Shown here: positions 1-64,000 of the stretch, in pieces
Numbering within the stretch: position 1 is the first letter of the stretch
How the letters are laid out: each line of letters starts with the position of its first letter
Assembly: GCF_017353515.1 (NCBI RefSeq)
Contig: NZ_JAFMPY010000004.1
Location: 62,001-126,000 of the forward strand
Reading direction: 5' to 3'
DNA: 64,000 nucleotides
Source: Jiella sonneratiae
GTDB lineage: Bacteria; Pseudomonadota; Alphaproteobacteria; Rhizobiales; Rhizobiaceae
Program-made: the position numbers and the translations under genes
The notes under the pieces: model-generated
Database searches by the model: none
Seen by the model: the letters and a program-made list of their open reading frames with translations, nothing else
Told to the model about the DNA's origin: nothing

Positions 1-50
1 CGGTCGTCGAGGAAAAGGTCGAAGCCGCCGTCGGCCGGTTCGCAGCGCAT
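1..50 (-). CDS. Start of an unidentified gene cut by the left edge
   Basis: An ATG at 50 on the minus strand opens a frame of 16 codons plus a partial one that leaves the window (begins MRCEPADGGFDLFLDDR). A GGAAAGG tract lies about ten bases upstream, and the gene follows the SDR dehydrogenase by 23 bases, so it probably belongs to the same operon. The pattern of a Gly-Phe strand followed by a Leu-rich strand and Asp-Arg resembles the opening of GH31 enzymes of the sulfoquinovosidase type, but sixteen residues cannot establish this. A dehydratase or aldolase of a sugar-acid pathway is equally possible from context. Confidence 0.45.
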   Translation of the reverse strand, partial: MRCEPADGGFDLFLDD

Positions 51-73
51 CGTTCCGGGCGCCTTTCCGCGCG

Positions 74-856
<783 letters not shown>

Positions 857-1744
857 TCAGACCTCCGCGTCGAAGAGCGGTTCGGCAAGGCCCGGAACCT
901 CGGTCTCCATGGCGAAGACCCCGCCGGAATGCGGCAGGCGCTCCAGTTCCTCGGGCGCGCGGCCGCTCCGCGCCGACGTGACGTAGAGCGTCCTCAGGTC
1001 CCTGCCGCCGAAGGCGACCATCGTCGTGCACCGGGCCGGCACGGGATATTCGGCGAGCAGCTCGCCGCGCGGTGAACGGCGCTGCACCCGGCCGCCCTCC
1101 CAGAGCGCCGACCAGTAGCAGCCTTCGGCGTCGACGGCGCCGCCGTCCGGCCGGGCGCGGTCGGCGGCATCGGGGTCGAGCCGGGCGAAGACCCGGCGGT
1201 TCGTCGCCGCACCCGTCTCCTCGTCGTAGTCGTAGGCGTAGACGGCAAAGCGCGGCGTGTCCGAGTGGTACATCGTGCGGCCGTCCGGCGAGAAGGCGAG
1301 GCCGTTGGAGGTCATGATGCCGCCCTCGATCCTCTCGAGCCCGCGCCTGTCGTAGCGATAGAGGCCGGCCGTGCCGCCGTCGCCGGTCTCGTCGATGGTG
1401 CCGAGGACGAAGCGGCCGCGCGGGTCGGTGCGCCCGTCGTTGAAGCGGTTGGTCGCCGCGGGCTCGGCGTTCGGCGCCAGCATGGCGATGCGCTCGCCGT
1501 CGGGGCCGAGATGCCAGACGCCGGAGCGCAGGCCCGCGACGAAGCCGCCGCCCTTGCGGATCGCGAAGCAGCCGATCTCTTCCGAAAGGCCGATGGTGGT
1601 GTGGCGCCGGCTTGCCGGCTCGAAGCGATGGAGCTTCATGCCCTTGATGTCGACGAAGTAGAGCGCCTGCTCGGCGCCCGACCAGACCGGTCCTTCGCCG
1701 AGCTCGCAGCGGCTGTCGAGGACGAGGGAGAAGGGCGAGGTCAT
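857..1744 (-). CDS. SMP-30/gluconolactonase family sugar lactonase
   Basis: About 295 residues when started at the ATG at 1744; the open frame reaches 1861 but that extension lies inside repeat DNA. The protein begins LDSRCELGEGPVW, the family signature that supplies a metal-ligand Glu, and carries NRFNDGRTDPRGRF, SNGLAFSPDGRTMYHSDT and PDGGAVDAEGCYW, the usual beta-propeller metal-binding segments. Members hydrolyse aldonolactones to aldonates with a divalent cation. The SDR downstream would produce the lactone, so the two form an oxidative sugar pathway whose dehydratase is expected outside the window. No signal peptide, so cytoplasmic. Confidence 0.88.
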   Translation of the reverse strand: MTSPFSLVLDSRCELGEGPVWSGAEQALYFVDIKGMKLHRFEPASRRHTTIGLSEEIGCFAIRKGGGFVAGLRSGVWHLGPDGERIAMLAPNAEPAATNRFNDGRTDPRGRFVLGTIDETGDGGTAGLYRYDRRGLERIEGGIMTSNGLAFSPDGRTMYHSDTPRFAVYAYDYDEETGAATNRRVFARLDPDAADRARPDGGAVDAEGCYWSALWEGGRVQRRSPRGELLAEYPVPARCTTMVAFGGRDLRTLYVTSARSGRAPEELERLPHSGGVFAMETEVPGLAEPLFDAEV

Positions 1745-2100
1745 GACGGTTGTCCTTATCTGCGGCCGGGCATCACGACCGCGGTCGAACTGGTTCGCCT
1801 GGTGAAGAACTCTCAACGCGTCGTCATCCCGGCCCCCGAGCCGGGATCCATTCCAAATCATTGCCGCTGCAGCGACAGATCAATACGATGTCGGTGCGCT
1901 ATCCGGGCCGATTTCCCGGTTGCGAGGCAGAGGAATGGATCCCGGGTCAAGCCCGGGATGACGAAGCGTTGATGCGTCTACAGGGGTCTCCAACATCGAT
2001 GCATCGGACAGGTGGCCGGCCTGTTGTGTCCGAAAAGTGATCTTTGAATCTTGTGGGTCCCCGTCGCAAGAATGACCGCGCGACGGGCCTATGCCCCGGG
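1745..2100. repeat. Gap with dispersed intergenic repeats
   Basis: This 356-base gap between the GH31 and lactonase genes holds no credible gene. A roughly 114-base element lies at 1918-2031 in minus orientation and recurs at 28970-29083 in plus orientation. Its core, GTCATCCCGGGCTTGACCC, is a repeat common in alphaproteobacterial intergenic DNA. A shorter copy of the core lies in plus orientation at 1814-1854, so two cores face each other and could form a large hairpin in the transcript between GH31 and lactonase. Confidence 0.8.
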
Positions 2101-4452
2101 TCACGGCAAGCTATGCTCCGCTGACCTTTCTGCGATGCCGCGGATTTCGACGAAGAGGTCCGGCCGGCCGCGGCCGGTCGCCTCTTCGGTAACGGTGAGG
2201 CGGACGCGGGCGTCGTCGCAGGCAAGGTCGCAGGCAAGCCGCGAGCAGTCGCCATCCCGGTATCTCCAGCTCTCGCCGTCGTCGAAGAAGATGGTGCGCC
2301 GGCTCGTCGAAGCGGCGTCGGCGGGGGCGGCGAACGCCGTCAACGCCACGGCCTTGGCTTCATGGGGACTCGTCGCCGGCCAGTCGAAGGCGAGCGGCAG
2401 CACGGCTCCCGAACGCACGAAGATCGGCAGGCGGTCGAGCGGAGCGGCGACGGTGACGTGGCTTCCGCCCGGATGCATCGTCTCGCTCCAATAGTCGTGC
2501 CAGCCGCCCGCGACCGCGGGCAGATCCACCGAAACCGTTGCGGCGCCCTCGGTGACGTTCGGCGCGACGAGGACGTCCGGCCCGAGCATGAAGGCGTCGG
2601 GATCGTTCCGGCAGGCGGCATCGGCGAAGTGATAGAACAGCGGCGCGACGATCGGCTCGCCGGCCTGGTGGCAGTGATGGGCGAGCGAATAGATCAGCGG
2701 CAGGAAGCGGTAGCGCAGCCGCAGCGCCGCCTTGACGTTTTCGGTCGCTTCCGGGTGCATCCAGGGCAGGTTCACCGGCTCGGCGAGCTGCGGCTTCCAG
2801 GAATTCATCACCGCGCGCGGGTGCAGCGCCATCAGCTGGACGAAGCGGGTGAAGAGCTCGGGTCCCGGCTTCGGCCCGGCAAAGCCGCCGATGTCGTGGC
2901 CGATGAACGGCATGCCGGAAAGGCTCATCGACAGGCCGTTACGGATGTTCCACTTCAGCGTGTGAAAGGAGGTGTAGTTGTCGCCCGTCCAGGTCTCGCC
3001 GTAGCGGGCGATGCCGATCGGCCCGGCGCGGCTGATTGTATAGGGGCGCCTGTCCGGATCGCGGTCGCGCGTCGCCTCGAAGGTGGCGCGGGTCATCAGC
3101 AGCGCCTGCAGCGGCTTGGCGTCGATGGCGGGCAGGGGCCGGCCGAAGCCGTCGACGCTCGCCGTCTCGTCCCAGAGTTCGGCCTCGTTGTTGTCGTTCC
3201 AGGCCGCGTCGAAGCCCTCGCCGAGCACCTTTTCGGCGATCCCCGCCTGCCACCAGGCGACGGCGGCGGGATTGGAGAGGTCGAGGCTCGATCCCTCGCC
3301 GCCCCAGAACATCTCGACGGCCGGCCCGCCGTCCTGGCGCTTGACGAAGAGGCCCCTGGCGGCGGCCTCCGGATAGGCGGGATGCTCCTTCAGGAGCACC
3401 GGCTTGACGTTGGCGCAGCTGTGGTAGCCGAGCTCCTTCAGCCGCGCGAAGAACGCCTTGCGGTCGGGGAACTTCGTCTCGTTCCAGGTGAAGACGTAGC
3501 GCCTGCCGTCGGCGCGCGTCGTGTAGCCCGAGCCCGAATGGATGGCGCTGATCGGGATGTCGTCGCGGCGGCAGCGCTCGGCGAAATTCGTCATCACGGC
3601 CTGCGCGTCCGGCGCGTCGGCATGGTGCATGGTGGTGAAGGCGAAGCCCATCGACCAGCGCGGCGGCAGATGCGGCCGGCCGGTGAGGCGCATCAGCCGC
3701 GGCACGACGTCGGCGATGCGCGGGCCGTCGAGGACGTAGAGGACGAGGCCTTTTTCGAGGATCTCGACGTGGCGGTAGGGCTCGTAATAGTTCGAGTGCT
3801 CGGCGCCGAGATCGACCGCCATCTCCGCCATGGTGTCGTAGAGAAGGCCGGTGGCGGTTCCGTCCGCGCCTTCCACGATGACGAAGGGCGCATGCTTGTA
3901 GAGCGGATCGGTCAGTTCGGCATCGTAGCCCATCGAGTCGATCTGCAGCACCCGGAAGCGCCGGCCGGTGCGGTCGAGCGGGCCGGTCTTGTCGCCGAGG
4001 CCGAAATGCCGGTCGGCGGCCGGCCGCGTCTGGTAGTGGCGAAGCACGCCGCGCTTTTCCAGAAAGTCGTAGGCGCTGCGTTCGCGGTCCTTCAGGAGGG
4101 TGCGCCAGCCTTCGCCGTCACGCCTCTGGACCGTCAGGCGCAGCGGCGCAGGCTCGACGCGGATGCGGGTGTCGCCGGCGGTGAGGGTGGCGATCCCATC
4201 GGCGGTCTCGTGGACGACGCCCGGCGGCGCGAAGCCCTCGACGGACAGCCGGTCACGGCCCTCCCAGGGCGTGTCGCCGTCCGGCGCGATCATCCAGGTC
4301 CGGTCGACGGCAAGGCCGCCCTCGGGGACGACGGCGATGCGGGTCAGCCCGTCGCCCAGCGCCTCGACGGTGAGGGTGAAGCCGAGATTGAGCGGCAGCT
4401 TCAGGCCGCAGCGCGTCTCCTGCGCCGGGCCGCTGGCGCGAAGGATGGTCAT
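2101..4452 (-). CDS. Glycoside hydrolase family 31 alpha-glycosidase
   Basis: A 783-residue GH31 protein. An N-terminal beta-sandwich (about 1-250) precedes a TIM barrel. The nucleophile is Asp420 in AAWNDNNEAEL and the acid/base is probably Asp491 in ETWTGDNYTS. FIGHDIGGF and the C-terminal sandwich follow. Known members act as alpha-glucosidases or alpha-xylosidases. Length and motifs fit those better than the shorter sulfoquinovosidases, and no sulfonate-binding Arg/Trp signature was recognised. It has no signal peptide and follows the CUT1 importer, so it should cleave an imported oligosaccharide in the cytoplasm. AGAGGA precedes the ATG. Confidence 0.9.
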   Translation of the reverse strand: MTILRASGPAQETRCGLKLPLNLGFTLTVEALGDGLTRIAVVPEGGLAVDRTWMIAPDGDTPWEGRDRLSVEGFAPPGVVHETADGIATLTAGDTRIRVEPAPLRLTVQRRDGEGWRTLLKDRERSAYDFLEKRGVLRHYQTRPAADRHFGLGDKTGPLDRTGRRFRVLQIDSMGYDAELTDPLYKHAPFVIVEGADGTATGLLYDTMAEMAVDLGAEHSNYYEPYRHVEILEKGLVLYVLDGPRIADVVPRLMRLTGRPHLPPRWSMGFAFTTMHHADAPDAQAVMTNFAERCRRDDIPISAIHSGSGYTTRADGRRYVFTWNETKFPDRKAFFARLKELGYHSCANVKPVLLKEHPAYPEAAARGLFVKRQDGGPAVEMFWGGEGSSLDLSNPAAVAWWQAGIAEKVLGEGFDAAWNDNNEAELWDETASVDGFGRPLPAIDAKPLQALLMTRATFEATRDRDPDRRPYTISRAGPIGIARYGETWTGDNYTSFHTLKWNIRNGLSMSLSGMPFIGHDIGGFAGPKPGPELFTRFVQLMALHPRAVMNSWKPQLAEPVNLPWMHPEATENVKAALRLRYRFLPLIYSLAHHCHQAGEPIVAPLFYHFADAACRNDPDAFMLGPDVLVAPNVTEGAATVSVDLPAVAGGWHDYWSETMHPGGSHVTVAAPLDRLPIFVRSGAVLPLAFDWPATSPHEAKAVALTAFAAPADAASTSRRTIFFDDGESWRYRDGDCSRLACDLACDDARVRLTVTEEATGRGRPDLFVEIRGIAERSAEHSLP

Positions 4453-4789
4453 GGGTGGGGTCCTCTGGAATCCGGGAGGCGCGGCAGGGCGAAGGTGCGG
4501 ACTCTGCTATGCGGCGCGACGGGATAGGCCTTCAGATGCCGGCTATGCGAAGTTTGCGCCGAGGCACCCCCCTCTGGCTTGCCAGCCATCTCCCCCACAA
4601 GGGGGGAGATCAGCGGTTTGGCCGCTTGCGCTGAGTTCGTCGACGAGTGCGCCAACCACGACAATGAACGTCTGGCGGGACGCGGGCGCGCGATCGATCT
4701 CCCCCCTTGCGGGGGAGATGTCCGGCAGGACAGAGGGGGGTGCACAGCCGCCATCGTTCAATCGTTCGGGACTGAAGTGAATCCCGGCC
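4453..4789. repeat. Gap with paired palindromic intergenic repeats
   Basis: The 337-base gap between the transporter ATPase and GH31 genes contains two head-to-head copies of one palindromic element. Copy one, 4564-4610, has the hairpin ATCTCCCCC-acaa-GGGGGGAGAT at 4588-4610. Copy two, 4697-4743, has ATCTCCCCCC-ttgc-GGGGGAGAT at 4697-4719. Each has an outer arm GCACCCCCCTCTG (4564-4576 and the complement at 4731-4743), so the whole block can fold as one long imperfect hairpin. Such elements are widespread in Hyphomicrobiales. Here it sits inside an operon and may lower downstream expression. The open frames over it are low-complexity and rejected as genes. Confidence 0.8.
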
Positions 4790-5890
4790 TCACGCTTCCT
4801 CGCCGATCCTGAGCCGTTCGAGCGCCGATCCGTCCTCTCTGAAGACGTGGATCGCCTCCGCCGGCAAGAACACCTTTGCCTCCTCGCCCGCCCTGATCCG
4901 GGTCTGGCCGGACTTGTGGACGGTGATCGGCCGGCCGTTGCTGTCCCTGCAGTAGAGATAGGATTCGCCGCCGAGCTGTTCGATCGTCTCGACGGTGACC
5001 GGATGCCCGCGCTCCGAGCCGATTTCGAGATGCTCCGGCCTGACGCCGAGGGTCACCGGTGCGCCCGGCTCGACCCTCTCCGGCGACACCGCCGCCTCGA
5101 CCCTGCGGCCGCCTTCGTCGGTCGCGACGATGCCGCCGCGCGCCTGCTCCGCCACCGTCGCCTCGAAAAAGTTCATCCGCGGCGAGCCGATGAAGCCGGC
5201 GACGAACTGGTTGGCCGGGCGGTTGTAGAGGTCGAGCGGCGAGCCGACCTGCTGGATCGTGCCGAGCTTCAGGACGACGATCTTGTCGGCCATGGTCATC
5301 GCCTCGACCTGGTCGTGGGTGACGTAGATCATCGTGTTGCCGAGCCGGCGGTGGAGCTGCGAGATCTCGCCGCGCATGACGACGCGCAGCTCGGCGTCGA
5401 GATTGGACAGGGGTTCGTCGAACAGGAACACCTTCGGCTCGCGCACCACGGCGCGGCCGATCGCGACGCGCTGGCGCTGGCCGCCGGAAAGCTGCTTCGG
5501 CCGGCGCTCCATGTAGTCGCCGATCTGCAGCATGCGCGCCGCCTCGTCGACGCGCCGGCGGATCTCGTCCTTCGGGGTCTTGATGTTCTCCAGCCCGAAG
5601 GCGAGGTTCTCGCGCACCGTCATGTGCGGATAGAGCGCATAGCTCTGGAACACCATGGCGAGCCCGCGCTCGGCCGCCCGCTCCTCGTTGACCCTCCTGC
5701 CGTCGATCCTGAGTTCGCCGTCCGAGATCTCCTCCAGCCCGGCGATCATCCTCAGAAGGGTCGACTTGCCGCAGCCGGATGGGCCGACGAAGACGCAGAA
5801 CTCGCCGTCGTCGATCCGCAGGTCCACCCCGTGGATGGCGCGGAATCCGGCATAGTCCTTGACCAGCTTCTGAAGTTCGACGACGGCCAT
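4790..5890 (-). CDS. CUT1 sugar ABC importer ATPase (MalK/UgpC type)
   Basis: A 366-residue ABC ATPase: Walker A GPSGCGKST, Q-loop FQSYALYPHM, signature LSGGQRQR, Walker B VFLFDEPLSNLDAELR and switch His in YVTHDQVEAM. The C-terminal third is the OB-fold/TOBE region with GVRPEHLE, as in MalK and UgpC, where it mediates regulation and subunit sharing. I start at the ATG at 5890, five bases after GGAG; a GTG at 5896 would overlap that Shine-Dalgarno sequence. It follows the MalG-type permease by 15 bases and energises this transporter. Confidence 0.93.
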   Translation of the reverse strand: MAVVELQKLVKDYAGFRAIHGVDLRIDDGEFCVFVGPSGCGKSTLLRMIAGLEEISDGELRIDGRRVNEERAAERGLAMVFQSYALYPHMTVRENLAFGLENIKTPKDEIRRRVDEAARMLQIGDYMERRPKQLSGGQRQRVAIGRAVVREPKVFLFDEPLSNLDAELRVVMRGEISQLHRRLGNTMIYVTHDQVEAMTMADKIVVLKLGTIQQVGSPLDLYNRPANQFVAGFIGSPRMNFFEATVAEQARGGIVATDEGGRRVEAAVSPERVEPGAPVTLGVRPEHLEIGSERGHPVTVETIEQLGGESYLYCRDSNGRPITVHKSGQTRIRAGEEAKVFLPAEAIHVFREDGSALERLRIGEEA

Positions 5891-5905
5891 TGTCACTCCG
5901 ATCAG

Positions 5906-6952
5906 CTATTTCACGCCGCTCTGGGCGATGCCGGCCGTGATGTTCTTCTGCAGCAGCGCGAAGACGATGGTGATGGGCAGCAGCGTCAGCACCGTCATGG
6001 CGAGAAGCCCGCTCCAGGAGGTCTGCAGGTCGCCCTGGAAGGCGTTGAGGGCGAGCTGCAGCGTGAATTCCTCCGAGCGGGTGAGGACGATCAGCGGCCA
6101 GAGGAACTCGTTCCAGCGCCACATCACCGAGAAGATGATCAAAACGGCGATGGCCGGGGCGGCGAGCGGCAGGACGATCCGCCAGTAGACCCGCCATTCC
6201 GAGGCGTGGTCCATGCGCGCCGCGTCGAGCAGGTCGTCCGGGATCGTCAGCATGTACTGGCGCAGCAGGAAGACGCCGGTCGGCGTCGCCACCGCCGGCC
6301 AGATGACGCCCCAGGGCGTGTTGACGAGGCCGAGCTCGTTGACCACCAGATAGATCGGCACGAGGTTGATGGTCGGCGGAATCATCAAGGTGGCGATGAT
6401 CAGGAGGAAGACGGTGGTGCGCCCGCGGAAGCGGTATTTCGCCAGCGCGAAGGCCGCCATCGAATTGAAGATCACCGTGATGATCGTCGCGACCACGGTG
6501 ATGAAGACGCTGTTCCAGAAGTAGCGCATGAAGTTGAAGCGCTCGAACAGCTTCGAATAGTTTTCGAAGGCCATGGCGAATTCGCGCGCCGGCGCCCGGT
6601 CGCCGATCTTCACGTTGATCTTCTCGGCCGGGTTCTGCGGATCGACCATCTGGGCGTTGAGGCCGATGCGGCGGATCTGCGCCAGCACCTCGCCCCGGTG
6701 TTCGCCGGCGGTGATCTCGTAGAGCGGCAGCGGGTCGTCGTAGCCCTCGACCATCACCGTCTTCGGGGCGAACGGCAGGAAGCTCGGCGGATATTCCGAC
6801 AGGGCGGCGTCGGTCTTGAAGGAGCTCATCGCCACCCACAGAACCGGCCCGAACATCAGGACGATGCCGAGGATCAGATAGCCCCAGGTGAGCCAGTCGG
6901 TGACGTCGAAGCGGCCGCGGCCGCGGGTCCTCGAAATGAACGACCAGACCAT
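5906..6952 (-). CDS. CUT1 sugar ABC permease, MalG type
   Basis: A 348-residue inner-membrane permease. TM1 lies near residues 25-45, followed by an unusually long periplasmic segment of about 90 residues rich in charged residues before the typical five-helix MetI-like core. The coupling motif is AARMDHASEWRVYWRIVLPLAAPA (EAA loop). Most MalG proteins have about 280-300 residues. The loop insertion resembles that of alpha-glucoside permeases such as AglG, which agrees with the neighbouring GH31 enzyme. It starts four bases after the stop of the MalF-type gene. Confidence 0.92.
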   Translation of the reverse strand: MVWSFISRTRGRGRFDVTDWLTWGYLILGIVLMFGPVLWVAMSSFKTDAALSEYPPSFLPFAPKTVMVEGYDDPLPLYEITAGEHRGEVLAQIRRIGLNAQMVDPQNPAEKINVKIGDRAPAREFAMAFENYSKLFERFNFMRYFWNSVFITVVATIITVIFNSMAAFALAKYRFRGRTTVFLLIIATLMIPPTINLVPIYLVVNELGLVNTPWGVIWPAVATPTGVFLLRQYMLTIPDDLLDAARMDHASEWRVYWRIVLPLAAPAIAVLIIFSVMWRWNEFLWPLIVLTRSEEFTLQLALNAFQGDLQTSWSGLLAMTVLTLLPITIVFALLQKNITAGIAQSGVK

Positions 6953-6956
6953 CGGC

Positions 6957-7949
6957 TCAGCCCTCCGCCTGGCTTCGCGTCGCGCGCAGCTGCAGGAGCG
7001 TCAGCACCAGCAGCACCACCGCCATCAGGATCGAGGCCGCGGCGGCGAGGCCGAAGAGCTGCGGGCGCGAGGCAAAGCCCGTCTCGTAGATGTATTGCAG
7101 GATCAGCGTCGTCGCCGAACCGGGCCCGCCGCCGGTCAGGACGAAGATCTCGTCGAAGGCCTGCACCGCCCGGATGAGGCTGAGCACGACGACGACGACC
7201 ATGGTCGGCATCAACAGCGGCATGGTGATCTTCGAAAACACCCTGAAGCGCGAGGCGCCGTCCATCTCCGCCGCCTCGTAGACGTCGGAGGGGATCGCCT
7301 GCAGGCCGGCGAGCAGGATCAGTGTGTAGAAGCCCATATGCGCCCAGATCGAGACGAAGATGATCCAGAAGAACGCCCAGTGGGCATCGATCAGCCAGTC
7401 GACGGGGGCGAGGCCGAGATCCTCGAGGCCGGCATTGAAGATGCCGTAGCGCTGCAGGATCCACTTCCAGATCAGCGCGACGACCACCGGCGAGAGCAGG
7501 ACGGGATAGAAGAACACGCCGCGGAAGAAGCCTTTCAGCGGGATGTCGCGGTTGAGGATCAGCGCCGTGACCAGCGAGAAGGCGATCATGAAGCCGACCT
7601 GCAGCACCACGAACCAGCCGGTGTTGTAGACCGCGCGCCAGAACACGTCGCGCCGGCAGCTGTTCGGGTCGAGATAGTCGGTGCAGGACAGCAGCGAGGA
7701 GAAGTTCTCGGCCCCGACATAGGGGCGCTGGGAGAGCAGGATCGCGTCCGAGCCGGTGGTCGCGTAGAAGAAGTTGAGGATGATCGGCAGGAAGGTGAAC
7801 AGGCCGAAGATCAACAGGTTCGGCAACAGGAACAGCCAGGCGACGCGGGAGATGCCGACGAGGCGCTGGGCGCCGGCCATCGGCCATTCGAACAGGTTGA
7901 ACGCCGTCCGGTAGCCGAGCTGGACTGCCTGGGTGAGGGGCTTGAACAT
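6957..7949 (-). CDS. CUT1 sugar ABC permease, MalF type
   Basis: A 330-residue permease with about six membrane helices. The first is near residues 35-58, and a periplasmic loop with two cysteines (LSCTDYLDPNSC) precedes the core. The EAA motif is EAAEMDGASRFRVFSKITMPLL. It pairs with the MalG-type permease immediately downstream to form the translocation pore. An inverted-repeat-rich gap of about 100 bases separates it from the binding-protein gene upstream, a common arrangement that lets the binding protein be made in excess. Confidence 0.92.
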   Translation of the reverse strand: MFKPLTQAVQLGYRTAFNLFEWPMAGAQRLVGISRVAWLFLLPNLLIFGLFTFLPIILNFFYATTGSDAILLSQRPYVGAENFSSLLSCTDYLDPNSCRRDVFWRAVYNTGWFVVLQVGFMIAFSLVTALILNRDIPLKGFFRGVFFYPVLLSPVVVALIWKWILQRYGIFNAGLEDLGLAPVDWLIDAHWAFFWIIFVSIWAHMGFYTLILLAGLQAIPSDVYEAAEMDGASRFRVFSKITMPLLMPTMVVVVVLSLIRAVQAFDEIFVLTGGGPGSATTLILQYIYETGFASRPQLFGLAAAASILMAVVLLVLTLLQLRATRSQAEG

Positions 7950-8051
7950 CGGATTTCCGCGGGCCTTCCTCCCGGACGCGAAGGAAAAGGCCCTCCCTTC
8001 GCGCGGGAATCATGCGGGTGAGGGCGGGGCCGCCGGAGCGGCCCCGGTCCC
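7950..8051 (-). promoter_or_regulatory. Intercistronic stem-loops after the binding-protein gene
   Basis: Two inverted repeats lie between the sugar-binding-protein stop and the permease start. CGGGGCCG-(6)-CGGCCCCG at 8025-8046 is a perfect 8-bp stem just after the stop codon. GGGCCTT at 7961-7967 pairs with AAGGCCC at 7987-7993. Neither has a T-run in the direction of transcription, so partial attenuation or protection of the upstream mRNA is likelier than full termination. Confidence 0.55.
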
Positions 8052-9338
8052 TTATTTCGCGTCGCCTGCCGCCTTGACCGCCTCGTCGACGTCGGCGTCG
8101 ATGCGGCCGAACGCCTCGTCGAGGCTGGATTCCCCGACGATCGCCTGGGTCAGCCGGGCGACGGTAGCGTTCATGATGGCGCGGTTGTTCTTGTAGCCCT
8201 GGAAGGCGAAGGCCCGGTCGGAAAGCTGGCCCGCCGCCTCGGTGAACTTGGCGAGCGCCTTCTTCACGTTGTCCGGCGCGCCGGAATAGTCGACGCCCTT
8301 TTCCTGCAGGCCCTTGTTGGCCGGGATCGCCCGGGTCTTGCCGATGAAGTCGGCATAGACGTCCGGCTGCGCCATGAAGTCGAGCAGCTTGGCGACCGCC
8401 TCCGGGTGCTTGGTGTGCTTGAAGCCGACGATCGAGGCGCCGCCCGGAATGCCGGTGCAGGCGGCCGGCCCGCAGGGCGGCGAGACCACTTCCCAGTCGA
8501 AGGCGTCGCCGATCTCCTTGCCGAAGCGCGCGACCTGCCAGGAGCCCGACATGTAGAACACCAGCGAGGCGTTGATGAACTCCTTCGAGGCGTCCTGATA
8601 GGTGGCGCCGCCGGAGCCTGCCCAGACGTCCTTGGCGACGGTGCCGTCCTCGTTCCACTTCACGAAGGCCTCGGCGAACTTCTTGAAGCCTTCGTCGACG
8701 GTGATCGGCTTGCCGCTGTCGTCGAAATACTGCGCGCCGTAGGAGATCGCCGGTCCGGCGAAGCGGTGGCCGGAGCGGTCCATCGCCATCGGGTAGGGCG
8801 TCTGCGTCGCCTTGGCGACCTCGACGGAGGCCTTCGCCCAGTCGTCCCAGGTGGCCTTGTCGCCCGGCATCGCGACGCCGGCCTGGTCGAACAGGGTCTT
8901 GTTGACGAAGGGCCCGGTGATGGTGAGCTGGTCCGGCAGGTTGTAGATGCCGTCGTCGCCCTCGCCGTTGACCCGCGTCCACTTCAGCTCGGCGCCGTAG
9001 TTCTTCTCCCAGTAGTCGGCGTCCTTGAGATGCGGCCGCAGGTCGAGCATGTACCGCGCCAGGCCGCCCAGATCGCTGACGCGGGCGACGTCGGGGCCGC
9101 TGCCGCCGGCGAGCTGGACGGGGAGGCTCTCGAGAATCGCCTTGTAGGGCACCTCGTCGATCGTCACCTTGATGTCCGGATTGGCCTTCTCGAACTTTGC
9201 GATCTCCTCGCCCCAGCTCTGGCACTCGTTGCCGTCCTGGTAGCACTGGAATCGCAGTTCGGTGGTCTGTGCCGAGGCGGGCGACAACGCCAGCGTGCCT
9301 GCCGCGGTCGCGGCAAGCATGAGTGCCCGTTTGACCAT
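8052..9338 (-). CDS. CUT1 sugar-binding periplasmic protein
   Basis: About 428 residues from the ATG at 9338, placed directly after a strong GGAGGAAA ribosome site; the longer frame to 9398 lacks one. The N-terminus is a Sec signal (Lys-Arg, hydrophobic stretch, cleavage after ASA near residue 23). The mature protein is a family 1 extracellular solute-binding protein (MalE-like) with AKFEKANPDIKVTIDEVPY, LVFYMSGSWQVARFG and GGASIVGFKHTKHPEA. It should deliver an oligosaccharide to the two permeases downstream. First gene of the minus-strand operon that ends with the GH31, lactonase and SDR genes. Confidence 0.93.
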   Translation of the reverse strand: MVKRALMLAATAAGTLALSPASAQTTELRFQCYQDGNECQSWGEEIAKFEKANPDIKVTIDEVPYKAILESLPVQLAGGSGPDVARVSDLGGLARYMLDLRPHLKDADYWEKNYGAELKWTRVNGEGDDGIYNLPDQLTITGPFVNKTLFDQAGVAMPGDKATWDDWAKASVEVAKATQTPYPMAMDRSGHRFAGPAISYGAQYFDDSGKPITVDEGFKKFAEAFVKWNEDGTVAKDVWAGSGGATYQDASKEFINASLVFYMSGSWQVARFGKEIGDAFDWEVVSPPCGPAACTGIPGGASIVGFKHTKHPEAVAKLLDFMAQPDVYADFIGKTRAIPANKGLQEKGVDYSGAPDNVKKALAKFTEAAGQLSDRAFAFQGYKNNRAIMNATVARLTQAIVGESSLDEAFGRIDADVDEAVKAAGDAK

Positions 9339-9525
9339 GATTTCCTCCCAGAATTTTTGGTCTGGGCAAGCTGTAGCCCGGCTCGTCCCGGGTCGCAACG
9401 CCGCCTGCTCGGCGGCGGCTGCGAAATGGACCGGAGCGGCCGGGGGCGAATCTTACCGGAGCATGAATTTTCGCCTTGCCTTGCACTTGCAGCGCGATCG
9501 GTCCTTCACCTCGCGGTCCGCAGGT

Positions 9526-9538
9526 GCATAATGTATGC
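9526..9538. promoter_or_regulatory. Candidate operator between divergent sugar importers
   Basis: A perfect inverted repeat, GCATA-ATG-TATGC, lies in the 273-base gap between the two divergently transcribed sugar-transport operons, 73 bases before the CUT2 binding-protein start. Its size and symmetry suit a GntR- or LacI-type repressor, but no such regulator is encoded nearby. No other feature was seen in this gap. Confidence 0.4.
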
Positions 9539-9611
9539 GTTGATGTCCGGCCGGATCGGCAGCCGCTGGGAGGTGGCGCAGGGCCGCGACGAACCGCGGG
9601 AGGAGACCAGC

Positions 9612-10700
9612 ATGCAGCGCAGGCAGTTCATCAAAAGCGTCGCCGGCGGCGTCGCGGCGACGGCCGTGTCGGGCCTGATGGGGCGGCGGGCCTTCGCCGC
9701 CGACAAGTGCATCATGCCCTGGGCGTCCGACACCCCGATGGTGAAGCGCGAGGCCAAGAGCGGCCCGTTCAAGATCGCGCTCTCCAACTCCTATATCGGC
9801 AACACCTGGCGCACCGAGATGGTGCAGATCGCCAAGGCGTATACGGAGCGCGACGACGTCAAGCCGATGATCGCGAGCTTCCAGGCGACGAGCTCGGGCA
9901 ACGAGGTCTCGGCCCAGATCGCCCAGATGAACCAGATGATCCTGTCCGGGGTGGATGCGATCATCCTCAACGCCGCGTCGCCGACCGGCCTCAACTCCGT
10001 CGTCGACCAGGCGGTCGACGCCGGCATCCTCGTCGTTTCCTTCGACAACGTCGTCACCACCGAAAACGCCGTGCTGGTCAACGAAGACCAGTATTCCATG
10101 GGCAAGCAGTGGGCCGACTTCATCGTCGACAAGACCGGCGGCAAGGGCAACATCCTGGTGGTGCGCGGCGTCGCCGGCACCTTCGTCGACCAGGAGCGCA
10201 CCCGTGCGGCCAACGACGTCTTCGGCAAGCATCCGGAGATCAAGACCACCGAGATCTACGGCAACTGGGACGACGGCACCGCCCAGAAGGTGACGGCCAA
10301 CGCCCTCGCCTCGGGCACCAAGTTCGACGGCGTCTGGAGCCAGGGCGGCGACACCGGCGTGGTGCGCGCCTTCCAGCAGGCCGGCATGGACATTCCGCCG
10401 ATCGCCGGCGAGGCGGAAAACGGCTTCCGCAAGCTCGCCTCCGAGCTGAAGTTCCCGATGCTGTCGATCGGCCAGTCGCCGGCGCTCTCGGCGCTGTCGA
10501 TCAAGGTCGCGCTGGACATCCTGCAGGGCAAGGAGACGCCGCGTTCGGTGAGCGCGCCGCTGCCGACGGCGACAACGGATACGTTGAAGTCCGGCGAGAA
10601 CTTCTTCCCCGACCTGCCCGACAGCTTCTTCACGCCGATCTCGATCCCGGTCTGCGGTCTCGATTTCGACGTCAACCAGATCCTCAAGCAGAAGGTCTGA
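9612..10700 (+). CDS. CUT2 sugar-binding protein (ribose/xylose type), Tat-exported
   Basis: A 362-residue protein starting at the ATG preceded by GGGAGGAGA. The N-terminus MQRRQFIKSVAGG carries a twin-arginine motif, with a cleavage site after RRAFA near residue 30. The mature part is a periplasmic binding protein of the Peripla_BP_4 class (SNSYIGNTWRTEM, DAIILNAASPTGLN, GVWSQGGDTG). These bind monosaccharides or autoinducer-like sugars; the ligand is not evident. Tat export is a noticeable feature since many sugar-binding proteins use Sec. First gene of a four-gene importer operon. Confidence 0.92.
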   Translation: MQRRQFIKSVAGGVAATAVSGLMGRRAFAADKCIMPWASDTPMVKREAKSGPFKIALSNSYIGNTWRTEMVQIAKAYTERDDVKPMIASFQATSSGNEVSAQIAQMNQMILSGVDAIILNAASPTGLNSVVDQAVDAGILVVSFDNVVTTENAVLVNEDQYSMGKQWADFIVDKTGGKGNILVVRGVAGTFVDQERTRAANDVFGKHPEIKTTEIYGNWDDGTAQKVTANALASGTKFDGVWSQGGDTGVVRAFQQAGMDIPPIAGEAENGFRKLASELKFPMLSIGQSPALSALSIKVALDILQGKETPRSVSAPLPTATTDTLKSGENFFPDLPDSFFTPISIPVCGLDFDVNQILKQKV

Positions 10701-10871
10701 GAGCGGCCGGAAGCGGCGCGCCGGCAGAGGCGGTACCCCCCGTCTTCGGCCGGCCGCCGCTTGATCCGGCATCGCCCTCGGCGGAGCCTCGTCGCCCCGC
10801 CGGCGGCCGTGCCGGCCTTGCAGCGGTGCCGGCGGTCCGGCCGGCGCCGACAATCGGGCGGAGAGTGCGAT

Positions 10872-12449
10872 TTGCGTCCAGGAACCGACAAGGCCCCGTT
10901 AGAGGAGGGCCGCCCGCTGCTCGACGCGCGGGGCATCTCCAAGAGCTTCGGCGGCGTCCATGCGCTGGAAGCGGCGGACTTTTCCTGCCGCGCCGGCGAG
11001 ATCCACGCCCTGCTCGGGGCGAACGGCGCCGGCAAGTCGACCCTCGTGAAGGTGCTGAGCGGCGTTCAGCGCCCCGATGCGGGGACGATCACCCTCGCCG
11101 GCGAGACGGTGCAGTTCTCCGGCCCCGCCGAGGCGGCGCATCACGGCGTCGCGACGGTGTTCCAGGAGCTGTCGCTGTTTCCGCATCTCACGGTGGCCGA
11201 GAACATCTATGTCGGCCACGAGCCGACCGGCCCCCTCGGCCAGATCGACCAGCGGCGCATGCGCAGCGACGTGCGGGCGCTGTTCGACAGTCTCGGCGTC
11301 GGCCACATCGCGCCGGGCGCCCATGTCAGCGACCTGTCTCTCGCCGACCGCCAGCTCGTCGAGATCTTCAAGGCGCTGTCGAAAGAGCCCAAGCTCCTGA
11401 TCCTCGACGAGGGCACCTCGGCGCTCGGCCGCAAGGAGGTGCAGCGGCTGTTCGACCTCCTGCGCAAGCTGAAGGCCGCCGGCACCTCGGTGATCTTCAT
11501 CTCCCACCGGATGAGCGAGATCCGCGAATTCGTCGACCGGATGACGATCTTCCGCAACGGCCGCCACGTCGCGACGGTGGCGGCGCGCGAGGCGAGCGAC
11601 GCCGAGATCGTCGAGATGATGCTCGGCCAGCGGGTCGAGCGGTCGTTTCCGGAGCGCACGGAGGTCTCGCGCGACGAGCCGCCGCTCCTCGAACTCTCCG
11701 GCTTTTCGGTCGGCTCCGACCTTGCCGACGTTTCCCTCTCGCTGCGCCGCGGCGAGGTGCTCGGCCTCGCCGGCCTCGAGGGCCAGGGGCAGGGGACGCT
11801 GCTCCTCGCTTTGTTCGGCGCCTATCGGGGCGTCGCCGGCGAGGCGCTGATCGACGGCCGGCCGGTGCGGCTCTCTTCGCCGAAGGCGGCCATGGAGAGC
11901 GGCATCGCGCTGATCCCCGAGGACCGCAAGACGGAAGGCCTCGTCCTGCCGATGAGCGTTCGCGAAAACATCACCTTCTCGGTGCTCTCGCGCCTCGGCC
12001 GCTTCGGCTTCGTCAGCGCCGCCAGGGAAAGGGCTTTCGTCGGCCGCATGATGGAGCGCCTCTCCGTCAAGGCGGCGTCGATGGAACTGCCGGCCCGGTC
12101 GCTGTCGGGCGGCAACCAGCAGAAGCTGGTGCTCGCCAAGTGGCTGGAGACCGGCGCCGACGTGTTCCTGTTCTACGATCCGACGCGCGGCATCGACGTC
12201 GGCACCAAGCAGGCCTTCTACGAACTCATCGTCGGCCTCACGCGGGAGGGCAAGGGCGTGATCCTCTATTCGACGGAAACCAGCGAGCTGATCGGGCTCT
12301 GCCACCGGGTCGCGGTGATGGACGGCGGGCGCGTGGCGCTGACCCTCGAAGGCGGAAACATCACCGAGGAGGAAATCCTCGCCGCCTCGCTCGGCGTCGG
12401 CCGCGGCCGGAACGCGGCCGGCGCCGACATGGCGGAGGCAGCCCAGTGA
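10872..12449 (+). CDS. CUT2 sugar ABC ATPase (RbsA/XylG type, duplicated)
   Basis: About 525 residues with two ABC domains. The first has GANGAGKST, LSLADRQL (weak signature) and LLILDEGTSALGRKE. The second lacks a canonical Walker A (GLEGQGQGT) but has LSGGNQQKLVLAKWL and the Walker-B-like FLFYDPTRGIDVGTK. This asymmetry is normal for RbsA-type proteins. The first domain has Gly-Arg where most members have Thr/Glu after the Walker B Ser-Ala-Leu. A TTG at 10872, following GGAGAG, is my start; the open frame extends upstream to 10761 into low-complexity sequence. The stop overlaps the permease GTG. Confidence 0.9.
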   Translation: MRPGTDKAPLEEGRPLLDARGISKSFGGVHALEAADFSCRAGEIHALLGANGAGKSTLVKVLSGVQRPDAGTITLAGETVQFSGPAEAAHHGVATVFQELSLFPHLTVAENIYVGHEPTGPLGQIDQRRMRSDVRALFDSLGVGHIAPGAHVSDLSLADRQLVEIFKALSKEPKLLILDEGTSALGRKEVQRLFDLLRKLKAAGTSVIFISHRMSEIREFVDRMTIFRNGRHVATVAAREASDAEIVEMMLGQRVERSFPERTEVSRDEPPLLELSGFSVGSDLADVSLSLRRGEVLGLAGLEGQGQGTLLLALFGAYRGVAGEALIDGRPVRLSSPKAAMESGIALIPEDRKTEGLVLPMSVRENITFSVLSRLGRFGFVSAARERAFVGRMMERLSVKAASMELPARSLSGGNQQKLVLAKWLETGADVFLFYDPTRGIDVGTKQAFYELIVGLTREGKGVILYSTETSELIGLCHRVAVMDGGRVALTLEGGNITEEEILAASLGVGRGRNAAGADMAEAAQ

Positions 12450-13405
12450 GCCTTCGTCGCTACCGTTCCTCGCTGCTCGCCGTCGTCGGCCTGATCGTCC
12501 TGCTCGGCTACTACTGGTACCAGCAGCCGCTGATCCTCTCGCCCTTCGGCTTCCGCCTGCTCGCCAACCAGGGCACGACGCTGGCGCTGGCGGCCCTCGC
12601 CCAGCTCACCGTCGTGCTCACCGGCGGCGTCGACCTCTCGGTCGGCGCCATCGTCTCGCTCTCCAACACCATCGCCGCCACCTATATGGGCGACAGCCCG
12701 GCGAGCGTCGTCGGCGTCGTTTTGCTGACGCTCGCGGCGGGCTCGGCGGCGGGGCTGGTCAACGGGCTCCTCGTCGCCTACGGCCGGATCCAGCCGATCA
12801 TCGTCACCCTGGCGACGCTCTACATCTATTCCGGCTTCGCGCTGCTCATCAGGCCGCAGCCGGGCGGCTCGGTGCCGGGCTACTACGCCTCGACGCTGAC
12901 CGGCGCCTGGGGCTATCTGCCCTATTCGCTGATCGTCCTCCTCGTCGTCGCGCTGTGCTTGCGCATGCCGATCATGCGCTCGCGGCTCGGCACGGCGATC
13001 TACGCCGTCGGCGACAATCCGGGCGGGGCGCACATGTCGGGCATCAACGTGCCGCGGACACTGGTCTCGGCCTATGTGATCGGCGGCTTCCTCGCCGCCT
13101 GCGCCGGTCTCTTCCTCACCGCCCAGACCACGTCGGGCGACGCCACCGTCGGCACGTCCTACACGCTGAACTCGGTGGCCGCCGTGGTCTTCGGCGGGGC
13201 GATCCTCGGTGGCGGCAGGGGCGTCGCGCTCGGGCCGATCGTCGCGGCCTTCTTCATCTCGATCATCGTCAGCGTGCTGTTCGCCGCGGGCGTCTCGTCC
13301 TTCTACCAGAGCGTCTTCCAGGGGGCGATCCTGATCGTCGTCCTGATGTTCGGCAACGCCTGGACGCTGAGGGCCCGCAACCGCCTCGCGGTGCTGAGGA
13401 GCTGA
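12446..13405 (+). CDS. CUT2 sugar ABC permease 1 (RbsC type)
   Basis: A 319-residue membrane protein with about eight to ten helices and the RbsC-family signature GGVDLSVGAIVSLSN plus VGDNPGGAHMSGI and VFGGAILGGGRG. It starts with GTG inside the overlap GTGA with the ATPase stop, implying translational coupling. It pairs with the second permease four bases downstream; two different RbsC-type permeases suggest a heterodimeric pore. Confidence 0.93.
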   Translation: MSLRRYRSSLLAVVGLIVLLGYYWYQQPLILSPFGFRLLANQGTTLALAALAQLTVVLTGGVDLSVGAIVSLSNTIAATYMGDSPASVVGVVLLTLAAGSAAGLVNGLLVAYGRIQPIIVTLATLYIYSGFALLIRPQPGGSVPGYYASTLTGAWGYLPYSLIVLLVVALCLRMPIMRSRLGTAIYAVGDNPGGAHMSGINVPRTLVSAYVIGGFLAACAGLFLTAQTTSGDATVGTSYTLNSVAAVVFGGAILGGGRGVALGPIVAAFFISIIVSVLFAAGVSSFYQSVFQGAILIVVLMFGNAWTLRARNRLAVLRS

Positions 13406-13409
13406 TCCG

Positions 13410-14375
13410 ATGACCACGGCCACCCTCAAGAGCCGCTTCGGCGCCTTCACCCGCCACGGCGTCGCCGTGTCCTACGCGCTGCTCGTCGTGCTCATCGTCG
13501 TCGCGGTGATCCTCAACCCGGCCTTCGCCTCCTGGGCGAACGTCAAGGCGCAGCTGCAGATCGCCACCTTCATCGGCATCATCGCCATCGGCCAGACGCT
13601 GGTCATCCTCACCGGCCAGATCGATCTCTCGGTGCCGTGGAACCTCACCTTCTCATCGATCCTGATGGCGACGCTCTACGGTGAGGGCTACGGCTTCGCC
13701 GTCGCGGTCGGGGCGGCGCTGCTCGTCGGGATCGGCGTCGGCCTCGTCAACGCCATCGGCGTCGCGGTCTTCCGGCTGCATTCGCTGGTCTGGACGCTCG
13801 GCATGAACGCCCTCCTCGAGGGCGCGACCATGGTCTATACGAACGGCCAGCCGCCGGATTCCACCATTCCGGGCTTCGTGCGCTTCCTCGCGGTGGGCAA
13901 TCTCGGCGGCCTGCCGGTGGCGCCGCTGGTCTGGGCGGTGCTTGCCGCCGTCACCATCCTCGTCCTCGCCCGCTCGCGCTTCGGCCGCTTCCTCTACGCC
14001 ACGGGCAACAACGAGCCGGCGCTGTTCCTGTCGGGCGTCGCCACCCGGCGCGTCCATGTCGGCGCCTTCGTCGCCTCCGGCGTCTGCGCCGTCCTCGCCG
14101 GCATCCTCCTCACCGGCTACGCCTCGCAGACCTATCTCGGCATGGGCAACGACTATCTGCTGGTGCCGATCGCCGCGGTGATCATCGGCGGCACCAACAT
14201 CATGGGCGGCGCCGGCGGCTATGTCGGCACCATCGCCGGCACGCTGATCGTCGTGCTTTTGCAGTCGATCCTGTCGATCGCCCAGATCGGCCAGGCCGGC
14301 AAGAACATCACCTTCGGGCTGATCATCATCGCACTGGTCCTGCTCTACGCCCGCGAGGCGCGGCCGACGGACTGA
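13410..14375 (+). CDS. CUT2 sugar ABC permease 2 (RbsC type)
   Basis: A 321-residue RbsC-type inner-membrane permease. It has TGQIDLSVPWNLTF, the counterpart of the GGxDLSVG motif in its partner, then GNNEPALFLSGV and GGTNIMGGAGGYVGT. Last gene of the operon that starts at the Tat-exported binding protein. The 135-base stretch after it is GC-rich with short inverted repeats (GCCGCGG/CCGCGGC near 14395-14411) but no T-run. Confidence 0.92.
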   Translation: MTTATLKSRFGAFTRHGVAVSYALLVVLIVVAVILNPAFASWANVKAQLQIATFIGIIAIGQTLVILTGQIDLSVPWNLTFSSILMATLYGEGYGFAVAVGAALLVGIGVGLVNAIGVAVFRLHSLVWTLGMNALLEGATMVYTNGQPPDSTIPGFVRFLAVGNLGGLPVAPLVWAVLAAVTILVLARSRFGRFLYATGNNEPALFLSGVATRRVHVGAFVASGVCAVLAGILLTGYASQTYLGMGNDYLLVPIAAVIIGGTNIMGGAGGYVGTIAGTLIVVLLQSILSIAQIGQAGKNITFGLIIIALVLLYAREARPTD

Positions 14376-14510
14376 CGCCGCCCCGGTCGCCGCGGCCGCC
14401 GCGGCGCCTGCCCGCGGGGTTTCGCCGCGCCGAGACTGGCCGCCGCCGCGTCGCATCGGCCGGCGATTTCGCCTATCACCGGCCCCCGATTCACCCTAAC
14501 CTTGCTGCCG

Positions 14511-15266
14511 ATGTCCCTCCTCACCATCCTGCTGCTCTTTCTCGCCGGCTTTGCCGCGGCCGCGATCAACGCGGTCGCCGGCGGCGGCACCTTCATTTCC
14601 TTCGGGGCGCTGTCGCTCATCGGCGTGCCGCCGATCTCGGCCAACGCCACCTCCTCGATCGTCCATCTGCCGGGCTACTTCACCTCGACGCTGCCGTATC
14701 TCAAGGACATCCGGACGATCTGGCGGGGCATCGCCGTCCTCGCCGCCGTTTCGATCGTCGGCTCGCTCTGCGGCGCGATGCTGCTGCTGTGGCTGAACAA
14801 CGCCCAGTTCGCCGCCGCGGTGCCCTGGCTGCTGCTCGGCGCGACGGCGCTCTTCGCCGCCGGGCCGCTGCTGAAGCCGACGCCGCGGGAGGCCGGGTCG
14901 AGGAGCGAGAAGCGCGGTGTCGCCGCGCCGCTGATGCAGTTCGTCACCTCGATCTATGGCGGCTTCTTCGGCGCCGGCATGGGCATCATGATGCTGGCGA
15001 CGCTGGGCCTCACCGACAGCGGCGACTATCACCGCCTCAACGCCATCAAGAACGTCCTCGCCAACGTCATCGCCGTCGTCGCGATCGTCGTCTTCGTTTC
15101 GGGGGGCGTTGTGAACTGGCCCGGCGCGCTCGCCATGGTGCCGGGCGTCGCCCTCGGCGGCTATTCGGGGGTGTGGATCGCCAAGCGCGTGCCCCAGATC
15201 GCGGTGCGCAGCTTCGTCATCGCCGTCGGCCTGTTCCTCGCCGGCTACTATTTCGCCAAGGGCTGA
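14511..15266 (+). CDS. TauE/SafE family permease
   Basis: A 251-residue membrane protein with seven or eight helices. It opens with the family hallmark FAAAAINAVAGGGTFISF and repeats it in the second half as FVTSIYGGFFGAGMGIMML. Members move sulfite, sulfoacetate, sulfolactate or other organic anions, usually outward. I use the ATG at 14511; a TTG at 14502 is also in frame, and neither has a clear ribosome site. It lies downstream of the CUT2 operon in the same direction and ends at a strong bidirectional terminator. A link to sulfonated sugars is possible but unproven. Confidence 0.85.
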   Translation: MSLLTILLLFLAGFAAAAINAVAGGGTFISFGALSLIGVPPISANATSSIVHLPGYFTSTLPYLKDIRTIWRGIAVLAAVSIVGSLCGAMLLLWLNNAQFAAAVPWLLLGATALFAAGPLLKPTPREAGSRSEKRGVAAPLMQFVTSIYGGFFGAGMGIMMLATLGLTDSGDYHRLNAIKNVLANVIAVVAIVVFVSGGVVNWPGALAMVPGVALGGYSGVWIAKRVPQIAVRSFVIAVGLFLAGYYFAKG

Positions 15267-15268
15267 CC

Positions 15269-15294
15269 GGGGCGCCGCCGACGGCGCCCCTTTG
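15269..15294. terminator. Bidirectional intrinsic terminator
   Basis: GGGGCGCCG-ccga-CGGCGCCCC (15269-15290) is a perfect 9-bp stem followed by TTTGT on the plus strand. It fills the 28-base gap between the convergent TauE/SafE and NfeD genes, the expected place for a shared terminator. Confidence 0.75.
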
Positions 15295-15753
15295 TCACTG
15301 TGCCGGCTCGACCGTCAGCACCGCGCCGTCGGCGCCGGTGATCCGCACCCGGGTGCCCTGCGGCAGATCGGGGCCCGAGACGCTCCACCAGCTGTCCTCC
15401 AGCGCGATGCGGCCCCGCCCGTCGACGATCGCGTCGGTGAGCCGCGCCTCCCGCCCGACGAGACGCCCGGTGCGGCGGTTGAGCGGGCCGGCGTCCTCCG
15501 GCCCCGGCGCCTGGCCGTACCAGCGCCGGCCGAGATAGATCGCGACGGCGGCGACGACGACGAAGGCGATGACCTGTTGCGGAAAGCCGAACCAGCCGCT
15601 GCCGCCGACGAGGAAGGCATTGGTGCCGACGACGAGGGCGGCGAGGCCGAAGAAGACGAGATAGATGCCGGGGACGACCACCTCCAGCACCAGGAGCACC
15701 AGGCCGACGATCCACCAGCCATAGTCGGCGAAGGCCTGCAAAAGCGCGTCCAT
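15295..15753 (-). CDS. NfeD-family membrane protein
   Basis: A 152-residue protein with three or four hydrophobic helices (WWIVGLVLLVLEVVVPGIYLV, LAALVVGTNAFLVGG, VIAFVVVAAVAIYLG), then a C-terminal soluble OB-fold domain containing GREARLTDAIVDGRGRI and DLPQGTRVRITGADGAVLTVEPA. This is the short NfeD type that works with SPFH proteins in membrane quality control or microdomain organisation. The SPFH partner lies directly upstream. I start at the ATG at 15753; a GTG at 15762 that overlaps the SPFH stop is an alternative. Confidence 0.88.
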   Translation of the reverse strand: MDALLQAFADYGWWIVGLVLLVLEVVVPGIYLVFFGLAALVVGTNAFLVGGSGWFGFPQQVIAFVVVAAVAIYLGRRWYGQAPGPEDAGPLNRRTGRLVGREARLTDAIVDGRGRIALEDSWWSVSGPDLPQGTRVRITGADGAVLTVEPAQ

Positions 15754-15758
15754 GCCGC

Positions 15759-16784
15759 TCACCCGGCCTGTGCCGGCCCCGCGCCGCCGGTCGTGTCGGG
15801 GACGCGGAAGGCGGGACGTTCGCGGCGGGGCGGCCGTGGCGAAGAAGGCGGCGGGGTCGAGGCGCGGTCATCGCCGAAGGCGGCCCTGGCGATCTCGGCG
15901 ATGCCGGAGACCGAGCCGATCAGCGAGGAGGCTTCGAGCGGCATCAGCACGACCCGCTGATTGGGCGCCGATGCGAGCTTGGCGATGGCCTCGGTGTATT
16001 TCTGCGCCACGAAATAGTTGATCGCCTGGACGTCGCCGGCGGAAATGGCTTCCGAGACGAGCCGCGTCGCGGTCGCCTCCGCCTCGGCGAGGCGTTCGCG
16101 GGCTTCGGCCTCGCGATAGGCGGCCTCGCGCTTGCCTTCGGCCTGCAGGATCTGGCTCTGCTTCTCGCCCTCGGCCCTCAGGATCGCGGCGTTGCGCGCG
16201 CCTTCCGCCTCGAGGATATCGGCGCGCTTCTCGCGCTCGGCCATCATCTGCCGGGCCATGGCATCGACCAGATTCTTCGGCGGATTGATGTCCTTGATCT
16301 CGATGCGGGTGATCTTGATGCCCCAGGAGTGCGAGGCCTGGTCGACGACGCGCAGGATCCGCTCCGAGATCGTGTCGCGGTTGGAGAGGAGGTCGTCGAG
16401 GTCCATCGAGCCCATGACCGATCTGAGATTGGTCATCACCAGGTTGAGGATGGCGTTGTCGAGGCCCGAGACCTCGTAGGCCGCCGCCTTGGCGTCGAGG
16501 ATCTGGTAGAAGGCGACGCCGTCGGCCGCCACCGAGGCGTTGTCGCGGGTGATCACCTCCTGGGTCGGGACGTCGAGCACCTGCTCCATCATGTTCATCT
16601 TGCGGCCGACCCGCTCGATGAAGGGGACGAGGATGGAGAGGCCGGGCTCCAGCGTGCGGGTGTAGCGGCCGAAATTCTCGACGGTGTAATTGTAGCCCTG
16701 CGGCACGATCTTGATCGTCGAGGTGAGGACGACGACGGCGACGAACAGGAGGAAGACGAGGAGGATGGTTCCGGAGGTCAGCAT
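15759..16784 (-). CDS. SPFH/Band 7 (stomatin/QmcA-like) membrane protein
   Basis: A 341-residue protein with one N-terminal membrane helix (residues 5-22), the SPFH domain (IVPQGYNYTVENFGRYTRTLEPGL, then VPTQEVITRDNASVAADGV), an Ala/Glu-rich coiled coil at about 185-255 and a Pro/Arg-rich tail that is likely disordered. Such proteins oligomerise on the inner membrane and modulate FtsH-type proteolysis or stress resistance. It forms an operon with the NfeD gene, the classic pairing. The divergent gap to the ferrochelatase side is only about 120 bases. Confidence 0.92.
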   Translation of the reverse strand: MLTSGTILLVFLLFVAVVVLTSTIKIVPQGYNYTVENFGRYTRTLEPGLSILVPFIERVGRKMNMMEQVLDVPTQEVITRDNASVAADGVAFYQILDAKAAAYEVSGLDNAILNLVMTNLRSVMGSMDLDDLLSNRDTISERILRVVDQASHSWGIKITRIEIKDINPPKNLVDAMARQMMAEREKRADILEAEGARNAAILRAEGEKQSQILQAEGKREAAYREAEARERLAEAEATATRLVSEAISAGDVQAINYFVAQKYTEAIAKLASAPNQRVVLMPLEASSLIGSVSGIAEIARAAFGDDRASTPPPSSPRPPRRERPAFRVPDTTGGAGPAQAG

Positions 16785-16908
16785 TCGGGTCTCCAGAGCC
16801 GGCGATGCGCCGGACGGTGATGTGACGCGCCCCGTCAGCGACTATCGCGCGAATGCCGGCAAACGCAAGAGCCGTGCGGCCGGCGACAGCCGCGCGGCCT
16901 CTGAGCCC

Positions 16909-17970
16909 TCAGTCGAGCCAGCCCCGGAGTTCGCGCCGGACCATCGCCTCGATGACGTCCATGCCGGGCTCGGAATCGTTGAGGCAGGGGATGTGCGAGA
17001 AGTTCTCGCCGCCCGCCTCGTGGAAGATCTCGCCCGCCTCGCCGGCGATCTCCTCCAGCGTTTCGAGGCAGTCCGAGACGAAGCCGGGATTGAGGACGGC
17101 GATCGACTTCACCCCCTCCTTGGCGAGCTTCTCGACGGTCTTGTCCGTATAGGGCTGCAGCCACTCCTCCGGCCCGAATCGCGACTGGAAGGTGGTGATC
17201 AGCCGCCCCTTCGGCCAGCCGAGCCGCTCGTCGAGGAGCCGCGAGGTCTTCTGGCAGTGGCAGTGATAGGGATCGCCCTTGCGGAAATAGCTCTGCGGGA
17301 TGCCGTGATAGGAGGCGATGACGTGTTCCGGCTCGAAGTTGAGGCTCTCGAGATGGCTCTCGATCGACCGGGCGAGGGCGTCGATATAGACCGGCTCGTC
17401 GTGATAGGCGGGCACCGTGCGCACCGCCGGCATCCAGCGCTGCGCCATCATGTGCTCGAAGAACTTGTCGTTCACCGTCGCCGTGGTCGAGGCGGAATAT
17501 TGCGGATAGAGCGGGAAGACGAGGATCCGGTCGCAGCCTTCGCCCATCAGATAGTCGGCGCGCTCGGCGATCGACGGCGTGCCGTAGCGCATCGCCCAGT
17601 CGACGACGACCTCGCCGTGGCCGGCGAGACGGACGGCGAGCTTTTCGCCCTGCGCGCGGGTGAAGGTTCTGAGCGGCGACTCGTTCCTCTCGGTGTTCCA
17701 GATCTCGGCATAGGCCGCGCCAGACTTCTTCGGCCGGGTGTTGAGGACGATGCCGTAGAGGATCGGATACCAGGCGATGCGCGGCCATTCGATGACGCGC
17801 TTGTCGGAGAGGAACTCCTTGAGATAGCGCCGCATCGGCTTGAAGTCGGTGCCGTCGGGCGTCCCGAGATTGACCAGGAGGACACCGATCTTGGCGGTCT
17901 TGACCCTCGGGTGTTCCGCCGGAAGAGGGCCGGTGGCGCGCTCGGCGACCGTCTTGGTGAGGGCGTTCAT
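16909..17970 (-). CDS. hemH: Ferrochelatase
   Basis: A 353-residue ferrochelatase, inserting ferrous iron into protoporphyrin IX as the last step of protoheme synthesis. It shows KIGVLLVNLGTPDGT at the N-terminus, the catalytic His222 in ASYHGIPQSYFRKGDPY, CHCQKTSRLL, and the Glu-containing NPGFVSDCLETLEEI near the C-terminus. I chose the ATG at 17970; the open frame continues upstream to 18216 but reads through low-complexity sequence and a hairpin. Length agrees with alphaproteobacterial enzymes (about 340-355). Expected to be peripheral to the inner membrane. Confidence 0.96.
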   Translation of the reverse strand: MNALTKTVAERATGPLPAEHPRVKTAKIGVLLVNLGTPDGTDFKPMRRYLKEFLSDKRVIEWPRIAWYPILYGIVLNTRPKKSGAAYAEIWNTERNESPLRTFTRAQGEKLAVRLAGHGEVVVDWAMRYGTPSIAERADYLMGEGCDRILVFPLYPQYSASTTATVNDKFFEHMMAQRWMPAVRTVPAYHDEPVYIDALARSIESHLESLNFEPEHVIASYHGIPQSYFRKGDPYHCHCQKTSRLLDERLGWPKGRLITTFQSRFGPEEWLQPYTDKTVEKLAKEGVKSIAVLNPGFVSDCLETLEEIAGEAGEIFHEAGGENFSHIPCLNDSEPGMDVIEAMVRRELRGWLD

Positions 17971-18278
17971 CCTGCCATCCCGAAATGATTGCGTTGCCGA
18001 CCGGGTAAGGGTCGGCATAGGCCGATCCGGCGTCGACGCCGCCTGCGGGCGCTGCGCCCGCAGGCGCGCGGCACCGGCGCTCGGCCCGCCCGATATAGGG
18101 GATTGCGCCGAAATTTGAATGCGACGAAGGACAAAGATCGCGGATGGATTGCCGCTGCGGCCGGGCGGGGACGAGCCGGGGCGGATTTGCGAGAGGCAGG
18201 AATTGCCGCGCGCCACGCCGCGGCGTCCCCGTCGTCCCTTCTTCCGTTCCCCGTCTTCTGCTCGTCAGGCGGGCCGGG
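17971..18278. other. Gap with a perfect 12-bp hairpin upstream of hemH
   Basis: Between the Omp10-like gene and hemH lie 308 bases without a gene. The striking element is CGCCTGCGGGCG-CTG-CGCCCGCAGGCG at 18040-18066, a perfect 12-bp stem with a three-base loop, 70 bases upstream of the hemH start. There is no T-run on either strand, so it may be a protein-binding palindrome or a leader hairpin rather than an intrinsic terminator. Confidence 0.6.
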
Positions 18279-18644
18279 TCAGGCCCGGCCGAACTCGAAG
18301 CGCGTGCCGCTCGAGGCGGCGCAGGCCAGCCGGTCCGGCTGCACGAGGTTGCAGTTCGCCGACTGCTGCTGGTTGGTGGTGCGCGAGGTGTAGAGGATGT
18401 TGATCTGGCCGGGGCCGAGATTGGAATAGGTGCCGGTGGCGAGGACGCCGCCGGTTCCCTGTTCGACCGAGGCGAAATGGCCGTTGTTGAAGGTCGCGGA
18501 ATACGCGACCGGGCCGCCGAGGGCGTTCCAGCGGCCCTCGATGCCGCGCGGCTTCGGCGCGACCGCCGCGCGCTCGCTGCTCTGGCAGGCGCCGAGCGCG
18601 AGCGCGGCCAGGGTGACTGCGACTGCCGTCTTGTAAGTCCGCAT
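18279..18644 (-). CDS. omp10: Omp10-like outer-membrane lipoprotein
   Basis: A 121-residue lipoprotein. The signal MRTYKTAVAVTLAALALGAC ends in a lipobox with the acylated Cys at position 20. The mature part, RGIEGRWNALGG, FNNGHFASVEQGTGG, ATGTYSNLGPGQINI, and the C-terminal NCNLVQPDRLACAASSGTRF, aligns by eye with Brucella Omp10 (GIEGSW, LAEGNY, NCALVSPTQLNCTSSAGSRF), including the two cysteines. Omp10 is a surface lipoprotein in Brucella and conserved in Hyphomicrobiales; its biochemical role is unclear. GAGGA sits seven bases before the ATG. Confidence 0.85.
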   Translation of the reverse strand: MRTYKTAVAVTLAALALGACQSSERAAVAPKPRGIEGRWNALGGPVAYSATFNNGHFASVEQGTGGVLATGTYSNLGPGQINILYTSRTTNQQQSANCNLVQPDRLACAASSGTRFEFGRA

Positions 18645-18743
18645 CAAAGTCCTCGTGTTCGGCATCTGGCGGCGGAGGCGGCTGCCGCGGCCGCAGGCGG
18701 CGATCGTCCGCCGCCCGACATCCTCGGGGAATGTTTCAGAACG

Positions 18744-18777
18744 AGACGGCGTGAGCGTCAAGGGAAAATCGCCGTCT
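18744..18777. promoter_or_regulatory. Inverted repeat between hss and the Omp10-like gene
   Basis: AGACGGCG at 18744-18751 is repeated as CGCCGTCT at 18770-18777 with an 18-base AT-richer centre. It lies about 60 bases downstream of the hss stop and 100 bases before the Omp10-like start. It could be a weak terminator for hss or an operator for omp10; no T-run is present. Confidence 0.35.
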
Positions 18778-18835
18778 GAAGCTATTTTCCCCGATGATCG
18801 CCGGCGCGCTTCGAGAAGAACGCCGGCCGGCGGCC

Positions 18836-20281
18836 TCAGCGCACCAGGATGTTCTTGAACTGCCAGGGGTCCTTTTCGTCGATGTCCTCGGGGAAGAGGC
18901 CCGGCCGGTCCACCAGCGGCGTCCAGTTGGTGTAGTAGCCCTTGACCGGGCCGAGATAGGGCATCTGCACCTCGAGGCAGCGCCGGTAGTCCATCTCGTC
19001 GGCCTCGACGATGCCGGCCTCCGGATTCTCCAGCGCCCAGACCATGCCGGCGAGCACCGCCGAGGTCACCTGCAGGCCGGTGGCGTTCTGATAGGGCGCG
19101 AGCTGGCGGGTCTCCTCGATCGACAGCTGCGAGCCGTACCAGTAGGCGTTCTTCTCGTGGCCGTAGAGCAGCACCCCGAGCTCGTCGATGCCGTCGACGA
19201 TCTCGTTCTCGTCGAGGACGTGGAGCTCGGGCTGGATCTTGCCGGCGGCGCCGAACAGCTCGTGCAGCGACAGCACCGCGTCGTTGGCGGGATGATAGGC
19301 GTAGTGCGCGGTCGGCCGGAAGGTGACCTCGCCGTCCTTGTTGGTGTGGGTGAAATAGTCGGCGATCGAGATCGACTCGTTGTGCGTCACCAGGAAGCCG
19401 TACTGCGCGCCCGGCGTCGGGCACCAGGAACGCACGCGGGTGTTCGCGCCGGGCTGTTCGAGGAAGATCGCCGCCTGGCAGCCCTTCTTGTGGCGGTGGG
19501 CGTTCTTCGGCATCCACTTCTCGTGGGTGCCCCAGCCGAGCTCGGAGGGCTGCATGCCTTCCGACAGGAAGCCCTCGACCGACCAGGTGTTCCAGAACAC
19601 GTTCATCGGCTTCGGATGCTTGGCGCGCTGGGTGTCGCGCTCGGCGATGTGGACGCCCTTGACGCCCGCCTTCTTCATCAGCTTGGCCCAGCCGTCGCGG
19701 TCGTCGAAGGACGGCTCGTCGAAATCCATGCCGGTTTCCTTGGCGATGTCGACGAGCGCCTGCTTGACGAACCAGGAGACCATGCCGGGATTGGCGCCGC
19801 AGCAGGAGACGGCGGTGGTGCCGCCGGGGTTCTTGCGCTTCTCCTTGCGCACCGTCTCGCGCAGCGCATAGTTCGTGCGCTCGGCATTCGACATGTTCTT
19901 GTCGAAATAGAAGCCGAGCCAGGGCTCGACCACGGTGTCGATGTAGAGGACGCCGAGCTCGCGGCAGAGCCGGATGAGGTCGAGCGAGCCGGTGTCGACC
20001 GACAGGTTGACGCAGAAGCCCTGTCCCTCGCCGGCGGTCAGCAGCGGCGTCAAGAGTTCCTCGTAGTTCTTGCGCGTCACCGCCTCGTGGACGAAGCGGA
20101 TGCCGCGCTCGTCGAGCAGCGCGCGGTCCCTGTCGTCCGGATCGACCACCACGAAACGGCTGCGGTCGAAGTCGAAATGCCGTTCGATCAGCGGCAGCGT
20201 GCCCTTGCCGATCGAGCCGAAGCCGATCATCACGACGGGGCCGGAAATCTTGGCGTGGACCGGATGCTGGTGCTCAGCCAT
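18836..20281 (-). CDS. hss: Homospermidine synthase
   Basis: A 481-residue NAD-dependent enzyme that makes sym-homospermidine from putrescine (or spermidine plus putrescine), a major polyamine of rhizobia and relatives. The Rossmann motif is GFGSIGKGTLP near residue 18. Further family blocks are GANPGMVSWFVKQAL, TPGAQYGFLVTHNE and AYHPANDAVLSLHE. Length matches Blastochloris and rhizobial HSS (about 477-482). I use the ATG at 20281, 12 bases after AAAGGAG; an in-frame TTG at 20293 touches that Shine-Dalgarno and is unlikely. Confidence 0.96.
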   Translation of the reverse strand: MAEHQHPVHAKISGPVVMIGFGSIGKGTLPLIERHFDFDRSRFVVVDPDDRDRALLDERGIRFVHEAVTRKNYEELLTPLLTAGEGQGFCVNLSVDTGSLDLIRLCRELGVLYIDTVVEPWLGFYFDKNMSNAERTNYALRETVRKEKRKNPGGTTAVSCCGANPGMVSWFVKQALVDIAKETGMDFDEPSFDDRDGWAKLMKKAGVKGVHIAERDTQRAKHPKPMNVFWNTWSVEGFLSEGMQPSELGWGTHEKWMPKNAHRHKKGCQAAIFLEQPGANTRVRSWCPTPGAQYGFLVTHNESISIADYFTHTNKDGEVTFRPTAHYAYHPANDAVLSLHELFGAAGKIQPELHVLDENEIVDGIDELGVLLYGHEKNAYWYGSQLSIEETRQLAPYQNATGLQVTSAVLAGMVWALENPEAGIVEADEMDYRRCLEVQMPYLGPVKGYYTNWTPLVDRPGLFPEDIDEKDPWQFKNILVR

Positions 20282-20627
20282 GTTCGCTCTCAACTCCTTT
20301 GGCGGGCGCGCGGCCGCAGGTCGGAACCCCGACGCGCGCGTCGGGGACGGGTCGGCGCCCCGCTAGACGGTTTCGCTGTCAAATAAAAGCGAATTGTCCG
20401 CTTCAACCCGAAAAGCGCCGGCATCGGCGCCATGCTCGGGCCGGCAGCCGGGCCCCCGGCCGACGAGGCGCCGCGGGGCGGCCGGCATCTTCGAAGTGCC
20501 GGCAATGTTTTAATCGATTGGGGAGCGCCCGCCCGTCTGGACGGCCGGCCGATATGTCGACAAAAGAAACCCCAAGCATCCAGGAAGGATGCCCGATCCC
20601 TGTCGTCTGCCGAAGGACACCGACATC
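20282..20627. promoter_or_regulatory. Divergent promoter region, hss / class I aldolase
   Basis: This 346-base divergent gap encodes nothing convincing. An AT-rich core around 20370-20400 contains TTGACA on the minus strand (20377-20382), a plausible -35 element for hss, though no good -10 hexamer follows at normal spacing. A second AT-rich patch near 20506-20516 precedes the aldolase. An ATG at 20589 is in frame with the aldolase, but AGGAAGG abuts it directly, so the ATG at 20628 is preferred. Confidence 0.5.
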
Positions 20628-21539
20628 ATGCACAGAACCGAGGTCGTACGGAACATTCTCTCCTGGTACGAAGGCGAGACTCCAGGACTGAAGAGCAACC
20701 TCTCGCGGCTCTTGATGCACGGGCGGCTCGGCGGCACCGGCCGCATGGTCATCCTGCCGGTCGACCAGGGCTTCGAACACGGCCCGGCGCGCTCCTTCGC
20801 GCCCAATCCGGCCGCCTACGATCCGCACTATCTCTACGAACTCGCGATCGAATCGGGCGTCTCGGGCTATGCCGCGCCGCTCGGCCTCTTGGAACAGGGC
20901 GCCGACACCTTCGCCGGCGAGGTGCCGCTGATCCTTAAGGTCAACAGCGGCAATTCGCTGGTCTCGAACAACGACCAGGCGCTGACCGGCACCGTCGACG
21001 ACGCGATGCGCCTCGGCTGCATCGGCGTCGGATTCACCATCTATCCGGGGTCGGAATGCTCCTACGACATGATCGAGGAGTTGCGCGACGTCAGCCACTA
21101 CGCCAAGTCGCGCGGCCTCATCTCCGTCGTCTGGTCCTATCCGCGCGGCGGCAAGGTGACCAAGGACGGCGAGACCGGCACGGACATCATCGCCTATGCC
21201 GCGCACATGGCGGCGCTGATGGGGGCGACGATCATCAAGGTGAAGCTGCCGACCGCGCACATCGATCTCGACGCGGCGAAGTCGACCTACGAGAAGTACC
21301 CGGTCGACAGCAAGAACATGGCCGGCCGCGTCAAGCACGTCATGCAGGCCGCCTTCAACGGCAAGCGCGTCGTCGTCTTCTCCGGCGGCGCCGCCAAGAA
21401 CACGCCGGAGCTCCTGGAGGAGGTCCGCGCCATCCGCGAAGGCGGCGGCAACGGCTCGATCATCGGCCGCAACTCCTTCCAGCGCCCGAAGGAAGAGGCG
21501 ATCGACCTCCTCAACCAGGTCATGGACATCTACGCCTGA
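20628..21539 (+). CDS. fbaB: Class I (DhnA-type) fructose-bisphosphate aldolase
   Basis: A 303-residue aldolase cleaving fructose-1,6-bisphosphate to dihydroxyacetone phosphate and glyceraldehyde-3-phosphate through a Schiff base, without metal. Diagnostic stretches are LPVDQGFEHGPARSFAPNP, VVWSYPRGG, TIIKVKLPTAH (Lys204 or Lys206 is the likely Schiff-base lysine) and VVFSGGAAKN. The N-terminus MHRTEVVRNILSWYEG matches rhizobial class I aldolases, and AAGGA lies ten bases before this ATG. Monocistronic in appearance; divergent from hss. Confidence 0.95.
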   Translation: MHRTEVVRNILSWYEGETPGLKSNLSRLLMHGRLGGTGRMVILPVDQGFEHGPARSFAPNPAAYDPHYLYELAIESGVSGYAAPLGLLEQGADTFAGEVPLILKVNSGNSLVSNNDQALTGTVDDAMRLGCIGVGFTIYPGSECSYDMIEELRDVSHYAKSRGLISVVWSYPRGGKVTKDGETGTDIIAYAAHMAALMGATIIKVKLPTAHIDLDAAKSTYEKYPVDSKNMAGRVKHVMQAAFNGKRVVVFSGGAAKNTPELLEEVRAIREGGGNGSIIGRNSFQRPKEEAIDLLNQVMDIYA

Positions 21540-21636
21540 GCGGGCGAGGCCGCCGCAGCGCCACGATGCCCGCGCCGCGCCGGTCAAATCGTCGCGGCGG
21601 CTGACCTTTCGTCGGGCGCCGCGCTATCCTCCGGCC

Positions 21637-22116
21637 ATGGCGATGGCGCGGATCACCGGCAGGTCCCTGGCGGGGGCGGACGAGCCCGTGAATGACGGGC
21701 GGCGGCGCTTGTGGCTCGCCGCCCTGCTGCTGCCGCTCGTCCTCCTCGCCGCGTCCGTCGCGCCGGCACCCGCCCGGGCCGCCGAACTGTTGATGTTCGA
21801 GCAGCCGGGCTGCCCGTTCTGCCGGAAATTCGACGCCGAGATCGCACCGGACTATCCGCAGAGCCGCATCGGCAGGATCGCACCGCTGCGGCGGGTGAAC
21901 ATCTGGGATGATCGCACCGGCGGCATCGCCGGCCTGACGCCGGCCGCCTTCACGCCGACCTTCGTGCTCGTCGGCGACGACGGCAGGGAGATCGGCCGGC
22001 TGGAGGGCTATCCCGGCCGCAAGTGGTTCTATCCGGAGATCGAGGCGATCCTCGACGGGCGGGAGACGCCGTCAGGCGACGCGGCGGGCCGGTCCGATGC
22101 GACGGCGGGGCGGTGA
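21637..22116 (+). CDS. Periplasmic thioredoxin-fold protein (SoxW-like)
   Basis: A 159-residue protein with an N-terminal hydrophobic segment (about 26-46, ending APARA, a likely signal peptide) and a short thioredoxin fold carrying CPFC in MFEQPGCPFCRKFDAE plus the cis-Pro region TPTFVLVGDDGREIGRLEGYPG. It probably reduces or oxidises periplasmic thiols; the partner is unknown. The ATG at 21637 is used, but a GTG at 21688 would give a more compact signal peptide. Its 3' end marks the boundary with the compositionally different stretch that follows. Confidence 0.75.
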   Translation: MAMARITGRSLAGADEPVNDGRRRLWLAALLLPLVLLAASVAPAPARAAELLMFEQPGCPFCRKFDAEIAPDYPQSRIGRIAPLRRVNIWDDRTGGIAGLTPAAFTPTFVLVGDDGREIGRLEGYPGRKWFYPEIEAILDGRETPSGDAAGRSDATAGR

Positions 22117-22552
22117 GCGCGCTATCCTCGCGTGGCGGCTTTCGACCCAACTCGGCCTTCGACATCGTCTTTGGCACTTCTCCTGAGCGGCCGTTCGTCG
22201 GCTGTTAGATAGCATCGACCCAGGGTCGGAAGCAGTTGATTTAGCTTTCGTCTCTGTTGATCTGCACTACTTCCTTTGGGTCGAAATGCGCCAACAGCCA
22301 TGCAGTTCGCCACGCTCGCGGATCCGAAGCAGACCCATATCGCGCAGCAGCTGCATGCCGCTCTGATAGGCTCGGATCCCGCGGCACGCCAGAGTTCACA
22401 ACCTGTGCTTTGAAAGGCAGCGAGCGGCTTCCTAGGCAGAGCGGGGGTGGCTCGGGCATGATGAGCGTAGGCCGTTGAAAAGGTTGGCTCACGTCTACCT
22501 TCGTGCTTTCTATGCCAGATCCGATCAAAAGGCGTGACCGCAAGAGGGCTCT
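22117..22552. other. Gap of atypical composition, no supported gene
   Basis: These 436 bases are visibly less GC-rich than their surroundings and use codons that neighbouring genes avoid. A plus-strand open frame of 50 sense codons (22261-22413, internal ATG at 22300) reads in a protein-like way but lacks a ribosome site and resembles nothing I know. It may be a remnant. No direct or inverted terminal repeats or tRNA fragment were found at the boundaries. Confidence 0.4.
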
Positions 22553-23950
22553 GTGAAAGAACGTCAGATCTCGGAAGCTGACGCGCTTGTGCTGTGCAAT
22601 CGCGCCGAGGGTCACTTCTTCGATCGTAAGGCAGCGTCGATCTCGGGCCAGAAGGTGCAGAAGATCGTGGTGGCCTTCGCGAACGCCGATGGCGGCGAGG
22701 TCGTCATTGGGATCGCTGACGACAAGGATGAGCGCGATCCCGCGAAGCGGTGGAACGGCCATGCGACGGCCGAGGACTACAATGGCCTCCTGCAAGCCCT
22801 CCACACGCTCAATCCTTCCGTCGATGTGCGGTACGAGTTCCTAAAGCATGATACCAAGGGAACCATCGCCCTCCACATCTTCGTAGAGCGCGGCGCTGAT
22901 GTGAACAAGACGGCTGACGGAAAGGTCTATTAGCGGTCTGGGGCGCAGTCCCTGCCGTTGTCGGCCGAGCAGATCACTGAGCTGGGTTTCGCCAAGGGCG
23001 CCCGCTCTTACGAGAATATGAAGCTACCGAATCTCCCGCCCGAGCAGATCGCAGATGCGTGCGAGCTGGCGTCCTTCCTAGCGGACTACTCTCCCTCGAC
23101 CGATCCGCTAGACTACGCCGTCAATCAGCACCTCATGGATATCCAAGATTGGACGCCCGTGGTAGCCGGCATCCTACTTTTCGGCGACAACCCGTCCGCG
23201 ATGATGCCCCGGAAGTGCGGGGTCCGGGTCTCGCGATATGAGACCCGCGAGGACGATCCGGAGCGTGAACACCTCAAGGAGAGCTACTACATCGAAGGTC
23301 CGGCCTATCGCCTCATCCATGCGCCGGTGGACAAGATCATCTCTATCCTATCCAGCATCTCAATGTGGGGCAGCGAGGGCTCGGAGAAGAGGGGCTACCC
23401 GCCGGAGGCAATCTGGGAGGTCTTCGTCAACGCCATCATCCATCGGGACTATTCGATTTCGGACGATGTGCATGTGACGATCTTCAATGATCGGATCGAG
23501 ATTTCCAGCCCTGGTAGGCTGCCGGGGTATGTCCGCGTCGAGAACATCTTGGACGCCCGCTTCAATCGGAACTCGAAGCTGGTGCGGTGCCTTAACCGCT
23601 ACCGCGACGCCCCCAACAAGGACATGGGCGAGGGGCTAAATACGGCCTTCCAAAAGATGAAGGAGTGGAAGCTTAAGCCCCCGATTATTTCAGAGGAGGG
23701 CAACTACATCAAGGTCGTGATCCGGCACGCTCCCTTGGCCCTGCCGACAGAGGCAATCATGAATTTTCTCGAAGCGGAGCCCGAGATCACGAATAAGCAA
23801 GCGCGGATTTTGACCGGGATCAAGTCGGAGAACGCGGTCAAGAAGGAGTTCCTAAAGCTGCGCGATCAAGGCATGATCGAGCGCGTTCCGGGGCGCGGTG
23901 GCGGTCATGCCGCCTGGAGGAAGGTCGTGGCGCCCGAGGACTTATCGTAG
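22553..23950 (+). pseudogene. AlbA_2/Schlafen-type ATP-binding protein, split by an in-frame amber codon
   Basis: Two open frames, 22553-22933 and about 22958-23950, are in the same phase and separated only by TAG at 22931-22933 (codon 127). Joined, they give a 465-residue COG2865-type protein: an N-terminal AlbA_2 (Schlafen/divergent AAA) domain (about 10-125, with NRAEGHFFDRKA and FANADGGEVVIGIAD), an HATPase_c_4-like region (EVFVNAIIHRDYS, FNDRIEISSPGRLPG) and a C-terminal winged helix. Relatives usually read Gly-x-Val-Tyr-x-Arg-x-Gly-Ala-Gln across the junction; here it is GKVY-stop-RSGAQS, so CAG (Gln) to TAG is a simple explanation. GTG start after AAGAGGG. Composition suggests horizontal acquisition. 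Confidence 0.8.
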
Positions 23951-24173
23951 GGCAGCGCCGTACCAAGGTGCTTTGCACCGGGGTGAAACAGTCGGCGGGA
24001 TCCTCCTATCATGGTTGATCGTCTAACCAGCCAGGGTCGCCCGTCGCTCGCTAAACCGCGCCGTGTAAAAACTGCTTCCCACCAAACCGGCCGCACATTT
24101 GCGTGCGTTCTCGGACAACCTTAAGCTCTCGGGATTCGCGTGAACTTCTCGGCTCTCGAACACGGAGCGGCCC
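23951..24173 (+). promoter_or_regulatory. putA upstream region
   Basis: The 223-base gap before putA contains a perfect short hairpin GGTGC-ttt-GCACC at 23968-23980, just after the Schlafen-type gene, which could be a weak terminator. GGAG precedes the putA ATG by about eight bases. No divergent Lrp/PutR-type regulator, which often accompanies putA in this order, is present. Confidence 0.4.
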
Positions 24174-27100
24174 ATGTCTGCGACTGAAGCGTCCACCCAT
24201 GCGGCTGAAGACTTTCCGCCGCCCTTCGCGCAGCCCTTCGCACCCGACGACCAGGCGGCCGTCTCCGCGCTCCTCAAGGCCTCCGAACGCTGGCCCGTCG
24301 ACGAGGACAAGGTCGACGAGCGCGCCCGCGCCTTGATCGTCGGCATCCGCAAGGCGGCCGGCGGCATCGGCGGCGTCGAGGACTTTTTGCGCGAGTTCGG
24401 CCTGTCCAGCCGCGAGGGCCTCGCCCTGATGATCCTCGCCGAGGCGCTGCTCAGGGTCCCCGACGCGGCCACCCAGGACCGGCTGATCGAGGAGAAGATC
24501 GGCGCCGGCGACTGGGCCCATCACGAAGGCGGCGAGGACCGGCTGATGACCGCCGCCTCGGCCTGGGCGCTCGGCATTTCGGCGCGGATCATCCGCCCCG
24601 GCGAGACGCCGCAGGGCGTCATGGCCGGGCTCGTCAAGCGGATCGGCGGGCCGGCGGTGCGCCAGGCGACGCGCCAGGCGATGCGCTTCCTCGGCCGGCA
24701 TTTCGTCCTCGGCGAGACCATCGAGGACGCGCTGGAGCGGGCGCGGGGCTTCGAATCCAAGGGCTACCGCCATTCCTACGACATGCTGGGCGAGGGCGCC
24801 CGGACCATGGACGACGCCGAGCGCTACTACCGGTCCTATGCCGACGCCATCGAGAAGATCGGCCGCAAGGCCGGCAACAAGACGCTGCCGGACCGGCCGG
24901 GCATCTCGGTCAAGCTCTCGGCGCTGCATCCGCGCTACCAGCCGCTGCAGCGCGAGCGCATCCTCGCCGACCTCCTGCCGAAGGTGACGGCGCTCGCGGA
25001 GAAGGCGCGCGGCTATGACCTCAACCTCACCATCGATGCGGAGGAGGCCGAGCGCCTCGAACTGTCGCTCGACGTCATCGACGCGCTGGTCCGACGCTTC
25101 GACTTCAAGGGCTGGAACGGCTTCGGCCTCGCCGTCCAGGCCTATCAGAAGCGGGCGCTGGCGGTGATCGAGCATGTCGATGCGCTCGCCGGGGCGGCCG
25201 GCATCCGCATGATGGTCCGCCTCGTCAAGGGCGCCTATTGGGACAGCGAGATCAAGCACGCCCAGGAAAAGGGCCTCGACGGCTACCCGGTCTACAGCCG
25301 CAAGCCGGCGACGGACCTGTCCTATCTCGTCTGCGCCAAGGCGCTGCTCGACCGCCGGCAGCGGCTCTATCCGCAATTTGCGACCCACAACGCGCTCACC
25401 GTCGCGACCATCCTCGAAATGGCCGGCGGCGATCCGACCGGCTTCGAGTTCCAGCGCCTGCACGGCATGGGCGAGGCGCTCTACGAGACGCTGCGGCGCT
25501 CCGGCCCGAAGCCGGTCGCCTGCCGCATCTACGCGCCGGTCGGCGGCTATCGCGACCTTCTCGCCTATCTCGTCCGGCGGCTGCTCGAAAACGGCGCCAA
25601 CTCCTCCTTCGTCGCCAAGGTCGGCGACGAGGACGTGCCGATCTCCGAACTCCTCGAACGGCCGCGCGCCCTCCTCGCGGACGGGCCGGCCCGGCATCCG
25701 AAGATCGGCCTGCCGCAGGACCTCTTCGCGCCCAGGCGCAATTCCGCCGGCATCGAGTTCGGCGACCGCCGGGCCGTCGCCAGCCTCGTCGCCGAGCGCC
25801 GCCGCATAAGGGTCGCGGGGCTTCGGGCGCGCTGCGCCGCCGACGCCGCGCAGACCGCCGGCGCCGCGCATCAGGTCGAGATCCGTTCGCCCGTCGACGG
25901 CGCCGTCCTCGGCGAAAGTCACCATCTGTCGGCCGAGGCGGCGCATGCGCTGGTCTTCGAGGCGGCGCGCCACTGCCGGGCCGCCGAGGCGGTCTCCGCC
26001 GTCCGGCGGGCCGAGATGCTGCGCAAGGCGGCGGGGCTGATGGAGGAGCGCCAGAGCGACCTCCTGGCGATCCTTTCGGCGGAAGCCGGCAAGACCCTCG
26101 ACGACGCCATCGCCGAGATCCGCGAGGCCGTCGACTTCCTGCGCTTTTATGCCGACGAGGCCGTGCGGCTTTTCGCCGCGCCGGTGAACCTTCCCGGCCC
26201 GACCGGGGAGGAGAACCGGCTCGCCTACCGCTCGCGCGGCGTCGCCGTGGCGATCTCGCCCTGGAACTTTCCGCTGGCGATCTTCACCGGCCAGGTTGCC
26301 GCGGCGCTCGCGGCGGGCAACGTCGTCATCGCCAAGCCCGCGGAGCAGACGCCGCTGATCGCCGCCCGGGCCGTCGAGATCCTGCACGAGGCGGGGTTTT
26401 TGCGCCAGCACCTTTATCTCGCGCCGGGCGACGGCAGGACCGGCGCGGCCCTGACCGCGCACCCTCAGACGGCGCTCGTCGCCTTCACCGGCTCGACGGA
26501 AACCGCCTTTGCGATCAACCGGGCGCTCGCATCCCGCGATGCGCCGATCGCGCCGCTGATCGCCGAGACCGGCGGCATCAACGCGATGATCGCCGACGCC
26601 ACCGCGCTGCCCGAACAGGTCGCCGACGACGTCGTGATGTCGGCCTTCCGCTCGGCCGGCCAGCGCTGCTCGGCGCTGCGGCTGCTGTTCCTGCAGGAGG
26701 ACGTGGCGGACCGCATTCTCGAGATGATCGCCGGCGCGGCGAAAGAACTCACCATCGGCGACCCGCGCGACCTTGCCACCGACATCGGCCCGGTGATCGA
26801 CGCCGAGCAGCTCGCCATGCTGCGCGGCCACGTCGCGCACATGGAGCGGGAGCAGACGCTGCGCTATCGCGGCGCGGTCGAAGGCGGGCTCGCGGCGAAG
26901 GGGCACTACTTCGCGCCCCACGTCGTCGAGCTCGACCGGCCGGAGGCGCTCGACCGCGAGGTCTTCGGCCCCGTCCTCCACGTCGTGCGCTGGAAGGCGA
27001 AGGACTTCGACCGGATGCTCGACGCCATCGAGGCGACCGGCTTCGGCCTGACCCTCGGCATTCACAGCCGGATAAACCAGACCGCCGAAAAAGTGATCGC

Positions 27101-27308
27101 CCGTCTGCCGGTCGGCAACGTCTATGTGAACCGAAACATCATCGGGGCGATCGTCGGCTCGCAACCTTTTGGCGGATCGGGTCTTTCCGGCACGGGACCG
27201 AAGGCCGGCGGCCCGAACTACCTCGCCCGCTTCGCTCGCGAACAGGTGATCTCGGTCAATACTGCCGCCGCGGGCGGTAACGCCAGTCTGATTGCGATGG
27301 AAGCGTAG
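24174..27308 (+). CDS. putA: Bifunctional proline dehydrogenase / P5C dehydrogenase
   Basis: A 1044-residue PutA oxidising proline to glutamate. Domains in order: alpha-helical arm (about 20-150), FAD-binding PRODH barrel (about 200-490, with GISVKLSALHPRY, VRLVKGAYWDSEIK and FEFQRLHGMGEALY) and aldehyde dehydrogenase (about 560-1030, with ISPWNFPLAIFTGQ, AETGGINAMI and catalytic Cys832 in GQRCSAL). It lacks an N-terminal ribbon-helix-helix domain and the extra C-terminal domain, so it is the minimal class that channels P5C but does not repress its own gene. Complete and uninterrupted. Confidence 0.97.
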   Translation: MSATEASTHAAEDFPPPFAQPFAPDDQAAVSALLKASERWPVDEDKVDERARALIVGIRKAAGGIGGVEDFLREFGLSSREGLALMILAEALLRVPDAATQDRLIEEKIGAGDWAHHEGGEDRLMTAASAWALGISARIIRPGETPQGVMAGLVKRIGGPAVRQATRQAMRFLGRHFVLGETIEDALERARGFESKGYRHSYDMLGEGARTMDDAERYYRSYADAIEKIGRKAGNKTLPDRPGISVKLSALHPRYQPLQRERILADLLPKVTALAEKARGYDLNLTIDAEEAERLELSLDVIDALVRRFDFKGWNGFGLAVQAYQKRALAVIEHVDALAGAAGIRMMVRLVKGAYWDSEIKHAQEKGLDGYPVYSRKPATDLSYLVCAKALLDRRQRLYPQFATHNALTVATILEMAGGDPTGFEFQRLHGMGEALYETLRRSGPKPVACRIYAPVGGYRDLLAYLVRRLLENGANSSFVAKVGDEDVPISELLERPRALLADGPARHPKIGLPQDLFAPRRNSAGIEFGDRRAVASLVAERRRIRVAGLRARCAADAAQTAGAAHQVEIRSPVDGAVLGESHHLSAEAAHALVFEAARHCRAAEAVSAVRRAEMLRKAAGLMEERQSDLLAILSAEAGKTLDDAIAEIREAVDFLRFYADEAVRLFAAPVNLPGPTGEENRLAYRSRGVAVAISPWNFPLAIFTGQVAAALAAGNVVIAKPAEQTPLIAARAVEILHEAGFLRQHLYLAPGDGRTGAALTAHPQTALVAFTGSTETAFAINRALASRDAPIAPLIAETGGINAMIADATALPEQVADDVVMSAFRSAGQRCSALRLLFLQEDVADRILEMIAGAAKELTIGDPRDLATDIGPVIDAEQLAMLRGHVAHMEREQTLRYRGAVEGGLAAKGHYFAPHVVELDRPEALDREVFGPVLHVVRWKAKDFDRMLDAIEATGFGLTLGIHSRINQTAEKVIARLPVGNVYVNRNIIGAIVGSQPFGGSGLSGTGPKAGGPNYLARFAREQVISVNTAAAGGNASLIAMEA

Positions 27309-27473
27309 CAACGACGCCACAGCAAGAATCGTGAAACCTGTGCTAGGTTACCTGCGTTAGGGCGTTTGTGGTGGCTGTCCCGTTCCTCCCACGGCGACTG
27401 TCTCCGCATCCTGACCGAGTAGCATGAGGCGGCACGCGCTTTTCCTCCCATCGCGCGCCCCGCCGATCGAGAC

Positions 27474-27516
27474 GAAGAAGAGCCCGGTGATCTCCTCCCA
27501 CACCGGGCTCTTCTTC
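27474..27516. terminator. Perfect 16-bp stem-loop, bidirectional terminator
   Basis: GAAGAAGAGCCCGGTG (27474-27489) pairs perfectly with CACCGGGCTCTTCTTC (27501-27516) around an 11-base loop. It lies in the 295-base gap between the convergent putA and alpha-hydroxyacid oxidase genes, about 165 bases past putA. The GAAGAAGAG / CTCTTCTTC arms provide a pyrimidine-rich tail in both directions. No gene was seen in this gap. Confidence 0.75.
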
Positions 27517-27603
27517 CGTCCACCCTGCCGGACTGCAATAGCCGGACGACCGGCGTCCCGTGGTCTTCTGGACCTTCCGCTCCTTCCGCCCCTTTCGACA
27601 AGT

Positions 27604-28875
27604 CTACGGCGCTGCCGCCTCGCGGGCGAGGCAGCGCGCATCGAGCTCGCTCAGGCAGCGATGGCCGGCGAGCGCCAGCGTCAGGTCGAGTTCGGCGGCG
27701 AGATGGTCGACGACCGCCGCGACGCCGGCCTCTCCGGCGAGCGCCAGTCCGAAGACGTAAGGGCGGCCGATCAGCACTGCGGCAGCTCCGAGAGAGAGCG
27801 CCTTGAAGACATCGGCGCCGGTGCGCACGCCGCTGTCGAAGAGGACGGGAACGCTACCCCCCACCGCCCGGACGACGCCGGGCAGGGCGTCGAGGGCGGC
27901 GATCGCCCCGTCGACCTGGCGGCCGCCGTGATTGGAGACGATGATTCCGGAAGCGCCTTGGGCGACGGCCGCCTGCGCATCTTCCGGATCGAGGATGCCC
28001 TTCACGAGGATCGGCAGATCGGTCCAGCCGCGCAGCCGGCCGATGTCGGCGAAGGTGAGGTCCGGCCGGGAATAGATCGCGACGAAACGGCGGATCGCCG
28101 CCAGAAGCTCGCGGCGCGGCCACCGGCTGGCGGGCCCCCGGCGCTGTGCCGCAACGAGTTCGAGGAGCCCGGCGAGGATGCCGGTTCCCGGCCGCCGCGG
28201 GGCCGGCATCGCGCCCGGCGCTGCGGCGACCGCCGCGAAGGCCTCGTCGGTGAGGTAGTTGGCGATGCCCCGCCCGCGCAGGAACGGCAGATAGCCGCGA
28301 TCGAGGTCGCGTGGCCGCCAGCCGAGCTGGGTCGTGTCGAGGGTCAGCACGATCGCCTCGTAGCCGGCGCGCTCGGCCCGGCGCACGAAGCTCCGGGCGA
28401 CGGCGTCCTCGCTCGACCAGTAGAGCTGGAACCAGCGCGGCGCAGTGCCCGACGCCGCGGCGATCGCCTCCATCGGATGGCAGGCCTGGCTGGAGGCGAC
28501 GAAGGGAATGCCGGCCCCTGCGGCGGCCGCCGCCGCGGCGAGGTCGCCGCCGCGATGCGCCATGTCGAGGACGCCGATCGGCGCGAGCAGCAGCGGCAGC
28601 GGCAGGCGGCGCCCGAAGAGCTCGACGGAAAGATCGCGGCTGCCGACGTCGCGCAGCATGCGCGGCACGATCCGCCAGCGTTCGAAGGCGGCGCGATTCG
28701 CCGCCATCGTCGTCTCGAGGCCGGCGCCGCCGCCGAGATAGGCGCGGGCGTTCTTCGAGAGCCGTGACAGCGCCTTCGCCTCGAGCCGGTCGGGCCGGAC
28801 CGGCACGGCTTGCCGGCGGCCGAACAGGCCGTCGACATAGATCCGCGTCTGGTGCGACCGTCCGATCGGGTCCAT
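27604..28875 (-). CDS. FMN-dependent alpha-hydroxyacid oxidase/dehydrogenase (LldD family)
   Basis: A 423-residue TIM-barrel flavoenzyme oxidising an L-2-hydroxyacid. Visible residues: APIGVLDMAHRGGD near the flavin, Lys292 in ILVKGIL, the catalytic base His316 and substrate Arg319 in SNHGGRQVDG, and RTGADVFKALSLGA for phosphate binding. The form SSQACHPMEAIA and QLYWSSEDAVARSFVRRAE is closer to lactate 2-monooxygenase-like members than to E. coli LldD. Substrate uncertain (lactate, mandelate or another). ATG at 28875. Monocistronic as far as seen. Confidence 0.88.
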   Translation of the reverse strand: MDPIGRSHQTRIYVDGLFGRRQAVPVRPDRLEAKALSRLSKNARAYLGGGAGLETTMAANRAAFERWRIVPRMLRDVGSRDLSVELFGRRLPLPLLLAPIGVLDMAHRGGDLAAAAAAAGAGIPFVASSQACHPMEAIAAASGTAPRWFQLYWSSEDAVARSFVRRAERAGYEAIVLTLDTTQLGWRPRDLDRGYLPFLRGRGIANYLTDEAFAAVAAAPGAMPAPRRPGTGILAGLLELVAAQRRGPASRWPRRELLAAIRRFVAIYSRPDLTFADIGRLRGWTDLPILVKGILDPEDAQAAVAQGASGIIVSNHGGRQVDGAIAALDALPGVVRAVGGSVPVLFDSGVRTGADVFKALSLGAAAVLIGRPYVFGLALAGEAGVAAVVDHLAAELDLTLALAGHRCLSELDARCLAREAAAP

Positions 28876-29261
28876 GCCGTTCTCGTCCCTTGCCGCCGGT
28901 CAGCCTCTCACGGCGGTCCGCCCCTCTCAGCCTCAGCCGCCGCCCTCCCACATTCACACATCGCTCTTTGGACACCAACCGCGGGCCGCCTGTCCGACGC
29001 ATCGACGTTGCAGACCCCGGTGAAGGCATCGACGCGCCGTCATCCCGGGCTTGACCCGGAATCCATTTGTCTGTCTCGCAACCTTCCGGTCGGACCGGAT
29101 GATGCGGGCCGGCCGGGCTGGCTCATCCCCGGGCGCGTCGGGCGCGGGCGCCCGATCCCCGGTCCCATGCGCCGCAGCGACCGGATGCGGCACTGCGTCT
29201 TGTTGCATGTCCAACATTTTATGTTGTATATCGGTCGCTCGATCGGCGATGGGTTCGACGG
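28876..29261. repeat. Gap with second copy of the ~114-bp dispersed repeat
   Basis: In this 386-base divergent gap, 28970-29083 (plus) matches 1918-2031 (minus) along its whole length, including the flank CTGTCCGA-GCATCGA-GTTG and the core GTCATCCCGGGCTTGACCC, with scattered substitutions. The shared flank outside the palindromic core shows a defined element rather than a simple hairpin. The rest of the gap holds the promoter region of the kinase gene. Confidence 0.8.
29201..29226. promoter_or_regulatory. Candidate operator with three TGTTG half-sites
   Basis: TGTTG-(6)-CAACA (29201-29216) overlaps the perfect palindrome CAACAT-TTT-ATGTTG (29212-29226), 36 bases before the kinase start. The arrangement gives three alternating half-sites in the AT-rich promoter area and suggests cooperative binding by a dimeric regulator, perhaps GntR-like. 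Confidence 0.45.
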
Positions 29262-30245
29262 ATGTATGACGAGACGTTCCTGAAGAGGCTCGAAACCGGG
29301 CTGGTGCGGATGCTGCCCGCCTGGGGTCTCGAACCGGGAACGCAGCTGCGCCTCCTGACGATCTCGGAGAACGCCACCTTCCTAGCCCGCGATCCCGCGG
29401 GAGGGCGGCTGGTGATCCGCGTCCACCGCCCGCATTACCACAGCCGCGCCGAGATCCTCTCGGAACTCGCCTGGATGGCGAGCCTCATCGAAGGGGACGT
29501 CGTCGAGACGCCGCGGCCGGTCGCGGCAAGAGACGGCCGGCTGCTCCTCGATCTCGACGACGGCGGCGAACTGCGCCACGTGGTGGCCTTCGAATTCATG
29601 AGCGGCGAAGAACCGAAGGCGTCCGGCGATCTCGTGCGCTGGTTCTTTCGCCTCGGCGCGATCACCGCGCGGCTGCACGGCCATGCCAGAAGCTGGCGGC
29701 CGCCGGCCGATTTTTCCCGCAAGGTCTGGGATTTCGACGCCATGCTCGGCGACCGTCCGCTCTGGGGCGACTGGCGGGCGGCGATCGGACTCGATCCTGC
29801 CGACCGGCCGGTTCTGGAGCGGACCGCCGAGGCGCTGCGCTCCCGCCTCGAGGCCTATGGCATGGGGGAGGGGCGCTTCGGCCTCGTCCATGCGGATCTC
29901 CGCCTCGCCAACCTCCTGGTCGACGGCGAGCGGCTCGGCGTCATCGACTTCGACGACTGCGGCTTTTCCTGGTTCGCCTACGACTTCGCCGCGGCAATCA
30001 GCTTCATCGAGACCGATCCGATCGTGCCGGAGCTGATGAGCGCCTGGATCGCCGGCTACCGGACGGTGGCGCCGTTCGGCGATCAGGATGCGGCGATGCT
30101 GCCGGTCTTCGTCATGCTGCGCCGGATGCTGCTGACCGCCTGGCTCGCCTCGCATGCCGAAACGCCGACGGCGCAGGAACTCGGGCCGACCTATACCGAG
30201 GGCACCCTGCGCCTCGCGCGTGCCTTCCTCGACCGCCCGCAATGA
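29262..30245 (+). CDS. APH-fold small-molecule kinase (hydroxylysine-kinase-like)
   Basis: A 327-residue phosphotransferase of the aminoglycoside/homoserine-kinase fold: catalytic loop LVHADLRLANLLVDG (Asp near 212) and metal-binding GVIDFDDCGFSWFAYD. It uses ATP to phosphorylate a hydroxyl, probably of an amino alcohol or hydroxy amino acid. Its stop overlaps or nearly abuts the class III PLP enzyme downstream. In eukaryotes and some bacteria the same two families act in sequence: hydroxylysine kinase, then phospho-hydroxylysine (or phosphoethanolamine) phospho-lyase. By analogy the product here may be a phosphorylated amine that the partner cleaves. Not an antibiotic-resistance gene by context. 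Confidence 0.8.
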   Translation: MYDETFLKRLETGLVRMLPAWGLEPGTQLRLLTISENATFLARDPAGGRLVIRVHRPHYHSRAEILSELAWMASLIEGDVVETPRPVAARDGRLLLDLDDGGELRHVVAFEFMSGEEPKASGDLVRWFFRLGAITARLHGHARSWRPPADFSRKVWDFDAMLGDRPLWGDWRAAIGLDPADRPVLERTAEALRSRLEAYGMGEGRFGLVHADLRLANLLVDGERLGVIDFDDCGFSWFAYDFAAAISFIETDPIVPELMSAWIAGYRTVAPFGDQDAAMLPVFVMLRRMLLTAWLASHAETPTAQELGPTYTEGTLRLARAFLDRPQ

Positions 30246-30271
30246 TCCGGCGAGGCCGGGGAGACCCTCAG

Positions 30272-31603
30272 ATGAAGACGACGAAATCCATCCTCGCGCT
30301 GAACGCCTTCGAGCCGGGCGCCGCCGGCATCGAAGACGCCCGCCTCGCCGGCCTCGTGGCGCGCCGGCGCAGCCATGCCGGCGCGGCCTCGGTGCTGTTC
30401 TACGAGGAGCCGATCGAGATGGTCCGCGCCAGCGGCGTCTTCATGTTCGACGCGAAGGGCAACCGCTATCTCGACGTCTACAACAACGTCCCTTCGGTCG
30501 GGCACTGCCATCCGCACGTCGTCGCGGCGATCGCCCGCCAGGCCGAGACGCTGGCGATCCACACGCGCTATCTGAACGAGACCGTCGAGGCCTATGCCGA
30601 CCGCCTGCTCGCGAGCTTTCCGGGCGAACTGTCGAACCTCGTGATGACCTGCACCGGCTCCGAGAGCAACGATCTCGCCGTCAGGCTCGCCTGCAGCGCC
30701 TCCGGCGGCACCGGCTTCGTCGTCACCGAGACGGCCTATCACGGCAACACCGCGCTGACGACGGAGATCTCGCCTTCCTCCTTCAAGACCGGCCACATCC
30801 CGCCGCATGTGCGCACCGTCCCGATGCCGGCCGGGCGCCCGGGCGACGGCCCCGGCGACCTCGCCCGGCGCTTTGCCGCCGACGTCGGGGCGGCACTCGG
30901 CGACCTTGCCGAAAAGGGCATCCGGCCGGCCGGGCTGATCGTCGACACGATCTTCTCCTCCGACGGCGTCTTCGCCGATCCGCCGGGCTTTCTCGAACCC
31001 GCGGTGGCGGCCGTCCGCGCGGCCGGCGGCCTCTACATCGCCGACGAGGTGCAGCCGGGCTTCGGCCGCACCGGCGCCGGGCTCTGGGGCTTTTCGCGTC
31101 ACGAGGTGACGCCGGACATCGTCACCATGGGCAAGCCGATGGGCAACGGCTATCCGATGGGCGGCGTGGTGACGCGGCCGGAGCTGATCGAGCGGTATTC
31201 GAAGAATTTCGGCTATTTCAACACCTTCGGCGGGAATACCGTCGCCGCGGCGGCCGGCGCGGCGGTGCTCGACGTCATCGAGTCCGAAGGCCTGATCGCC
31301 AATGCGGCGCGCGTCGGCGCCGAACTGCGGGCCGGCCTCGTCTCGCTCGCCGCGCGGCATGCGGCGATCGGCGCGGTGCGCGGCGCCGGCCTGTTCGTCG
31401 GCCTCGACATCGTCGATCCCGAAAGCCGCGCTCCCGACCCCGCGGCGGCGAGCGCGCTGATCAACGGGCTGAAGCGCCGGCGGGTGCTCGTCGGTGCGGC
31501 CGGACCCTTCGGCCACACGCTGAAGATCCGTCCGCCGCTCTGCTTTTCGGCCGACGACGCGGCGCTGTTCGTCGAATGCGTCGACGCGGTGCTCGGAGCC
31601 TGA
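30272..31603 (+). CDS. Class III PLP enzyme, aminotransferase or O-phosphoamine phospho-lyase
   Basis: A 443-residue fold-type I enzyme: GNRYLDVYNNVPSVGHCHPHVV, TCTGSESNDLAVRLA, IADEVQPGFGRTG and the PLP Lys288 in MGKPMGNGYPMGG. The combination of NNV-x-x-VGHCHP and the kinase partner resembles AGXT2L-type phospho-lyases (ethanolamine-phosphate and phosphohydroxylysine phospho-lyases), which release phosphate and ammonia and leave an aldehyde. An ordinary omega-aminotransferase is the alternative. ATG at 30272 follows GGGGAG; an ATG at 30242 overlapping the kinase stop is also possible. Confidence 0.85.
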   Translation: MKTTKSILALNAFEPGAAGIEDARLAGLVARRRSHAGAASVLFYEEPIEMVRASGVFMFDAKGNRYLDVYNNVPSVGHCHPHVVAAIARQAETLAIHTRYLNETVEAYADRLLASFPGELSNLVMTCTGSESNDLAVRLACSASGGTGFVVTETAYHGNTALTTEISPSSFKTGHIPPHVRTVPMPAGRPGDGPGDLARRFAADVGAALGDLAEKGIRPAGLIVDTIFSSDGVFADPPGFLEPAVAAVRAAGGLYIADEVQPGFGRTGAGLWGFSRHEVTPDIVTMGKPMGNGYPMGGVVTRPELIERYSKNFGYFNTFGGNTVAAAAGAAVLDVIESEGLIANAARVGAELRAGLVSLAARHAAIGAVRGAGLFVGLDIVDPESRAPDPAAASALINGLKRRRVLVGAAGPFGHTLKIRPPLCFSADDAALFVECVDAVLGA

Positions 31604-31700
31604 TCCCGAAAACTCCCGAGCGCCTTCGGGGAAGGTCATGCGCACCGGAAGCGGAGCGGGCCGACGAGCGAGACGCGTCCCGTCCCGCTCCGGCGGCGGC
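31604..31700. repeat. Degenerate RIME-like palindrome
   Basis: Starting at the aminotransferase stop, GATCCCGAAAACTCCCGA is followed by a diverged return arm TTCGGGGAAGGTCATGC (31625-31641) and then AGCGGGCCGACGAGCGAG. The same order of blocks occurs at 56605-56690. It resembles the mosaic palindromic repeats of rhizobia in worn form, lying between two convergent genes where it may aid termination. Confidence 0.5.
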
Positions 31701-32477
31701 TCAGCCCGCCATCGCTTCGAGCGCGTCGAGGGATTCCGGCAGGATCTGGCCGCCGTCGACGACGAGGCTCTGGCCGGTGACGTAGGCCGCCTCCTCGGTG
31801 GCGAAGAACAGCGCCGCATTGGCGATGTCGGCGACCGTGCCGAGGCGCTTCATCGGAACCGAGGCGGCCATCTTCGCCTCGTAGTCGGGGCCGAGATCGG
31901 CGAGCCCCTCGGTCTTGACGTTGCCGGGAAGCACGGCGTTGACGGTGATGTTCCACGGCGCGAGCTCGATCGCCGCGGTGCGCATGAAGCCGAGCTGGCC
32001 GGCCTTGCTCGCCCCGTAATGCGACCAGCCGGGATAGCCGGTGACCGGGCCGGTGATCGAGGAGGTGAGGACGATCCGGCCGGACTTCTGCGCCTTCATG
32101 GCCGGCAGGCAGGCCGAAACCGCGAGGAAGGTTCCCTTCAGATTGGTGCCGATCACCTGGTCGAAGTCGGCGGCGGTCATCGCGCCGAGCTTTGCCGACG
32201 GAAAGATGCCCGCATTGGCGCACAGGACGTCGATCGTGCCGTAGCGCTCCAGCGCGGCGGCCGCCATCGCCTCGGCCGCGCCGGCTTCGGCGACGTCGGC
32301 GGCAAAAGCGCTGGCGCGCGGGCCGATCTCCGCGGCGACGGCCTCGGCGTCGGAAAGGCTGCGCGACACGACGAGGACGTTCAGCCCGGCCTCGCCGAAC
32401 CTTCTGGCGATGCCGCGGCCGATTCCCCGGCTGGCGCCGGTGACGATGACGGTCTTGCCCTCAAGCGATCTGAACAT
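31701..32477 (-). CDS. SDR-family oxidoreductase (FabG-like)
   Basis: A 258-residue classical SDR: TGASRGIGRGIA near residue 14, NAGIF near 91, the Ser in TSSITGP, and the YGASK pair near 156-160; ends with a typical GQSLVVDGGQ. It is probably NAD(P)-dependent on a small hydroxy or carbonyl compound. It lies convergent with the phospho-lyase-like gene and divergent from the polyamine-type importer, so it could reduce or oxidise the aldehyde formed in that pathway. ATG at 32477; the longer frame to 32900 overlaps the importer gene on the other strand. Confidence 0.85.
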   Translation of the reverse strand: MFRSLEGKTVIVTGASRGIGRGIARRFGEAGLNVLVVSRSLSDAEAVAAEIGPRASAFAADVAEAGAAEAMAAAALERYGTIDVLCANAGIFPSAKLGAMTAADFDQVIGTNLKGTFLAVSACLPAMKAQKSGRIVLTSSITGPVTGYPGWSHYGASKAGQLGFMRTAAIELAPWNITVNAVLPGNVKTEGLADLGPDYEAKMAASVPMKRLGTVADIANAALFFATEEAAYVTGQSLVVDGGQILPESLDALEAMAG

Positions 32478-32677
32478 TCTTCCGCGCTCCTCTCGTGATC
32501 CTGTCTTTTCCCGGTCCTGTCGTCCCGGCCGGCCCGCAAAGGCTCCGGCGGTCCGGCGCCGGCCGCGCCGCCCGCCCTGCCGGGCGCTTCGTGCTGCGCT
32601 GCAATGCCGGTTTCTGCAGCATAGCCGAGGCCTGCCGCATTCGGCGTCATGACACTTGACGATTCGCAAAAAAATGT

Positions 32678-32704
32678 TGTGAAGTCCACATCGTTTCGAA
32701 CGAT
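32678..32704. promoter_or_regulatory. Two abutting palindromes in the SDR / importer divergent promoter
   Basis: TGTG-AAGTC-CACA (32678-32690) directly abuts ATCGTT-TCG-AACGAT (32690-32704), both perfect. The second has the TTTCGAA character seen in operators of several DeoR-family regulators, and a DeoR gene lies downstream of the importer. TTGACG at 32657-32662 could be a -35 element. The rest of the 304-base gap (32478-32781) shows nothing else. Confidence 0.5.
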
Positions 32705-32781
32705 ACGCCACACGGAATGAGGGACATGCCAAATTCCGGCGGCGGTGCCGCGGTGGCGGCGATACCCGAGAGGACGCTCCG

Positions 32782-33927
32782 ATGACGCATTTTGACCGAC
32801 GCGATGCCCTGAAGATCCTCGGTGCCGGCGCGCTCGCTGCGGGCGGATCCTTCGGCCTTCCCGGAGCGGCCTTCGCCGCCCGCGAGAAGGAGATGAACAT
32901 CCTGTGCTGGGAGGGCTACAACTCGGCCCAGGTCCTCGACCCGTTCCGGGAGAAGGAGGGGGCGACGGTGAAGGCCGAGAGCCTCACCAACGACCCTACG
33001 ATGATCAACCGACTGCGCTCCGGCGAGAGCAAGGTGTGGGACCTGATCAACGTCAACAATCCCTGGGCCCGCAAGGTCATGTATCCGGAGAAGCTGATCA
33101 AGCCGCTGCCGAAGGACGAGTTCATGCCGTTCTTCGACAAGATGCTGGAGCAGTTCCATCCGCCCTACAGATGGGCGATGAGCGACGACGGCAGCGAACT
33201 GCTCGGCATGACCCAGCGCTTCGGCCCCTACAGCTACGTCGTCAATACCGACAAGATCAGCCGCAAGACCGCCGAGGAGACCGGCTGGGACCTGTTCAAC
33301 GACGACAGCCTCGCCGGCAAGTACGGCATCCTGGAATCCGACGACTGGAACGTCTTCAACATCTTCCTCGTCGCCGGCATCGACCCGTTCAAGGAGCACA
33401 CGCCGGAGGAGATGCAGACCTTCTCGGACACCGCCCTCAAGGTGTTCAAGGGCGCCAAGGTGATCGGCGACATCGCCACGATGAATCAGGCGCTGGTCTC
33501 CGGCGAGATCGACCTGCATCTGACCGGCGGCACCTATTCCGTCTCGCCGGCGCGGGCCGACGGCTTCCCGGAGATGCGGGCGATCACCCCGCTGAAGGGG
33601 CCGATGAACGGCAAGGGCGGCGTCTCCTGGATCGAGGTCACCTCCACGGTGAACAATCCGGATCTCTCGCCGCTGGCGACCGAGTTCCTGAAATACGTCC
33701 AGGACCCGAAGGTCGCCCACACCGTCGCCTTTGCCGAAGGCACCTTCAACCCGGTCGCCCAGATGGGCAACAAGGCGTGCTTCGAGCTCTTCACCAAGGA
33801 CGAGCTCGACGCCATCCAGTGGGACAGCCTCGAAGAGGAGATGGCCCGTTCGGTCGAATACGACATCGTGCCGGACTACGAGAAGGCGCTCGATCTCATG
33901 AACAACGCCAAGCGCCAGCGCAGCTGA
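32782..33927 (+). CDS. Polyamine-type ABC binding protein (PotD-like), Tat-exported
   Basis: A 381-residue extracellular solute-binding protein. The N-terminus FDRRDALKILGAG has a twin-arginine motif, with cleavage after AAFA near residue 33. The mature part carries the PotD-class pattern LCWEGYNSAQVLDPFREKEGATV, RFGPYSYVVNTDKIS and ITPLKGPMNGKGGVSWIEV. Ligands in this family include spermidine, putrescine and other amines or small organics. First gene of a four-gene importer operon divergent from the SDR. Confidence 0.9.
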   Translation: MTHFDRRDALKILGAGALAAGGSFGLPGAAFAAREKEMNILCWEGYNSAQVLDPFREKEGATVKAESLTNDPTMINRLRSGESKVWDLINVNNPWARKVMYPEKLIKPLPKDEFMPFFDKMLEQFHPPYRWAMSDDGSELLGMTQRFGPYSYVVNTDKISRKTAEETGWDLFNDDSLAGKYGILESDDWNVFNIFLVAGIDPFKEHTPEEMQTFSDTALKVFKGAKVIGDIATMNQALVSGEIDLHLTGGTYSVSPARADGFPEMRAITPLKGPMNGKGGVSWIEVTSTVNNPDLSPLATEFLKYVQDPKVAHTVAFAEGTFNPVAQMGNKACFELFTKDELDAIQWDSLEEEMARSVEYDIVPDYEKALDLMNNAKRQRS

Positions 33928-33998
33928 GCGGGCCGGGCCGGCAGTGGGAGGGCCGGCCGGATCAGATCCGAGACGACGGGGCGGCAGCAGGCGACCGG

Positions 33999-35135
33999 AT
34001 GAACATGACCTTCACGCAACAGGCCGAGACGCCTCCCGCCGCCGGGTCCGCGGCCGACGCCGGGGCGGACCCGGCGCTGCCGGTGCTGCAGCTCGTCGGC
34101 GTCAGCAAGCGCTTCGACGGCTTCACCGCGGTGGACGACATCTCGCTCGACATCCGCGAGGGCGAGTTCCTGACCATCGTCGGGCCGTCCGGTTCCGGCA
34201 AGACGACGCTGCTGAGGATGCTCGCCGGGCTGGAGCAGCCCTCAAGCGGCAACATCACGCTGCGCGGCACGCTGATCAACGACCTGCCGGCGCGGGCCCG
34301 GCCGACCTGCCTCGTCTTCCAGTCGCTGGCGCTGTTTCCGCATATGAGCGTCGGCCGCAACATCGAATTCCCGCTGAAGGCCAAGGGCGTTGCGGCGGCG
34401 GCGCGGCGCGCGCGGGCGCTGGAACTCCTGAAGATGGTGCGGCTGCCGGAGGACTATTACGGCAAGAACGTCATGAAGTGCTCCGGCGGCGAGCGCCAGC
34501 GCGTCGCGCTCGCCCGGGCCTTCGCCTACGACCCGGACGTCCTGTTCTTCGACGAGCCGCTGTCTGCCCTCGACTACAAGCTGAAGAAGCTTCTGGAGAA
34601 GGAGCTGAAGGACCTTCACAAGGAGTCCGGCAAGACCTTCGTCTACATCACCCATTCCCTCGAGGAGGCGATGGTGATGTCGGACAGGATCGGCGTCATG
34701 CGCGCCGGAAAACTGGTCCAGGTCGGTAGTCCCGAAGCGATCTACGGCGCGCCGGCGAACCGCTTCGTCGCCGAATTCGTCGGCGAGGTGAACGTCTTCC
34801 CCGTGTCGCGGGGCGATGGCGGCTGGGTGATCGGGGAGACCGGCGAGCCGGTGCGCGTCGCCCTGCCGGAGCAGATGGCCGGGGCGCGGCAGGCCGCCGT
34901 CGTGGTGCGGCCGGAATACATGCGCTTCCTCGAAGCGCCCGGCGATGCCGACAACGTCGTCCGCGGCACCGTCTACAACGAATATTCGCTCGGCTCGCGG
35001 ATGCAGTACCAGATCCGCTCGAAGCATCGGGTGTTCCTCGTCGAGATGTCGCGCGCCCAGACGCGGGCCGGCGACGGCAAGGGCGAGGTGCTCATCGGCT
35101 GGAACGCCGAGGACGCCATCGTGGTGGAGGCCTGA
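33999..35135 (+). CDS. Polyamine-type ABC ATPase (PotA-like)
   Basis: A 378-residue ATPase: GPSGSGKTT Walker A, LVFQSLALFPHM Q-loop, CSGGERQRVALARA signature (Cys replaces the usual Leu), LFFDEPLSALDYKLKK Walker B/D-loop and YITHSLEEAM. The C-terminal TOBE part contains VVRPEYMRFLE. The variant signature CSGGE occurs in PotA relatives and should not prevent function. About 70 bases separate it from the binding-protein gene. Confidence 0.92.
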   Translation: MNMTFTQQAETPPAAGSAADAGADPALPVLQLVGVSKRFDGFTAVDDISLDIREGEFLTIVGPSGSGKTTLLRMLAGLEQPSSGNITLRGTLINDLPARARPTCLVFQSLALFPHMSVGRNIEFPLKAKGVAAAARRARALELLKMVRLPEDYYGKNVMKCSGGERQRVALARAFAYDPDVLFFDEPLSALDYKLKKLLEKELKDLHKESGKTFVYITHSLEEAMVMSDRIGVMRAGKLVQVGSPEAIYGAPANRFVAEFVGEVNVFPVSRGDGGWVIGETGEPVRVALPEQMAGARQAAVVVRPEYMRFLEAPGDADNVVRGTVYNEYSLGSRMQYQIRSKHRVFLVEMSRAQTRAGDGKGEVLIGWNAEDAIVVEA

Positions 35136-35138
35136 GCG

Positions 35139-36053
35139 ATGAGCGATGCCGCCCTCGGCGCCGCCGGGACGACCACCGGGGAGAGCCGCCCGAAAGGCCG
35201 GGCGCTGCGAGGTATCCCGGCGGGAGTCAGATGCGCGAGCCCGGTCGCCCTGTTCATGGCGCTCGGCTTCCTCGCCCCGCTTCTGACGGTGATCGGCTTT
35301 GCCTTCGCCGAGCCGCGCACCTTCACCGTCTTCGACAGTTTCACCCTGGAGAACTTCGCCGAGATCTTCGATCCGGCCGATACCGTCTGGATGTCCTTCG
35401 CCTGGTCGCTGGCCCTCGCCCTCCTGACGGTCGTGCTGCTCCTTTTCGTCTGCTACCCGATCGCCTACGGGCTGGTCCGGGTGTTCGGCCGCTGGTCGTC
35501 GCTGGTCAGCATCGCCTTCGTCTTCCCGCTGTTCATCTCGGAGAACGTCCGCCTCTACGGCTGGACGCTGTTCTTCATCAATCACGGCGTCCTCGACGGG
35601 CTGCTCGCGCAGCTCGGCCTGCCCGGGCCGGACGTCCTGTTCACGCCGGCGATCACCCTCTTCGGCATGGTCTATACCTATCTGCCTTTCATGCTGTTTC
35701 CGATGACGCTCGGCCTGTCGATGGTGCCGGCCGATCTCGTCGAGGCGGCGCGCGACTTCGGCGCCAGCCGCACGATGATCTGGCGCGAGATCGAGCTGCC
35801 GCTCGCCATGCCCGGCATCCTGATCGGGGCGCTGCTCACCTTCGTGCTGGCGGCCGGGGCGGTGGCCGAGGCGAAGATCCTCGGCGGCCAGTCGGTGATC
35901 ATGATCAGCCACGACATCGAGATCGCCTTCACCTATTCGCAGAACTGGCCGCGGGGCGCCGCGCTCGCCGTGCTCCTGATGCTGGTCATCGGCGGCCTGT
36001 CGATGGCGGTGATGGCGCGGCTCGACCTCGACCGCATCCTCGGACGCAGGTGA
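35139..36053 (+). CDS. Polyamine-type ABC permease 1 (PotB-like)
   Basis: A 304-residue inner-membrane protein with about six helices after a short Pro/Gly-rich cytoplasmic N-terminus. EAA loop: EAARDFGASRTMIWREIELPLAMPG. The ENVRLYGWTLFFINHGVLDGLL segment is typical of PotB. It starts three bases after the ATPase stop and is followed by PotC after four bases. Confidence 0.92.
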   Translation: MSDAALGAAGTTTGESRPKGRALRGIPAGVRCASPVALFMALGFLAPLLTVIGFAFAEPRTFTVFDSFTLENFAEIFDPADTVWMSFAWSLALALLTVVLLLFVCYPIAYGLVRVFGRWSSLVSIAFVFPLFISENVRLYGWTLFFINHGVLDGLLAQLGLPGPDVLFTPAITLFGMVYTYLPFMLFPMTLGLSMVPADLVEAARDFGASRTMIWREIELPLAMPGILIGALLTFVLAAGAVAEAKILGGQSVIMISHDIEIAFTYSQNWPRGAALAVLLMLVIGGLSMAVMARLDLDRILGRR

Positions 36054-36057
36054 GACG

Positions 36058-36861
36058 ATGGACGCCGCCCGCAACCGCCGCTCGCACGGCCTGATCTGGA
36101 TCTGGACGCTCTTCGTCGCGCTGGTGATCTACCTGCCGGTGGCCTGCGGCGCCCTCGCCGGCCTGTCGAAGGGCCGCTACTTCCTGTTCCCGATCCGCGC
36201 CTTCTCCTTCGAATGGTGGGAAAAGACCCTCGATTCCCTCGAGATCCAGCGGATCGTCCAGACCTCGATCCTGATCGCGCTGATCGTCACCCTGGTGTCG
36301 CTGGCGATCGCCTTCTTCGGGGCGCTCGCCTTCGCCAGATACGATTGGCGGGGGCGGCGGCTCTACCAGAAGCTCCTGCTCCTGCCGATCTTCTTTCCGC
36401 AGCCCGTGCTCGGCCTCGCGCTGCTCCTGTGGTTCAACGCCCTCGGCATCCAGCCGAGCTGGCACACGGCGATCGTCGCGCATCTGGTCTGGATCGTCCC
36501 GGTGGTGACGCTGGTGATCGCGATCCAGGTCTACGGCTTCGACCCGGCGATGGAGGAGGCTGCGGCCGATCTCGGGGCCGGCCGCTGGATGATCCTGAAG
36601 GACGTGACGCTGCCGATCCTCTGGCCGGGGATCTGGTCGGGGGCGCTGTTCGCCTTCCTGCTCTCCTGGGGCAACTTTCCGCTGTCGCTCTATACGGCCG
36701 GCGCCGACTCGACGATCCCGAAGTGGCTCTATTCGAAGATGGTCGCCGGCTACACGCCGATGGTGCCGGCGCTCGGGACGATGAGCACGCTCGCCGCCGC
36801 GACGCTGCTCCTCCTCGGCGGAGCGATCGCCGGCTTCGTCAGGAAGCGCCGGGCCAACTGA
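36058..36861 (+). CDS. Polyamine-type ABC permease 2 (PotC-like)
   Basis: A 267-residue permease with six helices and the EAA loop EEAAADLGAGRWMILKDVTLPILWPG. FSFEWWEKTLDS and RWNxx-like features are those of PotC. Last gene of the importer operon; it converges with the DeoR-type regulator, and the 37-base gap holds GACGACC-(8)-GGTCGTC (36863-36884), a possible weak terminator without a T-run. Confidence 0.92.
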   Translation: MDAARNRRSHGLIWIWTLFVALVIYLPVACGALAGLSKGRYFLFPIRAFSFEWWEKTLDSLEIQRIVQTSILIALIVTLVSLAIAFFGALAFARYDWRGRRLYQKLLLLPIFFPQPVLGLALLLWFNALGIQPSWHTAIVAHLVWIVPVVTLVIAIQVYGFDPAMEEAAADLGAGRWMILKDVTLPILWPGIWSGALFAFLLSWGNFPLSLYTAGADSTIPKWLYSKMVAGYTPMVPALGTMSTLAAATLLLLGGAIAGFVRKRRAN

Positions 36862-36898
36862 CGACGACCGGCCCGAGGGTCGTCCGGCCACAAAAGCT

Positions 36899-37660
36899 TC
36901 AGCCGACGGCGAGGGCGACGCGGTGGCGCTCCACCGCCGCCTTGAGCCGGCCGGACGGCGCGGCGTCGCTGACCAGGGCGTCGATCTCCCGCCAGCCGGC
37001 CCAGCGGGCCGGAAACACCTTGTCGAACTTCGAGTGGTCGGCGACGACGACGGTGCGGGCCGAGCGGGCGAGCATGGCGCCATAGACCGCGCCCGCCTCG
37101 ATCAGCGCGTCGGTCGGCCCTTCCTCGGTCAGGCCGCTGGCGCCGAGCACCGCAGCGTCGGCGAAGAAGTCGTTGAGGAAGCCGATGGTCTGGACGCCGA
37201 CCGTCGCCCCCTCCGAGCCGTGATAGGTGCCCGGCGCGATCAGCGTCGAGATCGTCGGATTGAGGGCGAGCACCGTCGCGACGCCGAAGGAATGGGTGAT
37301 CACGGTGATGTTGGTGCGCTCCACCGCCAGCCGCCGCGCGACATGGACCGTCGTCGAGCCCGAACCGATCATGATGACGCTCGCCTCGGCGAGAAGCTCC
37401 ATGCTGGCGCGGGCGATGCGTTCGCGCTCGGCTACGAGCAGCGCGTGGCGCTCGGTGACCGAGGGCTCGGTGCCGAGCGAGCGGACGGCGCCGCCATAGG
37501 TGCGGTTGAGCTTGCCCTGGCGGGTCAGCTCGTCGAGGTCGCGCCGGATCGTCTCGGTGGAAACGGCGAGCCGCCCGGCGAGATCGGCGATGCGCAGCGT
37601 CGGCGAGACGTTGAGCTCGGCGAGGATCTGCGACTGCCGGTTCGCCTTGTTGAGTTTCAT
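36899..37660 (-). CDS. DeoR/GlpR-family transcriptional regulator
   Basis: A 253-residue repressor with an N-terminal winged helix (RQSQILAELNVSPTLRIADLAGRLAVSTETIRRDLDEL shown only in part here; recognition helix STETIRRDL near 34-42) and the sugar-phosphate-isomerase-like DeoRC domain containing MIGSGSTTVHVARRL and DHSKFDK. Such proteins sense phosphorylated metabolites. The adjacent kinase/phospho-lyase pair would generate a phosphorylated intermediate, so it may control that set and the importer. No convincing ribosome site before the ATG at 37660; a downstream start is possible. Confidence 0.9.
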   Translation of the reverse strand: MKLNKANRQSQILAELNVSPTLRIADLAGRLAVSTETIRRDLDELTRQGKLNRTYGGAVRSLGTEPSVTERHALLVAERERIARASMELLAEASVIMIGSGSTTVHVARRLAVERTNITVITHSFGVATVLALNPTISTLIAPGTYHGSEGATVGVQTIGFLNDFFADAAVLGASGLTEEGPTDALIEAGAVYGAMLARSARTVVVADHSKFDKVFPARWAGWREIDALVSDAAPSGRLKAAVERHRVALAVG

Positions 37661-37877
37661 GAGGAGGGCCCGTGCTGAACGCCGCGCGGCGCCGGCAGGC
37701 CGGCCGGCCCGTGCCGGGCGGCGAGGCGAAGCGGAATCACGCGGATGACGGATGAAACCATGCCGCGTCGGCCCGCCCTCTGCAAACCGCCCGCCGCCTC
37801 GGCCGGAGGAGGCGATCGCAGGCGCCGCTGCGCAGAGGGAAGGCCGCGGCGTTTCCGGCGTGCCGGATCCGGAAAGA

Positions 37878-38780
37878 TCAGCCGGTCCCGCGCCGCTTCA
37901 AAAAGTCGAGGATGACCGGGAAGAAGGCGTCCGGCTCCTCGAAGAAGGGCATGTGGCTGGAATTCGGGAACACCTTCAGCTCGGCGTCGGAAAGTGCGTG
38001 CTTCATCCGGGCGGCGCAGGCCGGGGTCAGCTCGTCGTGCTGGCCGACGGTGATCAGCACCGGCACCTTGATCCGGTGAAGGTCGGGAATGCGGTTCCAG
38101 TCTTTGATGTTGCCGACATAGAGGAACTCGTTGGGCCCCTGGATGGTCTCGTAGGGCTCCATGTTCCAGTCGGAAAGCGAGCGCACCACCGGCGCCGGCC
38201 ATTCGGCGAGGCGGCAGACGTGCCGATGGTTGAGGATGGTGATCGCCGCCTGGTATTCGGGATGGGAGAGCGTGCCCTCAGCCTCGTGCCGCTGCATCAT
38301 CGCGACGGTCTCCGGCCCGAGTGCGCCGCGCAGCCGCTCGAGTTCGCCGCACAGATGCGGAATGTCCGCGACGGTGTTCTCGAGGACGAGGGTCTTCAGC
38401 GCCGACGGATGGGTGAGGGCGTATTCGATCGCCAGCCAGCCGCCCCAGGACTGGCCGACGAGATGCACCCGGCCGAGGCCGAGCGCCCGCCGCACGGTCT
38501 CGACCTCCTCGACATAGCGGGTGATGGTCCAGAGCGAGGCGTCGCTCGGCCGGTCCGACGCGCCGGTGCCGAGCTGGTCGAAGGCGACGACCCGGAAGCC
38601 GTGATCGATCAGGCAGGAATGGGAATCGCGCAGATAGTCGCAGGGAAGGCCCGGCCCCCCATTCAGCAGCAGGACCACCTCATCGCCGCTGCCGAAGCTG
38701 TAGGTGACGACCCTGTGCCCCGCCACCTCGACGGCGCGCCGTTCGTCCGGTTCGATCTCTCGCCACATGTCGGAGCCCAT
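37878..38780 (-). CDS. Alpha/beta hydrolase, proline-iminopeptidase-like
   Basis: A 300-residue hydrolase of the S33 peptidase type. LLLNGGPGLPCDYL gives the oxyanion-hole region (family HGGPG, here with Asn), GQSWGGWLA holds the nucleophilic Ser near 119, and an Asp in VGQHDELT and His in FPNSSHMPFFEE complete the triad. Relatives release N-terminal proline or other residues, or hydrolyse amino-acid amides. It precedes the amide locus on the same strand, about 210 bases downstream of the amidase stop, so a role in amide or peptide breakdown is plausible. The ATG at 38780 or 38768 could start it. Confidence 0.85.
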   Translation of the reverse strand: MGSDMWREIEPDERRAVEVAGHRVVTYSFGSGDEVVLLLNGGPGLPCDYLRDSHSCLIDHGFRVVAFDQLGTGASDRPSDASLWTITRYVEEVETVRRALGLGRVHLVGQSWGGWLAIEYALTHPSALKTLVLENTVADIPHLCGELERLRGALGPETVAMMQRHEAEGTLSHPEYQAAITILNHRHVCRLAEWPAPVVRSLSDWNMEPYETIQGPNEFLYVGNIKDWNRIPDLHRIKVPVLITVGQHDELTPACAARMKHALSDAELKVFPNSSHMPFFEEPDAFFPVILDFLKRRGTG

Positions 38781-38987
38781 ATGTTGGAGGGTGGCCGCGT
38801 CGCTCCGGTCGTCCGGCGCATCGTTCGGAGGCGGTCGCCGGTCCGGTGCGGGCGAAGCGGTGCCACGGGTCCGCGACCGTCGCAGGCGACCCGAGATTGC
38901 CCGCCGCCGCGGCCGAAGTAAACGCCGGGAGCGCGGGCAGGCCGCACCCGTTGCGGCGGCTCTCCGCGGCCTCCCCGACCGCGGACC

Positions 38988-40388
38988 TCAGACCGCCGGC
39001 GGCGGGGCTTGCGGACGGCGGGTATGCCAGTCGGTCTGGGTCTGGAAGGCATGGGCCGCGGTGGCGAGCAGCCCTTCCGAAAGCGGCGCGCCGGCGAGCT
39101 GCATCGACAGCGGCAGGCCGTCGCTGTCGAAGCCGTGCGGCAGGGTGATCGTCGGGAAGCCGGAGAAGTCGAAGGGCGCGGTGAACCGCAGCAGCCTGAC
39201 GAGAACCTCCGGGTCGTCGCCGAAGGCGGCGAGATCGGTCAGGCTCGGCAGGCGCATCGGCATCGTCGGGATGAGGAAGGCGTCGATGTCCGTAAACATC
39301 GCCGCGAGCGCGCCGTTGAACGTCAGCCTCTCGTGCAGGATGTCGCAGAGATCGAGGCCGCCGAGCGCGCGGCCTTCCTCGATCAGTCCGGCGAGTTCCG
39401 GGCCATAGTCGTCCTTCCTGGCCGGATAGGTGTCGCGGTGGGCGATCGCGGTCTCGACCGCGCACATCGGGATCCACAGGCTGACCAGCCTTTCATGCGG
39501 CGGAAAGCGCACCTCGCGGATCTTCGCGCCGAGCGATGAGAACACCGCCTCGGCGGCGGCGAGCGCCGCAGCGGCCTCCGGGTCGATGCCCTCGAAGGCG
39601 TAGCTGCGGTCGATGCCGATGGTCATGCCTCTAACGCCGTCGCGCAGCGCCGCGAGATAGTCCGGCACCGGCGCCTGCAGCGCCGTCGGATCGTTGCGGT
39701 CGGCCCCGGCGACGACGCCGAGGATCGCCGCGGCGTCGCCCGCCGAGCGCGCCATCGGCCCGACATGGTCGAGCGAATCGGCCAGCGCGAAGACGCCGTG
39801 GCGCGAGACCCGGCCCCAGGTCGGCTTGATGCCGGTCAGGCCGCAGGCGGCGGAGGGAAAGCGGATCGAGCCGCCGGTGTCGGAGCCGAGGGCGCCGTAG
39901 GCGAGGCCGGCCGCCGGCGCGACGCCGGAGCCGCTCGACGACGACCCGGCCCAATAGGCCGGGTTCCAGGGGTTGAGCGGGGCGTCGACCTCCGGATGGT
40001 GGGTGGTGTAGGCGCCCTCGGTCATCTTCAGCTTGCCGAGGATCACGGCGCCGGCGGCTTCCAGACGCGCGACGACCGTCGCGTCGTGGCCGGGCACGAA
40101 GTCGCGGTGGATCTTCGTGCCCGCCGTCGTCGGGGCGAAGGTGGTGTAGCAGAGGTCTTTGACCGCGACGGGCACGCCGTGCAGCGGCCCGCGCCAGATG
40201 CCCCGGGCAATCTCGCTCTCCGCCTGCCTGGCCTTCGCGCCGGCCCGCTCGGCGAGCACCGCCGCATAGGAGCGGTGGCCGGCGTCGAGGGCCTCGATGC
40301 GCGAAAGCATCGCTGCCGTCACCTCGACCGGCGAGACCTCGTGGCGGCGGATCGCCCCGGAGACCTGGAGCAGCGTGTCGTATTCCAT
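38988..40388 (-). CDS. Amidase-signature family amidase 1
   Basis: A 466-residue enzyme with the Ser-cisSer-Lys triad: Lys77 in VAVKDLCY, the Ser-rich loop AGSSSSGSG (149-154) and the nucleophile Ser174 in GSDTGGSIRFPS. Such enzymes hydrolyse amides to acid and ammonia; the specific amide is unknown. Cytoplasmic. It lies 25 bases downstream of the small ABM gene and is the last gene of the amide-importer operon. The ATG at 40388 is used because the upstream extension overlaps the ABM gene in a low-quality frame. Confidence 0.9.
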   Translation of the reverse strand: MEYDTLLQVSGAIRRHEVSPVEVTAAMLSRIEALDAGHRSYAAVLAERAGAKARQAESEIARGIWRGPLHGVPVAVKDLCYTTFAPTTAGTKIHRDFVPGHDATVVARLEAAGAVILGKLKMTEGAYTTHHPEVDAPLNPWNPAYWAGSSSSGSGVAPAAGLAYGALGSDTGGSIRFPSAACGLTGIKPTWGRVSRHGVFALADSLDHVGPMARSAGDAAAILGVVAGADRNDPTALQAPVPDYLAALRDGVRGMTIGIDRSYAFEGIDPEAAAALAAAEAVFSSLGAKIREVRFPPHERLVSLWIPMCAVETAIAHRDTYPARKDDYGPELAGLIEEGRALGGLDLCDILHERLTFNGALAAMFTDIDAFLIPTMPMRLPSLTDLAAFGDDPEVLVRLLRFTAPFDFSGFPTITLPHGFDSDGLPLSMQLAGAPLSEGLLATAAHAFQTQTDWHTRRPQAPPPAV

Positions 40389-40413
40389 GGCGACAATCCT
40401 CGTTGCGGCGGGG

Positions 40414-40716
40414 TCAGGCGCCCTTCGCCGAGATTTCCGCGGCGGTGACGAGCACGACCTTCCCGGCGAGGATCGGCTCGGCAACGGCGAAGAAGGCGGC
40501 GACGGCGGCCGAACCGTTGTGCCGGTGCATCGCCGCCTCGTCGGCGAAGCGCTCGTAGGTGGTGAAGCGGCAGGGGTCGGCCAGATCCTGCGACACGAAG
40601 AAGCCGACGGTCTCGGGCTCGTTCGCAGCGACGTGGTCCGCCACCTTGAGGAGGGCGTCGCGCATGACGCCCTCGCTTCCCGGCGCTGCCGTGATCACGG
40701 CGGTGATGGTGATCAT
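40414..40716 (-). CDS. ABM-domain (YgiN-like) small protein
   Basis: A 100-residue dimeric alpha/beta-barrel protein of the antibiotic-biosynthesis-monooxygenase fold: [53 protein letters not shown]. Members include quinol monooxygenase YgiN and many of unknown activity. Here it is sandwiched between two amidases with its ATG overlapping the upstream amidase stop (ATGA), so it is co-translated with them. It could oxidise an aromatic or aldehyde product, or be non-catalytic. Confidence 0.85.
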
Positions 40717-42230
40717 CCGAAGGTCTTCCAGTCGCCTTCCGCCTCGAAGGCGGCGGCGGCCCGGTAGATGGTCGATTCCGCATAGTCCCGGCCGACCAGC
40801 ATCATGCCGACGGGCAGCCCGTCCGACAGGCCGCAGGGGATCGACATCGCCGGATGGCCGGTCACGTCGAAGGGGGAAGTGGTCGAGGTCATCTCGAAGG
40901 CCCGGGTGATGATCTCCTCCAGCGGGGCGTCCTTGCCGGGGATCGGCGTCGCGACGCAGGGCAGCGTCGGCATCAGAAGGAGGTCGTAGTCGGCGAAGAG
41001 CGCGTCGTAGGTGGCCTTCACCTTGATCGCGATGTTGTGGGCCTTGGCGTAGTAGCGGCCGCGATAGTGGTCGAGGCCCCATTTGCCGACGAGCATGGTC
41101 AGCTTCAGCGTCTCGGAGAGATCGTCGGCCTTGTCGCGCCAGGCCGAGTGGGCGTCGAGAAGGCCGACGTCGTAGCGGCCCTTCCAGTTGAAGCCCATGC
41201 CGTTGCCGAGCATCATCTGGGCGGTGAAGCCTTCGAGCGTGATCGGGATCCAGATCGCCCGGGCGAGTTCGTGCTCGGGCAGCGAGACCTGCCTGACGGT
41301 CGCGCCGAGGCCGGCGAGGCGCTCGGCCCCGGCCCGCACCTTGTCGGCGACGCCCTCCTGCATGTTGGGGACGCTGAAGCCTTCCGCGAGGACGCCGATC
41401 TTCATGCCCTTCACGCCCTCGCCGAGCGCCTCGGTATAGGCCGAGACCTTCGGCGCGTACTGGCGCGGGTCGAAGCCGTCGGCACCGGCCAGCACTTCGA
41501 GGAGGAGGGCGTTGTCGGCGACCGTCGCGGTCATCGGCCCGGTGTGGTCGATGGTGTTCTCGATCGGCATCACGCCGGTATAGGGCACGAGGCCGTGGGT
41601 CGCCTTCATGCCGTAGATGCCGCAATAGGAGGCGGGAATGCGGATCGAGCCGCCCTGGTCGCCGCCGATCGCCATGTCGACCTCGCCGGCCGCAACGAGC
41701 GCGGCGCTGCCCGAGGACGAGCCGCCGGCGGAATAGCCCATGCGGTGCGGATTGTGGACCGGCGCCGGATCGGAGGTGTGGCTGCCGCCGGAGAGGCAGA
41801 AATGCTCGCAGACCGCCTTGCCGAGGATCGTCGCGCCGGCATCGAGCATGCGCGTGACGATGGTGGCGTCCCCCGCCGGCACGAAGCCTTCCAGCGTCGA
41901 GGCGCCGTTCATCATCGGCACGCCGGCCAGCGTGACGTTGTCCTTGAGGACGACGGTCTTGCCGGCGAGCTTGCCCGAGGGCGCGCCCTTCACCTCGCTC
42001 TTGTAGTACCAGGCGCCGTAGACGTTCTCGGCGCCGCTCGGCCGGTAGCCGGGCGTGCGCGGATAGCGCACCGCGGGGATCGGATCCGGGGTGGCGTCGA
42101 CGACGTCGTAGGCGTCGAAGTTGGGCGCCATCAAAGCGAGGTATTCCGCCGCCCTTTCCGGCGAGAGCGAAATGCCGACGGAGGCTGCGAGGTCGCCGAT
42201 GTCCTCGGCGGTCGGTCGGGTAATGGCCAT
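40713..42230 (-). CDS. Amidase-signature family amidase 2
   Basis: A 505-residue amidase: Lys96 in [13 protein letters not shown], the [15 protein letters not shown] loop with cis-Ser near 172-173, and nucleophile Ser195 in [13 protein letters not shown]. An N-terminal helical extension of about 80 residues precedes the core, as in amidases of aliphatic or aryl amides such as bacterial acetamidase/formamidase relatives. It is only moderately similar to the downstream amidase 1, so the two probably have different substrates. It lies directly after the importer ATPase genes, consistent with hydrolysis of an imported amide. Confidence 0.92.
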
Positions 42231-42309
42231 GACTTCTCCCTTCTCGCGAACGAGTTCCTGCTGCGTGTGATGGGTGGCGGTATTCCGCCCGCGGGCGGAT
42301 GCGCGGTGA

Positions 42310-43014
42310 TCAGGCTGCCGTCATCGCGACGTCTCCGGAGAGCAGTCTTTCGCGGTCGACCTCGCCGGTGATCCGGCCCTTCTGGATCGACAGGACGCGG
42401 TCCGAAAGCTGGGTGATGAAGTCGAGATTCTGCTCGACGATGATCATCGACAGCGCCCAGCGCCGGCGCAGCGTCTGCAGCGTCTCGATCATTTCCTCGA
42501 TGATCGACGGCTGGATGCCCTCGGTCGGCTCGTCGAGAAGGATCAGCTTCGGCCGCGCGCAGAGGCAGCGGGCGAGCGCCAGGAGCTGCTGCTCGCCGCC
42601 GGACAGCGCCCCGCCGCGCCGGTCGAGCAGGCGCTTCAGCCGCGGAAAGTCCTCCAGCACGCCGTCGATGACGCTACGGTCCTCTCGCTTCGCCGCGGCG
42701 AGCCCCATCCTCAGGTTCTCCTCGACGCTGAGGGTCGGAAAGATCTCCCGCCCCTGCGGCACGAGGCCGAGGCCGAGGCGCGAGCGCTGGTGGGTGGCGA
42801 GCCGGGTGACGTCGGTGCCGCCGAAGCGGATGCTGCCCGCCGTCGCCGGGATCGTCCCCATGACGGTGCGCATCAGCGTCGTCTTGCCCATGCCGTTGTG
42901 GCCGAGGATGCCGAGAAACTCGCCCTCGGCCATGGCGAAGGAGACGCCCGCGAGGATCGGCACGCGCCCGTAGCCGGCGCGCAGGCCCTCGACCGTCAGC
43001 AACTCGCCCGTCAT
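42310..43014 (-). CDS. Amide/urea-type ABC ATPase 2 (UrtE/LivF-like)
   Basis: A 234-residue ATPase: GHNGMGKTT Walker [53 protein letters not shown]. The GIQPSIIEE form is characteristic of UrtE and amide-type relatives rather than leucine LivF. Its ATG overlaps the stop of the LivG-like gene (ATGA), so the two ATPases are made together. Confidence 0.92.
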
Positions 43015-43751
43015 GCCGCCACCTTCTTGCCGAGATAGACGTCGCGCACCCGGCTGTCGGCGAGGACCGCCTCCACCGTGTCCTCCATCATGATCCGTCC
43101 CTGGTGGAAGACCGTCACCTTCTTGGCGATCATCTTGATGAATTCCATGTCGTGCTCGACGACGATCAGCGCCCGTGTGCGGTTGATCTCGCGGATGATC
43201 TCGGCGGTGCGCGCCGTCTCCTCGTCGGTCATGCCGGCGGCCGGCTCGTCGAGCAGGATGAGCTCGGGCTCGGCCGCGAGCACCGTGCCGATCTCGACCC
43301 ACTGGCGCTGCCCGTGGGAGAGCTGGCCGACGATCGCCTCGGCGAGCCCGCCGAGCCGGATCCGCTCCAGCACCTCGTCGACGATCGCCGCCGCCCGCTT
43401 GGCGGAAGCCTCGCGGCGGGCGGCCCGCGCGGCCGCGAGCCAGACGTTCTCCCGGACCGAGAGGCCGTTGAAGACGTTGGGGATCTGCGTCTTGATGCCG
43501 ATGCCGAGCCTGGCGATCTGGTGGGGCAGGTTGCCGGCGATCGGATGGGTGCGGAAGCGGATCGTGCCTTGGGTCGGCGTCAGCTGGCCGGTCAGCATCT
43601 TGAAGAAGGTGCTCTTGCCGGCGCCGTTCGGGCCGATGAGGCAGCGCAGTTCCATCTCCTCCAGCGCGAAGTTCACGTCGTCGTTGGCGACGACGCCGCC
43701 GAAGCGCATGGTGAGGTTGCGGGTTTCGAGCAGCGGGGCGATCTCGGCCAT
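43011..43751 (-). CDS. Amide/urea-type ABC ATPase 1 (UrtD/LivG-like)
   Basis: A 246-residue ATPase: GPNGAGKSTFFKMLTGQL, KTQIPNVFNGLSVRENVWLAA (Q-loop form of UrtD), LSHGQRQWVEIG signature and LILLDEPAAGMTDEE. LSHGQ-x-QW-EI replaces the canonical LSGGQ, a substitution typical of UrtD. That supports a urea/amide transporter family assignment. Confidence 0.93.
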   Translation of the reverse strand: MAEIAPLLETRNLTMRFGGVVANDDVNFALEEMELRCLIGPNGAGKSTFFKMLTGQLTPTQGTIRFRTHPIAGNLPHQIARLGIGIKTQIPNVFNGLSVRENVWLAAARAARREASAKRAAAIVDEVLERIRLGGLAEAIVGQLSHGQRQWVEIGTVLAAEPELILLDEPAAGMTDEETARTAEIIREINRTRALIVVEHDMEFIKMIAKKVTVFHQGRIMMEDTVEAVLADSRVRDVYLGKKVAA

Positions 43752-43755
43752 CGTC

Positions 43756-44820
43756 TCACTCCGCTCCGACGGGGTGGCCGCCGGGCAAAGCGTGGGTCTC
43801 CTCGCCGGCCGGGCGGCGGTTCCTTTCGCGGGCGAGGCGGCCCGCGGCGAGGAGGAGGTCGCGCACCGTCGGCACGAGGCCCTTGGGCAGGAGCAGGACG
43901 AAGACGACGAGGATCGCGCCGAGGACGAGGTTGGCGTTGAATGCCTGCTGGGTGCCGATCTGCGAGACGAGATATTCGATCAGGAAGCAGCCGACGATCG
44001 GGCCGATCAGCGTGCCGAGCCCGCCGATGCAGATCCAGATGATGATCTCGGCCGACAGCGACAGGGCGAAGATCGTCGGCCCGACGAAGGCGCCCCAGTT
44101 GACGTAGAGTGCGCCGGCAAGGCCCGCGACGCCGCCGCCGACCACGAAGACGAGGAGCTTGACGAGCCGCGGGTCGTAGCCCAGGAGGGCAGCCCGCGTC
44201 TCGTTCTCGCGCACCGCGATCGCCACCCGCCCGAAGGACGAGCGCAACAAGAGCCGCAGCCCGAGATAGACCGCGATCAGCGCCCCGCCGGTGACGTACC
44301 AGGACTGTTCGGGAAACAGGATCGACGACGGGTCGAAGGGCATGTTGAAGGTCGGCACGGCCGGCATGCCGTTGAAGCCGCCGAGCCGCGCCGAACCGAT
44401 CGCGTAAGCGTCGCCCGCCGTCGAGTTGAAGACGTTGAAGAGGATCAGCGTGACGGTGAGGGTGATGACGCCGAGATAGACGTCGCTGATCCGGCCGTAG
44501 AAGACGAAATAGCCGAGCGCCAGGGCGAAGAGCGCGGGAACGAGCACGGCGAGGAGGATCGCCGGCGTCGAATCCTGGAAGTTGATCGCGGTGACGGCAT
44601 AGGCGTAGGCGCCGAGGCCGAAGAAGGCGGTCTGGCCGAAGGAGAGGATGCCGCCGAAGCCCCAGATGAAGCCGAGGCTGAGGGCGAGGACGGCCATCGA
44701 GCAGAACAGCGTGAACTGCATCAGCTGGAACAGGTCGACATAGGACGGCATCACCGCCACCGCGACGCATGCGGCGAGGATCGCCAAGGCCTGGAGGGTG
44801 AGTTTGACGGGCCCGTTCAT
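43756..44820 (-). CDS. Amide/urea-type ABC permease 2 (UrtC/LivM-like)
   Basis: A 354-residue inner-membrane permease with about eight to ten helices. Blocks: WGFGGILSFGQTAFFGLGAYAY near 55, ENETRAALLGYDPRLVKL and GGLGTLIGPIVGCFLIEYL, the LivM-family landmarks. The hydrophilic C-terminal tail of about 40 residues is Arg/Pro-rich. It sits four bases after the LivH-like permease. Confidence 0.93.
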   Translation of the reverse strand: MNGPVKLTLQALAILAACVAVAVMPSYVDLFQLMQFTLFCSMAVLALSLGFIWGFGGILSFGQTAFFGLGAYAYAVTAINFQDSTPAILLAVLVPALFALALGYFVFYGRISDVYLGVITLTVTLILFNVFNSTAGDAYAIGSARLGGFNGMPAVPTFNMPFDPSSILFPEQSWYVTGGALIAVYLGLRLLLRSSFGRVAIAVRENETRAALLGYDPRLVKLLVFVVGGGVAGLAGALYVNWGAFVGPTIFALSLSAEIIIWICIGGLGTLIGPIVGCFLIEYLVSQIGTQQAFNANLVLGAILVVFVLLLPKGLVPTVRDLLLAAGRLARERNRRPAGEETHALPGGHPVGAE

Positions 44821-44823
44821 GGT

Positions 44824-45690
44824 TCAGATCGTTCCCTTGAAGAACCGGCCGGAGATGCCCTGCGGCAGGAGGCGGATCAGCACGATCGCCGCGAGGAAGA
44901 GGACGACCTCACCGTAGACCGGGGTCGTCAGATAGGCGCCGAGCTGGTTGACGAGGCCGAAGAGGGCGGAAGCCGAGCTCGTGCCGGAGATGATCGCCGC
45001 GCCGCCGCCGACGACGGTGATGAAGGCCTTCGCGACGTAGGCGCCGCCCATCACCGGGGTGATGCCGGAGACCGGCGCGAGGACGCCGCCGGCAAGGCCG
45101 GTGACGGCGGCGCCGAGCGAGAAGGTCGCCATGTAGATGCGGGCCGGGCTGACCCCGAGGACGGCCGCCATCTCCGGATTCTGCATCACCGCGCGGGCGA
45201 TCAGCCCGAAGCGCGTGTAGCGCAGGATGGCGTAGATGAGGACCAGCATGACGAGGGCGACGGCGAGCAGGAACAGCGTGTACCAGGAGGTGCGGTAGGC
45301 GCCGATGGAAAAGCCGCCGAAGGGCGTCGCGACCCCTTGCATGGTGTTGCCGAAGATCGTCGTCACCAGCCCGACGATGAGCAGGCTGAGGCCCCAGGTC
45401 GCCAGCATCGAATCGACCAGCCGCCCGTAGAGGAAACGGATCAGGCAGCGCTCGACGACGAGCCCGACGAGCCCGACGAAGAGCGGCGCGACGACGAGCA
45501 TGGCGACGAAGATGTTGACGCCGGCATTGGCCGAGATCACCGCGGCATAGGCGCCGAGCATGACGAACTCGCCATGGGCGAGGTTGATGATCCGCATCAT
45601 GCCGAAGATGATCGCGAGGCCGAGGCACAGGAGGAACAGCGATGCTGCGCCGTTGACGACGTTGAGCGCCAGGATGGCGGCGAGGTCCAT
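44824..45690 (-). CDS. Amide/urea-type ABC permease 1 (UrtB/LivH-like)
   Basis: A 288-residue permease: MRIINLAHGEFVMLGAYAAV, RFGLIARAVMQNPEMAAVLGVS and GVLAPVSGITPVMGGAYVAKAF are LivH/UrtB hallmarks. It probably has eight helices and pairs with the LivM-like permease. The 72-base gap from the binding-protein gene has a GC-rich hairpin-prone stretch (GCGCGGCGCAGCGCG region near 45748-45762). Confidence 0.93.
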   Translation of the reverse strand: MDLAAILALNVVNGAASLFLLCLGLAIIFGMMRIINLAHGEFVMLGAYAAVISANAGVNIFVAMLVVAPLFVGLVGLVVERCLIRFLYGRLVDSMLATWGLSLLIVGLVTTIFGNTMQGVATPFGGFSIGAYRTSWYTLFLLAVALVMLVLIYAILRYTRFGLIARAVMQNPEMAAVLGVSPARIYMATFSLGAAVTGLAGGVLAPVSGITPVMGGAYVAKAFITVVGGGAAIISGTSSASALFGLVNQLGAYLTTPVYGEVVLFLAAIVLIRLLPQGISGRFFKGTI

Positions 45691-45762
45691 GTCGGTCGTC
45701 TTCCGTAGGGCGTGGGGGCGGGCGGGGCGGGGAGCGCTTGGCCCCCCGCGCGGCGCAGCGCG

Positions 45763-47004
45763 TCAGGCCTTGATGTCGATGACGTATTGCTGGTTGTCGG
45801 CCGGATTTTTCAGGAGGTCGCAGACGCTCGCCGTGTCGGACGGCGGTACGGCCTTGAAGGTCTCGAGGACGTTCCACTTCTTGTCCTCGACGACGGCGAG
45901 ATAGGCGTTGCGCACGGTGTGGTGGGTCGCCGGGTCGAGCTTCACCTCGCCGCTCGGCCCCTTGTAGGAAACGCCGGTCTCGAGCGCCTCGATCACCTTC
46001 ATCCGGTCGAGGGAGCCGGCCTTCTTGACGCCTTCCGCCCAGAGATAGAGCCCCTCGTAGGTCGCGGCCGTGAGCTCGCTGATATAGGGGATCTGCGGCC
46101 AGCGCTTCTTCAGCTTCTCGACGAAGGCCTTGCTCTCCGGCGTGTCGAGCTCCTCGTAATAGCCGTAGCAGCCGTAGATTCCCTGGCTGACCGCGGCCTC
46201 GACGGTCGAGGGTTCGTTGACGAGGCCGAAGGTCGTCGAGGCGATCGGGATCTGGTCCTTCATGCCGGCCGACTGCCACTGCCGGTAGAAGGAGACGTGG
46301 TTGCCGCCCACCAGCGCCGACAGGATGAGGTCGGGCTTGGCCTCCTGGATCTTCGAGATCGTCGGTCCGAAATTGGTGACGTCGAGGGGGAAGAAGTCGA
46401 CCGACAGGACCTCGCCGCCGTTGTCCTGCATGTATTTGGTCATCCACTTGGCGGTGATCTGACCGTAATTGTAGTCGGCGGCGATGATGTAGGCCTTCTT
46501 GCCGCTCTTCTTCATCGCATAGGGCACGAGCTTCTCGACCGTCTGGGCCGGCGTGGTGCCGGTGCAGAAGGTGTCGCGGTCGCAGACGCCGCCCTCGTAG
46601 AGCACGTTGTAGAAGTAGAGGACGCGGAAGCGGTCGAAGGTCGGGCGGATCGCCTCGCGCGAGGCCGAGGTGATGCCGCCGTGGACGACGTCGACCCGGT
46701 CCTTCAAGGCGAGCTGCTGAGCGTATTGCGAATAGAGCTGGATGTTCGACTGGGTGTCGTACTGGATCAGCTTCAGCGGCCGGCCGAGCAGGCCGCCGGC
46801 ATCGTTGATCTCGGCGATCCCCTGTTCCATCGCGGTGACCATGGTGACGCCGGAGGAGGCGATCGCGCCGGACTGGTCCAGAAGGCTGCCGACCTTGATG
46901 GGGTCCTCGCTGCCGAAGGCGTAGCGCGTCGAGATCCCCGGCGCTGCGAGGGCCGCGGAGGCGGACACTGTCGTCTTCAGGAACTTGCGGCGTGAAATCG
47001 TCAT
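45763..47004 (-). CDS. Amide/urea-type ABC binding protein (UrtA/FmdD-like), Tat-exported
   Basis: A 413-residue periplasmic binding protein of the Peripla_BP_6 class. The N-terminus ISRRKFLKTTVSAS has a twin-arginine motif, with cleavage near SASAALAAPG/ISTRYAFG (about residue 30). The mature protein, SGAIASSGVTMVTAMEQGIAEIN, AADYNYGQITAKWM, STTFGLVNEP, TAATYEGLYLWAEG, resembles urea and short-chain-amide binding proteins. Tandem ATGs at 47007 and 47004 follow GAAGGG; 47004 has the better spacing. The neighbouring amidases imply an amide ligand. Confidence 0.92.
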   Translation of the reverse strand: MTISRRKFLKTTVSASAALAAPGISTRYAFGSEDPIKVGSLLDQSGAIASSGVTMVTAMEQGIAEINDAGGLLGRPLKLIQYDTQSNIQLYSQYAQQLALKDRVDVVHGGITSASREAIRPTFDRFRVLYFYNVLYEGGVCDRDTFCTGTTPAQTVEKLVPYAMKKSGKKAYIIAADYNYGQITAKWMTKYMQDNGGEVLSVDFFPLDVTNFGPTISKIQEAKPDLILSALVGGNHVSFYRQWQSAGMKDQIPIASTTFGLVNEPSTVEAAVSQGIYGCYGYYEELDTPESKAFVEKLKKRWPQIPYISELTAATYEGLYLWAEGVKKAGSLDRMKVIEALETGVSYKGPSGEVKLDPATHHTVRNAYLAVVEDKKWNVLETFKAVPPSDTASVCDLLKNPADNQQYVIDIKA

Positions 47005-47070
47005 CATGGGACCCTTCGGAGGACGGAACATCGGTTCCACGAAGACAATTGAAAACACAAAATTTGAAAA

Positions 47071-47087
47071 TGCAAACGTTTTTTGCA
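47071..47087. promoter_or_regulatory. Candidate operator upstream of the amide importer
   Basis: TGCAAA-CGTTT-TTTGCA (47071-47087) is a perfect inverted repeat in an AT-rich island 67 bases before the binding-protein start and just after the AmiC-like stop. A GCGGT-ttcc-ACCGC hairpin lies beside it on the minus strand (about 47089-47102). The site is suited to a MarR-type dimer and suggests a promoter internal to the locus. Confidence 0.5.
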
Positions 47088-47103
47088 GTGCGGTGGAAAC
47101 CGC

Positions 47104-48141
47104 CTAGCGGATGAAGGCGAGATCCAGACCGTCGACAGCCGCAAGGTGGATCGGCTGGCGTTTCCCCGCGACCGCCGGCTCGTCAGAGCCCCGCGCCGTC
47201 GAGCGCTGGAAGGTGCGGCCGAGCTCGCGCACGACGGCGGGCACCGCCAGTTCGCCGGCGGCCTCGGCAAGCGCGAGCAGGCAGTGGATGCCTTCGTAGC
47301 AGGACTGGCCGAAGGCGTTGGCGGGGGGCGGCGTCTCGCCGAAGCGGCCGTGATAGCGCTCCAGAAAGCAGCGGTTGTTGCGCGAGGAAAGCGCGGCGAA
47401 ATAGCCCGAGGAGAGGTAGAGGTTCTCGGTTGCGTCCGGCCCGATTCCGTAGAGCACCGTCTCGTCCACCGCCGAAGAGAACCGCAGCACCTTCGCCGCC
47501 AGCCCCTCGGCCGCGAAGGCGCGGTTGAAGGTGACGGCCTCCGCTCCGAGGAAATAGGGCACCACGGCGTCGGCGCGGCTGCGGACGATCTCGCCGAAGA
47601 GGAGATCGTAGTCCTCGAAGCCAAAGGGCACGATCCTCTCGCCGACGATCTCGGCACCGCGCGACGAAATGATGCGGCGCGCCGTCGCCAGCGTCTGGCG
47701 CGGCCAGACATAGTCGTTGCCGCACAGGTAGAAGCGCTTGGCGCCCTTCTGCTCGAACAGCCAGTCGATGCCGGGCCGGAGCAGTTCCTGCGAGGTCTCG
47801 CCGACGGTGACGATCGCCCGGTCGCGCTCGCGGCCCTCGAATTGCGGCGTGTAGACGAAGGGCACGCGGCCGCCGATCGTCGCGGCGACCGAGGAGCGCT
47901 GGTAGCTCGGCATCATGCCGATCACCGCGTCGATCTCGCCGAGGACGATCGGCAGGTCGACCGCCTCGGCGGCGCTCGCCGGGGTGACGCCCGCGTCGAG
48001 CACGGTGAGCTCGACCTCGTCGCCGAGCAGGCCGTAGCGATCGTTGATCTCGTCGACGGCAAGCCGTGCGCAGGCCTCCGACGACGGGGCCCAGATCCCG
48101 GCCGGACCGCTCTGCGCGATCAAGAGCCCGATGCGAATCAT
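47104..48141 (-). CDS. AmiC-like cytoplasmic amide-binding sensor
   Basis: A 345-residue Peripla_BP_6 protein that begins directly with IGLLIAQSGPAGIW and has no signal peptide or membrane helix. CGNDYVWPRQTLATARRIISSRGAEIVGE matches the corresponding GSDYIYPR region of Pseudomonas AmiC, and RADAVVPYFLG and SCYEGIHCLL continue the similarity. AmiC is a cytoplasmic binding-protein homologue that senses amides and sequesters the antiterminator AmiR. No AmiR-type ANTAR gene is in the window; a MarR gene is divergent instead. Function as an amide sensor is inferred. Confidence 0.8.
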   Translation of the reverse strand: MIRIGLLIAQSGPAGIWAPSSEACARLAVDEINDRYGLLGDEVELTVLDAGVTPASAAEAVDLPIVLGEIDAVIGMMPSYQRSSVAATIGGRVPFVYTPQFEGRERDRAIVTVGETSQELLRPGIDWLFEQKGAKRFYLCGNDYVWPRQTLATARRIISSRGAEIVGERIVPFGFEDYDLLFGEIVRSRADAVVPYFLGAEAVTFNRAFAAEGLAAKVLRFSSAVDETVLYGIGPDATENLYLSSGYFAALSSRNNRCFLERYHGRFGETPPPANAFGQSCYEGIHCLLALAEAAGELAVPAVVRELGRTFQRSTARGSDEPAVAGKRQPIHLAAVDGLDLAFIR

Positions 48142-48505
48142 TCGCTGCCCCCGGCAAGGCCTGCAAGGTCCGCCGAACGCCTCCGGCGGAGCGCGACCGA
48201 AGAGGGACGCAGCATATTTCGTGCCAGATCGCGCGGCGATGCCCGCGGCCCGCGGAGGCGGGGCCGGCCGGCGCGCCAGGGCCGCTCGCCTGGCAAGCCT
48301 CTGCGGTGCGCCGGCGCTTCAGGAGCGCCCCGGGCAAGGCAGACTGCGCGAATCCTGGGCAGTGCGCGGCGGCGGCTGCAACCTGCGGGAGCGGGCGGCG
48401 GCGCTGCCTGCAGGAAGGGTCGTTTCCCGCGTGGGCTGCGATATCGAATTGCCATGTCCCGGCGGGGACAATATATGAAAATTCCAATATCCAGGAGGGA
48501 CCCCC
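48142..48505. promoter_or_regulatory. Divergent AmiC-like / MarR regulatory region
   Basis: Within this 364-base gap, the MarR-proximal end holds two palindromes: GATATCGAATT (48440-48450) mirrored by AATTCCAATATC (48480-48491, imperfect), and inside them the perfect TGTCCC-ggcg-GGGACA (48455-48470). AGGAGGG then precedes the MarR ATG. The remaining roughly 300 bases upstream of the AmiC-like gene are GC-rich and gene-free, leaving a long untranslated leader if transcription starts near 48440. Confidence 0.5.
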
Positions 48506-48940
48506 ATGAGCGGCTCGCCCGAAGCAGGCCCGATCGCGCTGTCGGATCTGATTGCCGGCGTCAACCGCCGCTTCGACGTCGCCGTCGAATCGAGGCTGAA
48601 GGCTGCGGGGGTGCGCATCGAGCACTACCGCGTCCTCGAAAGCCTGATGCGCCGCGACGGCCAGTCGATGGGGGAACTCGCGCCGACGGTCTTCGTCGAC
48701 CTGCCGACGCTGACCAAGATCGTCGACCGGATGGTGGCCTCGGGGGTCGTCTACCGTGCGCCCGATCCGAAAGACCGGCGCCGGGTCCTGGTCTTCCTGT
48801 CGGAGCGCGGCCGGGCGCAGTTCGCCGACCTGAGGCCGGCGGTGGACAGCGAGCGCCGGGCGGCGACCGGGGGGCTGAGCGGCGTCGAGACCGACCAGCT
48901 TCTCGGGCTTCTCGCCGGCATCCTCAACCGGCCGCACTGA
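48506..48940 (+). CDS. MarR-family transcriptional regulator
   Basis: A 144-residue winged-helix protein. IEHYRVLESLMRRDGQSMGELAP and VDLPTLTKIVDRMVASGVVYRAPDPKDRRRVLVFLSERG (quoted in part) form the DNA-binding domain, with the wing at DPKDRRR. Dimerisation helices flank it. It is divergent from the AmiC-like gene and has palindromes just upstream, so it probably represses itself and the amide locus in response to a small ligand. Confidence 0.9.
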   Translation: MSGSPEAGPIALSDLIAGVNRRFDVAVESRLKAAGVRIEHYRVLESLMRRDGQSMGELAPTVFVDLPTLTKIVDRMVASGVVYRAPDPKDRRRVLVFLSERGRAQFADLRPAVDSERRAATGGLSGVETDQLLGLLAGILNRPH

Positions 48941-49006
48941 AAGTCCGGAGCCGCGGGCTCCGGGGCCGGCGCCGCGGCAGCGCGGAATATCAAGGCGCGC
49001 CGCCGG

Positions 49007-50203
49007 TCAGTCCGGCCAGCGCAGCGCCTTTTCCGTGTTCTGGCGCGGCGCGGCCATCGCGCCCTCCGGCCGCGGCGCCGCCATCACGCGCTTCAGTGCC
49101 TCGGCGACGATCTCGGCCTCTCCGGGATGGAGATTGCACGGGTCGAGGAAGAAGAAGCCGAGCTCGGCCTCGTGATCGCGCACGATGACCGGCGGCTCGC
49201 CGGCCGCCAGCGCCCTGGCCAGCCCGGTCGCGGTGAAGCCGCTTTCCGGCGCGACGGCGACCTCCAGCCGGTCGAGCGGATTGTGCGTCGGGTCGGGCCT
49301 GATCTCGGCGTTCAGACCGGGCAGGGCGTCGAGGGTCGTCTTCCAGAGTTCGAGGGCCGCCGTCTCGCGCGCCCTGATTCCGGCATGGTCGCGCTTTTCC
49401 CAGGCTTCGAGCGCCGCCATCACGCCGGCGATCGATTCCTTGCCGACCTTCATGCCGCGGCCGATCCCCTTGTTCTGGAGATAGGCGGCGCGCACCAGAT
49501 CCTTGCGCCCGGCGACGATGCCGGAGGTCGGGCCGGAGAGGAACTTGTGGCCGGAATAGACGACGACGTCGGCGCCGCGCGCGAGGAAGCCGCGCAGGTC
49601 GTATTCCGAGGCCGCGTCGACGATCACCGGCACGCCGCGCGGCCGGCAGATCTCCACCACCTGTTCGAGGCAGATCTGGCCGTATTGGACGGTGTGATGG
49701 CTGACGACGAAGAGCAGCGCCGCCGTCCTGTCGCCGATCGCGCGTTCGACGTGATAGGGCATCACCTGCGTCGCCGTGCCGGCGAACACCACCTTGCCGC
49801 CGGCGAGGCGGATCGACTGGTCGACCGGCGCACCGTAGTTCACCGCATGGCCGAGCTGCAGGATGACCTCGTCCTTCAGCCCCTCGGTCCGGTCCGGCAG
49901 CTTCTCGACGGCGAGGAGGTCGGTGCCGGTCATCGCGCCGGCGACGCTCATCGAGATGCCGGCGGCGCAGCAGGCGGTGACGAAGCCGGCTTCGCTGCCG
50001 GTGAGCCGGGAAATCACCGCGCTCGCCCGCCGCTGCAGGTCGTCCATCTCGACCCATTGCGGGGCGATTTCGGCCATCGCCGCGATCGCGTCCTCATGGA
50101 TGATCGAGGCGCCGAGCGAGGTCATCGTGCCGGAGACGTTGATCACCGCGCGAAGCCCGTGGCGGCTGCGGTAGTCGGAATTGTGCCTGGCGTCGATCGG
50201 CAT
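49007..50203 (-). CDS. SelA-like PLP-dependent lyase (DgaE/COG1921 family)
   Basis: A 398-residue fold-type I PLP protein related to SelA and to D-glucosaminate-6-phosphate ammonia-lyase. It has [32 protein letters not shown], Asp196 in [12 protein letters not shown] and the PLP Lys220 in [14 protein letters not shown]. No selenium pathway is implied; such proteins outside sel loci often catalyse ammonia elimination from amino sugars or amino acids. They recur beside COG3964 amidohydrolases, as here. ATG at 50203, AGAGGA eleven bases upstream. It is divergent from the IclR gene and is transcribed away from the rest of the minus-strand cluster. Confidence 0.85.
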
Positions 50204-50217
50204 GGTCAAGATCCTCT

Positions 50218-50234
50218 CAGAATTGGATTTTCTG
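50218..50234. promoter_or_regulatory. Candidate IclR operator
   Basis: CAGAA-N7-TTCTG, a perfect inverted repeat with an AT-rich centre, lies 15 bases upstream of the SelA-like start in the 121-base divergent gap before the IclR gene. Its location would let the IclR protein control both directions. Confidence 0.4.
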
Positions 50235-50324
50235 GCCCGTGGCCGGATGATCGGGGAAAGCCGTCCGCCGCTTGACCCGACCCGGTCTTCCCGTTCTATG
50301 GAAGCCGGATTCGAGGAGGGCGAT

Positions 50325-51089
50325 GTGAGCGCGACCAATGTCAGGAGCCGGACCAGCGGCATCGACCGGACGCTGCAGGTCATGGACATGCTGGTCGACC
50401 GGCGCGAGCCGATGTCGGCCTACGACATCGCCAAGAGCGTCGGAGCGCCGATCTCGACGATCTACCGGCTGGTCGACGAGTTGGTCGAGCGCGAGATGCT
50501 GTCGCGCGGGCCGGACAATCTCGTCTGGCTCGGCGCCCGGCTGATGCGCTACGGCCTCGTCTACCGCCAGCGGATCGACGCCTTCGGCCGCGCCGAGGAG
50601 GAGATGCAGCGTCTCGTCGCGCAGACCGGCGAGACGGTGCAGATCTGCACCCGCGACGGCGGTATGATGCTGGTCGTCGGCATGGAGGAGGGGCCGGGCC
50701 ACTTCCAGGTCGCCTCGAGGGTCGGCACCCGCGTGCCGCTGAACTGGACGGCCTCGGGGCGGCTGCTTCTCGGCCATCTCGGCGACGAGGAACGCCGCGC
50801 CGCCTTCGCCGCCTCGGCGATGCCGTCTGCGACCGGCATGGCCGAGCTCGACCCGGAGCGGCTGTCGGCCCAGGCGCGGGCGGATTTCGAGGCGCGCCTC
50901 GCCACGCAGTTCAACGCCAGCGAATATGCCGTCGCCTGCATCGCCTCGCCGATCCGCGACGAGGCCGGCGCCTGCGTCGCGACGATCTCGATCGTCCTGC
51001 CGGACCGGCGCGCCGAGGAACGCCAGGCCGAACTCGCCGAGGCGGTCCGCCGGGCGGCGGCGGCGGTCGAGCGCTCGCTCGGCCGCTGA
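50325..51089 (+). CDS. IclR-family transcriptional regulator
   Basis: A 254-residue regulator: winged helix [28 protein letters not shown] (in part) with recognition helix [13 protein letters not shown] near 41-53, then the IclR effector domain with [10 protein letters not shown] and [26 protein letters not shown] choose the GTG at 50325, preceded by GAGGAGG at ideal spacing, over ATGs at 50298 and 50181. It lies inside the SelA-like/Dpp locus and probably senses the imported substrate or its acid product. Confidence 0.9.
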
Positions 51090-51132
51090 TCCGGCGCGGC
51101 CGGCCGGCTTCGTCGCCCGATGCGTCAGGGCC

Positions 51133-51645
51133 TCAGCCACGTTCGAAGATCGCCTCCACCTCGACGGTGATGTTGTTCGGCAGCGACGAGACGCCGAAGG
51201 ACGAGCGGGCATGCACGCCGGCAGGCCCGAACACCGCGGCCAGAAGGTCCGAGGCGCCGTCGATGACGAAGGAATGGCGGGCGAAGTCGGGCGTCGCATT
51301 GACGAGGCCGAGCAGCTTCACCACCCCGCCGACGGCGTCGAGACTGCCGCAATGGCCGCGCAGCGCCGCGAGGATGTTGAGGGCGACGATCTCGGCGTGG
51401 CCGCGCGCCGCCTCGGCGTCGACGTCGCCCCCGACCTTGCCGCGCATCAGGCTGCCGTCCTGGAGCACCGGCCCCTGGCCGGAGACGTAGAGCAGCGAGC
51501 CGCATTCCCGCACGTTGGTGAAGGACCCGATCGGCACCGGCGGCGCCGCCGGCAGCGCGATCCTGGCCGCCGCCAGCCGTGACTCGGGGGTGCCGTCGGT
51601 CTGGCGGATCGGAAAGGGCGTCGAACCAAGGGGCGTCGAACTCAT
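51133..51645 (-). CDS. RidA-family protein
   Basis: A 170-residue YjgF/RidA-fold protein: PPVPIGSFTNVRECGSLLYVSGQGPV, LNILAALRGHCGSLDAVGGVVKLLG and RSSFGVSSLPNNITVEVEAIFE. The usual substrate-contact Arg (about 105 in RidA) and terminal Glu are replaced within RSSFGVSSLP-x5-EVEAIFE, so it is a member of a non-archetypal subgroup. RidA proteins hydrolyse 2-aminoacrylate and related imines. In this locus the SelA-like lyase could create such an enamine. It lies six bases upstream of the DppF stop's gene start boundary, ending the operon's promoter-distal part. Confidence 0.87.
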   Translation of the reverse strand: MSSTPLGSTPFPIRQTDGTPESRLAAARIALPAAPPVPIGSFTNVRECGSLLYVSGQGPVLQDGSLMRGKVGGDVDAEAARGHAEIVALNILAALRGHCGSLDAVGGVVKLLGLVNATPDFARHSFVIDGASDLLAAVFGPAGVHARSSFGVSSLPNNITVEVEAIFERG

Positions 51646-51651
51646 GGGACC

Positions 51652-52665
51652 TCAGAGATTGATGCAATGGGCGAAGCGTCCCGGGCCGACGGCCACGGGC
51701 GCGGGGAAGGCCGCGGCGCAGGCTTGAAGCGCGCGCGGACAGCGGGTGCGGAAGACGCAGCCGGAAGGCGGGTCGAGCGGGCTCGGGATCTGGCCCGCCA
51801 GCACCTCGCGGTTGCGCGGGGCCGCCGGATCGGGCTGCGGCACCGCCGAGAGGAGGGCGCGGGCATAGGGGTGGGCGGGCGCGCGCACGAGCTCCCGCGC
51901 CGGCCCCGTCTCGACGATCCGGCCGAGATACATCACCGCGATCCGGTCGCAGAGATAGTCGACGACGGAAAGGTCGTGGGCGATGAACAGCATCGTCAGC
52001 CCGCGGCTTTCCCGCAGATCGAGGAGAAGGTTGAGGATCTGCGCCTGGATCGAGACGTCGAGGGCCGAGACGCTCTCGTCGGCGACGATGAATTCCGGTT
52101 CGAGCGCGAGCGCCCGGGCGATGCCGACGCGCTGGCGCTGGCCGCCGGAAAATTCGTGCGGATAGCGCTTCATCTGGTCGGCCGACAGCCCGACCTCCTC
52201 AAGCAGCGCCGCGACCCTGTCGCGCCGCTCGCCCCGCGTGCCGATGCCGTGGGCGCGCAGGCCCTCGCCGACGATGTGCTCGACCTTGAGACGCGGGTTG
52301 AGCGAGGAGACCGGATCCTGGAAGATGATCTGCATGCGCCTGCGCATGGCCGTCATCTGGCGCGGCGAAAGCGCCGTCAGGTCTTCGCCGGCAAAGCGGA
52401 TCGAGCCGGCGCTCGGCTCGACCAGCCGCAGCAGCGTCCGCCCCAGCGTCGTCTTGCCGGAGCCCGATTCGCCGACAAGCCCGGTGATCGAGCCGCGCGG
52501 AATGTCGAGGTCGACGCTTTCCACCGCGTGGACCGTGCCGCGCGGCGTCTGGTAGCGCTTCGACAGGCCGCGGATCGAGAGCAGCGGTTCGCCGGCGGCG
52601 GTCTTCGCGGCCGCGGCGGTCTCGGCGGCCGCGCCGGCGGGGCGGGCGGAATGCGGCTCAGGCAT
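51652..52665 (-). CDS. Dipeptide-type ABC ATPase (DppF-like)
   Basis: A 337-residue ATPase: GESGSGKTTLGRTLL Walker A, IFQDPVSSLNPRLKV, FSGGQRQRVGIARAL, FIVADESVSALDVSIQAQIL (Ser replaces the common Pro of DEPVS) and the C-terminal cysteine pattern CVFRTRCPRALQAC of peptide-type ATPases, which can bind an iron-sulfur cluster. Overlaps the DppD gene by eight bases. Confidence 0.93.
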   Translation of the reverse strand: MPEPHSARPAGAAAETAAAAKTAAGEPLLSIRGLSKRYQTPRGTVHAVESVDLDIPRGSITGLVGESGSGKTTLGRTLLRLVEPSAGSIRFAGEDLTALSPRQMTAMRRRMQIIFQDPVSSLNPRLKVEHIVGEGLRAHGIGTRGERRDRVAALLEEVGLSADQMKRYPHEFSGGQRQRVGIARALALEPEFIVADESVSALDVSIQAQILNLLLDLRESRGLTMLFIAHDLSVVDYLCDRIAVMYLGRIVETGPARELVRAPAHPYARALLSAVPQPDPAAPRNREVLAGQIPSPLDPPSGCVFRTRCPRALQACAAAFPAPVAVGPGRFAHCINL

Positions 52666-53659
52666 CGGCGAGCACCTCCTGCGCCCTGATGCAGGCGGCG
52701 CGGTGGCGGGCGGCGACCTCCATCAGCAGGACCCGGCGCTGGCAGGCCGGCAGCGCAAAGGAGCAGCGCGGCGCGAAGGCGCAGCCGCGCGGCAGCGCAA
52801 AGAGCGGCGGCACCGCCCCCGGAATCGCCTTCAGCCGTTCCCCCTCGGGACGATCCGGCCGCGGGATCGAGGCGAGGAGACCACGCGTATAGGGATGGGC
52901 CGGGGCGGCGAACAGCTCGCCGACGCCGGCCTCCTCGACCACCGCGCCCGCATACATCACCGCGACGTCGTCGGCCATCTCGGCGACGACGCCCATGTCG
53001 TGGGTGATGAACAGGATCGACATGCCCATTTCGCGCTGCAGCCGGCGCATCAGCTCGAGAATCTGCGCCTGCACGGTGACGTCGAGCGCCGTCGTCGGTT
53101 CGTCGGCGATGAGGAGCTGGGGCGCGCAGACGAGGGCGAGCGCGATCATCACCCGCTGGCGCATGCCGCCGGAAAGTTCGTGCGGATAGCTCGACAGCCG
53201 CGAGGCCGCGGCGGGAATCTCGACGAGTTCCAGCATCTCGACGATGCGGCGGCGGCGGGTGGCCGCGTCGAGATCCTCATGCAGATCGAGCATTTCGCCG
53301 ATCTGTTCGCCGATCGAGAACAGCGGGTTGAGGGAGGACATCGGCTCCTGGAAGATCATCGCGATCTCGCGGCCGCGGATCTTGCGGAACGCCCGCGCCG
53401 AAAGGCCGGCGAGATCGACGGTCTCGCCGTTGCGGCTGCGGTAGAACGCATTGCCGCCGGCAACGGCGCCGTTCGGCGGCAGCAGCCCGAGCAGCGCCAG
53501 CGACGTCACCGATTTGCCCGATCCGCTCTCGCCGACGAGGGCGAGCGTCTTGCCCGCCTGAAGCGAGAAGCCGACGTCGCGCAGCGCCGTCACCGTCCGC
53601 CCGCGGGCGCGGAAGGTGACGCGGAGGCCGTCGACGGAAAGGATCGGGGCTTTCGTCAT
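52658..53659 (-). CDS. Dipeptide-type ABC ATPase (DppD-like)
   Basis: A 333-residue ATPase: [93 protein letters not shown], and the Cys-rich tail [17 protein letters not shown] at 53659 overlaps the amidohydrolase stop (ATGA). Pairs with DppF. Confidence 0.94.
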
Positions 53660-54777
53660 GGCAGCCGCCGCGCCGCCTCCGTGACGCTCGCGCCGATCAC
53701 CGTCCGGCGCGGCTCGACCATCCTTTCGAGGCGCAGCCGATTGCCCATGGAATCGACCGCCTCGACGTCGGAATCGACGACGTCGAACAGCGTGAAGTCC
53801 GCCTTCATGCCGGGCGCAAGGCCGGTGGAAAGACCGAGGATCGAGCGCGGCCGGCCGGTGATCGCGGCAATGCAGTCTTCCAGCGGCAGGCCGACGGCGA
53901 GGAGCTTGGCGATCGTCGTCGCCATGTCGTAGACCGGGCTGCGGATGGAGTGGAGATGCAGGTCGGTCGAGATCGACCAGGGCTTCAGCCCCTTCTCGAT
54001 GGCGCGTCGCGCGACGGAAAAGTCGAAGGAGGCGCCGCCATGGCCGACATCCATGCGGATGCCCTCGCCGGCCAGCCGGATCGCATGGGCCCAGAGCTTC
54101 TCGGTGTCGGCGATCGAGCCGGCCTTCTTGCCGTTGAAGCAGTGGGTGACGATGTCGCCTTCGGTCAGGATGTCGAAGACCTCGTCGATCAGCGGCGGCG
54201 GCTCGCCGACATGCACCATCAGCGGCAGGTTGACGATCTCGGCGACGCGCTTGGCGATCTTCGCCGGCGTGATCCCCCAGCCGCCGACGATGACGCCGGA
54301 AGCCCGCACCTTGACGCCGCAGATGACGTCGCGGTTCGCCTCGATCACCGCCAGCGTCCGGTCGATGTCGATCGAGCGGAGATCGATCAACTCCGGCACC
54401 CGGTTGCAGGCGACGAGGCCGATCGAGCCGATGTTGAGGAAGGCCTTGATGGTCTCGGCGGCCGGATCGATGACGTATTCCCGAAGGCCGTGGAAATTCG
54501 CTTCGCCGGCGCTGCCGGCGTCGGCCATCGACGTGACGCCGGTGCCGCGCCCGGCTTCGGACGCCCGGATCGAGATGTCGGTGCCGCCGTGCCAGACATG
54601 GACGTGGAGGTCGCACCAGCCGGGGGAGAGATAGGCGCCGCCGCAGTCGACGGTGCGGGCGCCCTGGGGCGCTGCGGCGGCGAGGCTGCCGTCGTCGGCG
54701 ACGTGGATCGCCGTCGGCGCGGTCTTAAAGCCGATCGGCCGGAAGTTGGTGAGGGTGAAGGCCATGGGGCGGGTCAC
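53656..54777 (-). CDS. COG3964 metal-dependent amidohydrolase/deacetylase
   Basis: A 373-residue TIM-barrel hydrolase of the amidohydrolase superfamily. His58 and His60 in CDLHVHVWHGG, the carboxylated Lys156 in CGVKVRASG, His in PLMVHVGEPP, His in VTHCFNGKK and Asp in STDLHLHS form a binuclear metal site. This group has often been misnamed dihydroorotase; characterised relatives (such as Agrobacterium Atu3266) hydrolyse acetyl-(R)-mandelate in vitro, while the physiological substrate is unsettled. It sits between the Dpp ATPase and permease genes, so it acts on an imported compound. GTG start at 54777, three bases after AAGGA. Confidence 0.88.
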   Translation of the reverse strand: MTRPMAFTLTNFRPIGFKTAPTAIHVADDGSLAAAAPQGARTVDCGGAYLSPGWCDLHVHVWHGGTDISIRASEAGRGTGVTSMADAGSAGEANFHGLREYVIDPAAETIKAFLNIGSIGLVACNRVPELIDLRSIDIDRTLAVIEANRDVICGVKVRASGVIVGGWGITPAKIAKRVAEIVNLPLMVHVGEPPPLIDEVFDILTEGDIVTHCFNGKKAGSIADTEKLWAHAIRLAGEGIRMDVGHGGASFDFSVARRAIEKGLKPWSISTDLHLHSIRSPVYDMATTIAKLLAVGLPLEDCIAAITGRPRSILGLSTGLAPGMKADFTLFDVVDSDVEAVDSMGNRLRLERMVEPRRTVIGASVTEAARRLP

Positions 54778-55634
54778 AGGTCCTTTGCGAGGCGGGGGTC
54801 CAGCGCGTCGCGCAGCCCGTCGCCGATCAGCTGCAGGCTGAGCACGGCGAGCGAGATGGCGATGCCGGGATAAAGGATCAGATAGAGCGCCTGGTCGATG
54901 TACTGGCGTCCTTCGTTCACCATCGTGCCCCAGGTCGGGATGGACGGGTCGACGCCGACCCCGAGGAAGGAGAGGCCCGCTTCGGCGAGCATCGCATAGG
55001 CGAAGATGAAGGTCGCCTGGACGGTCACCGGCGAGACGATGTTCGGCAAGACGTGCCAGGCCATGATCGACAGGTCGGAGGAGCCGAGCGCCCGCGCCGC
55101 CTCGACATAGGGCAGTTCGCGGATGACCAGCGTTGCGGCGCGGACGATGCGGGCGATGCGCGGCATGTAGACGATCGACAGCGCCAGGACGACGTTGGCG
55201 ACCGAGCCGCCGAGGATGGCGACGAGGGCGATGGCGAGGAGGATGTCCGGAAACGCCATCATCGCGTCGATCAGCCTCGACAGCGGCGCGTCGAGGCGGC
55301 GGAAGAAGCCGGCGGCAAGGCCGATGACGATGCCGAGCGCCGTCGACAAGAGCGACACGCCGAGCCCGATCGTGAGCGACACCCGGCCGGCGAAGAGCAG
55401 CCGCGAGAGAACGTCCCGGCCGAAGGCGTCGGCGCCGAGGAGATAGGTGCCGAAGGGCGGCGACAGCCGCGCGCGGATCGACATGCGGGCCGGATCGGCC
55501 GGCGCGATGACGGGCGCGAGCAGCGCCGCCGCAAGGATCAGCAGGAAGACGACGAGCGCGATCACCACCGCCGGACGCGCCATGAGGCTGCGCAGCAGGC
55601 CGGGATCGTCGGAGACCGATGCCGCGGCGGCCAT
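54774..55634 (-). CDS. Dipeptide-type ABC permease (DppC-like)
   Basis: A 286-residue permease with an N-terminal helix near 20-40 and five further helices. Signatures: HLLGADAFGRDVLSR-like segment LLGADAFGRDVLSRLLFAG, VEAARALGSSDLSIMAWHVLPN (EAA loop) and FLGVGVDPSIPTWGTMV. Starts one base into the DppB stop (TGATG). Confidence 0.94.
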   Translation of the reverse strand: MAAAASVSDDPGLLRSLMARPAVVIALVVFLLILAAALLAPVIAPADPARMSIRARLSPPFGTYLLGADAFGRDVLSRLLFAGRVSLTIGLGVSLLSTALGIVIGLAAGFFRRLDAPLSRLIDAMMAFPDILLAIALVAILGGSVANVVLALSIVYMPRIARIVRAATLVIRELPYVEAARALGSSDLSIMAWHVLPNIVSPVTVQATFIFAYAMLAEAGLSFLGVGVDPSIPTWGTMVNEGRQYIDQALYLILYPGIAISLAVLSLQLIGDGLRDALDPRLAKDL

Positions 55635-56575
55635 CAGTAGCGCACCCTCTTGTCGATCAAGAGATAGAGCAGATCGACCAGGAGATTGATCAGGATGTAG
55701 AGCGCCGCGACGACGATCAGCGTGCCCTGGATGATCGGATAGTCGCGCCTGAGCACGGCGCCGACGACGAGACTGCCCATGCCGGGAATGTTGAACACGC
55801 GCTCGGTCACGACGGCGCCGGAGACGAGCAGCGCGAAGGTCAGCCCGACCACCGTGACGATCGGGATCGCGGCGTTCTTGAGGGCGTGCTTCAGGACGAC
55901 GCGGGCCTCGGACATGCCCTTGGAGCGGGCGGTGCGGATGTAGTCCTCGCCGAGGACGTCGAGCATCGAGGCGCGCGTGAAGCGTAGGATCAGCGCCGAA
56001 TTGACGATGCCGAGCACGATCGACGGCAGGATGAGATAGCCCATGCGGTCGAGGAAGGTCGAACTCGGCCCGCCATAGCCCGAGGCCGGAAACCAGCCGA
56101 GGCCGGTGGCGAGCCAGCGCTGCAGCACGAGGCCGGTCCAGAAGGACGGGACGGAGGCGGCGAGCATGGCGGTGGAGACCGCCCCCTGGTCCGCGAGGCC
56201 GCCTCGGCGATAGGCGACGAAGATGCCGATCGGCACGGCGATGGCGATCGAGAAAATCAGCGAGAACAAGGCGAGGAAGGTGGTCGGCTCGGCGCGCTCG
56301 GCGAGGACGGAAAGCACCGGCCGGCGGAAGAACAGCGACTGGCCGAGATCGCCCTGGACCGCGCTTAGGAGGAACTTGCCGAACTGGACGAGGATCGGCT
56401 GGTCGAGGCCGAGTTCGGCGCGAAGCTGTGCGGCGTCCTGGGGCGTCGCGTCCGGTCCGAGCATCAGCGCGGCCGGATCGCCCGGCGCGACGCGCACGAT
56501 GACGAAGGTGATGGTCAGCACCAGGAACAGCACCACCACCATGCCGACGAGGCGATTGAGGACGTATTTCAGCAT
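55634..56575 (-). CDS. Dipeptide-type ABC permease (DppB-like)
   Basis: A 313-residue permease: first helix MLKYVLNRLVGMVVVLFLVLTITF, APGDPAALMLGPDATPQDAAQLRAELGLDQP (shown in part), and the EAA-like segment YIRTARSKGMSEARVVLKHALKNA. ATG at 56575; the longer frame to 56608 lacks support. It is separated from the binding-protein gene by a 243-base gap with a repeat. Confidence 0.94.
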   Translation of the reverse strand: MLKYVLNRLVGMVVVLFLVLTITFVIVRVAPGDPAALMLGPDATPQDAAQLRAELGLDQPILVQFGKFLLSAVQGDLGQSLFFRRPVLSVLAERAEPTTFLALFSLIFSIAIAVPIGIFVAYRRGGLADQGAVSTAMLAASVPSFWTGLVLQRWLATGLGWFPASGYGGPSSTFLDRMGYLILPSIVLGIVNSALILRFTRASMLDVLGEDYIRTARSKGMSEARVVLKHALKNAAIPIVTVVGLTFALLVSGAVVTERVFNIPGMGSLVVGAVLRRDYPIIQGTLIVVAALYILINLLVDLLYLLIDKRVRY

Positions 56576-56604
56576 TGCCGGGGCCGGATCTGCGACGGAG
56601 GAGA

Positions 56605-56690
56605 GCATGATCCCGAAAGCGGGGGCCGGCTTTCGGAAAAGATCATGCGCAATCGAGAAGAGAGAGCGGGATGACGAGCGAGGCTCGGTT
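56605..56690. repeat. RIME-like mosaic palindromic repeat
   Basis: GAGCATGATCCCGAAAGC (56603-56620) is mirrored by GCTTTCGGAAAAGATCATGC (56629-56648), then AGCGGGATGACGAGCGAG (about 56667-56684). This layout of a GATCATGC palindrome followed by a GCGGGATGACG palindrome is that of rhizobial intergenic mosaic elements. It lies between the binding-protein and DppB genes, inside the transport operon. The rest of the gap (56576-56818) is gene-free. Confidence 0.7.
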
Positions 56691-56818
56691 CATTCCGCCC
56701 GAGGCGGCGCCGTCGAAACGACGGCGCGCGGATGGGCTGGGAAGGCTGGGCGTCCGGGCGCGGCCGATGCGGAGCGGGCGGACGCCCCAACGCCGTCCGC
56801 CCCGCGCCGTCCCCCGCC

Positions 56819-58339
56819 CTATTTCTTCGCGGCGTCCCAGAAATGCGGCCAGGGAGACGGTGTGACGCCCTGAAGCGTCTTCGCCTCGCCGGTCAGGGCG
56901 TTGAAGTTGCCGACCTTGATGAAGCCGACGTCGTCGTATTCCTCCGCCTGCATCTTCGCGAACAGCGCCTGGCGCTTTTCCGGATCGGTCTCGGAGACGA
57001 AGGCGTCGACCGTCTCGTCCTTCTTCGGCTCGCTCCAGCCGATGCGCGAGGAGGGGAACCACATGTCGGTGAGGGCCGGTTCCGGCAGGAACGGCGAATG
57101 GGTGATGTAGACGTCCCAGAGCGCCGGGTCGTTGCGCCGCTGGCCGAGCGTCGCCCAGTCGACGACGTCCATCTGGACCTTGAAGCCGGCGGCCTCGAGC
57201 GCCTGCTTGGCGACCTCGGCCATCTTGTAGTGGAACTCGTATTGCCGCGAGGTCAGGATGCGCAGCGGCGTGCCGTCGTAGCCCGCCTCCTTCAGGAGTT
57301 CGCCGGCCTTTTCAGGGTCGTTCTGATTGTAGGCCTTCGTGCCTTCCTCGCTGTGCCAGGCCCAGCCTTCCGGATAGAGGGCGCCGTCGACCTTGAAGAA
57401 CTTGTCGTCCCCGAAGGCGGCGAACAGCATGTCGTCGAAGGGCAGGGCGGCGAGCAGGGCCTCGCGGATCTTCTTGTCGGTGAGAAGGCCCGCCTTGTGA
57501 TTGATCGCCCAGACCGGCCAGCCGAAATTCTCCAGGAGCACCGGCTTGGCCTTGTCGCTCTTCTCGATGCGGTCGTAGCTCTCCGCCGGCAGGGAATCGG
57601 CGAAATCGAACTGGCCGGAGACGAGGCCCTCGACGCGGGTGTTGGCGTCCGGCACCGGGATGAAGCGGATCTCGTCGGGAACCTGGCCGCGCTTGCCGGC
57701 CGAGCCGTTCGCCGGCTCGTCGCGCGGCACGAAGCCCTTGAAGGGCACGAGCTGCAGATACTGGTCCGGAACGTGCTCGCCATATTCGTAGGGGCCGGTG
57801 CCGACGACCTTGTCGATCTGGCCGTCGCCCTCGGGAACGATCTCGGAAGGATAGATCGCCGCCGCCGAATTGGAGAAGGCGAGCAGCGAGAGAAGCGGCG
57901 CATAGGGCGACTTCATCTTGATCTCGACGGCGAGCGGGCCCTTGGCGGTGACGCTCTCGACCTTGTCCGCGACGGTCTTGCCGCGCGAGGCGATCTTCAG
58001 CCAGCGTTCCAGCGAGGCGACGACGTCGGCGGAATCGAGCTTGGAGCCGTCGGAGAAGCTGACGCCGTCGCGCAGCGCGATCTCGTAGGTCTTGCCGTCG
58101 TCGGAAATCTTCGGAAGATCCTTGGCGAGCAGCGGCGCGACGTTCCACTCGCCGTCGAAGGTGTAGAGCGTCTCGACGACGTGCTGGGTGACGATCGAGA
58201 CGACGTCCTTGGTGGAGACCATCGGATCGAGCGTATCCGGCTCGCCGACGATCGCGACGTTGATGACGTTCTTCGCCAACGCCGGGACGGCGACGGTGGC
58301 GAGTGCCGCGGCGAGCACGATGGACAGGGATCGCTTCAT
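56819..58339 (-). CDS. Dipeptide-type ABC binding protein (DppA-like)
   Basis: A 506-residue family 5 extracellular solute-binding protein. Sec signal MKRSLSIVLAAALATVAVPALA, cleaved near residue 22. The mature protein has VAIVGEPDTLDPMVSTKDV, LRDGVSFSDGSKLDSADVVASLERW (in part), VGTGPYEYGEHVPDQY and REALLAALPFDDML. Family members bind peptides, nickel, glutathione, opines or other compounds; the enzymes here favour an N-acyl or peptide-like ligand. First gene of its minus-strand operon. Confidence 0.93.
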   Translation of the reverse strand: MKRSLSIVLAAALATVAVPALAKNVINVAIVGEPDTLDPMVSTKDVVSIVTQHVVETLYTFDGEWNVAPLLAKDLPKISDDGKTYEIALRDGVSFSDGSKLDSADVVASLERWLKIASRGKTVADKVESVTAKGPLAVEIKMKSPYAPLLSLLAFSNSAAAIYPSEIVPEGDGQIDKVVGTGPYEYGEHVPDQYLQLVPFKGFVPRDEPANGSAGKRGQVPDEIRFIPVPDANTRVEGLVSGQFDFADSLPAESYDRIEKSDKAKPVLLENFGWPVWAINHKAGLLTDKKIREALLAALPFDDMLFAAFGDDKFFKVDGALYPEGWAWHSEEGTKAYNQNDPEKAGELLKEAGYDGTPLRILTSRQYEFHYKMAEVAKQALEAAGFKVQMDVVDWATLGQRRNDPALWDVYITHSPFLPEPALTDMWFPSSRIGWSEPKKDETVDAFVSETDPEKRQALFAKMQAEEYDDVGFIKVGNFNALTGEAKTLQGVTPSPWPHFWDAAKK

Positions 58340-58622
58340 GCACCTATTCCTCTATTAGAGAATGCCATCCATAATAGAAGATGTTGGTCTGGACTTGATC
58401 CGCCTGTCAAGTCGCTTCGCGCGCCGCGCACGACAAACGGCGTCCGCCGCAGCCGGGCACGGGCTTGCGGTGACGATCGCGGAGGGTCGGATGATGCGGA
58501 AAGGTCGGAAGAACGGGCGCTGGCCGCGGGCGGGCCTTCGCCCGGCCGCGGCGATGCCCGCCGGTCGCCCCGCCGGTCGCGTCGCGGCGGCGTTGCGGCC
58601 GAGTTCGGGCGGAGGGCCCGGC
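58340..58622 (-). promoter_or_regulatory. Dpp operon promoter region with TCTATTA palindrome
   Basis: In this 283-base gap, TCTATTA-N14-TAATAGA (58351-58378) is a perfect 7-bp inverted repeat just upstream of the DppA-like start. On the minus strand it contains TATTAT, a good -10 hexamer, so a bound regulator would block the promoter. A TTGACA hexamer lies near 58410 but too far for standard spacing. The remainder toward the TRAP gene is GC-rich and featureless. Confidence 0.5.
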
Positions 58623-59957
58623 CTATTTCATCAGCGCCAGGAGGGCGTGGGAGAGTTCCGGAAAGGCCGCGATGATCGCGAGGCCGATCAGGCTGGTGAT
58701 CAGGAAGGGGATGGCGCCGACCGCGATCTTCTCCAGCGACAGCCGGGTGATGTTGGCGGCGACGAACAGGTTGATCCCGACCGGCGGGGTGAACAGGCCG
58801 ATGGCGAGGTTGACCATCAGCGCGACGCCGAACCAGACCGGGTCCCAGCCGAGCTGGTGCACCACCGGCATGAAGATCGGCAGGGCGATGAACATGATGG
58901 TGATCGCGTCCATGAACATGCCGGCGACGAGGACCACCAGCATGATGACCGCGAGGATGACCCATTCGTTGCCGCTCATCGAAAGCAGCGCGCCGGAATA
59001 CTTGCCGACGAGGTCGTCCACCGTCACCACCCAGCCGAACAGGCTGGCGAAGGTGACGACCAGCATGACGACGGCCGAGGAGGCGCTGGCCTCGACGAGG
59101 GCGGAATAGAGCGTCGCGACGGTGAGGCTGCGGTAGATGACGAGGCCGACGAGGAGCGCGTAGACCGTGGCGACCACCGCCGCCTCGGTCGGCGTGAAGA
59201 TGCCGGCATAGATGCCGCCGAGGATGACCACCGGCGTCAGCAGGCCCCAGAACGCGTCGACGAAGGCGCGGCCGAGCCGCTCCGGATAGGAGAGGCCGGC
59301 ATAGGGATCGGGCGAGAGCGCCGAAAGGCCGCGGCCGGAGGCGGCGAGGGCCTTCGCGTGGCGCGCCTTGCCGGCGAAGGGCAGCGTCAGGATCATCAGG
59401 ACGCCCATGACGAGGCCGGGGACGATCGCGGCGATGAACAATTGGGCGATCGAGGTGTCGGCGATGACACCGTAGATGACGAGGCCGATCGACGGCGGAA
59501 TGACGATCGACAGCGCGGCGCCGGTGCAGACGAGGGCAGCCGCGAAGGGCTTCGGATAGCCGTCCTCCTCCATGCCGCGGATGATCAGCGGGCCGATCGC
59601 CGCGACCGAGGCGGGGCCGGAGCCGGAGACGGCGCCCCAGAACAGGCAGACCACCGTGCCGACGACGCCCATTCCGCCGGGCAGCGCCCCGACGAGGACG
59701 CGGAAGAAGCGGATCATCCGCTCGGCGATGCCGACCGTGCCCATCAGCGCGCCGGCGAGGATGAAGAACGGGATGGCGAGCAGCGAGAACTTGGCGATGC
59801 CGCTCGCAAGCAGATCGCCGACGAGATCGAGGCCGAAGCCGATCTGCCACATCGCATAGAGCGAGGCGAGGCCGAGCGAGAAGGCGACGGGCACCCGCAG
59901 CGCCAGAAGCACGAAGAACAGGATCACCATCTCGGTGCCGGGATCGAGGCCGAGCAT
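58623..59957 (-). CDS. TRAP transporter large permease (DctM-like)
   Basis: A 444-residue membrane protein with about twelve helices: VAFSLGLASLYAMW, PFFILAGALMGTVGIAERMI, GSGPASVAAIGPLI, PPSIGLVIYGVI and FTPPVGINLFVAANI are DctM landmarks. It catalyses sodium-driven uptake of the organic acid delivered by the binding protein. A single base separates it from the DctQ stop. Confidence 0.95.
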   Translation of the reverse strand: MLGLDPGTEMVILFFVLLALRVPVAFSLGLASLYAMWQIGFGLDLVGDLLASGIAKFSLLAIPFFILAGALMGTVGIAERMIRFFRVLVGALPGGMGVVGTVVCLFWGAVSGSGPASVAAIGPLIIRGMEEDGYPKPFAAALVCTGAALSIVIPPSIGLVIYGVIADTSIAQLFIAAIVPGLVMGVLMILTLPFAGKARHAKALAASGRGLSALSPDPYAGLSYPERLGRAFVDAFWGLLTPVVILGGIYAGIFTPTEAAVVATVYALLVGLVIYRSLTVATLYSALVEASASSAVVMLVVTFASLFGWVVTVDDLVGKYSGALLSMSGNEWVILAVIMLVVLVAGMFMDAITIMFIALPIFMPVVHQLGWDPVWFGVALMVNLAIGLFTPPVGINLFVAANITRLSLEKIAVGAIPFLITSLIGLAIIAAFPELSHALLALMK

Positions 59958-59958
59958 C

Positions 59959-60465
59959 TCAGACGCCTCCCTTGCCGTCGCCGGGCCCGTAGGGCCGCCC
60001 GTCGCCGGCGGTACGCCATTCTGAGAACCCCGCCTCGACGAGCCGGACCGCGATCATCAGGAAGCCGAGCGGCAGCGCCGCCGAGACGTACCATTCGGGG
60101 ATCTGCATGCCGGAGGAGGTGACGCCGCTCTGGTACTGGTTCTGGACGAGGCCGAGGGTGAACCAGGCCGACAGCGCGAGCAGCAGGATCGACAGCGCCG
60201 CCGAGAGCGCGACGGCCGCCCTGCGCCCGGCGGCGGGCAAAAGGTCGGTCAAAAGCGTCACCGCCAGATGCTCGCCCCGCCGGGCGGCGATCGCAGCGCC
60301 GAAGACGGTGATGATCAGGAAGCCGTCGAGCAGCAGTTCCTGCGTCGCGGCGAAGGAATAGCTCGTCAGGTAGCGCACCACGACGTTGACGAAGCCGAGA
60401 ATGGTCATGGCGAGGAAGACGACCGCACAGACGATCTTCTCCGCCTCGTCGAGGAGGTAGCGCAT
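59959..60465 (-). CDS. TRAP transporter small permease (DctQ-like)
   Basis: A 168-residue protein with four helices: ICAVVFLAMTILGFVNVVVRY, ELLLDGFLIITVFGAAIAARRGEHLAV, ILLLALSAWFTLGLVQNQYQSG and a last helix with PLGFLMIAVRLVEAG. The RRGEHL motif is typical of DctQ. Forms the membrane complex with DctM. Confidence 0.92.
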   Translation of the reverse strand: MRYLLDEAEKIVCAVVFLAMTILGFVNVVVRYLTSYSFAATQELLLDGFLIITVFGAAIAARRGEHLAVTLLTDLLPAAGRRAAVALSAALSILLLALSAWFTLGLVQNQYQSGVTSSGMQIPEWYVSAALPLGFLMIAVRLVEAGFSEWRTAGDGRPYGPGDGKGGV

Positions 60466-60574
60466 CGGGATCTCGTCGGGGTGAAACGGAACGGCGGGGG
60501 TAGTGCCGTCGGCGCCGCGGGCGTCGAAACCTCAGCCGGGCACGGGCCGGGCAGGGCCGGGCGGCGGCCGGACA

Positions 60575-60604
60575 GGGGTGGGGCTGCCGCGGCGGCCCCA
60601 CCCC
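60575..60604 (-). promoter_or_regulatory. Stem-loop after the TRAP binding-protein gene
   Basis: GGGGTGGGGC-(10)-GCCCCACCCC is a perfect 10-bp stem ten bases past the DctP-like stop, with a self-complementary loop (GCCGCGGC). There is no T-run. It lies in the 149-base gap before the small permease and probably limits readthrough or protects the binding-protein mRNA. Confidence 0.6.
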
Positions 60605-60614
60605 GTCTTGCGGC

Positions 60615-61640
60615 TTACTTCGCCTCGGCCTTCTTGCCGCCGGCGTCGATCGTCTCCTGGAAGAGGCCCACCAGATCCGGACCGACCTTCTTCGCCCAGG
60701 TGTCGAAGGCCGGCTTCGTCGCCTCGCGGAAGGCGTCGATCTCGGCGTCGGAGGGCTGGTAGATCTCCATCCCCTTCTCCTTCAGGAAGTCAATGCCCTT
60801 GGCGGTGTCCTCGCGGGTGATGGTCTTCTGGTAGTCCATCGCCTCTTCGGCCGCCGAGCGCACCATCTCCTTGGTCTTGTCGTCCCAGGAGTTCCACAGC
60901 TTCTCGGAGACACCGACGAAGATCGGATCGTAGGAATAGTGCCAGGTGGTCAGGTACTTCTGCACCTCGTAGACCCGCTGCGGGATGATCACCGCGCCGA
61001 TCGGGTTTTCCTGGCCGTCGACGACGCCCTGCTGCAGCGCCGAGAAGGTCTCGGTCCACTGCATCTGCTGCGGGTTGGCGCCGAGCGCGTTCATCACGTC
61101 GATGTACATCGGGCCGGCGACGCGCATCTTCAGGCCCTTCATGTCGTCGGGCGTCTTGACCGGATGGACGTTGTTGGTGACCTCGCGGAAGCCGTTTTCG
61201 CCCCAGGCGAGCACGACGATGCCGTGCTCGGCCATGATCTCTTCCATCTTCTTGCCCGGCTCGCCGGACGTCGTCGCGTCGACGTCGTCGTAGCCGGAAT
61301 AGAGATAGGGCAGCGAGAACACCGCCATTTCCGGCACCAGCGGCGTGACGTTGATCGCCGAGGTGACGACGAAGTCGAGGGCGCCGCGGCCGACCATCTC
61401 GGCCTGCTTCATCTGGTCGCCGCCGGTCAGCTGCGCCATCGGGAAGATGCGGACGTCCATCTCGCCGCCGGACTTCTCCTTGAGCAGCTCGTTGAACTTC
61501 TCCGCACCCTTCTGCCAGGTGGTCGAGTCGTTGGTGTTGTGGGACAGCCGGAACGTCTTGGCCTCGACGGGCGTGAGCGCGGTGGCCGCGATCGCCGCGA
61601 CGAGAGCCGCGACGGCGGCGAGGGGCTTCAGTCTCATCAT
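60615..61640 (-). CDS. TRAP transporter binding protein (DctP-like)
   Basis: About 341 residues with a Sec signal (LKPLAAVAALVAAIAATALTPVEA). The mature protein has the DctP pattern: FRLSHNTNDSTTWQKGAEKF, VAGPMYIDVMNALGANPQQM (conserved Arg pairing with the carboxylate just before: LKMRVAG), and DGQENPIGAVI. Ligands are usually carboxylates. Tandem ATGs at 61640 and 61637 follow GGAGGA. Divergent from the IclR gene. Confidence 0.94.
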   Translation of the reverse strand: MMRLKPLAAVAALVAAIAATALTPVEAKTFRLSHNTNDSTTWQKGAEKFNELLKEKSGGEMDVRIFPMAQLTGGDQMKQAEMVGRGALDFVVTSAINVTPLVPEMAVFSLPYLYSGYDDVDATTSGEPGKKMEEIMAEHGIVVLAWGENGFREVTNNVHPVKTPDDMKGLKMRVAGPMYIDVMNALGANPQQMQWTETFSALQQGVVDGQENPIGAVIIPQRVYEVQKYLTTWHYSYDPIFVGVSEKLWNSWDDKTKEMVRSAAEEAMDYQKTITREDTAKGIDFLKEKGMEIYQPSDAEIDAFREATKPAFDTWAKKVGPDLVGLFQETIDAGGKKAEAK

Positions 61641-61690
61641 GTCTCCTCCCGGATTGAATCGTCGATCGCGGGCCGGACCCTCTCCCAGGC

Positions 61691-61705
61691 GTCCACATGA
61701 TGGAC
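61691..61705. promoter_or_regulatory. Candidate operator in the TRAP / IclR divergent gap
   Basis: GTCCA-CATGA-TGGAC is a perfect inverted repeat 51 bases upstream of the DctP-like start and about 90 bases before the IclR start. Placement fits autoregulation and control of the transporter by the neighbouring IclR protein. Confidence 0.4.
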
Positions 61706-61795
61706 TGACAGCACCGCGAATGCGGCGCAAGGTGCCACTCAATGGCGGCCCTTGCAAGTTTAATTCGATTCTCCGACAATGTGCGGGTCGGGAAC

Positions 61796-62710
61796 ATGTC
61801 CACCATCTGGATGGAGCGGCGGTTGGATACGCTGGAAAAGGCGATGCCGGAAGCGGCGGGAACGCAGAGCGTCGACCGGGCGCTGATGCTGCTCTCGCTG
61901 ATCGGCCGCCATGGCGAGGCGGGCATGTCGCTCGCCGCGGTGGTGGCCGGCAGCGGGCTGAACCGCCCGACCGCGCGGCGGCTGCTTCTCGCCCTGATGC
62001 GCTCGCGGCTCGTCGAGCAGGAGCCGGAGACCCGCCGCTATTTCCTCGGCGAGGAGGCCTATGTGCTCGGCGTCCTCGCCTCGCACCGCTTCGGCTTCCT
62101 CGACTGCGCCCTCGAAAGCCTCGCCAGCCTGTCGCGCACCAGCGGCGACACCAGCTTCGCCTCGGTGCGGCGCGGCGACTTCGCGGTCTGCCTGCACCGC
62201 GAGGAGGGGGCGTTTCCGATCCGCACCCATGCGCTGCTGCCCGGCCATCGCCATCCGCTCGGGGTCGGCGCCGGGGCGATGGCGATGCTGGCGGCGCTTT
62301 CCGACGCCGAGATCGAGCCGATCCTCGCCGCCAATGCGCCGCTGCTCGAGGAGCGCTATGCCGGCTATCCGCCGGAGACGATCCGCGCCGACGTGGCCTT
62401 TGCCCGCCAGCACGGCTTCTCGCTCAATCCGGGGCGCGTCCTCGCCAATTCCTGGGCGATCGGAATGGCGGTGCGCTATCCGGACGGGCGCATCGCCGGG
62501 GCGCTGTCGATCGCCGCGATCGACAGCCGCATGGGCGATGCGCGCCAGGGCGAGCTCGCCGGCCATCTCGGTCGCGAGGTCGCAAGGGTCGAGGCGCGGC
62601 TCGCGCGACGCTTTGCGGCGCCGCCTTCCGGCGCGGCGCGGCCGGCTGGCGGGAGGGGCCGGGGCGCGACGCCCCGCGACGACATTTCAATGGGAGGTAT
62701 CGGATCATGA
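61796..62710 (+). CDS. IclR-family transcriptional regulator
   Basis: About 304 residues: winged helix (TQSVDRALMLLSLIGRHGEAG, recognition region SGLNRPTARRLLLALM), then the effector domain with GHRHPLGVGAGAMAMLAALSD and RIAGALSIAAIDSRM. Start uncertain: ATG at 61796 chosen, but an ATG at 61844 has the better ribosome site (GGAAAAGG). The C-terminus ends in a disordered Gly/Arg/Pro tail, and the stop overlaps the thiolase ATG (ATGA), so regulator and thiolase are co-transcribed. Confidence 0.9.
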   Translation: MSTIWMERRLDTLEKAMPEAAGTQSVDRALMLLSLIGRHGEAGMSLAAVVAGSGLNRPTARRLLLALMRSRLVEQEPETRRYFLGEEAYVLGVLASHRFGFLDCALESLASLSRTSGDTSFASVRRGDFAVCLHREEGAFPIRTHALLPGHRHPLGVGAGAMAMLAALSDAEIEPILAANAPLLEERYAGYPPETIRADVAFARQHGFSLNPGRVLANSWAIGMAVRYPDGRIAGALSIAAIDSRMGDARQGELAGHLGREVARVEARLARRFAAPPSGAARPAGGRGRGATPRDDISMGGIGS

Positions 62711-63876
62711 CGAAGGCGCGCATCGTCGGCTGGTCGCACAGCCGTTTCGGCAAGTCGGAGGCACCCTCGACCGAGGCGCTGATGCGCGAGGTCGTCGGCC
62801 CCGCCATCGCCCATGCCGGCATCGAGACGTCCGACGTCGACGGCGTCTTCGTCGGCGTCATGAACAACGGCTTCTCCAAGCAGGACTTCCAGGGCGCCCT
62901 CGTCGGCATGGCCCATGACGGGCTCGGCCAGGTGCCGGCGGTGCGGCTGGAAAACGCCTGCGCCACCGGCTCGGCGGCGCTCTACACGGCGATGGACTTC
63001 ATCGAGGCGGGGCGCGGCCGCGTCGCCGTCGTCGTCGGCGCCGAGAAGATGACGGCGATCCCGACCGTCGAGGTCGGCGACATTCTGCTCGGCGCGAGCT
63101 ACCGCGCCGAGGAGGCGGAGGTCGAGGGCGGCTTCGCCGGCATCTTCGGCCGCATCGCCCAGACCTATTTCCAGAAGTTCGGCGACCGCTCGGAGGAACT
63201 CGCGATGATCGCCGCGAAGAACCATTCGAACGGCATGGCGAACCCTTACGCCCACATGCGCAAGGACTTCGGCTTCGACTTCTGCAACACCGTCTCCGAC
63301 AAGAACCCCTATGTCGCGGGGCCCTTGCGGCGCACCGACTGTTCGCTGGTCTCGGACGGCGCCGCTGCGATCGTCCTTGCCGACGAGGAGACCGCCGAGA
63401 CGCTGGAGCGGGCGATCGCCTTCAGGGCGCGCCAGCACGCCAACGACGTCCTCGCCATCTCGCGGCGCGATCCGACCGAGTTCGCCGGCGCCCGCACGGC
63501 CTGGGCGAGAGCCCTGGAGGAGGCGGGGCTGACGCTCGACGACCTCGACCTCGTCGAGACCCACGACTGTTTCACCATCGCCGAGATGATCGAATACGAG
63601 GCGATGGGCCTCGCCAAACGCGGCGAGGGCTACAAGGTGGTGCGCGAGGGGATCACGCGGAAGGACGGCAGGCTGCCGGTGAACGCCTCCGGCGGCCTGA
63701 AGTCGAAGGGCCATCCGATCGGCGCGACCGGCGTCTCGATGCACGTCATGGCGGCGATGCAGCTGATGGAAGAGGCCGGCGACATGCAGGTCCAGGGTGC
63801 GAAAACCGCCGGCGTGTTCAACATGGGCGGCGCCGCCGTCGCCAACTACGTATCGATCCTCGAGCGGGTGAAATGA
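62707..63876 (+). CDS. Thiolase-family protein (SCP-x-like acetyl-CoA acetyltransferase)
   Basis: A 389-residue thiolase of the SCP2/SCP-x-like group: nucleophile Cys85 in LENACATGSAALYTA, VGAEKMTAIPT, the ETHDCFTIAE box near 283 and NASGGLKSKGHPIGATG with the catalytic His, ending FNMGGAAVANYVSILE. It catalyses CoA-dependent thiolytic cleavage or a related acyl transfer. Together with the acyl-CoA ligase that follows it suggests beta-oxidation-like breakdown of an acid imported by the TRAP system. Confidence 0.92.
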   Translation: MTKARIVGWSHSRFGKSEAPSTEALMREVVGPAIAHAGIETSDVDGVFVGVMNNGFSKQDFQGALVGMAHDGLGQVPAVRLENACATGSAALYTAMDFIEAGRGRVAVVVGAEKMTAIPTVEVGDILLGASYRAEEAEVEGGFAGIFGRIAQTYFQKFGDRSEELAMIAAKNHSNGMANPYAHMRKDFGFDFCNTVSDKNPYVAGPLRRTDCSLVSDGAAAIVLADEETAETLERAIAFRARQHANDVLAISRRDPTEFAGARTAWARALEEAGLTLDDLDLVETHDCFTIAEMIEYEAMGLAKRGEGYKVVREGITRKDGRLPVNASGGLKSKGHPIGATGVSMHVMAAMQLMEEAGDMQVQGAKTAGVFNMGGAAVANYVSILERVK

Positions 63877-64000
63877 TGGCCGCGGGTCTGGGGGGCGCGC
63901 CGAAGGGAGGCGTCGCGCCGCAATCGACCCGGGTTTCCAACCTCGCCCATCTCGTCACCCGCGCCAGCCGCCGGCTCGCCGGCCGTCCGGCGCTCGTCTG
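63873..64000 (+). CDS. Start of an AMP-dependent acyl-CoA ligase, cut by the right edge
   Basis: An ATG at 63873 overlaps the thiolase stop (ATGA), with a second ATG next to it at 63876, and the frame stays open for 42 codons to the window edge. After a Gly-rich leader, NLAHLVTRASRRLAGRPALVW is the usual N-terminal segment of acyl-CoA synthetases (N-L-x-x-L-V-x-R-A-x-R-x-x-x-x-RPALV-W). It would activate an acid to its CoA thioester for the thiolase pathway. Catalytic motifs are outside the window. Confidence 0.7.
   Translation, partial: MMAAGLGGAPKGGVAPQSTRVSNLAHLVTRASRRLAGRPALV

Follow-up and report, generated by a model that had tools for sequence, protein, structure and literature searches.

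A leaderless AmiC-like protein and its conserved MarR-family neighbor: a proposed switch for amide import and hydrolysis in Jiella sonneratiae

The analyzed stretch of Jiella sonneratiae DNA (64 kb, hereafter the window) contains a leaderless AmiC-like gene that lies before an Urt-type importer, two amidase genes, and a gene for an ABM protein. A MarR gene is divergent from the AmiC-like gene. Both the gene content and the opposite orientation of these two genes had been described in an earlier sequence-only reading of this DNA, and all of the genes were present:

38988–40388, minus strand: amidase 2, amidase-signature family (PF01425, 333.9 bits)
40414–40713, minus strand: ABM-domain protein (PF03992, 46.7 bits)
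40713–42230, minus strand: amidase 1, amidase-signature family, PRK07235 type (NF005565, 835.6 bits; cut-off 545)
42310–43011, minus strand: ABC importer ATPase, UrtE/LivF-like (ABC_tran, 115.4 bits)
43011–43751, minus strand: ABC importer ATPase, UrtD/LivG-like (ABC_tran, 106.6 bits)
43756–44820, minus strand: ABC importer permease, UrtC/LivM-like (BPD_transp_2, 120.2 bits)
44824–45690, minus strand: ABC importer permease, UrtB/LivH-like (BPD_transp_2, 117.7 bits)
about 45763–47007 (start inferred), minus strand: exported substrate-binding protein of the importer (Peripla_BP_6, 289.9 bits)
47104–48141, minus strand: leaderless AmiC-like binding protein of 345 aa, the proposed amide sensor (Peripla_BP_6, 209.8 bits)
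48506–48940, plus strand: divergent transcriptional regulator of the MarR family, proposed to partner the sensor (Pfam MarR, 46.9 bits)

The binding protein of the importer carries a leader that was judged by eye to be of the Tat type (SRRKFLK). This protein did not reach the cut-offs of the binding-protein models of the urea importer UrtABCDE (350.7 versus 494.8 bits for urea_ABC_arch, and 255.1 versus 492.75 bits). A close copy of amidase 2 (≥78%) was present in only four of the 24 loci compared (L014, L015, L016, and L018). No Rfam families were found in the window at gathering scores, and a promoter consensus scan gave no match.

No signal peptide was missed on the AmiC-like protein, because its gene contains no in-frame ATG, GTG, or TTG between the start codon and a stop codon located 59 codons upstream. 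An in-frame stop within 15 codons upstream of the aligned start was also observed in 21 of the 97 family members (window and near-duplicates counted). After removal of 9 near-duplicate loci, 88 members remained; they were labeled leaderless or exported on the basis of upstream stops and N-termini judged by eye. The sensor could instead be a second exported binding protein with an overlooked leader, as its fold is that of the family, four relatives carry Tat-like leaders, and an N-terminus at least 20 residues longer could be read from some start codon in 46 of the 84 relatives called leaderless. In addition, a hydrophobicity scan for leaders flagged two of these 84 members (L137 and L114), but the scan was insensitive and missed the exported binding protein of the window itself (1.32, compared to the 1.6 used), so that it does not on its own establish members as leaderless. 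Given the upstream stops in the family and the lack of any earlier in-frame start in the window gene, an overlooked leader is hardly credible.

The AlphaFold2 model of the sensor monomer, a prediction proposed in the earlier reading, has a complete binding-protein fold (pLDDT 85.6), with urea-binding proteins and AmiC as the best PDB matches. The urea-binding protein 8tg1 was the best match by both sequence and structure; in contrast to the sensor, 8tg1 and UrtA are exported. AmiC of Pseudomonas aeruginosa (1pea, 1qnl, and 1qo0), an amide-sensing type I binding protein, is leaderless like the sensor, for which amide sensing is proposed here, and matches it with a TM-score of 0.81–0.83 by query length. 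It differs in its partner, an RNA-binding ANTAR antiterminator, and is 23% identical to the sensor. The sensor shares the core pocket residues with AmiC; Met77 occupies the position of AmiC Tyr83 and UrtA Trp120. In UrtA, Trp120 and Asn246 are named around urea (PMC10392092); they correspond to Met77 and Leu198 of the sensor. Tyr263, Ser280, Glu283, and Arg317 are candidate sensor positions. From the retained residues, we infer that the sensor would bind amide in an AmiC/UrtA-type pocket.

In the tree, AmiC and three ANTAR-linked AmiCs formed a separate clade (100/98), which grouped with exported urea-type proteins and apart from the sensor lineage. The sensor family formed a clade of its own (100/100), which included L041 and the protein L039, linked to nitrile hydratase in Rhodococcus. 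A single clade of all leaderless proteins was rejected by the AU test (p-AU 0.000115); this grouping came from the earlier idea but was tested after the first tree, so the warning on post hoc groups partly applies. L060, which was labeled exported in the AU-test set, has no clear leader in its long open frame and lies outside the tested group. The tree and the AU test rule out the sensor as a rewired AmiC, which the sequence-only reading had suggested. The sensor/MarR switch appears to have arisen separately from AmiC/AmiR. According to the tree, an exported binding protein would have been separately recruited into the cytoplasm as a sensor, rather than AmiC having changed partners.

The genome holds three ANTAR genes, none of them in the window, in agreement with the earlier statement that the locus has no such gene. 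Two of these genes adjoin their own AmiC, one on contig C4 and the other on contig C38, ~38 kb from the sensor gene, and the third is presumably NasT-like, judging by its appearance. The earlier reading had raised an ANTAR gene just outside comparable loci as a counter-indication; one was found in the flanks of 1 of the 84 leaderless members (counted to 8 kb, flanks mostly 6 kb), when these were scored with a profile built up from an AmiR-type sequence at a cut-off of 100 bits. With ANTAR genes present in the genome, the sensor could be a conventional AmiC whose AmiR-type ANTAR partner is encoded at another locus. This partnership in trans is disfavored and very improbable, because every AmiR-type gene of the genome is already beside its own AmiC and the sensor falls outside the AmiC clade. 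Moreover, a single ANTAR gene was detected in 11 of 23 genomes of relatives; it scored in the NasT-like range of 70–80 bits and is similar to the NasT-like copy here. A simple consensus scan revealed no terminator-like leader before the importer: the two terminator-like sites on the sensor strand are both within the sensor gene, with none in the gap, and shuffled sequences gave 1.4 ± 1.5.

The AmiC-like/MarR pairing is old and, as the sequence-only reading had proposed for examination, conserved in relatives. A MarR gene lies within 1.5 kb of 81 of the 84 nonredundant leaderless members (window included); of the three others, two are at contig ends and one has a MarR gene 2 kb away. The four Tat-exported relatives, which represent only two lineages, lack a MarR gene over the same 1.5 kb, and three of them are accompanied at their locus by a leaderless copy, with its MarR gene at a distance of 3–7 kb. 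In contrast, the importer was found in the flanks of 59 of the 84 leaderless members and of all four exported ones (10-kb flanks for L014–L036 and 6–8 kb for the others, some ended by the contig; the same flanks were used for ANTAR genes). MarR is therefore the steadier neighbor among these genes. ABM matches (E up to 1e-15) occurred near 21 of the 84 leaderless members. In control analyses, no MarR gene was found within 1.5 kb of 13 binding-protein genes with weaker scores, of which 12 were judged by eye to encode an evident leader, and 1.40 Mb of the same loci contained seven non-partner MarR genes. In a reciprocal search of 385 genomes, the 18 best non-self matches of the window MarR were all located within 2.3 kb of an AmiC-like stretch. 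No sensor–MarR fusion was evident, as the open frames of family matches did not exceed 461 aa.

Sequence distances were compared in those 53 pairs that had identified importer genes. MarR distances followed those of the sensor (0.77) and not those of the importer (0.37–0.41; second ATPase, 0.63). Sensor distances correlated at 0.96 with the first ATPase versus 0.76 with MarR in the 25 close members, and at 0.80 with both in the 28 distant ones. The close agreement with the ATPase in close orthologs, the frequent presence of the importer, and the position of the sensor gene directly before it here would fit an AmiC-like protein that acts on the importer or an amidase (e.g., by trans-inhibition) and not on transcription. 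We consider such a target improbable, because 25 of the 84 leaderless members have no importer in their flanks and MarR is kept in 24 of these 25, and because the nearby enzymes change (amidase-signature, AmiE, FmdA, or nitrile hydratase), whereas MarR is constant.

Three sites for MarR (no strand assigned) were predicted in the window:

48471–48490: predicted operator 1, a palindrome of 20 bp, located 15 bp upstream of the marR start codon (33.0 bits)
47060–47079: predicted operator 2, between the sensor gene and the importer (21.9 bits)
47045–47064: predicted operator 3, overlapping operator 2 at a 15-bp offset (15.2 bits)

Of 35 intergenic input sequences, one was discarded because of its length; of the 34 left, 10 resembled retained ones and were removed as well. 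The motif from the resulting 24 sequences had an LL of 160.8, compared to 44.6–55.7 in six shuffled sets, which ignore kinship (the real set was given 40 restarts and each shuffled set 12). The scoring matrix was built from 15 of the 24 motif sites, hand-picked for clear matches. Operator 1 is the best site of the 64 kb but itself a member of the training set; operators 2 and 3, which are outside this set, rank second and third. Among leaderless members, the first 250 bp beyond the sensor gene held a site of at least 15 bits in 27 of the 32 close and 27 of the 51 distant ones; in the background, such sites occurred in 11 of 2093 and 9 of 2315 windows. In 29 of the 83 leaderless members counted (L100 was additionally left out), including L039, the nitrile hydratase locus of Rhodococcus, the gap had no such site. 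The recurrence of predicted operators at the importer, outside the training set, supports the earlier suggestion that the sensor may have a DNA-binding partner.

The combination itself had been regarded as not previously described, which was not upheld. Annotations in Rhodococcus, in Mycolicibacterium, and on Rhizobium plasmids place homologous pairs next to genes for nitrile hydratase or aliphatic amidase. In the actinobacterium Rhodococcus sp. M8 (L039), the same pair is next to nthB/nthA, and its AmiC-like protein belongs to the clade of the window sensor (34% identity). This locus differs from the window by its nitrile hydratase neighbor instead of an ABC importer, and the predicted palindrome has no match around the pair. 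The nitrile hydratase cluster of Rhodococcus rhodochrous J1 (work of Komeda et al. in 1996) reportedly contains the AmiC-like NhhC beside the MarR-type NhhD, without AmiR, and NhhC is said to be required for full expression. In M. arabiense (L134), the MarR, AmiC-like, AmiS, and AmiE genes are together. The acetamidase operon of M. smegmatis, likened here by description, differs in having AmiS, AmiE, and a further regulator, AmiD; we take its AmiC to be AmiC-like and its AmiA to be MarR-like. In the published account, AmiC and AmiD are positive and AmiA negative in acetamidase control (PMC12719403). The locus is a widespread branch of an already known style of regulation.

The locus is probably an amide-import and hydrolysis operon under a dedicated switch of MarR and the AmiC-like protein, in which the sensor would relieve repression by MarR. 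As predicted from operator conservation, MarR would bind the 20-bp palindromes before its own gene and in the pre-importer gap and, judging by the behavior of its family, would repress both its own gene and the importer operon. The leaderless AmiC-like protein would remain in the cytoplasm and bind amide; the amide-loaded sensor would then lift repression, most simply by binding MarR, so that amide entry would induce the importer and the amidases. By analogy with actinobacterial genetics, the sensor would be an anti-repressor rather than a co-repressor. This switch is favored by the presence of MarR near leaderless but not exported members, the recurring operators, the reciprocal MarR matches, MarR distances that follow the sensor, the kept pocket residues, and the opposite signs of AmiC and AmiA in M. 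smegmatis. Counted against it are the sensor distances, which agree with those of the importer no less than with those of MarR, the gaps without a 15-bit site, the few lineages and shared loci of the exported members, and the replacement by Met77.

MarR proteins often bind small ligands themselves. MarR could thus sense amide or its acid product, with the AmiC-like protein buffering or concentrating cytoplasmic amide, which would agree with its complete binding-protein fold and with its distances. However, a mere buffer is not expected beside MarR so consistently, whether the context is an importer, nitrile hydratase, or AmiE, and AmiC is reported as a positive regulator in M. smegmatis; we consider this explanation unlikely. 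With the sensor/MarR switch, cytoplasmic amide sensors would have been made at least twice from exported binding proteins, joined once to the AmiR antiterminator and once to MarR, and we see the chances for and against this broader account as even. In the same account, MarR would have handed its ligand sensing over to a separate binding protein and become a repressor controlled by a protein partner. In the open-access literature searched, the separate origin, the operators, and the importer-linked branch were not found described. How an AmiC-like protein signals to a DNA-binding regulator is a question that, to our knowledge, dates from the studies of nitrile hydratase in Rhodococcus. The 81 adjacent pairs, the predicted operators, and the candidate sensor positions make this question directly testable, and the switch could yield amide-inducible expression systems. 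The exported sister proteins, which have no MarR of their own, provide a natural control.

The gene order proposed in the sequence-only reading was correct: marR is divergent, the AmiC-like gene (hereafter the sensor gene) lies ahead of the importer, and two amidases and an ABM protein are present. Leftward from marR, the genes encode the sensor, a Tat-type binding protein, two permeases, two ATPases, amidase 1 (PRK07235 type), the ABM protein, and amidase 2.

48506-48940, forward strand: divergent marR
47104-48141, reverse strand: AmiC-like protein gene

As had been claimed, the sensor has no signal peptide; its gene has no space for one, because the nearest in-frame stop lies 59 codons upstream with no ATG, GTG, or TTG in between. 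An in-frame stop within 15 codons of the aligned start was found in 21/97 family members. Beside the locus, positions 49007-52665 carry genes for a DgaE-like PLP enzyme (reverse strand), a divergent IclR (forward strand), and a YjgF-like protein; a further gene there looks by eye like an ABC ATPase of the oligopeptide type. This stretch probably forms a catabolic unit of its own; the loci of 23 relatives gave no DgaE match. In Jiella pacifica (L015:18036-19414), the amidase 2 match is split over two reading frames, unlike in the related loci L014, L016, and L018.

The AmiC-like/MarR pair is conserved in relatives: a genome scan with the sensor protein gave 24 loci, and MarR adjoins the sensor gene in 23 of them. 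L034 and L035 have the importer reversed and beyond MarR, which is ~0.9 kb from the sensor; the 24th locus (L037, 27% identity) had no MarR match. Samples of the class and the order, both including the Jiella sonneratiae genome and having three places in common, contained 28 places of at least 210 bits in 17/385 genomes (other matches listed scored at most 132 bits) and 33 places in 30/397 genomes, respectively. The module is patchy, since the single other same-genus genome in the order sample had no sensor match. Sensor matches (E ≤1e-5) occurred in 1030 plasmid records. Of 16 of these that were examined, 14 carry annotation, and 13 of them list MarR as the neighboring gene; a MarR profile detected an adjacent MarR in all 16. 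On the 2,6-dichlorobenzamide plasmid pBAM1 of Aminobacter MSH1, the pair (L040:7337-9038) lies 3.7 kb from an annotated amidase. The genome paper (PMC8460812) gives BbdA as the pBAM1 amidase; neither "regulator" nor "bbdR" occurs in the main text of that paper.

Among 88 non-redundant members (84 labelled leaderless and 4 Tat-exported), MarR lay within 1.5 kb of the sensor gene in 81/84 leaderless versus 0/4 exported members. The leaderless exceptions are L114 and L124, which are at contig ends, and L087, with MarR ~2 kb away. An ABC importer was present within the fetched flanks of 59/84 leaderless and 4/4 exported members, and an amide- or nitrile-converting enzyme was found in those of 65/84 leaderless members. 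As controls, no MarR was detected in the 1.5-kb flanks of 13 weaker-scoring binding-protein genes, and the 1.40 Mb of these loci contained 7 non-partner MarR genes. When the MarR protein was searched against the 385 genomes, with no more than 10 candidates per genome being scored, the best 18 non-self matches (E ≤1.9e-18) all lay within 2.3 kb of a class-sample AmiC-like place; 1/13 weaker matches (genome G209) was near one.

The absence of an ANTAR gene from the window stood, as all three ANTAR genes of this genome are outside the 64 kb. Two of them adjoin their own AmiC (contig C4, and contig C38 ~38 kb from the sensor gene), which gives this genome two pairs of the AmiC/AmiR type besides the AmiC-like/MarR pair. 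The third has a domain score of 72 bits and is presumably NasT-like. ANTAR is also scarce in relatives, being present in the fetched flanks of 1/84 leaderless members (L136), where it belongs to a complete, separate AmiC/ANTAR cluster. In L014 and L015, such a cluster lies slightly farther than 8 kb from the sensor. At C38:144000-152000 (L098), an AmiC/ANTAR pair is directly upstream of a permease gene, by eye of an oligopeptide-type ABC rather than an Urt-type importer.

The palindrome ATATTTGAAATTTCAAATAT was common to 24 of the 34 marR/sensor intergenic sequences used, and its motif log-likelihood was 160.8 versus 44.6-55.7 in six shuffled sets, which were run with fewer restarts. A matrix built from 15 of the 24 sites was scanned over all loci. 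Its three best matches in the 64 kb are the following:

48471-48490: predicted operator 1; 33.0 bits, training site, 15 bp before marR
47060-47079: predicted operator 2; 21.9 bits, untrained, just before the importer
47045-47064: predicted operator 3; 15.2 bits, untrained, just before the importer

The two untrained sites predict MarR control at the importer itself; no terminator-like leader was found in the sensor-importer gap of the window. Sites of at least 15 bits within 250 bp after the sensor gene occurred in 27/32 close and 27/51 distant leaderless members, compared with 0/4 exported members and 11/2093 and 9/2315 background windows; the computed p-values are too small because members are related, but the contrast is large nonetheless. 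Such a site was absent from 29/83 leaderless members, several of which have no importer (e.g., L039 and L137).

Over the 53 pairs that have importer genes, the distances of MarR correlated with those of the sensor at 0.77, compared with 0.37-0.41 for the binding protein, permeases, and first ATPase, and 0.63 for the less surely assigned second ATPase. Sensor distances correlated with those of the importer genes at 0.70-0.74. The sensor-MarR correlation exceeded that of the binding protein with MarR in 1000/1000 subsamples, and the partial Mantel value given the binding protein (0.76) was reached by 0/1000 permutations. After a split by kinship, the sensor's correlation in 25 close members was higher with the first ATPase (0.96) than with MarR (0.76); in 28 distant members, the two were equal (0.80 each). 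Overall, MarR tracks the sensor more than the importer, whereas the sensor tracks both. Such co-divergence does not prove sensor-MarR contact.

Judging from the behavior of its family, MarR would bind the predicted operators and repress, and the amide-loaded sensor would relieve this repression, most simply via contact with MarR. We consider this anti-repressor explanation fairly probable, marginally less so than before because the kinship-split correlations are less special. The combination had been thought undescribed; its kind is known in Actinobacteria, reportedly from the NhhC/NhhD regulators of 1996 Rhodococcus papers, and from gene neighborhoods of homologous pairs. Work on Rhodococcus J1 is said to assign the AmiC-like sensor a positive role. 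For M. smegmatis, AmiC and AmiD are described as positive regulators and AmiA as a negative one (PMC12719403). By analogy, the positive role in actinobacterial relatives would favor the anti-repressor model. Searches of open literature, with few subscription papers among it, turned up neither the importer-linked branch of Proteobacteria nor the operator map nor the origin separate from AmiC.

The suggestion of a "rewired" AmiC did not survive, as the sensor family and AmiC fall in separate clades. In a 96-row tree, the sensor family formed one clade (100/100), with P. aeruginosa AmiC and three ANTAR-linked AmiCs outside it (100/98). The Tat-exported members formed their own clade (100/99) beside the remaining family members (93/87). 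In a 41-row tree with more exported proteins, AmiC grouped with exported urea-type proteins (99/97), and support for a single clade of the MarR-linked set was only moderate (82/88); the letter composition of several rows is unusual. The simplest reading of these trees is that the export signal was lost twice, separately in AmiC and in the MarR-linked sensors. A single clade of all leaderless proteins was rejected (cost of 108 log-likelihood units, p-AU 0.000115).

Four sensor relatives with a Tat-like leader by eye probably represent an exported sister lineage:

L082:12595-13896: exported sister
L083:8422-9723: exported sister
L084:5887-7188: exported sister
L123:5845-7050: exported sister

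The fetched flanks of all four contain importer genes; none of the four has a MarR within 1.5 kb or the palindrome. They comprise two lineages, three being near-identical; in these three, the locus also holds a leaderless copy, and the MarR of that copy is 3-7 kb away.

The AlphaFold2 model of the sensor alone (pLDDT 85.6, pTM 0.84) had its best matches in urea-binding 8tg1, UrtA, and AmiC. Residues reported around urea in UrtA include Trp120, Ser122, Tyr141, Gln144, Glu146, Tyr190, and Asn246 (PMC10392092). By alignment (HMMER leaves a one-residue gap beside Tyr141), Ser122, Tyr141, Gln144, Glu146, and Tyr190 of this set correspond to sensor Ser79, Tyr97, Gln100, Glu102, and Tyr144, while Trp120 and Asn246 are replaced by Met77 and Leu198. 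Ser79, Glu102, and Tyr144 are kept in 84/84 MarR-linked members and Gln100 in 40/84. The Asn246 column is hydrophobic in 84/84 MarR-linked members and in the four AmiC rows, weakly suggesting an amide rather than urea as ligand; the suggestion is weak because this column is also hydrophobic in most of the seven exported rows compared. Tyr263 (84/84), Ser280 (80/84), Glu283 (82/84), and Arg317 (80/84) are nearly fixed in MarR-linked members and absent from the four exported sisters, which makes them candidate signalling or partner-contact positions.

Sensors of a Bradyrhizobium-like subclade (L079, L110, L111, L115, L117-L120; genes near 5755-7275) carry a conserved ~40-residue N-terminal extension (PPSLLFRNLSS...SPSDHAF.RRRG) ahead of the binding-protein fold, possibly a partner-binding segment. 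In L060 (G083, C70:18670-19605), an AmiC/UrtA-like domain lies within an open frame of 1098 codons, which may encode a sensor fusion.
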